Assembly: GCA_964023205.1 (NCBI GenBank)
Contig: OZ026844.1
Span: forward strand, 35,759,326 to 35,823,325
Direction: 5' to 3'
Source: Lutraria lutraria
Taxonomy: Eukaryota > Mollusca > Bivalvia > Venerida > Mactridae
DNA: 64,000 nucleotides
Below are positions 1 to 64,000 of this stretch, piece after piece. The first letter of the stretch is position 1. Every line of letters starts with the position of its first letter. A model generated the notes under the pieces. The model did not search any database. It saw only the letters and a list, made by a program, of their open reading frames with translations, and was not told where the DNA came from. A program made the translations under genes and the position numbers.

Positions 1-1115
1 TGCCGACAACCGCGAGAATCTGCTTAAAGGGAACTTGTACGCTTGGTATAATAGGAACCAGAGGTACACAATTTAATTAGCAATTCCAACTTTGCTGAAA
101 AAAAACAGGGGTACCAGCAATTCTTTGAGAAAAAAGGTAATCCTCACCAAATTCTGAGAACATGTTTTATAGTTTGAACATATAGTCAACTCTAAGTCAT
201 CTGTAAAACAGGGCTACGTACCGTGCTATTCTTCAACACATTACTTTTATATAATGGACCACTGCATGCAAAGATGCCGACATTGCAAGAAGGTTCTATA
301 TCACCCCTGTCTTTAGTAGCCTTCATTCACAGGGTTGACATGCAAAGTACATTGAAACATCATGGATATGATTGTACAAAACATACATAACAGAACAGGA
401 ATTACACCAGAAAGATTCTGAGAACGTAAAATATGATATGTTAATTCATTTCAAACATGTATAAATACGTTTTATCCAAAAGAACATAGGTAGCTGCAAA
501 AATAAATCTTTATACTATTATAAAGTCTATACAGATAAATAACAAAAATGTAACAAAATAACAAAAATATAATATATAGAATCAAGACAATATGCGAATT
601 ATTGCCCGGCCAAATTAGATCACCGGAGTTTTCCTTTAACATAGATAAGGAAAATATTTCTAGACGGAAAAACAAAATTCAGAAAATCCAAATTCCCAAA
701 AGTACAGCTTTCCAGAAATCAACAATTCATAAACCACCCAATACATAGACACGTAGGACACAAGACATCATCTCATTAATGGTACAACTGACTGATCAGA
801 CTTGATCAACCAGCCCTCTTTATCTTTAGTAATCAATAGTACAATACGATATTTGCGTTAGGCGTGGTTATCTTCTGTCACAAACAAGGTAACGTAAGTG
901 GTTAATTTATATGACATAAAATAAGAAACAAACAAGTAAACAAAATATAAATGTAGACGAAATGACAACTAGAGTCGTCTGGATTTCACTTGTGTTTTAG
1001 TACATCATATATATTAGTAATAAAGAATTCACAAAATATACATTTATATATACATTTGTAATCAGGTAAAAGAAAATATTTGAAATAGACATAATTATGT
1101 GATATATTCTTGACT
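1..1115. other. 3' flank of the receptor tyrosine kinase gene
   Basis: This is AT-rich DNA downstream of the stop codon at 1116-1118 on the minus strand. It presumably holds the 3' untranslated region. I see no convincing coding exon here, and the only ORF (472-675, minus) is short and low-complexity. Confidence 0.5.
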
Positions 1116-4100
1116 TTACTTGAGCATATCTTTGTTTACATATTCGTTGGCCTTCCTCGCATGATCTTCAGAATCAGACTTCTCCTGTGTCTGACTTTTG
1201 TTCTCGAGTGCGTCCAACTTGCTAATCACGAAACTTTCTTCAAACACCCTCAACTCTTCTTTCTTGTCTTCTTCTCCGGAACTAGCTTTCTTGTCAATCA
1301 GCGCACCTTCACCTCGGATTGTTACATTGTCGATGGCTATCACGTGATCGGTCGTATCTGCAGTATCAACAGAACGAGACGAGAACAACTTCCGCCGTTC
1401 AGCCGCTCGTTCTAACTTTCTGAGAAGTTCTGGAATCGAGACTGTGAGCTCACCAAACGTTGGTCTCTTGTCAGGATCATTTTCCCAGCAACATTGCAAA
1501 ATGCGATGCCTGTGCCCAAGTTGAAGAAACATTAATTAAAGTATAACTAAAACGTGAGTTATCAGAAGGCTTTACCCATATAATAAACCCCCGTTAATTC
1601 AGAATTCCAGTACATTTTATTTCTTAAAAGTAACATGTGTTGAAGTTTCAAAAGGTCTATTGAGAAATAAATGTACAAATTTGTAGCAAATGATTTTTAA
1701 AAGATTTCCGAGCCTCATGATCAATGTCTAAAAATTAGACACGTCGTTTCCCGGTAAGGAAACTTACATTTTAATTTAATTCTATTTAGAATGAGAAGTG
1801 AAACTTGCTTCTTCTTTTTTTTGTTGGCTCAATGCGACAACTTATTGTACAAAAAATCTGTATCTTGATTAGAACTAAAATCATTTCTTATTCTATATAA
1901 AAGCTGAAAACTACCCACATTTCATCTGGACAGAATTCTGGCTTATCTAATCGTCTTCCAGTCTTTAAATAACGCAGGATATCCCATCCATCTACAGTCG
2001 GATAAGGGTTAACCCCTCTTGTTAAAAGTTCCCACATCAATATACCAAATGACCACTGCAGCAAAATAGATAAATGTACACATATACAAATGTAATATAA
2101 TTTACTAATCAATGCACTGCGAGGACCGTTGTTTGCTGGTCGTGTAGTCTGACATTGTTATACAGTTTCGTCAAATATCTTCAGTGCTAACATTGGGCAA
2201 TGGAGAACACGACAGATGGACAGATAGTCTAGTAAATCTCAATGTGAGATTCAAGAAATGACATCGCGGCTTTCAATACTTTAATTATTATTTTATTTAA
2301 GGTGTTTCTGCAATTCAAGACCGCAATTAACAATCCAGCATATGTCTGAAACATTAAACTATATGATGACTGGTTTACAATTTTCATATTTATACACTGG
2401 TTCCCGCATCGTCCTATAACGAACGCTACCATAATTGAAACCATGACTTTGGGGGATACCTACAACGTCAGATTTAGTTGAGAAGTGACCAAATTCCAAA
2501 CTTTCCGGACTCATCCATTTTACCGGAAGTTTTGCCTTTTTGTCGCATGATGTATAATACTCCTTTTCATAAACGTCACGTGATAAACCAAAATCTGCCA
2601 CCTTGACAGTCATATCATCGTCAATCCTAGAAAATAAATCAAAGTACTGAAAGTACTCATGGTAACTGACCTTACACAGCCTTACACTGTAATATGGAAT
2701 GGGAACTAGTTTTCGGCAGATTTAGAAACACGTAGTACATCAAAAGTACACGACCCACAATAACAAATATACCTGTTTAAAAATGAAATCGACCTGATAC
2801 GTCATTTTGATTAGTGGATAACACAAGTACTATTACTGCCCACGAGTATATTCAGGAACTGACGGGAAGTAATCAAGGAACAGAGTCTTAAGTATTCTTA
2901 ATCCAAGGACGTAACACATTATAAAATTGCATTGTTTAACATGATGCTTTAACTGGGATACACAATCTCATATTGTCGACTGTTCCGCGCATGAAAAAAA
3001 TATGGTAAAACCTCACTATTTTCTGGTGCCCAGGTCGTTCAGAAGAAGTTTATGTTACAACTTACATGCAGTTTCTAGCAGCAAGATCTCTGTGTACGAA
3101 TTTCAGTTGCGACAAATAATCCATTCCGTTCGTAATGTCCACACCGAACAGTACCAGTTGTTTGACGGTTGGAACCTGTAAATGTTAGTGGTCCGTTTTT
3201 ATAGTTTTATTTGCTACTTTACCAGTCTGTGCATATTTTTGGCGAATAAAATGTAGATACGTGTATTTGTATTATTTCAATATTCCTCTCATTAAAGTAC
3301 CATTTTTTTTGTACCAGATTCGATGGGTTCAAAATTTCAAATGCATTTAAATAAAATGTGTAGTAATTAAACTACAGTTAAAGTAAACTGGGATATAATA
3401 AAGGATCGCGTGCAATGAAGTCTTTGTGTTTCCTCGTACGCGCATTGCATTTAATGTATATTGTGAACCATGTATATAACACATGTATAGTCATTGTTCG
3501 GGCCACCATTGGTTTCTCACTAACCGTACACGTGTTTAACTGTATATCTGTCAGGAACTGAATTATAATTACAAATGTGAATTGAAAATGGGAAGTACTG
3601 TTTAGAACCACCATACCAGCATGCAATCAAACTTTTTTGTCCATCAAGCCTTCCCACTTAGCTCGGTTGGTTTAGGTCTATTCGTGAGATCGAGTTCTTG
3701 GCCGCGGTACGTGTTCTTGGCGACGATTTAGTTGAAGACATTATTTCTAAATTCATTCGTTCCTACCCAAATTCATTTGATTTATATTGAGAGGTTGGTA
3801 GTACTTTACGGAGTACTTATACAGAATTAATGACCTATGAATAAGGTAACTATCAGACGATATATTACTGTACTGCTGGAACGCTACAACGAACTACTTT
3901 TATAATCAACATACGTTACTGATATTCCTGATGTAGGAAAGTAGGTCTCCTTTTCTCATGTATGGTAACACTACTATTGGCAGCGCATTGATACCCAAAC
4001 ACACGCCAATCAATTCCATAACATTTTTATGATGAAAATCCTTCATCACAAGGGCTTCTTTCAAGAAACTGTTGACGTCCAGATCTGCCGGATTATTTCC

Positions 4101-4625
4101 TACCATAGAGAGGTTCATTGTTTGCAAATACAAAAGCATTTTCTTTTGTTTTTGTTTCTAAAGAGCAATGTACATTGTTGTATGAATAGAATATCACACC
4201 CAATTCGATCATTGCAACAGCTTTGTACGTTAGCGAACATTTCTCCAAAAACTATTCATTTTCGGTAATGATTTAACGCATAATCTTGTGTAGAGATATG
4301 TTGTTCTTAATCAAATACTAATAATTGGCAATAACAAAAATAATTATAATGTATCCATTTTTGGCCTCACGCCGAATGCACGATACCAATTCGAGATATC
4401 GCAAAGTCGATACCTCTGTTGAAACACATGCAGCATCTTAGTGTAATAATCTAGTTAAGTAGGTAAATACGAACGGAAAATGAGCGTAAAGGACGGACGG
4501 ACAGACGGAGAAAGCATAATACTATTACAAAGGCTACTCACTATGTACTGTTTTACATGCGACAATTCGTTCCTCTTTTTCTGTTTCTTGTTGTAAATTT
4601 CCTTTGTAAACACACCCAAAGTGTC
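1116..4625 (-). CDS. Tyrosine kinase domain and C-terminal tail (six exons)
   Basis: Exons 4625-4542, 4099-3915, 3175-3066, 2626-2464, 2055-1919 and 1509-1116. The glycine loop reads GQGHFGCVY, with its first part in the preceding exon. The ATP-binding lysine is in VACKT (about K862). The catalytic loop is HRDLAARN (D957), followed by DFG (975-977). The activation loop carries a MET-like tandem tyrosine, KEYY (987-988), and then [10 protein letters not shown]. All residues needed for an active kinase are present. The tail is about 100 aa, charged, and lacks the paired docking site of vertebrate MET. Its only obvious SH2 motif is Y1187-V-N near the C terminus, which fits the GRB2-type pYxN consensus. 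The donor of exon 4625-4542 was chosen as gtgagt rather than an earlier gtacat, because only gtgagt keeps phase with the next exon. Confidence 0.92.
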
Positions 4626-7600
4626 CTGCAGTACAATACGATATTATTAATATCATCACCAAACATCAGCCTCGTATGTAGTACGTACAGGCGGCCATTA
4701 CGAACTACTTTCAAGATGGCGGATTCTTTTGAAGCAATGTCAATCAAAAATGAATTACAATGTCCATACATGTTTATATAATGCTTGTAGTGTAAAAATA
4801 ATCTATAGGCTATATTGTTTCAAGAACGTCACCGGATGAACTATGGATGCTTCAGTTATGAACAACATTTCAGACGACCGAGAATTTGCTGATAAAGCTG
4901 AACTTTAATGAAGGCATTCATGTTTTCTAAACATCCGAATGACGACCATCATTTTCGAAACGTGAACGTGACAAAGGAATGATTCTTGTAAAACTATCTA
5001 AAGCACGCATCGAGTTATTAAACTGTGTTACTATGCCGACCAAATAAAATAGTACCAATTCGATTTGCGGCTGCTTGAGCGTTACTTCCGAGGTAGACGC
5101 CGCGAAACACAGGATAGGGGCCGAGTGGGGAAAACACATATCAATGGCACTACCGACATAGTATGGGCAGACAAATGAAATTTATTCACCTTGTCCAATA
5201 ATTTCGGCCATCACTAAAGAGTTTTTGGAGATGAGTAAGTGTTTATGGTCCATCAAATCTTTGATGTCTCTGTCTATTTGCGGAATTAATGGCACCGTCT
5301 CCTTGACATTTGTGCACGCATTGTCAGCTCGAAGGAATCTACTTGAAAGGTAGTCTGTGTGAATAAAGGAATAAATAATTACGACCTCTTCTTAACTAAG
5401 TTTAGACGATTTATGCAACAAAAGATATTTCCAGGAAATTCAATTTGCATTCTAAATAAACAATGATAACCCACCTGACTGACATATAGCGCTGACGAAT
5501 ACGTACTATCGAAAAGATACAAATGACTTTAAAATGCTATCTATATGTATTTAAATTGAATATGTAAACTGTGCAAATAAGGCCAAGCTCGATCGGATGT
5601 GTGCATGATTCTTGATTAAGTGTTTGCAAGTTCGAGTCCAATATAAGACATTCGATTTCCTAGACAATGAAATCTAAAGTGTACAAATTCCCAACCTCTG
5701 ATTCATACATAAATTGAGAGATGTCATATTGTTTGTGGAATAACGTGATGACGTAACAGATTTAACTGAAGTAGACTACCAGTCCATGGAAGAAATTCTG
5801 TTTCCGAACGATTTTTAATAAACCATAAGTACTTGTTATATTAATATATGTTACCATTCGTTCGGCTCTGATTTGTTTCCGATATCGGCGTTTCAGATAG
5901 ACCTTCAAGACTTAATATTCGTCCATCGCTATTGAAACGTACGCTGTATCGTTCCGAATATTTTTTCTTCTTTCTTCTACGAACTAAGAATGCAATTATG
6001 CATGCCACAAAAGCAGAGACGAACAATGAACCAATAATATAACCACTGTAATTAGTAGTCTCTGGCGGCTCCTGACTTGCAGTTGTCTTAGACATTTCAA
6101 CGAGGGTTATTGTTCCGAGATTATAGGTTATATCTCCGATACTGCACTGCAAAAAAGAAAATGATGAAAAAAGATATACTCGTAGAGTCGTAGTACACAA
6201 CAGTTAGACCTGACCTAGAGCTCACTTCAGAACTAGATCACCTCGCCCGATATAATGACCAATATTTTCGGGCCGGGGATTCTTTTTTGGTTCAGGCTGG
6301 TAAGACCAATTTAATACTTAGACCGATCGTTTTAAATTAATTTACATTAATGTAGTTTGTATCCATATCGGTTTTTTTGGGAATGGCCTGGGTAAATTTG
6401 TTTCTTACAAACTTTACAGTAAAATCACGATGTCAAGACAATCTCTGGACAAAAAAGACGACCTGAATGATCAAGTTAAAATATAGAGAAAACAATGAAA
6501 ATTCATACTTTACATTAGTGGTTGTTCAAATGACGTACAGTGTAGTTAATTTTTATTTTTGCGAAATTCGACCTATTTTTTTTAAACAGCTGATTTTATA
6601 TAAATTCAGAGCTGTCTGAATAGTGTCTAGATATAGACTCGCCACTTCTTGTTTGAATACACACTGTAACATACAACTTAAATATTGGGCACCATTTTGT
6701 GTAACGAACATTCTTTTTTTGTTGTTTGACTCTCTAACAAAACCTTCTGCAAAAGTAAATGAAAAGGCGAAACAGGTTTAAAATTCCTTAAAACAAATTC
6801 GTTTACAATCAACAGCCTTGTTCCAGTTAGATGCTCGCATTGCAGATCCATACATGTTCTTCTTTTCAATCCTCGTGTCTGTTGTAATTGGCCTATTTAC
6901 GTTCCGCGGAAGCAAAAAAAAAAAGTTCCATGTGCAGGATATTTTTTTTCTCCAACTTACCGTAACTCTCTCTCTTACGTGCTTTGGAATATATTCTACA
7001 GGTATTGAGCAACTTATACCGTCATCCAGAACTTCTACATCAACACATAGTTTAGCAGGGTTACCAACTGAAATTTTGACATCAATTCCCCGGATGTGTG
7101 TCAGGTTGGAACCCTAGAAAAATGTCTACTTTATATGACTATAACGTCCAGAAATGCTGCATTTTATATCAAGGAGCATTTTCAACACGATGTTTTAACT
7201 GCTTAAAATCTGACATGTAAACCACATTGACGAATTGGATTAAGGTCTGACGTAGGATTTAAGGCTGTATACATTTGACATACATTTTGTACACTCCTTG
7301 TGAAACAAATCATCCCTGATAAATCTACAGCATATTTCGTGGTCAAAAAGTAAATGTCAACCAGCTCGGATTCACAAATCAAAGAGTATTTTCTGCGAAA
7401 TTCATTTTTCAGATATCAAAAGAAACTAGCGACAATAAAACCCACTTAAGAAATAATTATATGATATGAAAATTGAATCATGTGTAAACATTGAACAGAA
7501 TGAGATTAGCGTCTAATGTACAAAATGTGCTTGTTTAACTTTTCCTAAATTGGCTTAATAGCAACACATTAGTGAAATAAATATCCATTTTGTACATGTG

Positions 7601-10600
7601 TACAAAGCGAAGTTAAAATAACCGAGTAATATTGCTCGGGTGTACCTGAAAAAAGAGCTGTACATGATTTTGATCAGGCGAAGCAATTACGCTCTGGTCT
7701 TCTATTTCCATAATGGGATCATGCAGCATCCAAATAGGTATATCCACAGACACATTTGCACATTCACCATCACTTATAACAGGATGTACTTCAGGAACAA
7801 ACTCAATCAGCTTGGTATGACAAACCACTGTATGAGACGTCCCATTGCTCTGAAGTTCACAATCACCGCCCTGAACCTAACACAAACGGTATTTATTATT
7901 AGTAGTTGGTTCTACGTCAAATTGAGCAACTGTGAGTCAATAAATATATTATGTCTACTGGGGTCTCAATAGTTTAAATATTAAAGTTAAGAAACTATTC
8001 ACTGATATCAGAAAACTATTTACGATACGTCAGTAAAGCAATCAAAAACGTTTTTATTTACTAAACCTGAATATAAGTAAAGCATGACTACATACTATTA
8101 CAGCAGAGGAAATTGAAATAAAATATCACAAACCCGGAATCTAGGTATAACAAGACTTATACACAATATATATATATATATACAGTACATTACCTGTTGA
8201 AAATAAAGGTGATAAGATGTTCCTAAGACATCCAGATTTTCTCCAGCAATCGTCACAGCTATTCCACCACTGAAATGGTTCCACATACAATTAAACATGA
8301 CATGACTATCAACTAAAGCAATACATCCAAGGAAAGCAGAAAACACATGATCTAAATGTTGGGATTTATTTAGGTTATTTGGTCCATTTTGTGTGAGTTA
8401 AAGTGGACGTTATAAACAGGTGGTCACAGGCGTGCACATGTACAGCATTATGATTGCATAAAGAAAAAGTGAAATCTTTATAAAGCTATTCAGACACATC
8501 CCCCCCCCCCTATCGAAAAGAAAAAAAGCGAAAACAGTCGATTGCTTAGTTCGGATTTCAAATTGACCATTGATAAAGCTGTATTCCGCAATGAACGTTT
8601 AAGTACCTTTGTAATATGTACTGCGGTTCAATGCTGGTGATGTTTGGTTCCGGAACGTACGTCACTAAAGGTCCAGAAAGTGTGGTATGGTCTAAAGTAT
8701 AACTAATGCGGTAGTCGCCAACCGAGGTCTGTTCAGGAGATTTACACGTGACCGTAGTGCTGATATAGTAAAATAAAATACAAAATAATGTCGTAAAGCT
8801 AAGTTCATTCTGTTATTACATTGGTACACGTTTGCATGGAAAAATAATGTTTAGCAACAGTTCTTCGGCGCTCATCACAGCACGCATGCGCGGCATAGAG
8901 CAATATCACTTTTTTGCTCCTTGTTTAACTCAATATAGACCCTTTAATATATGCTTTCCAACATTAAACACAATGATGAAAATAGTACATTTTTGTACTT
9001 ATAACATAAAATTGATTTAACTTACGATTAATGAAGATGCTTCAGATTATAAAAAAAAATTCAATACGTTTATCGTGTAATGTTTCTCCGTTAAAAATGA
9101 TTGAAGGTACTTAGTACATGTAACAGAAACGTAGTTCACTCAAGTCTATTATTCAACTTTGTAACTGACAGCATTGTTTTATTTACAATGTATGCGTGCA
9201 TCATAAAGGAAATGGATATTGAAACAAAGTTTATACGATTAAACCATGTAATGAACGGAAAAAATGTCAATAGAAAGAAATGTGGTGTTGTTACGAATAA
9301 AGTGAACAATGTACACCCTTAGTGTGTTTCCATTCATCCATGAATAGTAGTTATAATTCAAGAAGGGAGTTGCAAGCTCCTTGTGGGGAACAGGTACCAG
9401 ATCTTAAAACAATGGTTCACTAGCTAAATTAATTAAGCGAATATTGTAATTGATAAAAAACGTCACGTGGCACATTAACCTAAGTTGACACCAGTAGAAG
9501 TTAATCGACTTGACTTTATCACGACATTCATTAGTTCAATTATTCATTCCAACAAATTACTGCTTAATGGCATTAAATTTGAATGAATATATTGAACCAA
9601 TCCTCTGATTTACTATCAGTAGATTACGGTGATAGTAAACATCACACTTAATGCAAACATTAAAGAGGCCAACATGCAAATTTTAAATTGAAATATCATT
9701 CTACATCCAGTGTCAGAAGATCTCATACAACAAGACAGCATTTATACATGCATATATATAATTACGAAGAAAGTGAATTAGTTCCATTTTTAGGGTAAAG
9801 GTTGAAGAAAAAAAACATTTTGTTAATAAAAAGTAATAGATGATTTATATGAAATTAACCATTTAACGTGACAGTACCATAATTATATACAAATGTAATT
9901 GATTTGATTGAACGACTGTTTCAATTTAACTCATCAAACAACGCAAATCTGTCGAAAGAAATATCTTCATTTTTTCCCATATTGAGGTGTTTTTAACTTT
10001 TTATACACCAAATAAGGTAAAAAGTTGAAGATTTTTCCTTCGACAGATTTGCGTTGTTTGATGAGTTGAAATGAAAAATAACATCTGTAAACGTATAAAA
10101 ATCACGGAATCGAGTGCCTGTGGTTTCACTATACATTTTGTATTTCATTACAGCTTCCTATAATACACGCTTGCTTTTAAAAAGGACACATAAGCTGTCA
10201 TGTTGAATTTTGGTTAGTTTAAAGTACAGACTAACCGTGTCAGAATGAACAAACCATGGGAAATGAAAGTGATAGTACAGGATAGTTCGTTGCAGTCTCA
10301 AAAAGACAAGTGCGTGCGTATAAAATTATACACGTGTATAGAATGAACCTGTTATAGCTGATGATAGTACATAGTTTGTCACCGACAAAAATCTCTCTTT
10401 TGGATCCTATGTCAAGATATTTTCCATGTATCCGAATCGGTGTGCATCCCGTTAGTTGGATCCGTTTTGTTTCCATTGTAGTAGAATTGTCAAAGACCGG
10501 TTCCTGTGTATTTTATACAAGCATGAACGTATATATAATATGCCATAATCCATCGGTCGTGTTCAATTGTTAATTTATCAAGAAATGAAATGAAACCCTA

Positions 10601-13600
10601 GTAATTCATGGTCAGAAGGATTCCTAAAACAATATATTACGACGTTGTCTTGCACGTGAGTGACCCTACCCAAACCTACAAACATAGACACGTATAAAGT
10701 GACGTCATCAGATTCTATATTTAGTGTGAGAAACGATATCATAATTTGTATACTGACATGTATACATTGTTGGTTTCCTCAACTTTCAGCAAGATAAGTA
10801 CCCCTGATTTATCTATGATCTTTACATTACTTCCTTGTCAGTCAACACCAGTTCATTGTACTAATTAACTGACAATGTGTTGAACTTTCGAATATAGGAT
10901 GACAAATTATTTAGGCCTAATCTACGAATCTCCAGTATCCGATTACGCTATAAAACAATGTACTATCCTTTCTGATCGGCTGATCAATTTTAACCAATGA
11001 ATTTTCAGTTTTTTTGTTACGTCATATTTGCGTTGATTCTAATTGGCTGGCCGAAATCATCCAATGAATCTCCAGTATTTGGTGGTACTAATATGATATT
11101 ATCGATTTTGATCGGTTGCTTGTATATTTAATAATGAATATAATGATGTTCCTCATTGCCATATTGTATGGTAAAAAATGGACAAATGATGTTATTTAAC
11201 TGTGTTTGCAGGTTGTACGTAAATCTACGAAGTTAAGCTTTATTACCAGATAAGAAAACGTGGAATCGTATTCAGCAGAGGCGTGGCAACTCATTGATGT
11301 CGCATATAGCTTGTCAATCGATATGTTTACGCGAATAGTCAAATTTCCAGATGATGTTTGCTCTTGGGTTTTGCAAATAATGCTGAAAATCATACATAAA
11401 CATATAAATTACTGTACTAGACCAAAACTTCTCCCATCTGACAATATGTTATAGTTTCAAGGTAGATAAACATTTACTTAACGACCAATCGCGAATAAAA
11501 ACTACATGTACTTTGAAAGCGCAGTCCCTTTAACACTGATGTGCATTATTATTATTATAATGTTAAGAGGGCAAAATAATGAGTGATCAGTTTTAGTTGA
11601 TTTTGTCGAGCAAAATAATTTTAACTGAAGGAAATATATATATATACAGTAAATCTTATTTTTTTTTTTTTTTTTTTTGTAAAAGTGCCCGGTGATGTTG
11701 AAACAGGTTGGCGAAAAATGATAGAATTATAAGCATCAGATTTTGTCAACTGACCTCCGCACAATATTGATGGCTGTTGAAGAAACAGCCTTCGTATACC
11801 ACAAATACATTACATACATAAAGATCCAATTCATTCATCTAAAATCAGAAATAAAAGAAAATGTTAGTTAATCATCAAACAAACAGTATAGGCAGCTTAC
11901 CTATTTAATGTGTTTGGTTGAGTCATCTGACAGGTTGAGTTTCCAATGGTGATGGCCACGTTTGGCGGGTTACTATTGTATGCTGAATAATAACCAAATT
12001 CTCCGGAAATAGTCAGCATCGTGCCACCGTCTATTGTACCATTCAATGGGGTTATTTTATCAATCTGATAGGACACAGAAAAAGACACATTCTTCATACA
12101 GACTTAATACAATTAGACCCGTCTTCGTTGTCGAGTGGTTAATATCGCTGAATTCGAATCACTGTATCCTCTCACTGATAGAGGGCCATGGGTTCGAGCC
12201 CAGTTACCAACCATGTCTCTTTATGTGAGAAAGTAGACAGTTGCTTACGGAGGATGGGAGCCTAATTCGCTACTTAATGATGAACACGTGGGTTGTCATA
12301 GACTGAATTTCTGTCCCTTGATTACTGAATCTAACTTTTTTCTAGTTTCTATTTTCATCTTGTCCAGCACAGTCGCTTAAATTGTCATTCAGATTTTGTT
12401 TGTAATGAGTTGTGGTTCCCTGCAATAGGGTCTTAACAATATTTTTGTCTCAGGAATTCAACAAGAGAGGTAAAGAGTCAAAGGCCATTGTGATCGTCTG
12501 ATGACGTCATTACTTACTTGTCGTAAACATGTGACCAAAATATTGTACACATGTGACCAAAATATTGTAAACATGTGACAAATATATTGTTAAAGGTAAG
12601 ACGAAACTATTATCAGATAAAGAGAAACTGTTGAAGACAAGTCCAAAATTCAATGACCCTTATCAGGTGGACAAACTATTGTAGCAACCTCTAAATGAGG
12701 GTCTATTCTAGTGGATATGAACAAATATCATCTAAGTATGTGTGTGAAGTTGGCAATGCAATCGACAATCGACAATCGACATTCAATGTCTAGCTCGACA
12801 ATCGACATTCATCTCGACATTCGTGAAACAGGCTGTATGGCCATCATAATAATGTAAATTTCGAATGTCTAGCTAGACAATCGACATTCATCTCGACATT
12901 CGAAAAACGAACTGTATAGCCGTCAAAGTAATGAAATTTCGAATGTCTAGCTCGACAATCGACATTCATCTCGACATTCGAAAAACGGACTGTATATAGC
13001 CGTCAAAGTAAAGAAATTTCGAATGTCTAGCTCGACAATCGACATTCATCTCGACATTCGAAAAACGAACTGTATAGCCGTCAAAGTAATGAAATTTCGA
13101 ATGTCTAGCTAGACAATCGACATTCATCTCGACATTCGAAGTTACGACTGTATCGCTGTCAAAGTAAAGAAATTTCGAATGTCTAGCTAGACAATCGACA
13201 TTCATCTCGACATTCGAAAAACGAACTGTATAGCCGTCAAAGTAATGAAATTTCGAATGCCTAGCTCGACAATCGACATTCATCTCGACATACGTAAAAC
13301 AGACTGTATATAGCCGTCAAAGTAATGAAATTTCGAATGTCTAGCTCGACAATCGACATTCATCTCGACATTCGAAAAACGAACTGTATAGCCGTCAAAG
13401 TAAAGAAATTTCGAATGTCTAGCTAGACAATCGACATTCATCTCGACATTCGAAAAACGGACTGTATCGCTGTCAAAGTAAAGAAATTTCGAATGACTAG
13501 CTCGACAATCGACATTCATCTCGACATTCGAAAAACGAACTGTATAGCCGTCAAAGTAATGAAATTTCGAATGTCTAGCTAGACAATCGACATTCATCTC

Positions 13601-16600
13601 GACATTCGTGAAACAGGCTGTATGGCCATCATAATAATGTAAATTTCGAATGTCTAGCTCGACAATCGACATTCATCTCGACATTCGTAAAACAGACTGT
13701 ATATAGCCGTTAAAGTAATGAAATTTCGAATGTCTAGCTCGACAATCGACATCCATCTCGACATTCGAAAAACGAACTGTATATCGCCGTCAAAGTAAAG
13801 AAATTTCGAATGTCTAGCTAGACAATCGACATTCATCTCGACATTCGAAAAACGAACTGTATAGCCGTCAAAGTAATGAAATTACGAATGCCTAGCTCGA
13901 CAATCGACATTCATCTCGACATACGTAAAACAGACTGTATATAGCCGTCAAAGTAATGAAATTTCGAATGTCTAGCTCGACAATCGACATTCATCTCGAC
14001 ATTCGAAAAACGAACTGTATAGCCGTCAAAGTAAAGAATTTTCGAATGTCTAGCTAGACAATCGACATTCATCTCGACATTCGAAAAACGGACTGTATCG
14101 CTGTCAAAGTAAAGAAATTTCGAATGTCTAGCTCGACAATCGACATTCATCTCGACATTCGTGAAACAGGCTGTATGGCCATCATAATAATGTAAATTTC
14201 GAATGTCTAGCTCGACAATCGACATCCATCTCGACATTCGAAAAACGAACTGTATATAGCCGTCAAAGTAATGAAATTTCGAATGTCTAGCTAGACAATC
14301 GACATTCATCTCGACATTCGAAAAACGGACTGTATATAGCCGTCAAAGTAATGAAATTTCGAATGTCTAGCTAGACAATCGACATTCATCTCGACATTCG
14401 AAAAACGGACTGTATATAGCCGTCAAAGTAAAGAAATTTCGAATGTCTAGCTCGACAATCGACATTCATCTCGACATTCGAAAAACGGACTGTATATAGC
14501 CGTCAAAGTAAAGAAATTTCGAATGACTAGCTCGACAATCGACATTCATCTCGACATTCGAAAAACGAACTGTATAGCCGTCAAAGTAATGAAATTTCGA
14601 ATGTCTAGCTAGACAATCGACATTCATCTCGACATTCGAAGTTACGACTGTATCGCTGTCAAGTAAAGAAATTTCGAATGTCTAGCTAGACAATCGACAT
14701 TCATCTCGACATACGTAAAACAGACTGTATATAGCCGTCAAAGTAATGAAATTTCGAATGTCTAGCTCGACAATCGACATTCATCTCGACATTCGAAAAA
14801 CGAACTGTATAGCCGTCAAAGTAAAGAAATTTCGAATGTCTAGCTAGACAATCGACATTCATCTCGACATTCGAAAAACGGACTGTATCGCTGTCAAAGT
14901 AAAGAAATTTCGAATGTCTAGCTCGACAATCGACATTCATCTCGACATTCATAAAACAGACTGTATATAGCCGTTAAAGTAATGAAATTTCGAATGTCTA
15001 GCTCGACAATCGACATCCATCTCGACATTCGAAAAACGAACTGTATATAGCCGTCAAAGTAATGAAATTTCGAATGTCTAGCTAGACAATCGACATTCAT
15101 CTCGACATTCGAAAAACGGACTGTATATAGCCGTCAAAGTAAAGAAATTTCGAATGTCTAGCTCGACAATCGACATTCATCTCGACATTCGAAAAACGGA
15201 CTGTATATAGCCGTCAAAGTAAAGACATTTCGAATGTCTAGCTCGACAATCGACATTCATCTCGACATTCGAAAAACGAACTGTATAGCCGTCAAAGTAA
15301 TGAAATTGCGAATGTCTAGCTAGACAATCGACATTCATCTCGACATTCGAAGTTACGACTGTATCGCCGTCAAAGTAAAGAAATTTCATATGTCTAGCTA
15401 CCCAATCGACATTCATCTCGACATTCGAAAAACGAACTGTATAGCCGTCAAAGTAAAGAATTTTCGAATGTCTAGCTAGACAATCGACATTCATCTCGAC
15501 ATTCGAAAAACGGACTGTATCGCTGTCAAAGTAAAGAAATTTCGAATGTCTAGCTCGAAAATCGACATTCATCTCGACATTCGTGAAACAGGCTGTATGG
15601 CCATCATAATAATGTAAATTTCGAATGTCTAGCTCGACAATCGACATCCATCTCGACATTCGAAAAACGAACTGTATATAGCCGTCAAAGTAATGAAATT
15701 TCGAATGTCTAGCTAGACAATCGACATTCATCTCGACATTCGAAAAACGGACTGTATATAGCCGTCAAAGTAAAGAAATTTCGAATGTCTAGCTCGACAA
15801 TCGACATTCATCTCGACATTCGAAAAACGGACTGTATATAGCCGTCAAAGTAAAGAAATTTCGAATGTCTAGCTCGACAATCGACATTCATCTCGACATT
15901 CGAAAAACGAACTGTATAGCCGTCAAAGTAATGAAATTTCGAATGTCTAGCTAGACAATCGACATTCATCTCGACATTCGAAGTTACGACTGTATCGCTG
16001 TCAAAGTAAAGAAATTTCGAATGTCTAGCTAGACAATCGACATTCATCTCGACATTCGAAAAACAAACTGTATAGCCGTCAAAGTAATGAAATTTCGAAT
16101 GCCTAGCTCGACAATCGACATTCATCTCGACATACGTAAAACAGACTGTATATAGCCGTCAAAGTAATGAAATTTCGAATGTCTAGCTCGACAATCGACA
16201 TTCATCTCGACATTCGAAAAACGAACTGTATCGCTGTCAAAGTAATGAAATTTCGAATGTCTAGCTCGACAATCGACATTCATCTCGACATTCGTGAAAC
16301 AGGCTGTATGGCCATCATAATAATGTAAATTTCGAATGTCTAGCTCGACAATCGACATTCATCTCGACATTCGTAAAACAGACTGTATATAGCCGTTAAA
16401 GTAATGAAATTTCGAATGTCTAGCTCGACAATCGACATCCATCTCGACATTCGAAAAACGAACTGTATATAGCCGTCAAAGTAATGAAATTTCGAATGTC
16501 TAGCTAGACAATCGACATTCATCTCGACATTCGAAAAACGGACTGTATATAGACGTCAAAGTAAAGAAATTTCGAATGTCTAGCTAGACAATCGACATTC

Positions 16601-19600
16601 ATCTCGACATTCGAAAAACGGACTGTATATAGCCGTCAAAGTAAAGACATTTCGAATGTCTAGCTCGACAATCGACATTCATCTCGACATTCGAAAAACG
16701 AACTGTATAGCCGTCAAAGTAATGAAATTTCGAATGTCTAGCTAGACAATCGACATTCATCTCGACATTCGAAGTTACGACTGTATCGCCGTCAAAGTAA
16801 AGAAATTTCAGATGTCTAGCTACCCAATCGACATTCATCTCGACATTCGAAAAACGAACTGTATAGCCGTCAAAGTAATGAAATTTCGAATGCCTAGCTC
16901 GACAATCGACATTCATCTCGACATACGTAAAACAGACTGTATATAGCCGTCAAAGTAATGAAATTTCGAATGTCTAGCTCGACAATCGACATTCATCTCG
17001 ACATTCGAAAAACGAACTGTATAGCCGTCAAAGTAAAGAAATTTCGAATGTCTAGCTCGACAATCGACATTCATCTCGACATTCGAAAAACGGACTGTAT
17101 CGCTGTCAAAGTAAAGAAATTCTGAATGTCTAGCTCGACAATCGACATTCATCTCGACATTCGTGAAACAGGCTGTATGACCATCATAATAATGTAAATT
17201 TCGAATGTCTAGCTCGACAATCGACATTCATCTCGACATTCGTAAAACAGACTGTATATAGCCGTTAAAGTAATGAAATTTCGAATGTCTAGCTAGACAA
17301 GCGACATCCATCTCGACATTCGAAAAACGAACTGTATATAGCCGTCAAAGTAAAGAGATTTCGAATGTCTAGCTAGACAATCGACATTCATCTCGACATT
17401 CGAAAAACATACTGTATATAGCCGTCAAAGTAAAGAAATTTCGAATGTCTAGCTCGACAATCGACATTCATCTCGACATTCGAAAAACGAACTGTATAGC
17501 CGTCAAAGTAATGAAATTTCGAATGTCTAGCTAGACAATCGACATTCATCTCGACATTCGAAGTAACGACTGTATCGCTGTAAAAGTAAAGAAATTTCGA
17601 ATGTCTAGCTCGACAATCGACATTCATCTCGACATTCGTGAAACAGGCTGTATGGCCATCATAATAATGTAAATTTCGAATGTCTAGCTCGAAAATCGAC
17701 ATTCATCTCGACATTCGTAAAACAGACTGTATATAGCCGTTAAACTAATGAAATTTCGACTGTCTAGCTCGACAATCGACATCCATCTCGACATTCGAAA
17801 AACGAACTGTATATCGCCGTCAAAGTAATGAAATTTCGAATGTCTAGCTAGACAATCGACATTCATCTCGACATTCGAAAAACGAACTGTATAGCCGTCA
17901 AAGTAATGAAATTTCGAATGTCTAGCTCGACAATCGACATTCATCTCGACATTCGTAAAACAGACTGTATATAGCCGTTAAAGTAATGAAATTTCGAATG
18001 TCTAGCTCGACAATCGACATTCATCTCGACATTCGAAAAACGAACTGTATATAGCCGTCAAAGTAATGAAATTTCGAATGTCTAGCTAGACAATCGACAT
18101 TCATCTCGACATTCGAAAAACGAACTGTATAGCTGTCAAAGCAATGAAATTTCGAATGTCAAGCTCGACAATCGACATTCATCTCGACATTCGTGAAACA
18201 GGCTGTATGGCCATCATAATAATGTAAATTTCGAATGTCTAGCTCGGCAATCGACATTCATCTCGACATTCGAAGTTACGACTGTATTGCCGTCAAAGTA
18301 ATGTAATTTTCGAATGTCTAGCTCGACAATCGACATTCTTCTCGGCATTCGAAGTTACGACTGTATCGCTGTCATAGTAATTGAATTTTCGAATGTCAAG
18401 CTATACATATGAAAATGTGAGGTTAAAAAACTGGTAGTAACCAAGAAAATATTTCCATGTCAACATCAACCTGACTAGACTTAGCATTTAGACAATTAAC
18501 ATACTCCAATATTCTCTGGGGGAATTAAATTTGTTCTCATTTTTGGACTTGATTTTTATCAAAATCAAGTCCTTTGTAATCGTTGACTTATATTTGTCGC
18601 TGGACTCCATAACAGCTTGGTTAAAAGAATGCCACATAAAGGAAATAGTGCGCAACTAAATGGTATGTTTATATAGAAGTATCTGGAATCTTTCCCCAAT
18701 TAAGTGTGTCAGATCTAAATACATTTCAAATCATTCTATCGTAACTACATGGAAGGAGTCATGTATCTAAATAAGTGCTTGTCGGTAGATACATGAGATT
18801 TTCAAATGCGTATAATTAACACCGCGTAGTCACTGTCCAATAAAATATCTTGCCGTAAAAGTAGTTCTACTTTCGGTCTTCGTTCGATATTTCAGAAAAA
18901 TCTCCACGGACGTATTCATGCATTTGCAACAATCTACCATCGATGTGAGTGTTTTGTGCCTTTCTAACATTTCTTAATATTACAAAGCGAATTCTCATTT
19001 AATCGTATTCACCAACTAGTGTTATTTTGATGACGGAATCGCTATTTATAGACTCACTCCCCGCAGTGGCTAGTAGCAAAGCGTAACCGATGTGGGGAGT
19101 TTGATTTATCGAAGGTTGAATGTTAAAACTGCGGCTTAAGAATAATAATTCGAGTCGCTAAATACGAACGTAAATTACTGGATACGTGCTTTTAAAATTT
19201 ACTGTTTAAGAGTTCCTTTTACGCCAGATTATTTAGAATTACATAATCACGTCTGAATTTCATGCAACATAGGGTTAACTATAGGTCATATAGGTCTTAC
19301 TCTACTGTGTCAGGACCTTTTTGATTTGAGTGACCCTGAATGTGTTCAATGCGACGATGTTCTGTTGTGTTAAAACCAGAAGAATCAATGTTTGTATTTA
19401 CTGTTACTGAAGTGTTGTTTACTAGTTTTGTACAATAAAGAGTTTTTAATGCAATTAAATTGTCCTCAATTAATGTGCTAATCATTAAACTTTCCAATAT
19501 CAGGCTTTTTCATTTTAAAATTTTAGCAAAGAGACTATAGTAAAGCCCTAGCTTATGCCATTACCTATATGCATATGACCTGCATTACAATATGAATGAA

Positions 19601-22600
19601 AAATCGGTCCGTAATTTTAAATGTTAAAATATTTGTATGGGCTCGAACGATGTGGGTACACATTTCTCTCTTTTGTCTCGTATGGTAAAAATCAAGTCCG
19701 ACAGTACTTTCAGGACGTTGATTCTTATTTTGGTCTTAAAAGTCGAGATGAATGTCGATTGTCGAGCTAGACATTCGAAATTTCATTACTTTAACGGCTA
19801 TATACAGTCTGTATTACGAATGTCGAGATGAATGTCGATTGTCGAGCTAGACATTCGAAATTTACATTATTATGATGGCCATACAGCCTGTTTCACGAAT
19901 GTCGAGATGAATGTCGATTGTCGAGCTAGACATTCGAAATTTCTTTATTTTGACGGCGATATAGTCCGTTTTTCGAATGTCGATGAATGTCGATTGTCTA
20001 GCTAGACATTCGAAATTTCTTTACTTTGACGGCGCGATACAGTCGTAACTTCGAATGTCGAGATGAATGTCGATTGTCTAGCTAGACATTCGAAATTTCA
20101 TTACTTTGACGGCTATACAGTTCGTTTTTCGAATGTCGAGCTAGACATTCGAAATTTACATTATTATGATGGCCATACAGCCTGTTTCACGAATGGCGAG
20201 ATGAATGTCGATTGTCGAGCTAGACATTCGAAATTTCTTTACTTTGACGGCGATACAGTTCGTTTTTCGAATGTCGAGATGAATGTCGATTGTCTAGCTA
20301 GACATTCGAAATTTACATTATTATGATGGCCATACAGCCTGTTTCACGAATGTCGAGATGAATGTCGATTGTCGAGCTAGACATTCGAAATTTCATTACT
20401 TTGACGGCTATACAGTTCGTTTTTCGAATGTCGAGATGAATGTCGATTGTCTAGCTAGACATTCGAAATTTCATTACTTTGACGGATATATACCGTCCGT
20501 TTTTCGAATGTCGAGATGAATGTCGATTGTCGAGCTAGACATTCGAAATTTCTTTACTTTGACGGCGATACAGTCCGTTTTTCGAATGTCGAGATGAATG
20601 TCGATTGTCTAGCTAGACATTCGAAATTTCTTTACTTTAACGGCTATATACAGTCTGTTTTACGAATGTCGAGATGAATGTCGATTGTCGAGCTAGACAT
20701 TCGAAATTTACATTATTATGATGGCCATACAGCCTGTTTCACGAATGTCGAGATGAATGTCGATTGTCAAGCTAGACATTCGAAATTTCTTTACTTTGAC
20801 GGCTATATACAGTCCGTTTTTCGAATGTCGAGATGAATGTCGATTGTCTAGCTAGACATTCGAAATTGCATTACTTTGACGGCTATATACAGTCTGTTTT
20901 ACGAATGTCGAGATGAATGTCGATTGTCGAGCTAGACATTCGAACTTTCATTACTTTGACGGCTATACAGTTCGTTTTTCGAATGTCGAGATGAATGTCG
21001 ATTGTCTAGCTAGACATTCGAAATTTCTTTACTTTGACGGCTATACAGTTCGTTTTTCGAATGTCGAGATGAATGTCGATTGTCGAGCTAGACATTCGAA
21101 ATTTCATTACTTTGACGGCTATATACAGTCTGTTTTACGAATGTCGAGATGAATGTCGATTGTCGAGCTAGACATTCGAACTTTCATTACTTTGACGGCT
21201 ATACAGTTCGTTTTTCGAATGTCGAGATGAATGTCGATTGTCTAGCTAGACATTCGAAATTTCTTTACTTTGACGGCGATACAGTCGTAACTTCGAATGT
21301 CGAGATGAATGTCGATTGTCTAGCTAGACATTCGAAATTTCATTACTTTGACGGCTATACAGTTCGTTTTTCGAATGTCGAGCTAGACATTCGAAATTTA
21401 CATTATTATGATGGCCATACAGCCTGTTTCACGAATGGCGAGATGAATGTCGATTGTCGAGCTAGACATTCGAAATTTCTTTACTTTGACGGCGATACAG
21501 TTCGTTTTTCGAATGTCGAGATGAATGTCGATTGTCTAGCTAGACATTCGAAATTACATTACTTTGACGGCTATATACAGTCCGTTTTTCGAATGTCGAG
21601 ATGAATGTCGATTGTCGAGCTAGACATTCGAAATTTCTTTACTTTGACGGCGATACAGTCCGTTTTTCGAATGTCGAGATGAATGTCGATTGTCTAGCTA
21701 GACATTCGAAATTTCATTACTTTAACGGCTATATACAGTCTGTTTTACGAATGTCGAGATGAATGTCGATTGTCGAGCTAGTCATTCGAAATTTACATTA
21801 TTATGATGGCCATACAGCCTGTTTCACGAATGTCGAGATGAATGTCGATTGTCGAGCTAGACATTCGAAATTTCTTTACTTTGACGGCTATATACAGTCC
21901 GTTTTTCGAATGTCGAGATGAATGTCGATTGTCGAGCTAGACATTCGAAATTTCTTTACTTTGACGGCGATACAGTTCGTTTTTCGAATGTCGAGATGAA
22001 TGTCGATTGTCGAGCTAGACATTCGAAATTTCATTACTTTAACGGCTATATACAGTCTGTTTTACGAATGTCGAGATGAATGTCGATTGTCGAGCTAGAC
22101 ATTCGAAATTTACATTATTATGATGGCCATACAGCCTGTTTCACGAATGTCGAGATGAATGTCGATTGTCTAGCTAGACATTCGAAATTTCTTTACTTTA
22201 ACGGCTATATACAGTCTGTTTTACGAATGTCGAGATGAATGTCGATTGTCGAGCTAGACATTCGAAATTTACATTATTATGATGGCCATACAGCCTGTTT
22301 CACGAATGTCGAGATGAATGTCGATTGTCAAGCTAGACATTCGAAATTTCTTTACTTTGACGGCTATATACAGTCCGTTTTTCGAATGTCGAGATGAATG
22401 TCGATTGTCTAGCTAGACATTCGAAATTGCATTACTTTGACGGCTATATACAGTCTGTTTTACGAATGTCGAGATGAATGTCGATTGTCGAGCTAGACAT
22501 TCGAACTTTCATTACTTTGACGGCTATACAGTTCGTTTTTCGAATGTCGAGATGAATGTCGATTGTCTAGCTAGACATTCGAAATTTCTTTACTTTGACG

Positions 22601-25600
22601 GCTATACAGTTCGTTTTTCGAATGTCGAGATGAATGTCGATTGTCGAGCTAGACATTCGAAATTTCATTACTTTGACGGCTATATACAGTCTGTTTTACG
22701 AATGTCGAGATGAATGTCGATTGTCGAGCTAGACATTCGAACTTTCATTACTTTGACGGCTATACAGTTCGTTTTTCGAATGTCGAGATGAATGTCGATT
22801 GTCTAGCTAGACATTCGAAATTTCTTTACTTTGACGGCGATACAGTCGTAACTTCGAATGTCGAGATGAATGTCGATTGTCTAGCTAGACATTCGAAATT
22901 TCATTACTTTGACGGCTATACAGTTCGTTTTTCGAATGTCGAGCTAGACATTCGAAATTTACATTATTATGATGGCCATACAGCCTGTTTCACGAATGGC
23001 GAGATGAATGTCGATTGTCGAGCTAGACATTCGAAATTTCTTTACTTTGACGGCGATACAGTTCGTTTTTCGAATGTCGAGATGAATGTCGATTGTCTAG
23101 CTAGACATTCGAAATTACATTACTTTGACGGCTATATACAGTCCGTTTTTGGAATGTCGAGATGAATGTCGATTGTCGAGCTAGACATTCGAAATTTCTT
23201 TACTTTGACGGCGATACAGTCCGTTTTTCGAATGTCGAGATGAATGTCGATTGTCTAGCTAGACATTCGAAATTTCATTACTTTAACGGCTATATACAGT
23301 CTGTTTTACGAATGTCGAGATGAATGTCGATTGTCGAGCTAGTCATTCGAAATTTACATTATTATGATGGCCATACAGCCTGTTTCACGAATGTCGAGAT
23401 GAATGTCGATTGTCGAGCTAGACATTCGAAATTTCTTTACTTTGACGGCTATATACAGTCCGTTTTTCGAATGTCGAGATGAATGTCGATTGTCGAGCTA
23501 GACATTCGAAATTTCTTTACTTTGACGGCGATACAGTTCGTTTTTCGAATGTCGAGATGAATGTCGATTGTCGAGCTAGACATTCGAAATTTCATTACTT
23601 TAACGGCTATATACAGTCTGTTTTACGAATGTCGAGATGAATGTCGATTGTCGAGCTAGACATTCGAAATTTACATTATTATGATGGCCATACAGCCTGT
23701 TTCACGAATGTCGAGATGAATGTCGATTGTCGAGCTAGACATTCGAAATTTCTTTACTTTGACGGCGATACAGTCCGTTTTTCGAATGTCGAGATGAATG
23801 TCGATTGTCTAGCTAGACATTCGAAATTTCATTACTTTGACGGCTATATACAGTTCGTTTTTCGAATGTCGAGATGAATGTCGATTGTCTAGCTAGACAT
23901 TCGAAATTTCTTTACTTTGACGGCGATACAGTCGTAACTTCGAATGTCGAGATGAATGTCGATTGTCTAGCTAGACATTCGAAATTTCATTACTTTAACG
24001 GCTATATACAGTCTGTTTTACGAATGTCGAGATGAATGTCGATTGTCGAGCTAGACATTCGAAATTTCATTACTTTGACGGCTATACAGTTCGTTTTTCG
24101 AATGTCGAGATGAATGTCGATTGTCTAGCTAGACATTCGAAATTGCATTACTTTGACGGCTATATACAGTCTGTTTTACGAATGTCGAGATGAATGTCGA
24201 TTGTCGAGCTAGACATTCGAACTTTCATTACTTTGACGGCTATACAGTTCGTTTTTCGAATGTCGAGATGAATGTCGATTGTCTAGCTAGACATTCGAAA
24301 TTTCTTTACTTTGACGGCGATACAGTCGTAACTTCGAATGTCGAGATGAATGTCGATTGTCTAGCTGGACATTCGAAATTTCATTACTTTGACGGCTATA
24401 CAGTTCGTTTTTCGAATGTCGAGATGAATGTCGATTGTCGAGCTAGACATTCGAAATTTCATTACTTTGACGGCTATATCCATCCGTTTTTCGAATGTCG
24501 AGATGAATGTCGATTGTCGAGCTAGACATTCGAAATTTCTTTACTTTGACGGCGATACAGTCCGTTTTTCGAATGTCGAGATGAATGTCGATTGTCGAGC
24601 TAGACATTCGAAATTTCTTTACTTTGACGGCGATACAGTTCGTTTTTCGAATGTCGAGATGAATGTCGATTGTCGAGCTAGACATTCGAACTTTCATTAC
24701 TTTGACGGCTATATACAGTCTGTTTTACGAATGTCGAGATGAATGTCGATTGTCGAGCTAGACATTCGAACTTTCACTACTTTGACGGCTATACAGTTCG
24801 TTTTTCGAATGTCGAGATGAATGTCGATTGTCTAGCTAGACATTCGAAATTTCTTTACTTTGACGGCTATACAGTTCGTTTTTCGAATGTCGAGATGAAT
24901 GTCGATTGTCGAGCTAGACATTCGAAATTTCATTACTTTGACGGCTATACAGTTCGTTTTTCGAATGTCGAGATGAATGTCGATTGTCGAGCTAGACATT
25001 CGAAATTTCATTACATTGACGGCTATACAGTTCGTTTTTCGAATGTCGAGATGAATGTCGATTGTCGAGCTAGACATTCGAAATTTACATTATTATGATG
25101 GCCATACAGCCTGTTTCACGAATGTCGAGATGAATGTCGATTGTCGAGCTAGACATTGAATGTCGATTGTCGATTGTCGATTGCATTGCCAACTTCACAC
25201 ACATCATCTAAGTACACTTACTCTTAATGGACATTTTGCTGGATCGACCAATATTTTCCCGAGCTGAAATAACGACATGAAATCGACCATGACTTAAGAT
25301 CTTAAAGTCAATGTAGAACAATATATACGACTAAGATTTACGAACTTTTTTTTATAAAGCGTAAAATCAGCAAGCATGCTATCTAAAAGTAATGGCTGAG
25401 GAAAGTTGTTTAAATTCCTACGACAGTAGAATAAAGTTATTGTGAGTTCCCGGAGACCCGAATAATATATCTTCGTAATTTTCTTAATTTCCTTACATCC
25501 ATAGTTTCACTGTACCAAGAATAATGAAATAAATAAAGACGTGTTTTACGGAAATATCAGATTGTTCATTTTAACCATAAACAAATGTATACAAGAATCA

Positions 25601-28311
25601 TGTTCTTCATAACTATACGTTCTCAATAGTTGCGTACTTGGTAAGAATAATTCGTTTGCTTTCAGACAGTACATCTGTGGGAGAACATGAAAGGAAATCT
25701 TTCGAGCTGAAGTTTTTAAGTATGTACGACGCATGTGTTACTCTATGTGATTTACTGATGAGTTTCTGACTAAAAGTGAATAGACTATTCTTACCTCGTT
25801 AGACGATATGTAAAAAAGCATTGCTCCATTATTAGTAAGCACTATTTGACGGATTTGGTCATTGGAAACATTAAAAAACTCGTGTCGGGTTATCTGCATC
25901 GTCGATGGTTCGAAAATAATCTTAAAATAAGCAAAGTGTTCGAAAATGAATATGACCTGTGTAGAGTGGACATAATTATTACGTTATTTAATAATTTTAA
26001 ATTAGTAGAGTTCTTAGAATGTTATAGACATTGCTGGTTGCTATTTAAATGATTTAAGCTGTCATGACCATAATGTCAAAATTAAGGATACCAAAATGAA
26101 GTAATCTTATTTGGGAACATTTTGATATTTGTTTGGTATGTTTCTTTGACAAAATGATTTACCGTGAGATTTTTCAAAAACGAAAAAAACACTAACCAAC
26201 ATGATTTTACCAAGAAATTAAAGGAAACCGAACAACATTTTCAGAAGGCAGATACTTTGTTGTTGTTTTTTTCTAAAAAAAAAGACATCCACCATCAAGA
26301 CCATAATTGGACAATACTATTTTTGTTGTCACGTGAGAGGATGTTGTTCTGGAGATGGTGAAGTAATACAATGTTAAATCGTGCAGTGTGAATAAATCAT
26401 GCTGTTGTTGAAGGTTGGTTGTTGCCTAAGAGTGGGCCGCTCTGGCGAGGTTGTACTGTAATCGTTTCTCTATATATAGAGATCCTTAATTTGAACACCT
26501 GTATCTCATAATCACTTACATAAGAAAGAAAACGACTTGAAAATGACTTTCAGTGGACCTTAAATTTACAATGATGTTACAAATAAGCCTAAAGCAATAT
26601 TTATTTCTAACCCGTGAACTTAAGATTGTAGAAATTGTGTGTGCTTAAAGGTCGAATGTCGATATAAGAGGAGAAAGTTGAGAGAGGGCTTATTACCTTC
26701 AAAATATTTCCAATCCGAAAGCCGATATATCCGATTACTGTGTCACCATAGGTTTTAAAAATCATGTCATGGTTAGCCACGTGACCATCCAGTTTGAATA
26801 TATGCTGTGTTGTTAGTGCTTCACCAGAAACAATTCTCGTGTTGAGACTAGTATGACCACAGTAAAATTCGTTTTTAGACTACAAATGAAAACATACATA
26901 TTAACACTCTACATAAAGACCATGTTGTTTGGGATCAAATCAAAAGATCGTAATATTCAGATGGTCATAACATTAAGATGGGGGGGGGGGGTAATGTTGA
27001 GGTAATTGAGGTTTTAATGTAGATAAGAAATGTATGTACCTTGTTTAAAATATGCTCATTGGCTCATTGGGGGGAAACAGCCTTTTATTTCACATGAGGC
27101 ATGTTAACCTAGAATAAATTTGTATTTGGCAAACCTTTATACTTTATCGCGCAGTCAATAAACATGTACGAGGACATGTCTCCTTAGGTGAGATGAAATA
27201 TATGGTACTTTTATATACAAACGTACCGTCCGTCTTTAATCAAAGGATAAGCTACTCTATTGTAAATGTTTGGAAAGAGGTGACTTTTGATCGCATGTTC
27301 ATCTTTACTTATAGATGGTCATTTACTCAGGTTTTAAATTACAATTGTTTCACTCACATAGACTGTTGTACACGACTCGCCAGTACCATCGATCCATTGT
27401 GGCCAACTACCTTTTTTAAGTTTAAAACAACTGTACAGTGTATTATTAAAATGCTCCTCAAGTTTTTGAAAATCATAAATACACAATGCTGACGTATCAT
27501 GGTCGTCCATGGCAACGGCTAGAAAAGATTTGAACCCTGTAACTATCGTAGTAGCAGAAAGCACATGAGAATAGTTGCCACACTGGAGCTCGGTCTCCAT
27601 GTAAGAACGGAAATCCTCATTATTACACATTTGGCTTATCATCACTTTACTGTTGTTTTCAGTATTAACATTCCGAATGAAGTAAGAATATTTATTTCCT
27701 GAAAGAAATGAATACACAAAGTCAAACTTCTGATCTCTCTTGGATTGGAAAGTGTAATCTGTACTCATCGTTGTAATATTTCCATACCGCGATAGATAGC
27801 CGAGAGAAAGAGTATTTACTTCTTCCGAATCGGTGAATGCCGAATGGTACATCATGTACTCTGGATCAGTTTTAAATATTACAAGTTGAGCAGACACGGT
27901 GGCACTGTGTGGGAAAATATTGTGCTCACTATAGTAATCTTTCTGTATAACGTTACTTGTCCTTATGTCCGTTGCATCGTAGATAGAACACCCATAAAAG
28001 TGACATTGCAACAAGTACTGGTGGGCAGTTAAGTCAAATAACTGGAACACCGTAGGTTTATACCTAAACGTTTGTGAGGCGTTATCAAATATCTGATCTA
28101 CCGGAATGTCCACTTGATATACCAATCCACTGTCTGAGATTTCTCCTCGGTGAAACTGGAGAAGAGTGTCGTCGTCACGTGCTATGACATCATCTGATTC
28201 AGTCACTAAAACGGAATGAAATTCACCCGAATCCGTTTTGAAAACCATGCCCTGTGTTTCGCTGACACAGAACAATATTGAAGAAACCAAAAGTAACCAA
28301 AAATATTCCAT
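1116..28311 (-). CDS. MET/RON-like receptor tyrosine kinase, 17 coding exons
   Basis: Predicted type I receptor tyrosine kinase of the MET/RON (HGF/MSP receptor) family, about 1194 aa, acting at the plasma membrane. Coding exons on the minus strand, 5' to 3': 28311-27358, 26879-26697, 25893-25795, 25263-25222, 12064-11901, 8759-8607, 8269-8194, 7876-7646, 7113-6961, 6146-5855, 5354-5190, 4625-4542, 4099-3915, 3175-3066, 2626-2464, 2055-1919, 1509-1116. Every junction has GT-AG borders, and reading phases match throughout (3585 nt, stop TAA). Order: signal peptide, Sema, IPT/TIG repeats, TM (about residues 721-740), juxtamembrane region, kinase. The extracellular and kinase segments align by eye with vertebrate MET. 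Two oddities: no PSI exon was found between the CPLR exon and the first IPT exon, and that intron carries a 12.5-kb foldback element. The ligand cannot be inferred. Individual exon ends are my own splice calls, without transcript support. Confidence 0.9.
5190..6146 (-). CDS. Transmembrane and juxtamembrane exons of the receptor
   Basis: Exon 6146-5855 encodes the end of the last IPT-like domain, a Thr/Pro-containing stalk, a hydrophobic helix ([20 protein letters not shown]) and a stop-transfer run RRRKKKK. Exon 5354-5190 encodes the juxtamembrane segment and the start of the kinase (EIIGQG). The first exon ends in phase 1 and is completed by the second. A single-pass type I topology follows from the N-terminal signal peptide and this helix. 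Confidence 0.9.
6961..12064 (-). CDS. IPT/TIG-repeat exons of the receptor ectodomain
   Basis: Five exons: 12064-11901, 8759-8607, 8269-8194, 7876-7646 and 7113-6961. They encode three to four immunoglobulin-like IPT/TIG repeats. Recognisable strand motifs are [20 protein letters not shown] (repeat 1), [16 protein letters not shown] (repeat 2) and a repeat matching the membrane-proximal MET IPT ([10 protein letters not shown] then GSNLTHI). Spaced cysteines and several NxS/T glycosylation sites occur. The first exon starts in phase 0, matching the phase-0 end of the exon at 25263-25222, so the two can be joined in frame without a PSI exon. Confidence 0.88.
9928..10067. repeat. Small inverted-repeat (MITE-like) hairpin in an intron
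   Basis: The 29-bp arm at 9928-9956 (contains catcaaacaacgcaaatctg) is the exact reverse complement of 10039-10067. About 80 bp of AT-rich sequence lie between them, including partially self-complementary stretches. It sits in the intron between the first and second IPT exons. It looks like a short MITE, but I could not define a target-site duplication. Confidence 0.6.
12116..12290 (+). mobile_element. tRNA-derived SINE copy
   Basis: A pol III A-box-like stretch (gtcgagtggttaa) is followed about 60 bp later by a B box (ggttcgagccc), as in tRNA-Ser/Leu-type heads. After the head comes a non-tRNA body (gtctctttatgtgagaaagt) that is shared with the copy at 28650-29050 on the other strand. It lies in the intron next to the foldback element. 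Confidence 0.7.
12524..12590 (+). repeat. Short tandem repeat, about 22 bp x 3
   Basis: The unit acatgtgaccaaaatattgt occurs three times in succession with small changes (the last copy reads gacaaatatattg). No function is evident. Confidence 0.75.
12728..12738. repeat. Target-site duplication, left copy
   Basis: The 11-bp sequence tcatctaagta immediately precedes the outer tip of the left foldback arm and is repeated exactly at 25204-25214. The last base can be assigned to the element or the duplication, so the true duplication is 9-11 bp. Confidence 0.85.
12770..18411 (-). repeat. Left foldback arm: about 71 tandem copies of a 78-80 bp unit
   Basis: The unit begins gaatgtctagctcgacaatc, continues with gacattcatctcgacattcg and ends in a variable half of about 38 bp. 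Variants of that half (aaaaacgaactgtatagccg, gtgaaacaggctgtatggcc, aagttacgactgtatcgctg) recur in ordered series. Blocks also recur at about 1,422 bp, for example 14918-15100 against 16340-16522. Many units are 78 bp (26 codons), so long ORFs appear by chance; 79- and 80-bp variants break them. These ORFs are not genes. The innermost units near 18230-18410 are the most diverged. Confidence 0.93.
18412..19740. other. Unique centre of the foldback element
   Basis: About 1.33 kb of AT-rich single-copy sequence between the arms. I found no transposase or other recognisable coding region; the longest ORF is 66 aa (19297-19497, minus) with no motif. It contains a perfect 12-bp-stem hairpin at 18545-18572 (ggacttgatttt / aaaatcaagtcc) and a second short inverted repeat near 19046-19090 (actcccc / ggggagt). 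The string aaaatcaagtcc recurs near 19687, close to the right arm. Confidence 0.7.
19741..25180 (+). repeat. Right foldback arm: about 69 tandem copies of the same unit, inverted
   Basis: This is the same 78-80 bp unit as the left arm in reverse-complement orientation (for example gaatgtcgagatgaatgtcg then attgtcgagctagacattcg). A few units are shortened, for example near 20130 and 21380 where gaatgtcgagctagacattc skips an internal segment. The array ends with a degenerate triple cgattgt run just before the 25203 tip. Predicted peptides from it ([10 protein letters not shown] type) are by-products of the repeat length. Confidence 0.93.
20583..23728 (+). repeat. Recent 1,561-bp tandem duplication within the right arm
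   Basis: Positions 20583-22143 and 22144-23704 (with spill-over to about 23728) match unit by unit with the same variant order at an offset of exactly 1,561 bp, about 20 units. The only difference I noticed is ttttggaatg at 23150 against ttttcgaatg in the first copy. This higher-order block indicates recent unequal exchange or replication slippage within the arm. Confidence 0.85.
25204..25214. repeat. Target-site duplication, right copy
   Basis: The 11 bp tcatctaagta match 12728-12738 exactly. On the minus strand this is intron position +8 to +18 after the exon ending at 25222, so the donor gtaagtg stays intact. Confidence 0.85.
25222..26879 (-). CDS. C-terminal Sema exons of the receptor
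   Basis: Exons 26879-26697, 25893-25795 and 25263-25222, all in phase 0. They encode the last Sema propeller blades ([13 protein letters not shown] and [20 protein letters not shown] then [13 protein letters not shown]) and the short ending [14 protein letters not shown]. The final Cys is where a PSI domain would normally begin, but the next exon that fits is an IPT exon. The 42-nt exon at 25263-25222 is followed directly by the donor gtaagt and then by the foldback insertion. Confidence 0.85.
27358..28311 (-). CDS. First coding exon: signal peptide and most of the Sema domain
   Basis: A single 954-nt exon starting at the ATG at 28311. The N terminus [20 protein letters not shown] is a clear signal peptide. 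The following roughly 300 residues form the N-terminal Sema propeller, with scattered cysteines and NxS/T sites. The exon ends in GTCTAT before the donor gtgagt (27357-27352), phase 0. No upstream in-frame ATG is needed. A 5' untranslated exon may exist but cannot be seen. Confidence 0.88.
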
Positions 28312-28649
28312 TTTGATTCTGTCAGTTCCGGTATTCTTCAGACAACTCCGTATTTCGACGTAGAACTACATAACATGATAAGGAATTTTCAACAGGTACA
28401 CTTGAAAAATGTTTTTCTATGTTTCGTAGTACATTGTATCATCGATAGAACTTTAACATCATGCACAGCCCTAGGATGATCCTACAGGGCGCTTCTGTCT
28501 GAAATAAAACATCAATATATGAAAATATACAAACTTAGACACCACGGTTCAGGATAAAACACACTGAATTATTTCGTGTTACATACAGATTTACTATAAT
28601 TAAAAAAAGCCAAACGTGGGCATTGACAATGAATTATTGTCAAACTGAA

Positions 28650-29050
28650 AAAATTAAGTTTGTTTGGGGTTTTAACATCGCACAAACACACGTGGTCATT
28701 TGAGGAATATTTCGGCTTCTACGATGCAGCAAGATCCCGGGTGTATATATGGGTAGAATGAACGTTCTCCTGTAAGCCTGGTGGAAAGTTTCCTCATATT
28801 TGGACTCGCAGTGATTTGTTTGTTTATTTCGAGTTTTACGCCCCCCATATGAGGCGGACAGTTCACCTAACCATTGTTTGTGGGAAAGACCAGTACTAGA
28901 CTCCCATCCTCCGAAAGCAACTGTCTACTTTCTCAAATAAAGAGACATGATCGGTAGCTGGACTCGAACCCACGACCATCTGTCAGTGACAGGTTACAGT
29001 GATATGATCTCAGCGACCTTAACCACTCGACCACGGAGGCGGGTCTCTTA
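28650..29050 (-). mobile_element. tRNA-derived SINE, near full length
   Basis: Read on the minus strand from 29050: a tRNA-like head with A box (tggtcgagtggttaagg) and B box (gggttcgagtcc), then gtctctttatttgagaaagt, also present in the 12116 copy. The body continues to about 28650 with sequence partly resembling the copy near 43000-43225. It lies upstream of the receptor start codon. Confidence 0.7.
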
Positions 29051-29126
29051 CAGTGGTTAGTGGCCAGTGAGCAATTGCATTGGTCTCCTTGTCTTTTTAC
29101 ATATTGGTGATGTATTAAAGACGTTT

Positions 29127-29282
29127 GCTACAGTTCGCTGTACATTTTTCGCATAGACATATAGGCAAAATGAAAACTGAACAATAGAATCATACGATCA
29201 TTCAAAATTAAAAGAAATTCTATTGTTCCGTTTTCATTTTGCCTATGTGTATATGTGAACAATATAGCGAACTGTAAGCATG
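29127..29282. repeat. Imperfect long hairpin, MITE-like
   Basis: The left arm (gctacagttcgctgta, then ataggcaaaatgaaaactga and acaatagaat) is matched in reverse complement by attctattgttccgttttca then ttttgcctat and atagcgaactgtaagc. About 25 bp separate the arms. The ends suggest a short MITE, but no target duplication was defined. Confidence 0.6.
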
Positions 29283-31400
29283 AAACCCGATTTTACTCAT
29301 CTTGCATGATTTCGTCCCCCACTTCCAAAACGTCAATGAATACTTAATGAACGAGCTGGATAACCACTTAACACAAAGAAAATGAAAAGAAAACATAAGT
29401 GTATAAAATAATAACACTGCTGTTAATTATTGCTGTTAATAGTAATCAAGGAACAGATGGCGTTAAAAGTACAGGTGAGCTAGCGTACATACGACAGCTA
29501 ATGAATTAATTCATCGCTCATGCAATTTAAGGATATCAACATTCTTACCCATTCGCTTAATTATCCAACACATACTGATCGAAAGCATTCAATTAGTCCA
29601 CTGGTAAAGCGATGACAGAGATATTAAAATTTAATTATATCCGGATGTGAGCAATTAGGAAAGGGTGCATCATTATTTGTGCGTAGAGGAAGAGAACATG
29701 ATCATTCTAAAATGTTCTCAATAACTTCAAGTATTAGTTTAGTTGTTAATGAAGTCGTTCTTGACCTTCTTATTTTGTTTTTCTCTTCATTTTATGGGTT
29801 CACACGTTGAATCCATTCCTCCTACTGGATATCACGCACAGTGTCGAAATAAGTTTTTTTTCTTATTCTACGCCTATTTTCAGCAGTACCTTTTTTGTAA
29901 TTTACCGGCGAGTAGTTAATCCAAGTATTGTTTTTTTACTAGTTACCATCAACTTCTCCTCATAAATCAGATATATCAACAGAAGACGTCTAGATATACC
30001 TCGCCCAATGTTCGAAATCGCTTTCTCGAAGTTCATCTACGACATAGCATAGAAAGCAAACTGTATTATTGTCGTCACAACGGTTCCAAACCTGGGCGAG
30101 GCGATTGCTTTTCCGTGTCAAAATGGCTGAATACTTGTTAATATATTCTAGATACAATTTTATTGGTCCCAACATCTGGTTCAGCCAGCATGCAGAGATA
30201 GAGGAGACAGACAGAATGAGAGTCCTAGACTCGTCACATATTAGGTCAAATAACTAATGAAATTATGAAATTAAAGGATGTAATAAATCAAAACCAGAAA
30301 CAGAACAGAACAAAAGGATTTATTAAAATGTTTTACCTTTTGCACTTTTATCTGTCTTGTGTATCTCCATACGATCTCGACTTTTATTTTATATCTCGGG
30401 CATTCTTTGTTTTATAATTGCGACCTGCATCGCCAGTGATACATGTACTGTAAACTAGGATTGAATAATACGACTCTCGTTTTGTTGAAGACAACTTTGG
30501 ATTATATCGTTTAGGAAGTAATACGTTGCACAATTAAATTAGAACGCCCATCACGAGAGTCTTAATGTAAACTTGTGATTTTCTTCCTGTTCAATATAAA
30601 CAACAGAGATTGTAACTTTGAGATGATCGATTATGGTTAATATTGAAACATTTGATTGCGTCTTTTCAGAATTCCAGCGAGACCTCAAACTGCGCAAGTC
30701 AATCTAGAAAATCAAGCTTTTGATTGGCTGTTATTAGTTTCCGTTTGTTTTAAACTGGCCAATGAGATTGTTGCATACGGTTTTACTGCGACTGAGAACG
30801 AATCAGACGCTTCCGATGCGTTAGTCTCCATATTCAGGTCAATAACTTAATTAGGAGTCGCTTCGTAGAAGTATTTTAGCTGACACTGTGTACGCATCTA
30901 TCATTGTCCTTTTAACGTATGAGGTTTCTAACTCCAATTTTCATTCTCAAAATGGGACAGACAGACTTTGGAAATGTTTATGATTTTTTATAGGTTTCCA
31001 AGATAGAAAATGACTTACCATTAGATTTTAAAAAACAATGGCATTCCTTTGAGTTATATTCGCTTTAAATTTGAATTTAAATATATATAGGCTATGGCAG
31101 TAAGAAATTATTTAAATATTAAAGAAGTCAGAACATTAATTTAAATGAAAAATCATGGTATAAGGATGCAGCAACACAGTATCAATCTTATTTGAAAAAG
31201 AAAAAAATCGGTTCAATATCTGCAGATTTTTTCTTTTTTTTCAACAATGGCAAAAACTCTCACAAAAAGTTCAAACTGTGTCGTAAAATAAATTAAAGTA
31301 TCCCAGGTAACTATCAAAACAGTGATGACAACTGTTCAATACTATTTTTGTAATATTTACATTTTTGTATAGCATGAAACAGAGACACCACAGTACAGTA

Positions 31401-31550
31401 TTAGGGGTCTACTTCAAAATAATCAACTTCATCCAAACATTGTTCTCTGTACATATAGAGGGTGACAAGATATGTAAGTGTGTTTTCTTCTTCTTCTTCA
31501 GAATTATGATATGTTAGAGTTGTATGGTGATATTGTTGGTCTTGGGGCGC
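31401..31550 (-). CDS. Possible terminal exon, acidic tail (uncertain)
   Basis: After an acceptor ctctcacag (31559-31551), an open frame runs APQDQQYHHTTLTYHNS, then EEEEEN, to a TAA at 31401-31403. It has the acidic, tyrosine-containing look of a cytoplasmic tail, and could be an alternative last exon of the mucin-like gene upstream on the same strand. However, the phase-0 join it needs does not match the obvious donors in exon 34880. It may instead be untranslated or chance sequence. Confidence 0.2.
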   Translation of the reverse strand, partial: APQDQQYHHTTLTYHNSEEEEENTLTYLVTLYMYREQCLDEVDYFEVDP

Positions 31551-34102
31551 CTGTGAGAGACTGGCTTGTTTCATTAATAACATCTTAATTACAACATGCT
31601 AATAAATTGTGAAGTCATAGGTTGAAATACGAATGAATGAAGATAAAATAGATCCAGGCCTACGAAAACAATCAAACATGTATATCGACATCGAGTTAAA
31701 GCCATTTTCTTTGTTTTGCCGCCATTCAAGCTAGCCTGACCGTCTATGAATTCATGTTTTAACCAATGGCCTAATTAGTAACACTTAGAAATTTACATGT
31801 ATGTCATACAGGAACAGTCAAGTATCAGGATATTTACAAGTATGGTATATTTGTACATTACAGTATAAATGATTTTAACTTTAGGAGTGTATTAGGTCGT
31901 TAGATGATGAAAGTATAACTTCCCTCTTGTGTACATAACCGTGGCATAGCAGATGAGAACAAGAATGAGAGTATGTATGGCCTGTGTGTCTGCAGCACAT
32001 GTTTCTTGCTATTATTGTGAAAATACATGTATAATATAGCGACCACGTTAAATTGTCTTGTCTGCACTTAAACAAATACAGTAACACTTAAGTATTTACC
32101 ATACACTGTGATAAAACAATATACATGTATATTTATTGCATGGGCATTGTCGAACAGCCAAAGGTTCCGGTTTGGAGGGGTGACCTTTGAACTGTTGCCC
32201 CGAGGTCGTAGGCAGAGGACAGCAGTTTCAAATGTCACCCCGACACCAAGGGCCACTGTTTGACAGTTCCACAAATGCACATGTAATAACCGCTGTATTT
32301 CCTAATGTATTATATAGATGTTTTATATATTTAAGTTTTCCTCGGAAAACTTCTTGGAAATTATTTAGATTTGACATTTTCTAAGAAATCATCAAATTGC
32401 CGTATGTTTTACGTCAGCTTACAGAGCAAAAAGACACTGACGTGCTATAATCCATACTGCAATCGGTACGTTCCGCCTTAACCGTTACCGAATGTTCACG
32501 GAAACACTCGATTTCGAGGCAGTCGACAATTAACTGTCGAAAATAGTCCGCAGTATAGCTCAAATTACAAATTCTGGCAAATATCCAACTTTTTGTAAAA
32601 CAGCAAAAATCTATAGCATGCGTGGGTAATAATAAATGTCTTGGTAAACTAGACTGCTATTAAACATGCTTAAGATTCTAGAGAATAACATTCCTATATG
32701 TCCACTTTGTCATGTAAAATATCTTACTCAGTTATTATTAATAACATTAAGAAACACGATTTGCACGTGTAACTTACCCTTTTTTCATCCATACGAAGTA
32801 GTTTGGCGAACCATAAACGATTTTTGCAATATTTCAAATACACAAAGCTTTAACTTTTGTACAGCTCAAATCTCACGAGAAATCCGTGCAAAGTTCCCGC
32901 CAAATTTTCACTGCATGGAATAAGTCCCGCAAAGACAAATATGGGAAGTTACTGTTATGAATGAGTTTATGACATCGGACCATGGATCAGAATATACAAA
33001 AATAAATACACACAAATACGGGGAATAACTCATTCAATGATGATACTGGAGTTATTGTTCTTGTTTACTACACACATCTGTTTTGTTTAATATGTGCACA
33101 TAGAGTTTAATGCCAATTATAAAGTAATTTAGTGTTGCAATGCGGATTTAACATTTAGACCTACTTGCAGTATCGACTTCCTCCAAAACTCAAGGTTACA
33201 TCAAGGTTATCGCATCTCAGGAAGAGCAGAAAGGATATGTACCCTCAGTAGAGCAATCATCAAGGTCCGGGAAGACCATGTACTTCAACGCAATAAAAAT
33301 CACCGCAACATGGCCGCTACGTACATTTTATACAAGATCGTAGATATATTTTCTAGTGTTTTTTATTAAAGAACACCAAATATTTTTAACTATTAACGCT
33401 CAATAAGTAGAACACGTCATCAGTAAATAATTTTACATATAGACAGTTGATATAGCTAGGTCAATGTTTTAAAACAAAACTTAATATAAATACAAACATT
33501 TTATTGACACCCTTCATGGTGAAAATGTTAAAACACCGTTTCTGCAATATCATGATCCCACAACTTATTTTAAAGACAATTATATAAAAAAAAACTTTTA
33601 TCACAGCATGATCAGTCGCCCATCGAGTTTTCTGTCGACTGAATCAGTGCATTTTGTAAATATATGTAATGCACATGTTGTCAAGTCATTTTTTGAGCAC
33701 AAATAGAAATGACGGAGCTTATAGAAGCTTGCAATTGTAATTATGATGTAAAACAGGGGTAAGTTTTATCAAGGGTCTGAAATCCGGATAGGTCTCATTT
33801 TTACCCAGACAAAATGGTTCTGATTTGTTTGTACATTATTTTTTAAATGAGCACTTAAAAATAAAAAAAGTCCAGAATTAGGATTTTAAAGTGTCCACTG
33901 TATTATTTACGCCATCCTAATCTTTAAACTTAATTATAAATAAGGGTTACTAGTGAATACAGAATGTCTTTTACAAACACCTGTAGACATTTCAGACTAC
34001 ATGTATTTAAACCTCTATATAAAGTCCAGCACTGTTTAATACCGTACCCCCCCCCCCCCCTTTGAATTCCTCATAGACTAGTTTTATTGCTGCAATCACA
34101 TA

Positions 34103-34275
34103 TACAGTAAAATCTGTATTAGCGGCCTTCTTCGAATAATGACCACCATGTGAATGAAGGTCATTCTTTAAAAACACCATCGATTATTTAGAACAAAATG
34201 ACCTCCGAATATAGGTCATATGTCAATAAAGGCCACAGTATGTCTTTCCAAAAGGTGACATTTGTTCTCTTTCCC
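34103..34275 (+). repeat. Dispersed MITE-like repeat, family B
   Basis: Resembles 43966-44132: both begin tacagt..., share cgaataa, gattatttagaaca and aatgacctcc, and then tgtcaataaa. Family B has weak terminal inverted repeats built on tacagt(c)aa. Confidence 0.5.
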
Positions 34276-34684
34276 TGACAGACTTAATGTGGTATAGTGT
34301 TTTCTTGTCCAGTAGGTGTCTGTCACGTTACCGTTTCTTCCTCAGCCCAATATCTAGATGTATCATAATGATTTATTTCAGGTAAATACATGGCCTCCTT
34401 TCTGTAAAGAGAAGTCGTACTTTATTTAAACCAACCTTCATCTACATTATACATGTATACCCACTTGCATTACAGTTACATTATACATATAAATAGTATA
34501 TGAACTAGGGATGAATCTATAATCTAGCGGTCTTCCGATAATTCAGGGACGCCTTTTTAGTGTCCCCATCCCAACTACCGAACAGGTAAAAGGCTTAGGC
34601 GTGTATCGGTGCTTTATACCAGGCAGATATACCAAAGGACAAGGAAAATGTATTCATAGTAGGGATATAAAGGCAGTGAACTAT

Positions 34685-35623
34685 TCAACAGTTGTATAAT
34701 ATATAAACTATAACAACAGTCATAGAAGGGAGGTAATTCTGTGTATAGAATACATACTTTATCATACATGGTCTTGGAATATGAACAGAATCCAATGGTA
34801 TAGGGTACGAATATCCGCCTATAGTACCAGGTGACTCGTCACTGAATGTAGCGTATGAGGACCTCTTGTTTGGCCGTTCCCTGGTAAATAAAATAAGGTG
34901 TACATTTCAATAAATGTTTTAATACACAGGGCTTGTAAGATTTTCCGCACAATGTTAGAAAACGAAAAGTTCTAGAACTGTCACTGACCAATCTAGAATT
35001 GAACTGGACGACAAGCACGAAATTCTAAATTAAAAATTGTACCGGGACATTTGGATAATTGTGTATGGTCATTGTAAACCTGGATTATGAAGGATTGTAC
35101 CGGACTAATTTAGAACAAAACTGGATCAATCAAGACATTTATCAATCTGAATTCAAACTGAACATCAAGAATAATACTAAACATTTCTAGAATCGCGCTA
35201 AGAAAGATTTATTTCATTCTCATAGAACATTGTCCTGTGCGGTATCTATAAGTGATTTCATTGTATAATTCTATTTGTCTATACCATTGCTTCAGGGAAC
35301 AGATTCACATTCCAACACTGCGTGTACATAATCATCATCAACAACAAACGTTACTTATTGCTGTTAGAACTACGTTCTGATCTACATCTATAAATACGCT
35401 GTGGTTAAAATGTTTAATATTTCGGCACTGGACCTATGTCTTGTTGCGCAAGACCATACTGTTGTTAAGAATTAATGATAAAGCAATTATACAGATAAGC
35501 TTATAAAAACTTATTTTACATACTTTGATAGCTTTAATGTAAGTATTCCAACGCCGATAAGTAGCAAAATAAGTACAAAGAGCCCGGACGCCACAGAAAC
35601 ACCTATCACAATAATGGGTGGAC
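34685..35623 (-). CDS. Transmembrane and tail exons of the mucin-like protein
   Basis: Exon 35623-35524 encodes a hydrophobic helix ([20 protein letters not shown]) followed by LKLSK. The donor gtatgt at 35523-35518 leaves phase 2 and joins GGAACGG at 34880 to give [19 protein letters not shown]. An alternative donor four bases further on breaks the frame, which is why gtatgt was chosen. The tail has Ser/Tyr residues and a Pro-rich end (DSVHIPRP); no standard signalling motif was recognised. Confidence 0.7.
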
Positions 35624-38600
35624 CTGTAAATATACAATGAATATATAAGAAGATACATGCACTTTTTTGTCTTAAACGTAACTCTACTTTATCTATTTCC
35701 AATTATCGCCCTTGCGTATTCTTGAGATAAATATCACCAACAGTGTTTATAATTCAAAATATTTAAACGAAACTTAATCAGATGTCAATGAGTAGAAATC
35801 AGAACACAGGAATCATAACACAGCCACATCTGTTTTCGTTTAACTAACATAAATTTAATTTCAATGATAAACATTGATAGGAACGTACATGTAATTCCAA
35901 AACCAATCAAGGCATGCGTCTTGAAACTTGCAATTGGAATATTATTACAAAAAAAAGTAGATAGCAAAAAAGAGAAGTGTAGGGGATACAAATCATATTT
36001 GTTTGTTAAACGGGCCTTATATGTATACAAATATCATATATAAATGAGTGCTAAACATACTTTTAGCAGTGGTTGTGGTTGGTACCTCAGTGGTTGTGGA
36101 AGGCGTGCCAATGGTTGTGGTAGGCGCGTCAGTGGTTGTGGTAGGTGTGCCAGTGGTTGTGGTAGGTGTGTCAGTGGTTGTGGTAGGTGTGTCAGTGGTT
36201 GTGGTAGGTGTGTCAGTGGTTGTGGTAGGTGTGTCAGTGGTTGTGGTAGGTGTGTCAGTGGTTGTGGTAGGTGTGTCAGTGGTTGTGGTAGGTGTGTCAG
36301 TGGTTGTGGTAGGTGTGCCAGTGGTTGTGGTAGGTGTGTCAGTGGTTGTGGTAGGCGTGCCAATGGTTGTGGTAGGCGCGTCAGTGGTTGTGGTAGTTGT
36401 GCCAGTGGTTGTGGTAGGTGTGTCAGTGGTTGTGGTAGGTGTGTCAGTGGTTGTGGTAGGTGTCTCGGTGCTTGTGGTAGGTGTGTCAGTGGTTGTGGTA
36501 GGTGTGTCAGTGGTTGTGGTAGGTGTGTCAGTGGTTGTGGTAGGTGTGTCAGTGGTTGTGGTAGGCGTGTCAGTGGTTGTGGTAGGTGTGTCAGTGGTTG
36601 TGGCAGGCGAGTCAGTGGTTGTGGCAGTGGTTGTGGTAGGTGTGTCAGTGGTTGTGGTAGGTGTGTCAGTGGTTGTGGCAGGTGTCTCGGTGCTTGTGGT
36701 AGGTGTGTCAGTCGTTGTGGTAGGTGTGTCAGTGGTTGTGGTAGGTGTGTCAGTGGTTGTGGTAGGTGTGTCAGTGGTTGTGGCAGGTGTCTCGGTGCTT
36801 GTGGTAGGTGTGTCAGTCGTTGTGGTAGGTGTGTCAGTGGTTGTGGTAGGTGTGTCAGTGGTTGTGGCAGGTGTCTCGGTGCTTGTGGTAGGTGTGTCAG
36901 TGGTTGTGGCAGGGGTCTCAGTGGTTGTGGTATGTGTGTCAGTGGATGTGGTAGGCGGGTCAGTGGTGGTGGTAGGCGTGTCAGTGGTTGTGGTAAGTAT
37001 GTCAGTGGTTGTGGTAGGTGTGTCAGTGGTTGTGGTAGGTGTCTCGGTGCTTGAGGTAAGTGTGTCAGTGGTTGTGGTAGGTGTCTCGGTGCTTGTGGTA
37101 GGTGTGTCAATGGTTGTGGTAGGCGTGTCAGTGGTTGTGGTAGGCGCGTCAGTGGTTGTGGTAGGTGTGTCAGTGGTTGTGGTAGGTGTCTCAGTGGTTG
37201 TAGTAGGTGTGTCAGTGGTTGTGGTAAGTGTGTCAGTGGTTGTGGTAGGTGTCTCGGTGCTTGTGGTAGGTGTGTCAGTGGTTGTGGTAGGTGTGTCAGT
37301 GGTTGTGGTAGGTGTGTCAGTGGTTGTGGTAAGTGTTTCAGTGGTTGTGGCAGGTGTATCAGTGGTTGTGGTAGGTGTGTCAGTGGTTGTGGTAGGTGTA
37401 TCAGTGGTTGTGGTAGGTGTATCAGTGGTTGTGGTAGGTGTGTCAGTGGTTGTGGTAGGTGTGTCAGTGGTTGTGGTAGGTGTCTCGGTGCTTGTGGTAA
37501 GTGTGTCAGTGGTTGTGGTAAGTGTGTCAGTGGTTGTAGTAGGTGTGTCAGTGGTTGTGGTAGGTGTGGTAGTGGTAGTGGTAGGCGCGTCAGTGGTTGT
37601 GGTAGGCTTGTCAGTGGTAGTGGTAGGTGTTTTAGTGGCTGAGGTAGAACTGTCAGTGGTTGTGGTAGGCGTGTCAGTTGTTGTGGTAGGCGTGTCAGTG
37701 GTAGTATTAGGTGCCTCAGTGGTTGTTGTAGCTACCTCAGTAGATTTGGTAGGTTCCTCAGTTGTTGTGGTAGGCGTGTCAGTAGTTGTGGTAAGTACCG
37801 CAGTGGTTGTGGTCGGTGCTATAGTTGTTGGGAGGTATGGACTTTCTGAACAAACAACTCTTATCAACGGCTCGGCTTTGAAAAGGAAGTAGAATAATAT
37901 TAAATTAATAATAAGTAAAACATGCTAGTACTACATGTATAAAGTCATGTATGTCATTTCAGTTATGATTCTGATAATTGTTTGTTTGTTCATTGGTACG
38001 CTCGCTTGATAGATTGATAGGAACAAACATGTTCTTCCATTTCATTGCAAGAGTCCTTCAACATCAACTAGTTAGAAACAAAATGAGATAAAAAAAAGAA
38101 GCAGTTACAAAAATGTATATCGCATTGGTCTAAACATTGTTAAAGAGCAAATAGATAGATAGATAGATTTATAGATAGTACATTAAAAGTTTAAAACATA
38201 CAAACAATGAAAGACAGGTATGAATTAAAGAAGCCATGTCAATCAACATTTTATAGTAAATAACCATCAACAGAAAAACTGAATTCACAATTAGTTGGAA
38301 TCTGTACTTGAGTATAGACTAACACACATTTATAATTGTTCATGTTCAAATGATAAGTAAAAATACAAATACTTACTGCTGCTGCCACCCGAATTAGACT
38401 CAGTATCATTTTGATCTGAAATAGAATATATACAGTCCATTTTTACAATGACTTCTTTCCAAGGAGTTTCCTCAGATTGCAGTCTATTTTACGTTAAAGG
38501 TCATATGGTTAAGAAATATATAATTGGTTATCAATCGCAAATATAATAAATGTTTATGAGCATAAGTACGAATGTATGTAAACACGACTCAAAGGCCTGG

Positions 38601-41600
38601 AAACGCAGTTTTATAACATGGTAGCTTGTTTTCGTCAGAAAGTCTGAGAGAGTTGGTTCCCTTGACGTGGCATCATGATGTATGTATCCAATGTAGTTGA
38701 CAGAGCGTGCATACAAATTCATAAGAGCGGCGTACGAGCTGGATAAGCCTAAATGGAATATTGGGCTTGGTATAAGGAAAGTGGGCGCAGTAAATGTAGA
38801 AATATAGGCGGAATGTACTGATAATGCATGGGTTCATATAAGAGCAGAGTTCATTAAGCAATCAAGAACGTGACATTAACAAGAACATCTTAATTAACAT
38901 GTTTGGAGGATACATTGGGAGATATTTGAAATGGAATCGATCAATCGAGCACTTGTTCACATTCTTAGCGGAAGATTCTTTACCACAATGGTTCGAAGGT
39001 TCGCGCAATAAGTTGACTTACCACAGTTCTGATTATGTATACGATTAATACATTCACCATTGCATAAAAATTGGCTTTCAGGGCAAACAGTGGTGACTTC
39101 TCCTGAAGAAAGAGGAAAACGTTCTTTGTAATTTTGTTATAGTATACACAGGTGGTATATATCAATTCAGTCAGACATATCAAAAAGTAACTAAATGGTC
39201 TTAATACAGAGTAGACATTAATTAGAGGTTTATAAACTTAATTCAGTAGATCAGGAATTTTGTGAATTCACGAAGAATCGTATAATTACATCATTATACA
39301 CAAAGAAAAATAGATTTCATTAAATCCGTAACAACATAATAAAGATTGGTGTACTGTACAACCTCCCCAGAGCAACAACCTCCCTTTAACAACAGTATGC
39401 TTTTTTACACTGTACGATTTAATTATAAATTTAACCTCTCTAGAGCAACAACCTGTCAGCAACAACATAATTCTGCTACTCCCTAAGGGTGTGTCTTTGG
39501 AGAGGTTATCCTGTTTTGGAAAAAATAAGTACGTGTTGAACGCAACTGTGTTCAATTCTTCTTTACGTCAGTGTTCACTATAAACATCCTTTACTGTACA
39601 ATTGCTTGGTCACGGGTTGAATTTTTTTACATGTGTGACTGTACTCGTACAAAGAGGAATTCCAACCACTTCCAATGTGTACACTACGGTAGCGCTATGC
39701 ACTATATAGGTTAGACAAACGTAGTGACGTCACGCTATGTATAGAACGTTAGACAAACGTAGTGACGTCACGCTATGTATAGAACGTTAGACAAACGTAG
39801 TGACGTCACGCTATGTATAGAACGTTAGACAAACGTAGTGACGTCACGCTATGTATAGAACGAACCACTTCAATAATAACACCACCTTCACATTACGTCA
39901 CAGTAATTGATATCGATATCATGGTTTAAGTTTAATTTGACTTAAAACATAATCTGAACGTAAGTTAAAGTTAAGAATGTTTGTTGCTATAGCAACATCT
40001 AGTGCATGTTGAATATTAGTCTGTTTAATAATAATATTAATACATATAAGTATGTCGTCTGTTGCTTACACTAGTAAATCATGTTCTCTCTTCTCCCTAA
40101 TTATACTTTACACTATTTCAGTAACAATATAATTGTTGGGGCATCTTGGGGTAACATGTCATTACTTTAAACTCATCTAACGAAATTGCTGGAGTATAAA
40201 GTATGATGGACAATGTTTTCGTGTAATTAGAAAGAAAACGTACTTCTGTATTTCATTCTACATTGTTAGAACAGTGATTCAGAGTGTGATGTCTTCTTTT
40301 AAAAAGGTTATCAAATCATCATTGTTTTATATCATAGTCAAACACATATTCACTACTATATAAAGGTCTGCTGAGCATGCCTTAATGTACAGAGCATAAA
40401 TTTAATTATGCGATATTAAAATTGAATTACTACAGTAAGCATGTACGTAAATGTTGTTTGATATAGTCTACTTTACAGTTAAGAGTCTAGAAATAAGGCA
40501 TATCTATACTGGAATGTGTTTGTCTAAACAGACGTTCAGTTTTTGCACGAGTTTCATGAAATTTTCGAAAAATGTATTTCCTGTAGTTTGATTTTAAAAA
40601 AGATTAGTCATGAAATAATTTCTTCTGATTAATTAAGATCCGTTGTATAAATGAATAACTAGATTGGCTAATAAATGTTACTATGACCAATAAAAATTGA
40701 ATATTAGTTGGGGTGTTAGCTGGGGGTGTTATCGTTTTATAGAATCTCAGTGTTCAACTGCATGTTTTAACACAAGATAAAACAATGAAGGAGAACATAG
40801 TACTTCCTGTGTATATCAAAGTGAGTGAAGCAAATACCGACACTGTCGGTTCACACAGTGGGTGACTTAATAAACAGTACAACACTGACCATACAAAGCT
40901 GTGGCTATCAGTGACCAATAAAAGTATTTGATTAACAGTAACAAGGACTATTATACATACATGTATATACGTCCTTGTCACTGCTCATTTGTATTATACA
41001 TATACAATAACCTTGTAACTACAGAACAGTATTTGACATGATGACTGTGCATGAGGACTAAATTTGTTTTCTATACATATTTTTATATGTTACAGAACTA
41101 CATTATGTAGATCCAGAAAATGCATAAAAATATTAGTTTTAAGCCATTTGCCTGATTTTTGCAGCATAAGACACAACCTCTCCGAAGCAACAAAATTATG
41201 TTGTTGTTGAGAGGTTGTTGCTCTAGGGAGGTTTAACGTGCAGAAATCGTACTGTTGTTGAAAGGAGATTGTTGCTCTGAATAGTTGGTCGGTGTGGAGA
41301 GGTTGTACCATACATAAATAACATTGATTTATTTGCAGGATAATCATGACGGCCCAGTGCTCATTAAAATTCGTAATTTTGCAGTAGGTGATAGTTGGAG
41401 AAATTAATAACGCACATAATGTCTGAAAATGTAAATTATTTAACGACGGTGATTTTATCTGCAGGTATAGAATTTGTGGTCTTGACATAAATAAAATGTA
41501 GCAAAAATAATAATACAGTTGGCTTAATTGTTGTATACATGTATATACAAATTGAAGGTAGCAGTACGTATCACTATCATGGCTTGCATGTCCTGCACCT

Positions 41601-44600
41601 CACAGAAAGAGAGACAGGAGTTAATCAGTCTGTTCTTCTGTATGTTTTTTTTTATTTTGGCAAACGTTGAAGAAGTTAGAGGGAAAATTTATAACAATAA
41701 AATGCAGACAGAGCTTGAAATTCAGCACGAACGGCCAGCCAACAAAAGAGTTTCGATTTTAGTTTCTTAATCGAAAAATAAATAAATATAGTTAAATCAA
41801 TATCGTTCGCTTTGACAATAGTCTTAACAAGAATGTGTCGTTTTGTTCTGTTAATAATAAAAAAGGTTCAATATTACCATAAACAAACATCACAATAAAC
41901 AAACATTACAATATTTCTTCATTCCTTCCGTGCATATCGATGTAGAATTTTTGAAACGTTTAATTTAAACATACATATGGTAATTTTTCAAAGTATAGAA
42001 ATTATTTATAATCTAGAAAATGGTTACTTACCACAGATATTTTCGTCGGATGCATCATTACAATCGGGAAGAGAGTCACATACGACACTCTCAGGAAGGC
42101 ATGTACCATCACCACACTGGAATTGATCTACACCGCATAAATCTAACAATAAAGGATGTACATTCAGATTGGTATTCGTCCGTTCGTACGCTATTAATGC
42201 ATCTTAGTAAGACATTAATAGAAAATGCTTGAAGAATGAAAGTCACATTTATACATACAATCGATTCGAAGAGTAATTGATCGAATTTTTTAGCAAAAAT
42301 AAGTGTCCTATGCATGCACTGCTTATTGAAGGGAGATCACTGCGTATTCCTTAGTTCAAACTCGTCATTGCGATTAGTTCCCTTTGCAGTATACCGTGTA
42401 CCGCTAAGCTTCAGAGAGGAAAACGGATGCGTGTGAAATGTCTTGGCAATATGTGATACAGAAGAATAGAATAAAACTTGAAGAACTTACTCAGTGATAT
42501 TTTAGTACAGTACGCAGTTGTTTCAGAACGTATTTGGCTTTTTGTTAATTGTATCGTGATTTCATTGTTCTCAGGTGTGAGACCAGTAACATCAAACGTA
42601 GAATGCTCACATTCACTAGAGTGTTGTGAATCAACAATAGCAGCGCCAGTGAAATTGACTGATGCTCCACAATCGCTACCTTGTGTTCCACCAAACGCTG
42701 TTTTCACCGTTATATGTCTACCATTAAGTATTTGTATTTGACAAGAACATGCCACGCCCGTATCAAGTGTCGTCTCAATGGCCTGATCGGTGTCCACGTA
42801 TACTTCCGTTCCATTGACTGTGCCGCTAACACACATCGTAGCTACTATAATCAAGTAAAATAAAGTACAAAATGAATTTCATTACTTTGTTTTATCATTT
42901 TTACAAACCAACATGTGGTTGATAGAAATGTTCTGGTGTCGCAACATGTTAACCAATTATTAGTGAAAAGAAAGCCGATGTGTTTTATATTTTTACTTAT
43001 TTTTTATCTCTTGAAAAGGTCCTTTAATTTTACATCCTACGGGGCATTTTGTCAAATTTTCCAGCTTAGTTTAATTGTGGAGGAACATCCCAGGTGTGAA
43101 CCTGAGTAAAACCATCAGTCTCCCATGACTTAGCTGGACAGTTTACTCTCACAGTGATGTGATGTTTTCAGACTCACAGAGATGATGTGCTAGTGATTTC
43201 TGATACTGTAAGCACTCGACCACGGAATGTTCTATTTATTCATATAAATAAATTGTATCTTCTTGCTGATATTACCCTAAATCTAAATATATTGCTGATG
43301 TCTTTGACTACATAATCATCATCTCAACCCATATAATCATTACTACAATTATGTTAATTTTGTAAATAATTTCTGTACCTTGTGATATCTGAATTCCATG
43401 ATGAACATCTAAACACGTGCTCATCACCCCTGGTGATAAAAAAATCATATTCGATTTCATTCAGGAAGTATGTGAAATTTACAGTGCTAAAATTAAAGAT
43501 ACATTAGGTATGTCTAATAGATTGATAAATATACAGGCTTGTCCCGGTAGTCATGTAGCTTATAATTAATGTTCAAGCCTGAGAAACTATCTAAAATGTA
43601 ATGTCGTTTTGTACATATCCGATTATGTTGATCATTTATAGAAGGGTATTTCCCAAATACTTGCCCCCTTTTTGGGTGGCTTGAAAGGCTCGTGATTGAT
43701 TTGGGCGTTTTCCAAAACGCTTAAAATCTGGTTTTCAAAGATGAATCGAACTCACGGACCAGAGTTCTATAGACAAACACCTCATTTTCATCATCATCAT
43801 CATCTCTAGTAACCACATCACTTTAGCTAAAGTATTCTCGTGAGGTGGATAAAGATACTATATTTTAGACTAAGTAATGAATTCAGCAAGTCTTATTCAA
43901 TCAATATAATATCAAAAAATGACTAAAACAAAAAAAAGTGAAAATTTGAGGAGACATTACAGAGGTACAGTCAAGCCTGTGTTATTGGCCACCTCCGAAT
44001 AAAGCTATTCATTTAAAAATACTCACTGTTTGATTATTTAGAACATAATGACCTCCAAATAACAGGCATCTGTCAATAAAGAACACATTTTATCTTTCCC
44101 AATGATGACCTTTGTACACAGGTTTGACTGTAATGTTTACTCATGCAGTGAAATTAAACGCAGAAGTAAAATAACGCAAAAGTGTCGTAAAAATATTGAT
44201 GTATTCACATTTATTGTGCGTAAAAATTTCCACGAACGTAATACAATGAGAGGAGTGGTCTCGCATCAGCTAAACCTTTCTAGGAAGCTAGTCATGTTAG
44301 ACGGAAATAACCGATATATCTAGTATGAATAACTTATCCAATAATGAATGCTTATTTACTACAATTTACAATATTGAATATATACAACATACCTAAATTT
44401 AGGTGAACGTGTTTTTTTCCTATTTATTTACAATAGATTTAGGTAAATAAATGGGAAAAATCAAGTCCGCCTAAATTTGGGTAAATAATTTTATTTATGT
44501 TGATTACATGTTATGTTACAATAAAACCTTTGTGTCAAAAAAACCCTTCGGTCTCACTATTTACGTGATATTATTATCAAGTTTAATTATAAGGATCCTT

Positions 44601-45593
44601 TAAAAAATAGAACTTAACATCATGAATTCTTCGGTAAATTGGTTAAATAAACATATTTGGCAAATTGAAAACGATTGTTCGTTAATTAGCGTATCTGTTT
44701 ATAAAGACTTCTACATTTGATTTTCTACGAGAATTTTAATTTTTGTTAAGTAATATGGTAATTGTATATTTCGTATTTAAAAGATTAGTTCCAAATTCAT
44801 TTATATACAGTATAGGCCATATTGACTCCAACACTTTGTGTTTAGTAGTCGCCGCCAGCAAATGACAGCAAAAAACATGTATTTCTTACACGCTTAATTA
44901 ATTAATTTGAACTGAATGGTTAATTACATAGATATAATCTTTATATTGAGGAAGTCGTTGAATGCAATTTCACAGTGAGCTGAGGTTTTTCTATTCCGCT
45001 CTGAAATACGATTCTGTTGTACACGAAAACAAGTAACTGTCGAGTGTTTCAAAGAAGTACAAATAAGCTACATGTACACAAAGGGGTTCAGCACATAAAT
45101 ATCGTCAATATATACAATTTAGACCCCACAAAAATCATCTTACACTATATTTATAATCAATAAATTAATCCCTTTGCATGTACAATTCGTGAATAATTCA
45201 TAATATATGAGTTCTTATTTACGAGTATTTGACTTTATAACCAAATCCTTATCATAATTAAGATCTTAAGTGCATAGTCACGGAGTATGGATTTTTTTTG
45301 CATAAATGTAAGCCATACTAAACGTAATGAGATTTTTTTACAATAATTATCTTTCTTAGTGGTCATCTTTATGATGATCCTTAATTTTGACCGATTTTAA
45401 TAGTTTCTCCGGGTTTTTTTTTCAACTAAATAAATGGATCAATTCAATAGTAAAGCCGTTTAATTGTTTATTACACAACCATGATTCATTGAACAAAGCA
45501 TATAGTTTAACTTAAACGATTTGTTAATAAAAAAAACTTACCAGATATTAATCCGGTGTGTATTATTGTAAACAAAAACAACTTTAACTCCAT
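34685..45593 (-). CDS. Mucin-like type I membrane protein with LDLa domain, 8 coding exons
   Basis: Exons on the minus strand, 5' to 3': 45593-45542, 42844-42491, 42142-42032, 39102-39022, 38415-38377, 37875-36061, 35623-35524 and 34880 to about 34685. Phases agree at every join (mostly phase 1), giving about 915 aa. Order: signal peptide ([17 protein letters not shown]), a roughly 118-aa Cys-containing domain I cannot assign, an LDLa domain, a short 4-Cys module, a 600-aa Thr-rich mucin region, a TM helix and a tail beginning [17 protein letters not shown]. Phase-1 domain exons suggest a shuffled-domain cell-surface protein. The overall architecture is not one I recognise, so no symbol is given. 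The 3' end is uncertain: the frame stops at 34685-34687, but a gtatga donor near 34750 could lead to a further exon. Confidence 0.78.
36061..37875 (-). CDS. Mucin exon: about 80 TTTTDTP heptads
   Basis: One 1,815-nt exon entirely in frame, from the acceptor tttcaaag at 37876 to the donor gtatgt at 36060. After a short lead ([16 protein letters not shown]) it encodes almost perfect 7-residue repeats TTTTDTP, with variants such as [22 protein letters not shown] and TTTTDAP. The 21-bp unit keeps all frames open, so long ORFs also exist on the opposite strand; these are shadows. The Thr/Pro content implies dense O-glycosylation and an extended stalk. The copy number is likely to vary between individuals. 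The non-coding strand is G-rich (gtggtaggtgtgtcagtggt). Confidence 0.9.
38150..38177 (+). repeat. (ATAG)n microsatellite
   Basis: Repeats of agatagatagatagat near 38151-38170, followed by an imperfect continuation. It lies in an intron of the mucin-like gene. Confidence 0.8.
38377..45593 (-). CDS. N-terminal ectodomain exons of the mucin-like protein
   Basis: Exon 45593-45542 encodes the signal peptide. Exon 42844-42491 encodes [20 protein letters not shown] and onward, a domain of about 118 aa with at least six Cys (MCVSG, CSCQI, SDCG, SECEH, YCTK) that may be a CUB-like beta-sandwich but lacks clear CUB signatures. Exon 42142-42032 is a good LDLa repeat: [16 protein letters not shown], then [12 protein letters not shown], with the acidic calcium-binding residues. 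Exon 39102-39022 holds four Cys ([22 protein letters not shown]) like a truncated LDLa. Exon 38415-38377 is a Ser/Gly linker ([13 protein letters not shown]). Confidence 0.78.
39350..39510 (+). repeat. Dispersed MITE-like repeat, family A, copy 1
   Basis: Begins tacaacctccccagagcaac and ends tttggagaggtt. Similar copies lie at 41171-41310 (opposite orientation) and 62382-62556. The shared core is agagcaacaacct and caacaacataatt. The ends are near-inverted repeats of each other (acaacctc / gaggttgt). A partial copy of the same end occurs near 26395-26465. Confidence 0.6.
39710..39861 (+). repeat. 4 x 38-bp tandem repeat, each with a perfect CRE
   Basis: Four identical or near-identical 38-bp units (gttagacaaacgtagtgacg then tcacgctatgtatagaac) in an intron of the mucin-like gene. 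Each unit carries the palindrome GTGACGTCAC, whose core TGACGTCA (39725, 39763, 39801, 39839) is the full CREB/ATF consensus. Isolated TGACGTCA sites also occur elsewhere in the window (near 10700 and at 12501), so the motif alone does not prove function. Confidence 0.9.
41171..41310 (-). repeat. Dispersed MITE-like repeat, family A, copy 2
   Basis: In reverse orientation to copy 1: cacaacctctccgaagcaac ... ggtgtggagaggttgtacc. It contains the complementary core gttgttgctctagggaggtt. Confidence 0.55.
43000..43225 (-). mobile_element. Decayed tRNA-SINE fragment
   Basis: On the minus strand a relic head (ccgtggtcgagtgctta, 43219 downwards) is followed by a body sharing phrases with the 28650-29050 SINE (gtcatgggagac, gtggaggaacatcccaggt on the plus strand). 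It is diverged, so the limits are approximate. Confidence 0.4.
43966..44132 (+). repeat. Dispersed MITE-like repeat, family B, copy 2
   Basis: Terminal inverted repeats are visible: tacagtcaagcct at the left and aggtttgactgta at the right. The internal sequence is shared with 34103-34275. Confidence 0.6.
44412..44462. repeat. Short AT-rich hairpin
   Basis: ttcctatttatttac pairs with gtaaataaatgggaa across about 12 bp. It is flanked by two copies of cctaaattt(a/g)gg, which are themselves palindromic. It lies in the first intron of the mucin-like gene. Confidence 0.5.
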
Positions 45594-46149
45594 GTCCGCG
45601 TTATAATGCGCACAATACATAAAGTACGTGCACAGCTTTGTCACAGTTATAATTTAAAAAAAAGTTTAACTTAGATGCCTTCATACAAGTATGGTAATGT
45701 TTTAATCACATCACTCAAGTAATATCCGATATGCACGTTGCGTCCAAATAAAAGATAAAAACAGGGGAAATGGATAATCTATAAATAGACATTATGTATG
45801 GAATTCCGGGTATGGGGTTTCGACATACACGCCGAGCCTAAAGAATGCGGTAGTGCATACCCTTATTTTTATACACAATCAAGGAATGGTCAAAACGCAT
45901 TAATACATTTGACCTGTCGAGAAATTCTGGACAATCGTCTCGGGATATTTTTGTATTAATACAACTACCTAATGATGCTTTGTAACTTTCTGTATTTACT
46001 AAATGAAGATCGCGCTCGGTTATGGTACATTTTTATTTAAACAAAAAATAACTTATGTTGTGTAAAATTGTATATTAATCATGATACGTAGAAATGATGA
46101 TGAGCCATAGCTCACGTCATATTTCAAAGTCAGGATTATTACGTGTGAG

Positions 46150-46365
46150 CGTAACACAGCCATTTTAGTACTAACTTTGCTTGTCACAGAATTGTAACGG
46201 ACTGAATGAAAAGTCGTGTGTTCGAATCTCGACTCCGCCATCCGAATCATAGTAGGCCTATCGAGGGCCTCTATTTCATTGTCCCCACCCCCAACTACCG
46301 AACCAAGTCATGATACTGTGTCTAGAAAATCACAACGGTAAAAAGGGCTTAAACGTGTATGCCAA
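46150..46365 (+). mobile_element. Possible tRNA-derived SINE
   Basis: A B-box-like phrase gtgttcgaatctc (about 46218) is followed by ccccaactaccgaacc and aagggcttaaacgtgtatgc. The last part recurs, somewhat changed, at 34556-34611 (ccccatcccaactaccgaac, aaaggcttaggcgtgtat). The A box is unclear. Confidence 0.4.
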
Positions 46366-47171
46366 ATTACATCCCTGAAAAACAAAAAAGTACTCGAAAT
46401 AAGAGTTGGGATCTACAAATGCCCGGTTTTTCTGTATCTCCCCTCCCCTATCTCCGGAGTGGCCCAGAAATGACCATAGCCTGCTGTCAAATGGGTAGTT
46501 GAATAGTAGATAAATAAATAGGCCTAATGTGTAGATTTAGCTACTTATGATTTGCATGATTTATAAAATGTGAATCTGTGCAGCCCCCGACCAGCTATTG
46601 CCACGTATTAGCTAAACATCGTTTATGTAGCCAAGTTTGAAAATGTCAAACCAGACTTGCATCATATCCAACATAAACAATTCCAAATTTCCCATTATAT
46701 ATATAGATCTAGTATTTGATGAAACGCCTAACGTCCCCCCCCCCCCCCCCTGACCTGCATATGTTCTAATATCATGAGTATTTAATAAAATAATGGACAG
46801 ATACTGGTGTGACTACAAACGCACGAAATTCTATCCGACCTTAGACCACGCGCCCAGCACGGGTTTTCTCAGTCGAAACTAATTTTATACATTAGGTAGT
46901 AGAAATACTGCTTTGTCATTGGCTTGGTGCGTGACCTAACGACATTTAAGAATGAAACATGATTTGCACGTGCAAATTGCCTTTCAAAAAGTCCACGAAT
47001 CTTAAACTATTTTGTAACGCCATCTATGTCTCTGTTCGTACATAATAGTGTAAACGTGTGAGTGTAAACATTTAGCTTTCTATTTCTTATTAAATAAATA
47101 TTCACTAAAAGAAATACGACTTTATAAATTTCCCGCACAACTCAGGTGTATTCGGCTTCGGAAACTCCACA

Positions 47172-47190
47172 CGTCGTCATCTTTTATTGG
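47172..47190 (-). promoter_or_regulatory. ERSE-like element upstream of EDEM1
   Basis: On the minus strand this reads CCAAT-N9-CGACG, one mismatch from the ER stress response element CCAAT-N9-CCACG, with the spacer exactly 9 bp. It is about 280 bp before the EDEM1 ATG. EDEM1 is a known unfolded-protein-response target in mammals, which makes the site plausible; function is inferred. Confidence 0.45.
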
Positions 47191-47469
47191 TCAAATTGTG
47201 TGGGGAATTTCCTGACGAATTATCTTCTGTGCGGAGTAATATTTATCTTTGTAATAATATTCTACACGTTAAATTATTGATATATACTTTAAATCATTTA
47301 AGTTTAATAAAATAATTATCAGAATAATTCTAGTACAAGTAGTTTTGCCAATTCGTGATAAATTGAAAAGATCTACTTTTTAATACTGTATGTATTTTTA
47401 GATGTCCTTCGGCACTTCCGGTAACTTCAACTTTCGGATAGATAAGCTACGAACGCTTGAAAATGTATT

Positions 47470-50400
47470 ATGTCTAGATATTTGTTGTATTTCATGGTTG
47501 TTGGGTTCTGTTACACAACAAACTATGAAAATTATTTTAGAAACTTATGGGAGCCGTACGAGGGAAAGTTCGGCTTTTTCTCGGAGAAGGAAAGGTTGGA
47601 AACACTAGAGGGGATTCGTGAAATGTTTTATTTCGGCTACGACAACTACATGAAGCATGCGTATCCGAAGGATGAACTTGATCCGATTCATTGTACAGGA
47701 AGAGGACCTGATCATGATAATCCGTAAGTATTAAATCAGTATGCCTGCATTATCTTATTGATAAAAAAATTGTGTTCATCTTAGCTGAAGTTTGACATGT
47801 ATAAAATTTATAAGCAATTGATGCCACTATCTGACAAATTGCTAAACGGAGATTATGTCATTTAAAAGTCCCAACTTCTTCTAGCAAATACTTATATACC
47901 CATTGTTACACTCACTCCTATCTTATTTGAGTATTCATGAAATTGGCTAGAATAGCATCATTTATTAGTAAGCTAGTCATTCAGTTGACTGACATTTATG
48001 GATGTTCACAAAGTAGGTAGATAAAAAAAGGTGATAAGACAATTTTTCTATTTGATTTTCAATTAAGTTAAAACATTAAAAAACTCACTTTTTCTGCCTT
48101 TGGCCATAATACTGATATTTTACTACGGACAGTTTGTTTCTAGTTATTTTCTGAAATGAATTAAACTGAAATTATTCAATACATACGAAAATGTTTTTAC
48201 ATTTGGTTGTTGTAGATCTAACATCAATATAAACGATGTGCTTGGTGATTACAGTCTAACATTAGTTGACACTTTGGATACTTTAGCTGTAAGTAATTGT
48301 AACATAGTAAGGTGTAGCGGTGTGAGTATATTGTATTTATAAATTGGCTGGGATATTTACCAGCTAGGTTAGCTCAGTTAGTAGAGCATCTGAAAAATTT
48401 GCAGGAAGGAGGTCACGAGTTTGAGCCCGCATTGGATACATTATTTTCCTCCTCCTATTACAAAGTTAAAACTTGCGTGTCATACAGTCAATAATTCAAC
48501 TTATGTCCCATTTCCATCCAAACTTCCAAGAAGTTATTTTCTCAGAAAAAAATGTGAATGAAATTCATATATTAAATTTGCATCATATTACATGCCCATG
48601 TTTGAATCACAGGACTACATTCTCATTTTATGAAGAATAGTTTTCCCTTGTTTGCCTTGATAATCTGTTATACAGAGACGCAACACACCTTTCTATTGAA
48701 AATCAGACTGGATGGGCATTATTTGTTACACTGACAAACACTGTTATAGGTTAGTTATTTTGGTTTGAATTATTATTATTTTATGCTGTGAAAGCTTTTG
48801 TTTGCATCTTAATCTTATTGTTACTATGAAATTTTATATGATTTATCCCATTTTCTAAGCTTGTTGTTATCACAAATTTTTGTTGTAATTAATTTTTATA
48901 AAGTAAACATGTAGATAAATGATGTATGTCATTATGTTAATGATTATTTAATATTTTGTAGGTGCTTGGAAATAGTTCTGAGTTTAAGCATGCAGTGAGA
49001 CTTATTATAGACAATCTCTCCTTTCAAAACAACACTGTACAAGTATTCGAAGCTACAATTAGGTATAAAATTATTAGAAAAGAAATGAAAAATAATTGCT
49101 TTGTTCAATATATTATTGATATATGTTTGACTTATTAAGTTGTCAGTTGCCTGTTATTGACCAAAAGACTGCTGATTATAATATGATTTACTTAACAAAT
49201 GTTTGAAAGATAGTATCAATTGATCAAGATGTTGCAGGTTTAAGACACAAGCAAATGCAATGTTTCAGCTAACGTCATTTTGCTCCTAAGTCCAGACCCT
49301 GTTTCTTACGTAATTTAACTTTAAGGAAGTTGGTTGTTACAAAATGGTGGATGGACTTTAATCTATGATAAACTAAAAGCATGGTTCTTAGTTTTATTCA
49401 ACCAGTCAGGTTATAACATAGTTGTTTTGCTTCCAATCATTCATTGATTGCTATGAAATAATTTTCTTATCATATGCTTGTATTTTGCAGGGTTTTAGCT
49501 GGTCTGTTGTCATCTCATCTTCTGATTCTTGATCCACATCAGCCATTTGGAGATCTTGTCCCACCTGGTTATGATAATGAATTGTTAGATCTGGCTCATG
49601 ATTTAGCTACAAGATTGATTTCAGCCTTTGATAGTACTGGAACAGGGATTCCTTTTCCACGAGTATGAAATAATTCATTGTTACTTCTTAACCATAAGAT
49701 GACAATGTTCTTGTCAGTTTTGCACATGCCATTATTTTTTAACTCTAAAGACTAATATTGTGTAAATATTTGCTAAAAATCAAAACTTGCTGCTGTTAAA
49801 CCGCTTCTTATTTGAACTTTCCCTTTTGGGGCATGTTTCATTTACAAATCTTAGCTAATATCTTGCTAGTTTCAGACATTTACCTTTAGATCCACAGACA
49901 ATCAATTGTATAAGCACACTTTATTTATAAACCAGGGATTTTAAAGATTAAAGGCTGCTATTTATCTGAGAGATGTCTATGAAATAAGCCCCTTAGATTC
50001 CACTGTAATATTTGATATTTTTTCACAGGTTAATTTGCATGATGGTGTACCAGTGAACTGCATTAACGAGACATGTACAGCAGGTGCTGGCACCTTGGTT
50101 CTAGAGTTTGGTATATTGTCACGTCTCCTTGGCGATCCAACGTTTGAACTAGCGGCCAGGAAGGCAGTGAAGAGAATCTGGCATTATAGATCTAACATAA
50201 CTGGTCTCATAGGTATTTTATTTAGTTCAGTTTATATAAGGGACCGGTTTCATGAACTCTTAGCTCTGGGTTAGCACTCATTTTTGTGCATTCAAAATGA
50301 AACTTGAAGACCCCTTCTTAAAATCCTGAAAAGATCTCTGGGGTTTTAGAAATCAGAGTATTTAGTAAAAATCATTTCCAAATGTGATGATTTGTGGAAT

Positions 50401-53400
50401 TGAGAAATAAAAAATGTTGTGGTTTCTGAAATAATTTTTTTATCTCTTAATAATATGGAATAAAGAAGTTGTAATCTTTTCAGCCAATAAGAATTAATTA
50501 GCTATACAAATATGATAATTTTAAATGGTTACCTTTGACAGGAAATGTTATCAATATACAGACAGGAGAGTGGGTTGGGAAGATGAGTGGTCTAGGAGCT
50601 GGTCTAGATAGTTTTTTTGAATATATGCTCAAGGTAATTACAAGAATTATTTCATTCTTTTTGATACTGAGAAATGATAATTATGAACATTCCTATGACT
50701 AGGTGTAAAACAAACAAGTTTTGACTTGAGTTGTCGTTAATTCTAAGCTTTGTCTTAAATTAACCAATGGAAAGTCTTTCAAAGTGTTCTCAAAATTAAA
50801 TTAGAGATAAAAAACCTGAAGCATACGTTGTGCATAATTAAGTAGCAACTTGATTTATCAATACTGTACATTGCATACAGGACTGTATGTACATTTTGAA
50901 ATTCTGACCCAGTAAACAGTCTATAAAATGCAGGAGTGTTGATTGAGAAGTAGTAGGTTTGAAACCAGGGACTGCTCACATTTCTATATTATAATTTAAC
51001 CTCAGATATTTCATTTAAAGTAATGTTTACTTATACATTTGCATTACTTTCAGAGTTATATCTTATTTGGAGATGTTGAAGATCTCAGATTATTTAATGA
51101 ATCATATGAATCTATAAAATTTCATATGAGAAGAGGGTAAGTTCTTATTCTTCTTTGTAGCTTCTTTCTATTCATATTTTGTTGTGATTCTTAATTGTTT
51201 GTTGTGAATTTGTCTGCCTTAGTTACTTGGTCCCATTGCTTTAAATATGGTATTCCAGGTGTGTAGTGTTGGAATTGTTTGTGAGCTTTTCCTAAGTGAG
51301 TCCAATCAGTTAGTCTGTCTGTTCTCGTGTCTGTCTCTCGGTTATTGACTTTTGCTTTCTCTGACCCTAATGGAAAGTCTGTAATGAATAATTTAGTACT
51401 GTTGTGATTTTGTTAGTGCTCACTGCTTACATCTAAGGCTTTGTGCGAACTACATAACATGTAGATTTTTATTTGTGTTTTATATTAGTATAGATTTAAT
51501 TTAATGTCTTTTATGATTTCATTTCTTCTGCAACTGTACCAATCTTTGTATATATAATAAATGACCCCTCTCTTCATATTGAATGATTGTTGGCAAAAAA
51601 TTGATTTACAGGTATAATTCATGTATGATTTGCAAATATATAATTATGTCAACTGTGATTTTACAGTCAAAGGAATCAGATTAGATTAATTCCAAGATGG
51701 AAAAATATTGAAAAAACCTGCTTAATAAATTTATCACTCAAGTAAAAAAATTATGTTTTACAAAGATTTTCTCTTTTGATGCCTGAGGACATGTTTTGTT
51801 TTTAGACGATTAAAGTGTAATGTGGGTATGGGTAATACACCTTTATATGTTAATGTACACATGACGTCTGGTGAAACTGCCAATTATTGGATTGATGCAT
51901 TACAAGCTGCCTGGTCTGGTGTTCAAGTAAGTGCTTTTACAGGCTGTTCATATAAATTTTCATTTTTAGTGGTCTATTTTGATATCTAGGCACATATCAT
52001 AATTTCACGGTTCAGTATAATATTCCAGTGTTTGCTATATTGATTGTGGGCCTTATGATATCTGTGGCTCAATTTTTAGCTTAACTATCGAAGAATATGG
52101 AAAACTATTGCAGTCGGTGTCAGCATTGCATATGTTTAAAGTTACTATCATGCATATATATCTCAGTAACCACTTACGGGATTGACTTGAAACGTTATGT
52201 TGGTGTCTAGGGGTATCAGACAGACAAGTTAGATAACTCTATCCATGAAATTATAAATACTGCTTCCTTCTACTCTAGTGCATAAATATGAAACTATGTG
52301 ATATTTCTTTGCCTGTTACACTGTTTTACAGACAGCTCTTTTTACCTCTTGGATACTACATAGATATTGGTATTGTCTTCTAGACAAAAGTTTGTTTACT
52401 ATCAATCACTGAGAACAGCTCTTGTTAAGTTAAATAGTTTGCTGTTGTATCTAGTTTGCTGTTGTATCTAAGCTACTCTGCTGTGTGACCTAATGTGAAC
52501 TAAATTGATTTTTTTGTATAAGTTACACTTTTTATTTTGTCATGTTTATTTATGAAACAGGTGCTTTTCCCAGTTATAGTAGAACACCTTGTGACATATG
52601 TAAGCTTTGTAGCTTATATCAAGAATTTTTTCATTACTGTACATTCTTAGACCTCTCATTTTTGTGTACACTTCATAATAAGTTTATATCATGTATAGAT
52701 GCATTTTGGATCTTGTCTCAGGTTCTCGAAGAAGAGATGACTATAAATAAATGAAAATACAGTACCTGATGATATATATCAAGAGATCTTGATATTTTAA
52801 TTTGAAAATGGCTATAATCAATGATTTGCCTCCATGAAACTAAAGTTGAAAACCTCTGACCTGAATTAATTACGAATGTACCATTTATGGCGTTAAAATC
52901 TTATTTAAAGTGACTTTATGTAAGTTTTGATAATAATATCTTTCTGATGTTGGCCCTGAGTTGAAGCTCTTTCAAAGTTTGTTTGTTTTGCAGGTTTTAC
53001 ATGGTGATATAGAAGAGGCTATATGCTCGCATGCTGTATACTATGCAATATGGAGAAAGTATGAGTCACTGCCGGAAAGATACAATTGGTATCTACGAGC
53101 CCCCGATGTTCTGTTTTATCCTCTGCGACCAGAACTCATTGAATCTACCTATTTTTTATACCAAGCGACCAAAAACCCTTTCTACCTCCATGTGGGTCGT
53201 GAAATCTTCAATAGTATAAATGAGCATGCTAAAGCTGAGTAGGTATATTTTAAACAATCACCAGATAGATAGATATATTCTTTTGTTTAATCACTGAAAA
53301 ACAGCTGTTGATAATCATATCTACAATTTTTTACTAAGAATGTCATTACTTATGGATTTTGTTTGTGTAGTTGCGATTGTATTTTTCGTAGTGCTTTGTG

Positions 53401-56400
53401 AAAATTTGAAACATAGTATTGCAACATCTCAATATAAAGACTACTTCATTTGGATGATTCCTTTTTCTGGGAAATATTTTTAATACTAGTATTTCTTCCA
53501 TTATTCAACTGTGTTATTGGAGCACCTCAAACCAGTTTTCCTGGACTATATTCTAACCACTACTTACTTAACCTTCCACTGGGAACCGGTAATTTTTCCA
53601 TATGTGTCAAATTTTCATGGAAGGGTATAAACTGCCGCGACCTGGAATTGAACCACTGAACCAAGACTGTGGCTGGAATAATCACTGATGTTGGTCATTG
53701 TAGAAAAGTTTGATAATATATTTGGGTCAAGTTTCCAGTAACTAATCAATTTGTTTCTTCTTTGATGACATTCGCTTGTTATTTATTAGATGTGGATATG
53801 GGACAATTCATGATGTTAACACAAAGGAATTAGAAGATAGAATGGAGAGTTTTTTCCTTAGTGAAACTTGTAAATATCTATACTTGGTAAGTAATATTGA
53901 TTATTGATAAGAATTATTTCTTCTAGGAATGAAACTTGGGGTTTGTTACTAAGGAATAGGGGACACAGCTGGTTGTATAAAAATTAAATCTGTGAATTAG
54001 TGTGTAGAATGAAACTAGCCATCACTAAGGGAAAATGGTACAATTTGTTACAAGGAATTAATGGTACCAGTATTTAGTAGGAAAAAATGGTATCTGTCAT
54101 CTTTTGGGGAAAATGATACCAGTCATTGTATTACTGAAGAAAAATAGTACCATATTTGCTGAGGAAAAATAAAACTAATGTCAATGGGGAATGAACAATG
54201 TGATATTATATAAAAGTGAAAAATGTTGTTACTAGGCAAAAAGAAATAAATCAATAACTGGGACAACCAAAAACCAAATGCTGATAGAATAAATGAAACC
54301 TGTTATACATACAAAAATTATTTTTTAGAAGATAATATTATTGAATTATTAACATCTCTTGTATTTCAGCTTTTTGACAGGGACAATCATGTAAACAAAC
54401 ATGCTTCCAAATATTTGTTCAACACTGAGGGTCATATTTTCCCCATTAGTCAAATGTTTAGAGACAAGCCATGGGAGGCTGATTTAGAACAATCAGGTGT
54501 GAGAGATGAAAGAACTCCTCCTACAGTTCTTGATGTTAGAGATAATATTACAGCTACTAATGTAAGTCTTGTTTGTTTGTTTTTGTTTTTATGGCTCTGT
54601 ATCGGTAGATAGAGGCCATATTGTTTTTGGCCTGTCTTGTCCATTTGTACCAAACTTTAATCTTGCCTATAAAATCAAAATGCTTCCACCCACAGTCATC
54701 AAACTTCATATGTTGGTTCCTCATGACAAGTTCTACAGGAACTGTGTATTTTCAGGTCAGTCGGCCAAGGTCACCCTGAGGGGGCATTATGGTTTAAAAT
54801 CACATCTTATTTCATTTCCAAGAAAGATCTCATTTGAGATTCTGTCCTATTCTCTTATATTATTTTGATATTATTTTAACTCTACAATAGGTCTAATCCT
54901 TTACATTTTAAACATTCAGGCAATATGTAACTTCCATCATCTTGTGTTTATCAGCTAAATTCTTATCTCATGAGATTCTGTCTGAATCTAAAATAAATTT
55001 CAATGAGTGCTTTAGGTTTGTTAATACAAATTTTGCAAAATATGATTGTACATCCACTAAAAATTATGTGAGTTTTTCTTTCATTTTTGTATAAGATCTC
55101 TATTGAGATTCTGTTTTAATCTCGCCAACATGCATTTGCGTAGGACTCTTGTTATTGATGTTTGAGATTGTGTTCTTCAACTTATTTGAAACATGTTCTC
55201 ACATAGCTGGACTCTTACTGCTCAAAAGATCTAAAGTGCAATCTCAACTATCTATGTGACTGTTTGAAAAGGAAGTAATTTGAGTCAATCTAATTGTAAT
55301 TTTTATGTTATTTAGATATTATTCTATTATTATAAATGAGTAGCCTTAATAAAATATTTCTATATGATATATAATATAAGATGGGTCAGCATTATATCTA
55401 ACTTGAGGTATAAACAAGTAAAAAATTGATCATAAAATATAGATTAGTGAGTTCTGTCTTTATTGTATTCTTCTTTGTTTATTTTTAAAATAATCAAAGT
55501 GATGTAAATATTCATTATATTGTCAAACATGATTGAATGACCACTTTTGAATAGAGGTCACTTGTGAATAGAAGTAATATTGGCAAACATGTACTAATAT
55601 GACACAGACAGACACAATAGATATATGTAACTGATGGTCAGCTGTGTATTAGGGCCATATTATATATATTTTTATTGACTATCAATAATTTAGGATCATG
55701 AGACACTTTGAATAGAATGTATACCGGTAAGTATCAATCAAAATATTGGTGTCACCTAGGGAAAAAAAACATAAGCATAAAAATGACACATTTATCTGCC
55801 CATTTCAATTACAAATTCTGATTACTTTGAGCACATTCACATTGGATTTCCGGAAAATAAATGCAGTCAGTGCTTTGAACAACTCCTCGAGGGAGCTTGA
55901 ATATCTGTCCTTGAAGATTTTGTAGGTTTTTGCAATGAAATTTACAAGCAATGAAATTTCTCATTACAAAATAGGCATGCCCGAAGTGCGAATTAAATTC
56001 ATAAATGATTTTGCTAACAAACCAATCCATAGAGCTTGATGACAGGTTATGAAGCTTGAATCAAGAGCATCAGCATGAATTAAGATGTCCACATTTATAC
56101 AGAGTCAAGAAATAGTTTTCATCATTACATACGTAACAATCATGTCACGCATGACCTTCAACAAATTTTGTTATAAACATTTTTTGAGAAATCACAAGAT
56201 CAAGAAAATACAGCATATCCCTGAATTACAGGTTTGTATAATGCCAAGTTATACTAACACAAGTTATACTAATTTACTGCTGTAGCCCATGGGGTCTATT
56301 TTATGTTTGACCATGTGTCTGCTTGGAATTCCTTTTGAGTTAAGCCTCTAAAAATCTCTGTCACTTGGGTGATGATAATTTCAACATGATGGAAAGTTTT

Positions 56401-56761
56401 TTCTGTCATCATGGTCCGTAACTATTGTTGTTATTTTTGTTCTAAATCTCATTCTGTCTATATATACCATGATATCATTTTTAGGGGCTCATATAAATTA
56501 GTACTACCAGTATACAAGTGTTAAACCTTTGTGAAAAATATCTTTCATTCTGTAAAAATCATTATAAAAATATCCTATAATATATTGAACATTGAGCCTT
56601 TATATTGTTATCAATAAAGTTTTTAAATTTGATTCAACTTCAGTTATTTTTGTTTCTTTCAGTGTGACAGTATTGAGAGAATAAAAAGATATAATCTTCC
56701 TCTTGCAAGCCACTACTTAGAACAGATTGGTCAAGCAGTCGGGGTAGATTTAAATACCTAA
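47470..56761 (+). CDS. EDEM1: EDEM1: ER degradation-enhancing alpha-mannosidase-like protein
   Basis: GH47-family lectin/mannosidase of the ER that helps route misfolded glycoproteins to ER-associated degradation. Exons: 47470-47723, 48216-48288, 48962-49062, 49491-49662, 50029-50212, 50542-50633, 51054-51136, 51806-51926, 52994-53238, 53790-53886, 54370-54561 and 56663-56761. All are GT-AG, phases agree, and they total 570 aa plus TAA. N-terminal signal [17 protein letters not shown]; the GH47 domain spans most of the rest. Key GH47 segments are DTLDTLA, FEATIR (about 138-143), [26 protein letters not shown] (about 405-411) and NTEGH (492-496, calcium-binding Thr). The sequence is far closer to EDEM1 than to EDEM2/3 ([30 protein letters not shown]). 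The N terminus is shorter than in human EDEM1. The ATG at 47463 was rejected because it hits a stop after three codons. Confidence 0.95.
48360..48440 (+). mobile_element. tRNA-like pseudogene or SINE head in an EDEM1 intron
   Basis: The stretch ggttagctcagttagtagag resembles a tRNA D-arm and A box, and aggtcacgagtttgagcccg resembles a T-arm with a damaged B box (gtttgagcc for gttcgagcc). The acceptor-stem ends do not pair, so it is not a functional tRNA. Confidence 0.55.
52080..52290 (+). repeat. Possible diverged dispersed repeat in an EDEM1 intron
   Basis: Phrases such as tatctcagtaaccactta and ttgaaacgttatgttggtgt resemble 60730-60860 (taactcagaaactataagtt, catgaaacttcataggtgga) and, more weakly, 54600-54790 (tcaaacttcatatgttggtt). 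They look like old copies of one interspersed repeat. The family was not identified. Confidence 0.3.
53500..53690 (-). mobile_element. Possible SINE in an EDEM1 intron, minus orientation
   Basis: On the minus strand ggttcaattccaggtcgcgg (about 53655 down to 53636) resembles a pol III B box, with a downstream body reaching about 53500. The upstream A box is not clear. Confidence 0.35.
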
Positions 56762-56835
56762 CAGTATTTGGACAGATCAGAGTCATGCTATTGTAAGGAT
56801 GGTGAATGTGTGTCTAAAATGGTCACTTGGACCAA

Positions 56836-56841
56836 AATAAA
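56836..56841 (+). terminator. Candidate polyadenylation signal of EDEM1
   Basis: AATAAA lies 75 bp after the EDEM1 stop codon. It is the first canonical hexamer downstream; the actual cleavage site is unknown. Confidence 0.4.
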
Positions 56842-57593
56842 TTTATCTTATATTATACATGATAATTATATGCATTTGGTCCGTGTGACCATTATTCCTT
56901 GTCTGGAGTCATCAATTTATACACTTGTCTCTGTAATGTACTTCAATTATATGAGTTGAGTTTTATTTTTTTGAGTGTTTAAATTTGTGTTAAGACTGTT
57001 AGATTACAGAAGTGCTGTTATTTTGTGAAACTTTGAATATCTGTAGAACCATAAAAGTATTTGAATTGTCAGATTTGAAAAGAAATGCTCCTTTCATATA
57101 ACAGATATTATCATTTCTTAATAGAAAATAAGAATTTACACTGAACTGGACAAGTTTTAAGAGCACCTTTAAGGAACTGAGATTTCTAGTAATGCTTGAC
57201 CAACTCTCACTTGAAAGATTTTTTTTTTCACAAAATTTGATATTGGTATGTTTCATAAAAAATTCTGGAAAATTTAATGAGCTAAAAAATAATCATGTAG
57301 CCTCTTAACCAGACATTTTTTGCACATAAAATGTGTGGATGTTGCTGGAGGCATCACATCTTAGTCATGAACTGTACAACTGGGATGAATCCACATTCTG
57401 CAAGTCTGACTGCTGACAAAGACAATATTGCATTTTCCTTTTCTTTCTTGATACGTTCTCATACAGTAAGGAACTTCTTTTTCTCTTTGGTATGTGAATC
57501 AACTTATATGGTACATTGTCTACACCATTATGCAACTTCTGTTCTGCTTTCTCTGTCTCAAGCACTATCTCAGAATCATAAACAGTAACAGGT

Positions 57594-59757
57594 TCAACTT
57601 TTTTTTACTGCCTGGTTGAGTTGTTCTGATCTGTATCCACCTGGCTCTTCAGAATTCATGAAAGGTTTAGGCATAGCAATAACACTTTCCTTCTCATCAA
57701 CCTCAATTTCTTCTGGTTGCCCTGGTTTAGCAGTGAGTCCAATTCCATTCCGTTCTCTAGCTGGACTTTGGTCATATTGAAGAATTCCAATAGAGCCATG
57801 TGTACTATATGCTGGATCTTGTAAATCATGTTTCAACTCCATTGGTATCTGCCAAGCATTCAGTCTCAAGACAAAGTTGATCGTCATATACCATTCCTTT
57901 GTGTAGATTTTCATCTGCAGTGTAAAGCAGATGAGCTGCAAATGACTTCCGAACATAGATAAGATCACTCTCAGTCCAAAAAGATTGAGCTTCTTGCCAG
58001 TCAAGAACCTTTCAGCAAACTTCAGTACATATATTCCACAGGATAGTCCACCAGACTGTTTTACTTGGGCTAGTGATTCTATAGACCAAACACCAGTTGC
58101 ATATTTATCAATGTGTCTCAAGAATCTTGCTTGAAGAAACATACTAGAACAAAAAAAGTCAAGTGATAGCCTTCTTTGTTTGCTGTGTCAATGCAATATT
58201 CATAGCCATACAAATTCTCCTTGCTAAGCCTGCAATGTATCTCTTAGTGCCGTTGAAGATAGATGTCATCACTACACAGCTTATATGTAGGTCATTTCTG
58301 GACTTGCCTTATCATAATATATAGATATGAATCTATTACCTCATCAGGCAGTATTGTATGATAGATTGTGTTGTCAAAACATATGGACCAATAATTCCTA
58401 TCTGGTAATTTAAAAATACATTTGATGGTTATTTCCATATTTTGTCAACCACTTCTAAGAAAGGCAATTGTTCTGAATTGAAGAGATCATTCTCCCTATC
58501 TGTATGGTATTCTGATTGACTGATAATTTCACCATCCAAAGGCATAATGCTGTCTGCTTTTGGTGGTCCCTGTTCTTTGCGTGTTTTCTTTCTCCTAAGA
58601 CTATTTCCTTTAATTCTGAGTGGAACGCTGCAAAGTTTCCTGGTTTCACCATCCAAGTAAGAGACAATTTCTTGCAGTCTTTTAGAAACAGTTTGCAGCA
58701 CTTCAGTATCATCAACACGATATAAAGTCTTCTTTATATTTTATAAAACTTCAATGCATGTTTTCCTCTCGACACTAGATTTTATGGAGACAGCAGATTC
58801 ATCCAGCACATTCTCATTCAGTGTCTGTTTCTCCTCTGTGACTGGCTTTTTTCCAAACAGTTCATTCAACAACCACATAAGAGAAAAGCATCCAAACATC
58901 CCTGTCAGTGTTAAAACATGCTGCACGAGTGTATACTGGGTTGAAACTGTCCCATCTATGCTCTGGGTAATGTTGAAAAATTGAGAGTAAGTGTTTAGTT
59001 ACCCAGTTGTGTTTTTTGAAGTCAGGACATGTACAGGTTGGTATTCCATATTCATAATTTATCATTGAAGTATGATAAACCAGTGAAACAGTGAATTGAA
59101 CAAAATCAGCTTTAGTTGTTCTCTTAATTTCATCTTCTTCTATAAGCTGGATTTTGGGTGGCATCCTGTAAATTATATACAATGGGTGATGAAAGGTTTT
59201 GGCTTGCCTTTTCAAGAAGATATTTTCCAGATTCTTTGAGTGACATAACATTACTCCTTCTGTACTTATCACCAAGACAGTCAGCAATTATGTCAATGTT
59301 CCACCAAACCCATATTCTTTCAGATAATTCTCTTTAAGAAATCGGTGTTGCCTTTCAACACCATTATCTGTATTGATACAAACATTGAACAATGTCTCTT
59401 TAAAACACTCGACCCATCTCTTATATTCTGGTAACCAATACCTTTCCAACCAATTTCTGAACATGGATTTTTTTTAAAGCATCCAGTGCTGTCAGTTTGG
59501 TGACTTCCTCATATATAGCACACATCTGTTTAAAGATGAGGTCCTAATCATGGCTAACATTAGCCTTTTTTCCTCTGAGCCATCTTTGCCAACACTGTTC
59601 AACATGGAAAGCACACAACATGACTCAAGTATCTGGGAATATTTGTTCCAAGGCTTTAATTTCCCTTTGGTCAGAGTCTGTTATCCATTACTTAGGTTTC
59701 CAGTATGTATTCCACAGAGAACAATCTTCAAAGCTTTTTCAATATTTGCTCTTCCTA
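57594..59757 (-). pseudogene. Decayed MULE-type transposase with SWIM finger and Ulp1-like protease
   Basis: Read on the minus strand from 59757, broken frames show conserved pieces of a Mutator-like transposase: TDSDQREIKALEQIFPDT followed by a stop, then MLCAFHVEQCWQRWL. Next come a YW..Y.RWV segment and INTDNGVERQHRFLK (about 59470-59330). A SWIM-like finger follows at about 59050: CTCPDFKKHNWVTKHLL, where the second-last Cys of the CxC...CxH pattern is Thr. Further on, a basic stretch lies at 58701-58429. Part of a C48 (Ulp1/SENP) protease core lies at 58142-57594, with QSGGLSCGIYVLKFAERF containing the likely catalytic Cys. Stops and frame changes separate these parts, so the locus is dead. 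MULEs carrying a Ulp1 domain are known in plants. Terminal repeats were not identified. Confidence 0.65.
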
Positions 59758-59840
59758 ATGCAAGTCACTACTTAGAATAAATCAGTCAAGCAGTCGGGGT
59801 AGATTTAAATACCTAACAGTATTTTGACATGTGCTATTGT
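59748..59840 (+). pseudogene. Stray duplicate of the last EDEM1 exon
   Basis: Matches 56696-56793 closely: both contain cactacttagaa and then tcaagcagtcggggtagatt and taaatacctaacagtattt, with the same stop codon and the start of the 3' UTR. The copy has substitutions, including CAG to TAA (a stop) within the coding part, so it is not a usable exon. It sits between the MULE relic and the gag relic, about 3 kb from its source, in the same orientation. Confidence 0.8.
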
Positions 59841-60302
59841 GTTTTTTCCACCTTGTGAACAATTTGTTCTTGAGGTGTTGTCCACTAACTTGTTTCTTCC
59901 TTGAGTCTGTCGTTTCTTCACCTGGCCTGAGGTATTGTGACCAGGCTGGCCCGATGATTTGTAGCCAGATTACTTCTTCTGCCACCCACCTGTTGATGAT
60001 TGTGCATACATTTCCTTATGCTGCTCTTGGGCATATTCATGAGATTGGCAAATATGAATTGCTTTATCTAAGCTCGATGTCTGTCCCTGGTTGATTAGGT
60101 TTTCTCTGATTTTGTTCGATGTTATCCCAAATAAGATTCTATCATGTATCATCTCTGTTTTGTCTGCATATTTGCAGTCTTTGGCAAAAATGAGTAATTT
60201 AGTACAAAATTCTTCGAAGGTTTGTTCATTTTGTACCTCGTGATTGAACTTGTACCTTGCAAATACGGGGTAAACTGTCAACTGTAAGTGACTAAGTGCC
60301 AC
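59841..60302 (-). pseudogene. Retrotransposon gag relic
   Basis: A minus-strand frame of 110 aa (60302-59970) has the look of a Ty3/gypsy-type gag core: TFEEFCTKLLIFAKDCKY, then RILFGITSNKIRENLI and SLDKAIHICQSHEYAQEQ. The frame then hits a stop and continues as a basic stretch to about 59841, where the EDEM1 fragment begins. No reverse transcriptase or LTRs were found nearby, so this is a fragment. Confidence 0.6.
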
Positions 60303-63300
60303 ATCACTGCCTCACAGATCAGTTCAACATTTTCTTTCTGGGATGCTGTAAGGTTCAGAGTCCAAATGATCTCATGACCTTTATCTCCCATCCACAACAA
60401 AATATATGTGGACAGGATGCTCTCTTCTTGTTACTGAGTGGCCCCTTGAAAATCAGCCGGCAATGTTCACAAAGACTCTTTCAAGCATCTGGAAAATTTG
60501 AACTATTTCAGTCCATTGTGAATTCAAACAATTATTTATTCCAAAAGAAAATTTATGTATGCAGAGCTATGAGTTCTTCTGATACCATGTTATGTTATTG
60601 TTTCTATAGAATAGCAAGTATCAAGTGTTCTAACTAAGATATTTAATTCAGTGATCATACAGAGAGAGTACTGACTAATATAAGGTGTGTACTTATATAT
60701 AAGAGATCAATGCATCTTCAGCTTCATCTGTGTCTGTGCAAAAACATTAATGTAGGTCATAACTCAGAAACTATAAGTTAGAGATAACAACATGAAACTT
60801 CATAGGTGGATAGGTTTCTCTTAGACGGTGAACAGATGGCACTCTTGTTGAAAGACACAAATAATTATCACAACAAATGTTTCATTCAAAATGTTTCACA
60901 GATAAAAAGCAATATATCACAGTGAAGACATTATTGTCATCATAATTAATAGGAAATCATTAAATGTGGCAATTTATCTAGCTCCTCTTACATACTGAGA
61001 TATTTTATTACCAAATAACAGTGATAAGCACTTGACCTCTTACCAAAACCTTTGACCTGTGGAAGACAAAACCTACCTGTGTCTGCACATGTGTTACTGG
61101 TTAGATCAACACACTTAACTAGTAAGGTAGCCGTGAATAAAGAACTAAGTTTAATAAAATGCTGTTTTAGATAACCTATCTCAATGTAAAGTTTGAAAAC
61201 ATGACACAAAATTATTTTATCAATCCTGTTCAAAACTGGTAACTAATTCAGCTTGACATACTAGTGGCTCTGGTCGTTGTAAGCTCTTGAATTCAAATCT
61301 GACAAATTCTTAACATTTCTTCACCTGCAGTCTTTATTTTTACCTTCTTGGGTCCAGCTATTTTACCAAATTGAATTCTGGTATGTTGTTCATGAAATTA
61401 ATTTCAAAATCTATTTTTAGATTCTATGTGAAGATCAGTTGGGTTTTCTTAGCAATGTGTATTCACATACCTCCAAAACTCTTCTGAAAAATGAGATTTT
61501 ACAAAATTTAATTATTCAATGTTTCTTACTTGCAGTAACTTTAAATTTAAGTACTAAATGAAAATGCTGATGTTCTGCCTTTATGCCATATTCTTAAGAT
61601 TTTTTTTTTGTAAAAATGATTTTGCAATAATTGCAAGCTCAGGGTATTGTCTTAAATAAAATTGTGATGGTGTAATTGTGATATGCTACTTGTTAATGAA
61701 TTATATTGTGTGTTCATTTTACATTGACATGTCGAGAAACAAGTGAAGGTAGATGTCCCGAAAGATTAACAGATGTTATTTTTTTTTTTGTTATATGCAC
61801 ATGTACAATGTGTTAGTAAGAAATATGGATTTGATTGTTGAAAAAGTGTGTTAGTATGGTGTGATTTTGAATGATTTTACAATTGTTTTTTCTGATCTTG
61901 AATAATTTTATGATTATTATTTTTTAGATTTTGAATATTTGCACAATTATTATTACATTTTTTGATAATTATACAATAATTTATTGATGTTTAGAATAAT
62001 TGTATGCATTTTTTAAAAAACCAAATAATTACATGATTATTTCTTTGTTGGTCTATAAATGATCATGACCGTAATTATTTAAAAAGATTGTTGAACCATT
62101 TCTATCATTTTGAATAATTGTATAATGATGTTTATTATTTGAATAAATGTGTATTCTTTTTTTATGAGATTTTGAATAAATGTAGAGCAACTATTATTTC
62201 CCTGGATTCAAATATTGTGTATAAATTTTAACATTTTGAATTATCATGCAATCATTTTTAGAATGCATATAATTGTAAAAAATGTTTGAATAAATGATAT
62301 TTTTGTGTTCATATCTAATCATTTTCATGTTCAAACCATTCTTATTATTCAACATTATGACTATATTTGTTTGTTTCAATACAGTGCAACCTCACCAGAG
62401 CAATTATGTCTTAAACACCAACCTCCCTTCAACAACAGCATTTTTCCCACTGCATGATTAAACTACTAATGTAACCCATAAAGCAACAACTTGTCAACAA
62501 CAACAACATAATTTTGCTACTCCCAAAGGGTGTTGCTTTGAAGAGGTTGTACTGTATGGGATGTCTTTATGCTGTTGTGGGAAATTCTCTTTTTTCATTT
62601 TGATTACCATTTTTTTATATGGCATTGCATCAGAAGTATTAACATATCACTATATATTAATTCTTACAATGTGATTTCATATTTTCATTTAAAAAATCAA
62701 AGGGACAAGTAGATATTTTTATCTATTTTTCAAAAACATTTAAGTTTTGATACATGTAACTACAAGACAAAAGCAATATTGATGTTTTTTCTAAGTACTG
62801 TATTGGAAAGCTGTGTTCATTTACAACTTAATTTACCTTGGTTTTTTGATATGTAGAAAAAATACTGATAGCTTTAATTCAGGTGTTCTTTATTTTCATA
62901 TTAAAAAATATTCAACAACAACATCATCTAGAAAAAACATTAATGCCTTAAAAGGACTTTTGAATGTTTTTTTAGGATTATGATTTTCTGATAGATATCT
63001 GGTGGGAGCGAAGTCGTTTTAAAGCTTTTGCACTTTTTTCTATGCATTGAATTGAACCGAATTGTTCATTAAGTGAATGAATATGCACACACAGAATATA
63101 TGTCTGTCTTGTTCCTTTTTTTAAAAAAAACACTGCTTTGCTTTATATGCATACCTTTTAAATTTTGTTTTTGTTTAAAGTCATATCCCTTAGACAAGAA
63201 ATATTTCAGTTACTGGTACTTCTGAAATTTCAAGTTTCAAGTGCTCTGGTTACTGTGTTAATCTAATATGATACGTACATCATTTTGAATATTAAAACTC

Positions 63301-63668
63301 ACTTTTAAAATGTTTAACTGCTCTAGTTACATTGTTAATATTTGATGCATTATTTTGAATATTATTTTTGTGTATAAACCTATATTATATTAAATTGCAT
63401 TGTGATATTATTATATTTGTTATTATTACAATCAGTATGCAAGGATTTTAATTTTGGTTCTGGTTTATTTTTGCTGTTCATCATCAAAAAACCATTTTGT
63501 CAAACTTCCACCTGTGTAAATAGGGACCATTTTATACACAGGTCTTACTCTCATGTTCTAAACTTATTTCCTCTATTTTTTTAAGTAAATAACATCAATA
63601 ATAAATAATAATCAATTTATTCATTTCGTTTCTGGAAATTTGTCAATTAGAATATTTTTAGAAGATAA
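60303..63668. other. AT-rich intergenic DNA
   Basis: No convincing gene. The stretch from about 61860 to 62300 is low-complexity, with recurring gaataattg-type phrases. A diverged interspersed repeat lies near 60730-60860, and a MITE-like copy at 62382-62556. Confidence 0.5.
62382..62556 (+). repeat. Dispersed MITE-like repeat, family A, copy 3
   Basis: Starts tacagtgcaacctcaccaga and ends gaagaggttgtactgta, so the ends form an imperfect inverted repeat (tacagtgcaacctc / gaggttgtactgta). The core caacaacataattttgctac is shared with 39350-39510. Confidence 0.65.
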
Positions 63669-63890
63669 TAATAATAATAAAGGCTTTATTTTAAGAGGCT
63701 ACACATTTGGGATTACACAATCTTCCATGTGGGCCTCTCAGCCTTAATAACACTGTCTGATAGCCGTAAGTTATGTTTTTGTTCTGTTTTATATAAAATA
63801 TCAGTTTAGATTGAAAGCATTTTATTTCAACAGAGGCCAAACTATGTTTCTTTGTTCTACATATTTCTTTCACCTTTGACATTTTTCATT
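63669..63890 (-). mobile_element. Possible 3' end of a non-LTR retrotransposon
   Basis: On the minus strand a short frame ending LRLRGPHGRLCNPKCVAS and a stop is followed at once by aataaagcc and an (att)n tail (63668-63690). This combination is typical of LINE 3' ends, but no reverse transcriptase is visible in the window. Confidence 0.3.
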
Positions 63891-64000
63891 AGCTGCAATA
63901 TAGACACCCCAAGGCATTAATAAAAATATAAGTTTCTGATTGGTTGAAAGTGACCTTAGTTTCAAAATTAACCAATCATTTTAACTCTCTGAACTTCGGG

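Follow-up and report, generated by a model that had tools for sequence, protein, structure and literature searches.

The window, by which we mean the whole 64-kb stretch of DNA analysed here, holds a single copy of a foldback transposon family. Its parts, together with the target-site duplications on either side, are the following.

12729-12737, no strand: left target-site duplication CATCTAAGT, identical to 25205-25213
12738-12784, + strand: left tip of 47 bp, starting ATGTGTGTGAAGTTGGCAATGC; the same tip stands at both ends
12785-18402, + strand: left arm, about 71-72 tandem units of 78-80 bp (from Tandem Repeats Finder, length and word counts)
18403-19741, + strand: centre of 1,339 bp (from hits to the centre sequence)
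18403 to about 18540: within the centre, the element's inner end and a likely antisense LINE remnant
from about 18540 on: within the centre, a dispersed repeat that is independent of the element and nested in it
19742-25157, - strand: right arm, about 69 reversed copies of the left-arm unit (from Tandem Repeats Finder, inverted pairs and word counts)
25158-25204, - strand: right tip, the reverse complement of the left tip
25205-25213, no strand: right target-site duplication CATCTAAGT, matching the left 9 bp

The preliminary description had reported inverted ends and a pair of opposite arrays, each with about 70 units, and this dissection bears them out. Tandem Repeats Finder gave a unit of 78-79 bp in the left arm and its reverse complement in the right one (78-80 bp overall), and inverted pairs between the two arms reach 543 nt at 96%. 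For the word TCGACATTC the count is 130 in the left arm and zero in both the right arm and the centre; its reverse complement GAATGTCGA is found 134 times in the right arm, once in the remaining window and never in the left arm or the centre. In having long inverted repeats composed of tandem subrepeats, the element is of the foldback (FB/TU) type. A search of positions 12000-26000 against Rfam gave no match.

The target-site duplication had been described as an exact 11 bp. This was wrong: it measures 9 bp, the longer figure resulting from a chance run into the terminal A and T of the element. Since every one of the family's 34 simple tip pairs introduced below has AT before GTGTGTGAAG at both ends, the tip starts ATGTGTGTG (the family tip sequence is also written ATGTGTGTGAAGTTGG), the element covers 12738-25204 and the duplication is 9 bp long.

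Copies and target sites across the genome

The same 728-Mb genome was searched for relatives of the window element. A query of 273 bp from the left end gave at least 108 alignments among the best 40 of 918 candidates, which were scored. A 21-base tip pattern with up to two mismatches gave 312 genome matches (176 forward, 136 reverse), compared with two for the reversed-pattern control, so that the other same-tip copies for which a search had been proposed do exist. From the matches listed by the left-end search and by the tip pattern (the first 100 of the 312) we drew 34 simple tip pairs. An exact 9-bp duplication flanks 28 of them, in line with the expectation of further insertions with duplications of 9-11 bp; the pair at C4:13.67M has 9 bp with one mismatch, and that at C7:11.34M has exactly 10 bp, within an A run. 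When left and right flanks of different copies were mis-paired as a control, none of 1,122 combinations matched exactly. The target duplication of about 9 bp is thus also that of an FB/TU-type foldback element. The duplication is absent from the remaining four pairs (C4:8.78, C6:40.032, C5:37.2 and C11:14.8), which could be mis-paired tips or recombinants; chimeric Galileo copies have been reported as recombinants in the part of the literature accessible to us (PMC3573991). In the last of the four, C11:14751772-14767509, the 9 bp on one flank are almost the reverse complement of those on the other, rather than a direct duplication.

For 15 insertions, the flanks were joined with one copy of the duplication and compared against DNA fetched from this genome. 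Related uninterrupted sites, which are repeats elsewhere in the same genome and not alleles of other individuals, were found for three of the 15, with falling strength. The insertion at C16:3.93M is matched by locus L065 (C14:11.936M) over 212 bp at 88% across the joint (strong), that at C4:0.81M by locus L028 over 76 bp at 88%, small gaps lying close to the joint (moderate), and that at C3:18.78M by the window over 47 bp at 83% (weak). In the DNA fetched, nothing but itself matched across the joint of the window element, and no related uninterrupted site was seen for the other eleven joints. The foldback transposon of the preliminary description is hence supported by many same-tip copies, by 9-bp duplications and by related empty sites.

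Centres and arms

Our comparison did not uphold the unique centre as the core of the family. A search with the 1,339-bp centre yielded 2,035 candidates, and among the best 40 of these, 14 span practically the whole centre and 26 start at centre position 120 or later; the centre is therefore mostly an unrelated, independent repeat which landed in the ancestor of one subfamily. The beginning of the centre has a fuller counterpart at L065, where the inverted repeat extends into the matching stretch. A frame neighbouring this centre-like stretch matches RVT_1, though weakly (E 3.6e-5, under the curated cut-off), so that a LINE remnant in the centre is likely. Moreover, the copy at C7:11.34M has a different centre of 3 kb, and the two smallest of the copies read, about 1.5 kb long with exact duplications, consist of inverted satellite arrays without any centre, so that tips and arrays suffice. 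These findings rule out the centre as family core: the family is tips plus arrays, and the centre is a passenger. A variable or absent middle in many copies is likewise characteristic of FB/TU-type foldback elements, and this is what the family displays. The 3-kb centre of the C7 copy (L027 3590-6605) has similar ends (CCCTTTCA...) and is probably a nested DNA transposon. At L065, from position 3021 on, one foldback copy, whose tip differs slightly, begins inside the centre of another, which indicates that foldback copies nest in each other.

Six full-centre copies, out of at least 14 among the best 40 centre candidates, were compared in both centre and arms. Between their centres, 3-8 substitutions and 0-9 gap columns were counted over about 1,340-1,348 columns, and this small number of substitutions points to recent multiplication. 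The arms of the same six copies range from 1,079 to 12,586 bp, and those of all copies measured from 0.7 to 12.6 kb, although the exact lengths could carry assembly error. We named the arms a or b by the orientation of the centre and scored sharing as exact 100-mers. Between copies, mean sharing was 0.31 for a-a, 0.38 for b-b and 0.14 for a-b, whereas the two arms of one copy shared 0.16 on average; the labelling based on orientation had the best score of all 32 labellings. Inclusion of the divergent C3 copy changed these means to 0.25 (a-a), 0.31 (b-b), 0.13 (a-b) and 0.18 (own arms). Since sharing on the same side exceeds sharing with the own partner, the arms for the most part move together with the centre and each changes its length independently, and homogenisation of the arms by left-to-right copying is not the rule. 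Some exchange between the arms of one copy may nevertheless occur, because own-arm sharing is high in the C1 copy (0.36) and in the C3 copy (0.31, above the value of C3 with any other copy).

A composite on C8

The strongest find of this study sits outside the window. At C8:25445010-25506925, two foldback copies enclose 40,043 bp in a composite of 62 kb.

C8:25445010-25451432: left foldback copy of the composite
C8:25491476-25506925: right foldback copy of the composite

Neither copy has a duplication of its own (7 and 6 mismatches of 9), and the outermost flanks of the composite share AATTATAGC exactly over 9 bp. A locus related to the interior lies about 5 Mb away on the same chromosome, at C8:20595247-20646177; this segment is about 50.9 kb long as against 40.0 kb for the interior, and the two were compared at sampled stretches. 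The left end of the interior matches 1,200 bp at 99% from C8:20595247, and the right end matches 2.77 kb up to C8:20646177 with 20 substitutions and 20 gap columns. Between them, 3,001 bp match at 94% at C8:20623894 and contain a trypsin-like exon (PF00089, E 1.1e-8), and a second exon stretch, 77% similar, is present in both interior and related locus. At both inner junctions, the match stops exactly at the foldback tip, and beyond them the related locus is free of tip or satellite, as read over 547 bp to the left and approximately 1.3 kb to the right. The left inner junction falls in a high-copy repeat, with the 99% match running on past the repeat. This one locus has the make-up of a foldback-flanked composite: host DNA lies between two elements and stops at their inner tips, and the pair has one duplication, at its outer flanks.

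Movement as one composite fits as the simplest reading of the C8 locus. Two foldback copies would have inserted around the segment on some chromosome and would then have moved it as a unit, and the assembled 20.6-Mb allele would represent the version without the two copies. The 40-kb stretch with its trypsin-like exon was likely carried to a new site by the two copies together. Alternatively, the segment would not have moved as a unit: after a single copy had inserted at AATTATAGC, a break in it would have been repaired with a chromosome as template that carried two copies around the 20.6-Mb segment. Such repair would be favoured by the long arms which copies have in common, and it would lead to the same end product, including the outer duplication, at what is one locus. 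It does, however, require an extra step as well as a two-copy donor chromosome, and we consider it less likely than movement as one composite.

Mobilisation and related systems

The identical tips, the opposed arrays of 79-bp units and the 9-bp duplications characterise a foldback DNA transposon family, which is probably moved in trans by a MULE transposase encoded elsewhere. A Mutator type is the most likely because of the duplication length, which the MULE-encoding foldback family Tm1 shares (PMC3169594). In the sections of the literature accessible to us, MULE duplications are 8-11 bp (PMC6446971); the 9 bp observed here fall within this range, and such a duplication alone is no proof of a MULE. 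A Mutator-type transposase would act in trans at the outer tips, and the tips together with the units bearing TCGACATTC would be putative binding sites, by analogy with TIR repeat units reported as further binding sites for one Galileo (PMC3573991) and suggested as such for Tetris (PMC4079207). The arrays would lengthen and shorten quickly, and if the outer tips alone matter, neighbouring copies could move the intervening DNA as one composite.

None of the copies yielded a transposase. Scanning frames of two centres (three frames in the window, six in the C7 copy) gave two weak matches, both lying far short of the curated cut-offs, which is consistent with the earlier suggestion of a non-autonomous element. 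The C7 centre was considered as a transposase carrier and rejected, as six of its ten frames of at least 70 aa were scanned and nothing was found above the curated cut-offs. A 30-kb C3 copy was also considered as an autonomous member and rejected, because its extra length appears to consist of nested retroelement pieces with integrase-like frames.

The enzyme could instead belong to another superfamily, as in Galileo with its P-type transposase. Foldback structures arose more than once from different superfamilies according to the accessible parts of two papers (PMC3169594, PMC4079207), and the transposase is not seen here; yet among the 34 pairs, 28 have duplications of exactly 9 bp, in contrast to 7 bp in Galileo copies (PMC3573991), and we regard a different superfamily as improbable next to a MULE. 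Long near-identical arrays are hard to assemble, and exact arm lengths may be off. That the two arms do not form one continuous inverted structure is nevertheless very unlikely, given matching 9-bp flanks on both sides in 28 of 34 pairs, two copies as short as 1.5 kb and a centre orientation which predicts arm resemblance across six copies. Rolling-circle elements are not known to make inverted tips or target duplications. Both are present in this family, and it is hardly conceivable that it represents a dispersed satellite on Helitron or Helentron elements, even though Helentrons carry satellite-like arrays in an oyster, Crassostrea gigas, in the text available (PMC7492417).

Among known systems, described here from the accessible parts of the respective papers, the structurally closest is Tetris of Drosophila virilis (PMC4079207). 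Both are foldback elements with satellite-like tandem repeats in the TIRs, a variable non-coding middle and no known transposase, and the Tetris duplications of 8-10 bp resemble the 9 bp found here. However, Tetris has a 220-bp unit in three complete copies, whereas our family has a 79-bp unit in arms of up to many kilobases and, unlike Tetris, centre-free copies and a gene-bearing composite. In root-knot nematodes, the Tm1 family likewise has TIRs of variable tandem repeats and mostly 9-bp duplications, but its units are 14 bp; it has coding and non-coding members, one of which encodes a MULE (Phantom-type) transposase, in contrast to our copies (PMC3169594). Galileo shares with our family long TIRs with tandem repeats, repeat numbers that change independently on each side and some non-matching flanks, and differs in its P-type transposase, its TIRs of up to about 1.26 kb and its 7-bp duplication, a length not seen here (PMC3573991). 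Rehavkus elements, which are MULE relatives, also combine a 9-bp duplication with a minisatellite beside an end. Their TIRs are 26-400 bp, the minisatellite lies before the 3' TIR, the transposase contains a PHD finger and the hosts are arthropods and annelids; in our family the satellite makes up both arms, and none of the frames scanned gave a transposase (PMC6446971). Movement of large host segments between two foldback elements has been cited from Drosophila work of the 1980s (PMC6431247), and that composite TE spans hundreds of kilobases, whereas ours is 62 kb and base-exact, with duplication and related locus. In the open-access text available to us, we found no foldback family described from a mollusc: two oyster satellitome papers name foldbacks in the reference list only (PMC8268682, PMC11136912), and the accessible part of a bivalve transposon survey does not use the word (PMC10294476). 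What appears to be new within this literature is that one family unites arms of a 79-bp unit as long as 12.6 kb, copies lacking a centre and a composite with gene cargo that is resolved at the sequence level.

The element may be viewed as a moving satellite, in which tips and inverted arrays are enough, array length changes many-fold in a recent burst and DNA between copies becomes mobile, so that pairs of foldback copies would act as an active gene-scale duplication machine. We hold the arguments for and against this wider view to be evenly balanced. If it is true, 40 kb with a trypsin-like exon were duplicated elsewhere with a clean 9-bp scar. The family also illustrates how an element that inserts can spread satellite DNA. 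At the C8 locus, a candidate is known to the base, complete with its target duplication, a related locus and a gene as cargo; together with about 300 tips and recent copies, it makes composite transposition and array growth in transposon ends directly testable in population samples.

Several further features were noted elsewhere in the window. Broken frames at 57361-59473 (- strand) read like a decayed transposase, with a weak Ulp1 match (PF02902, E 0.021, below the cut-off) and possible SWIM-like and PHD-like cysteine motifs recognised by eye; no foldback tip lies near them. A tyrosine kinase exon at 2362-2721 (- strand; PF07714, E 3.4e-16) is probably part of a host gene beside the element. 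Moreover, a 21-bp minisatellite of about 83 copies occupies 36067-37818, where G+C is raised to 0.50 with a strong strand skew, and a 38-bp unit forms four perfect tandem copies at 39710-39862.
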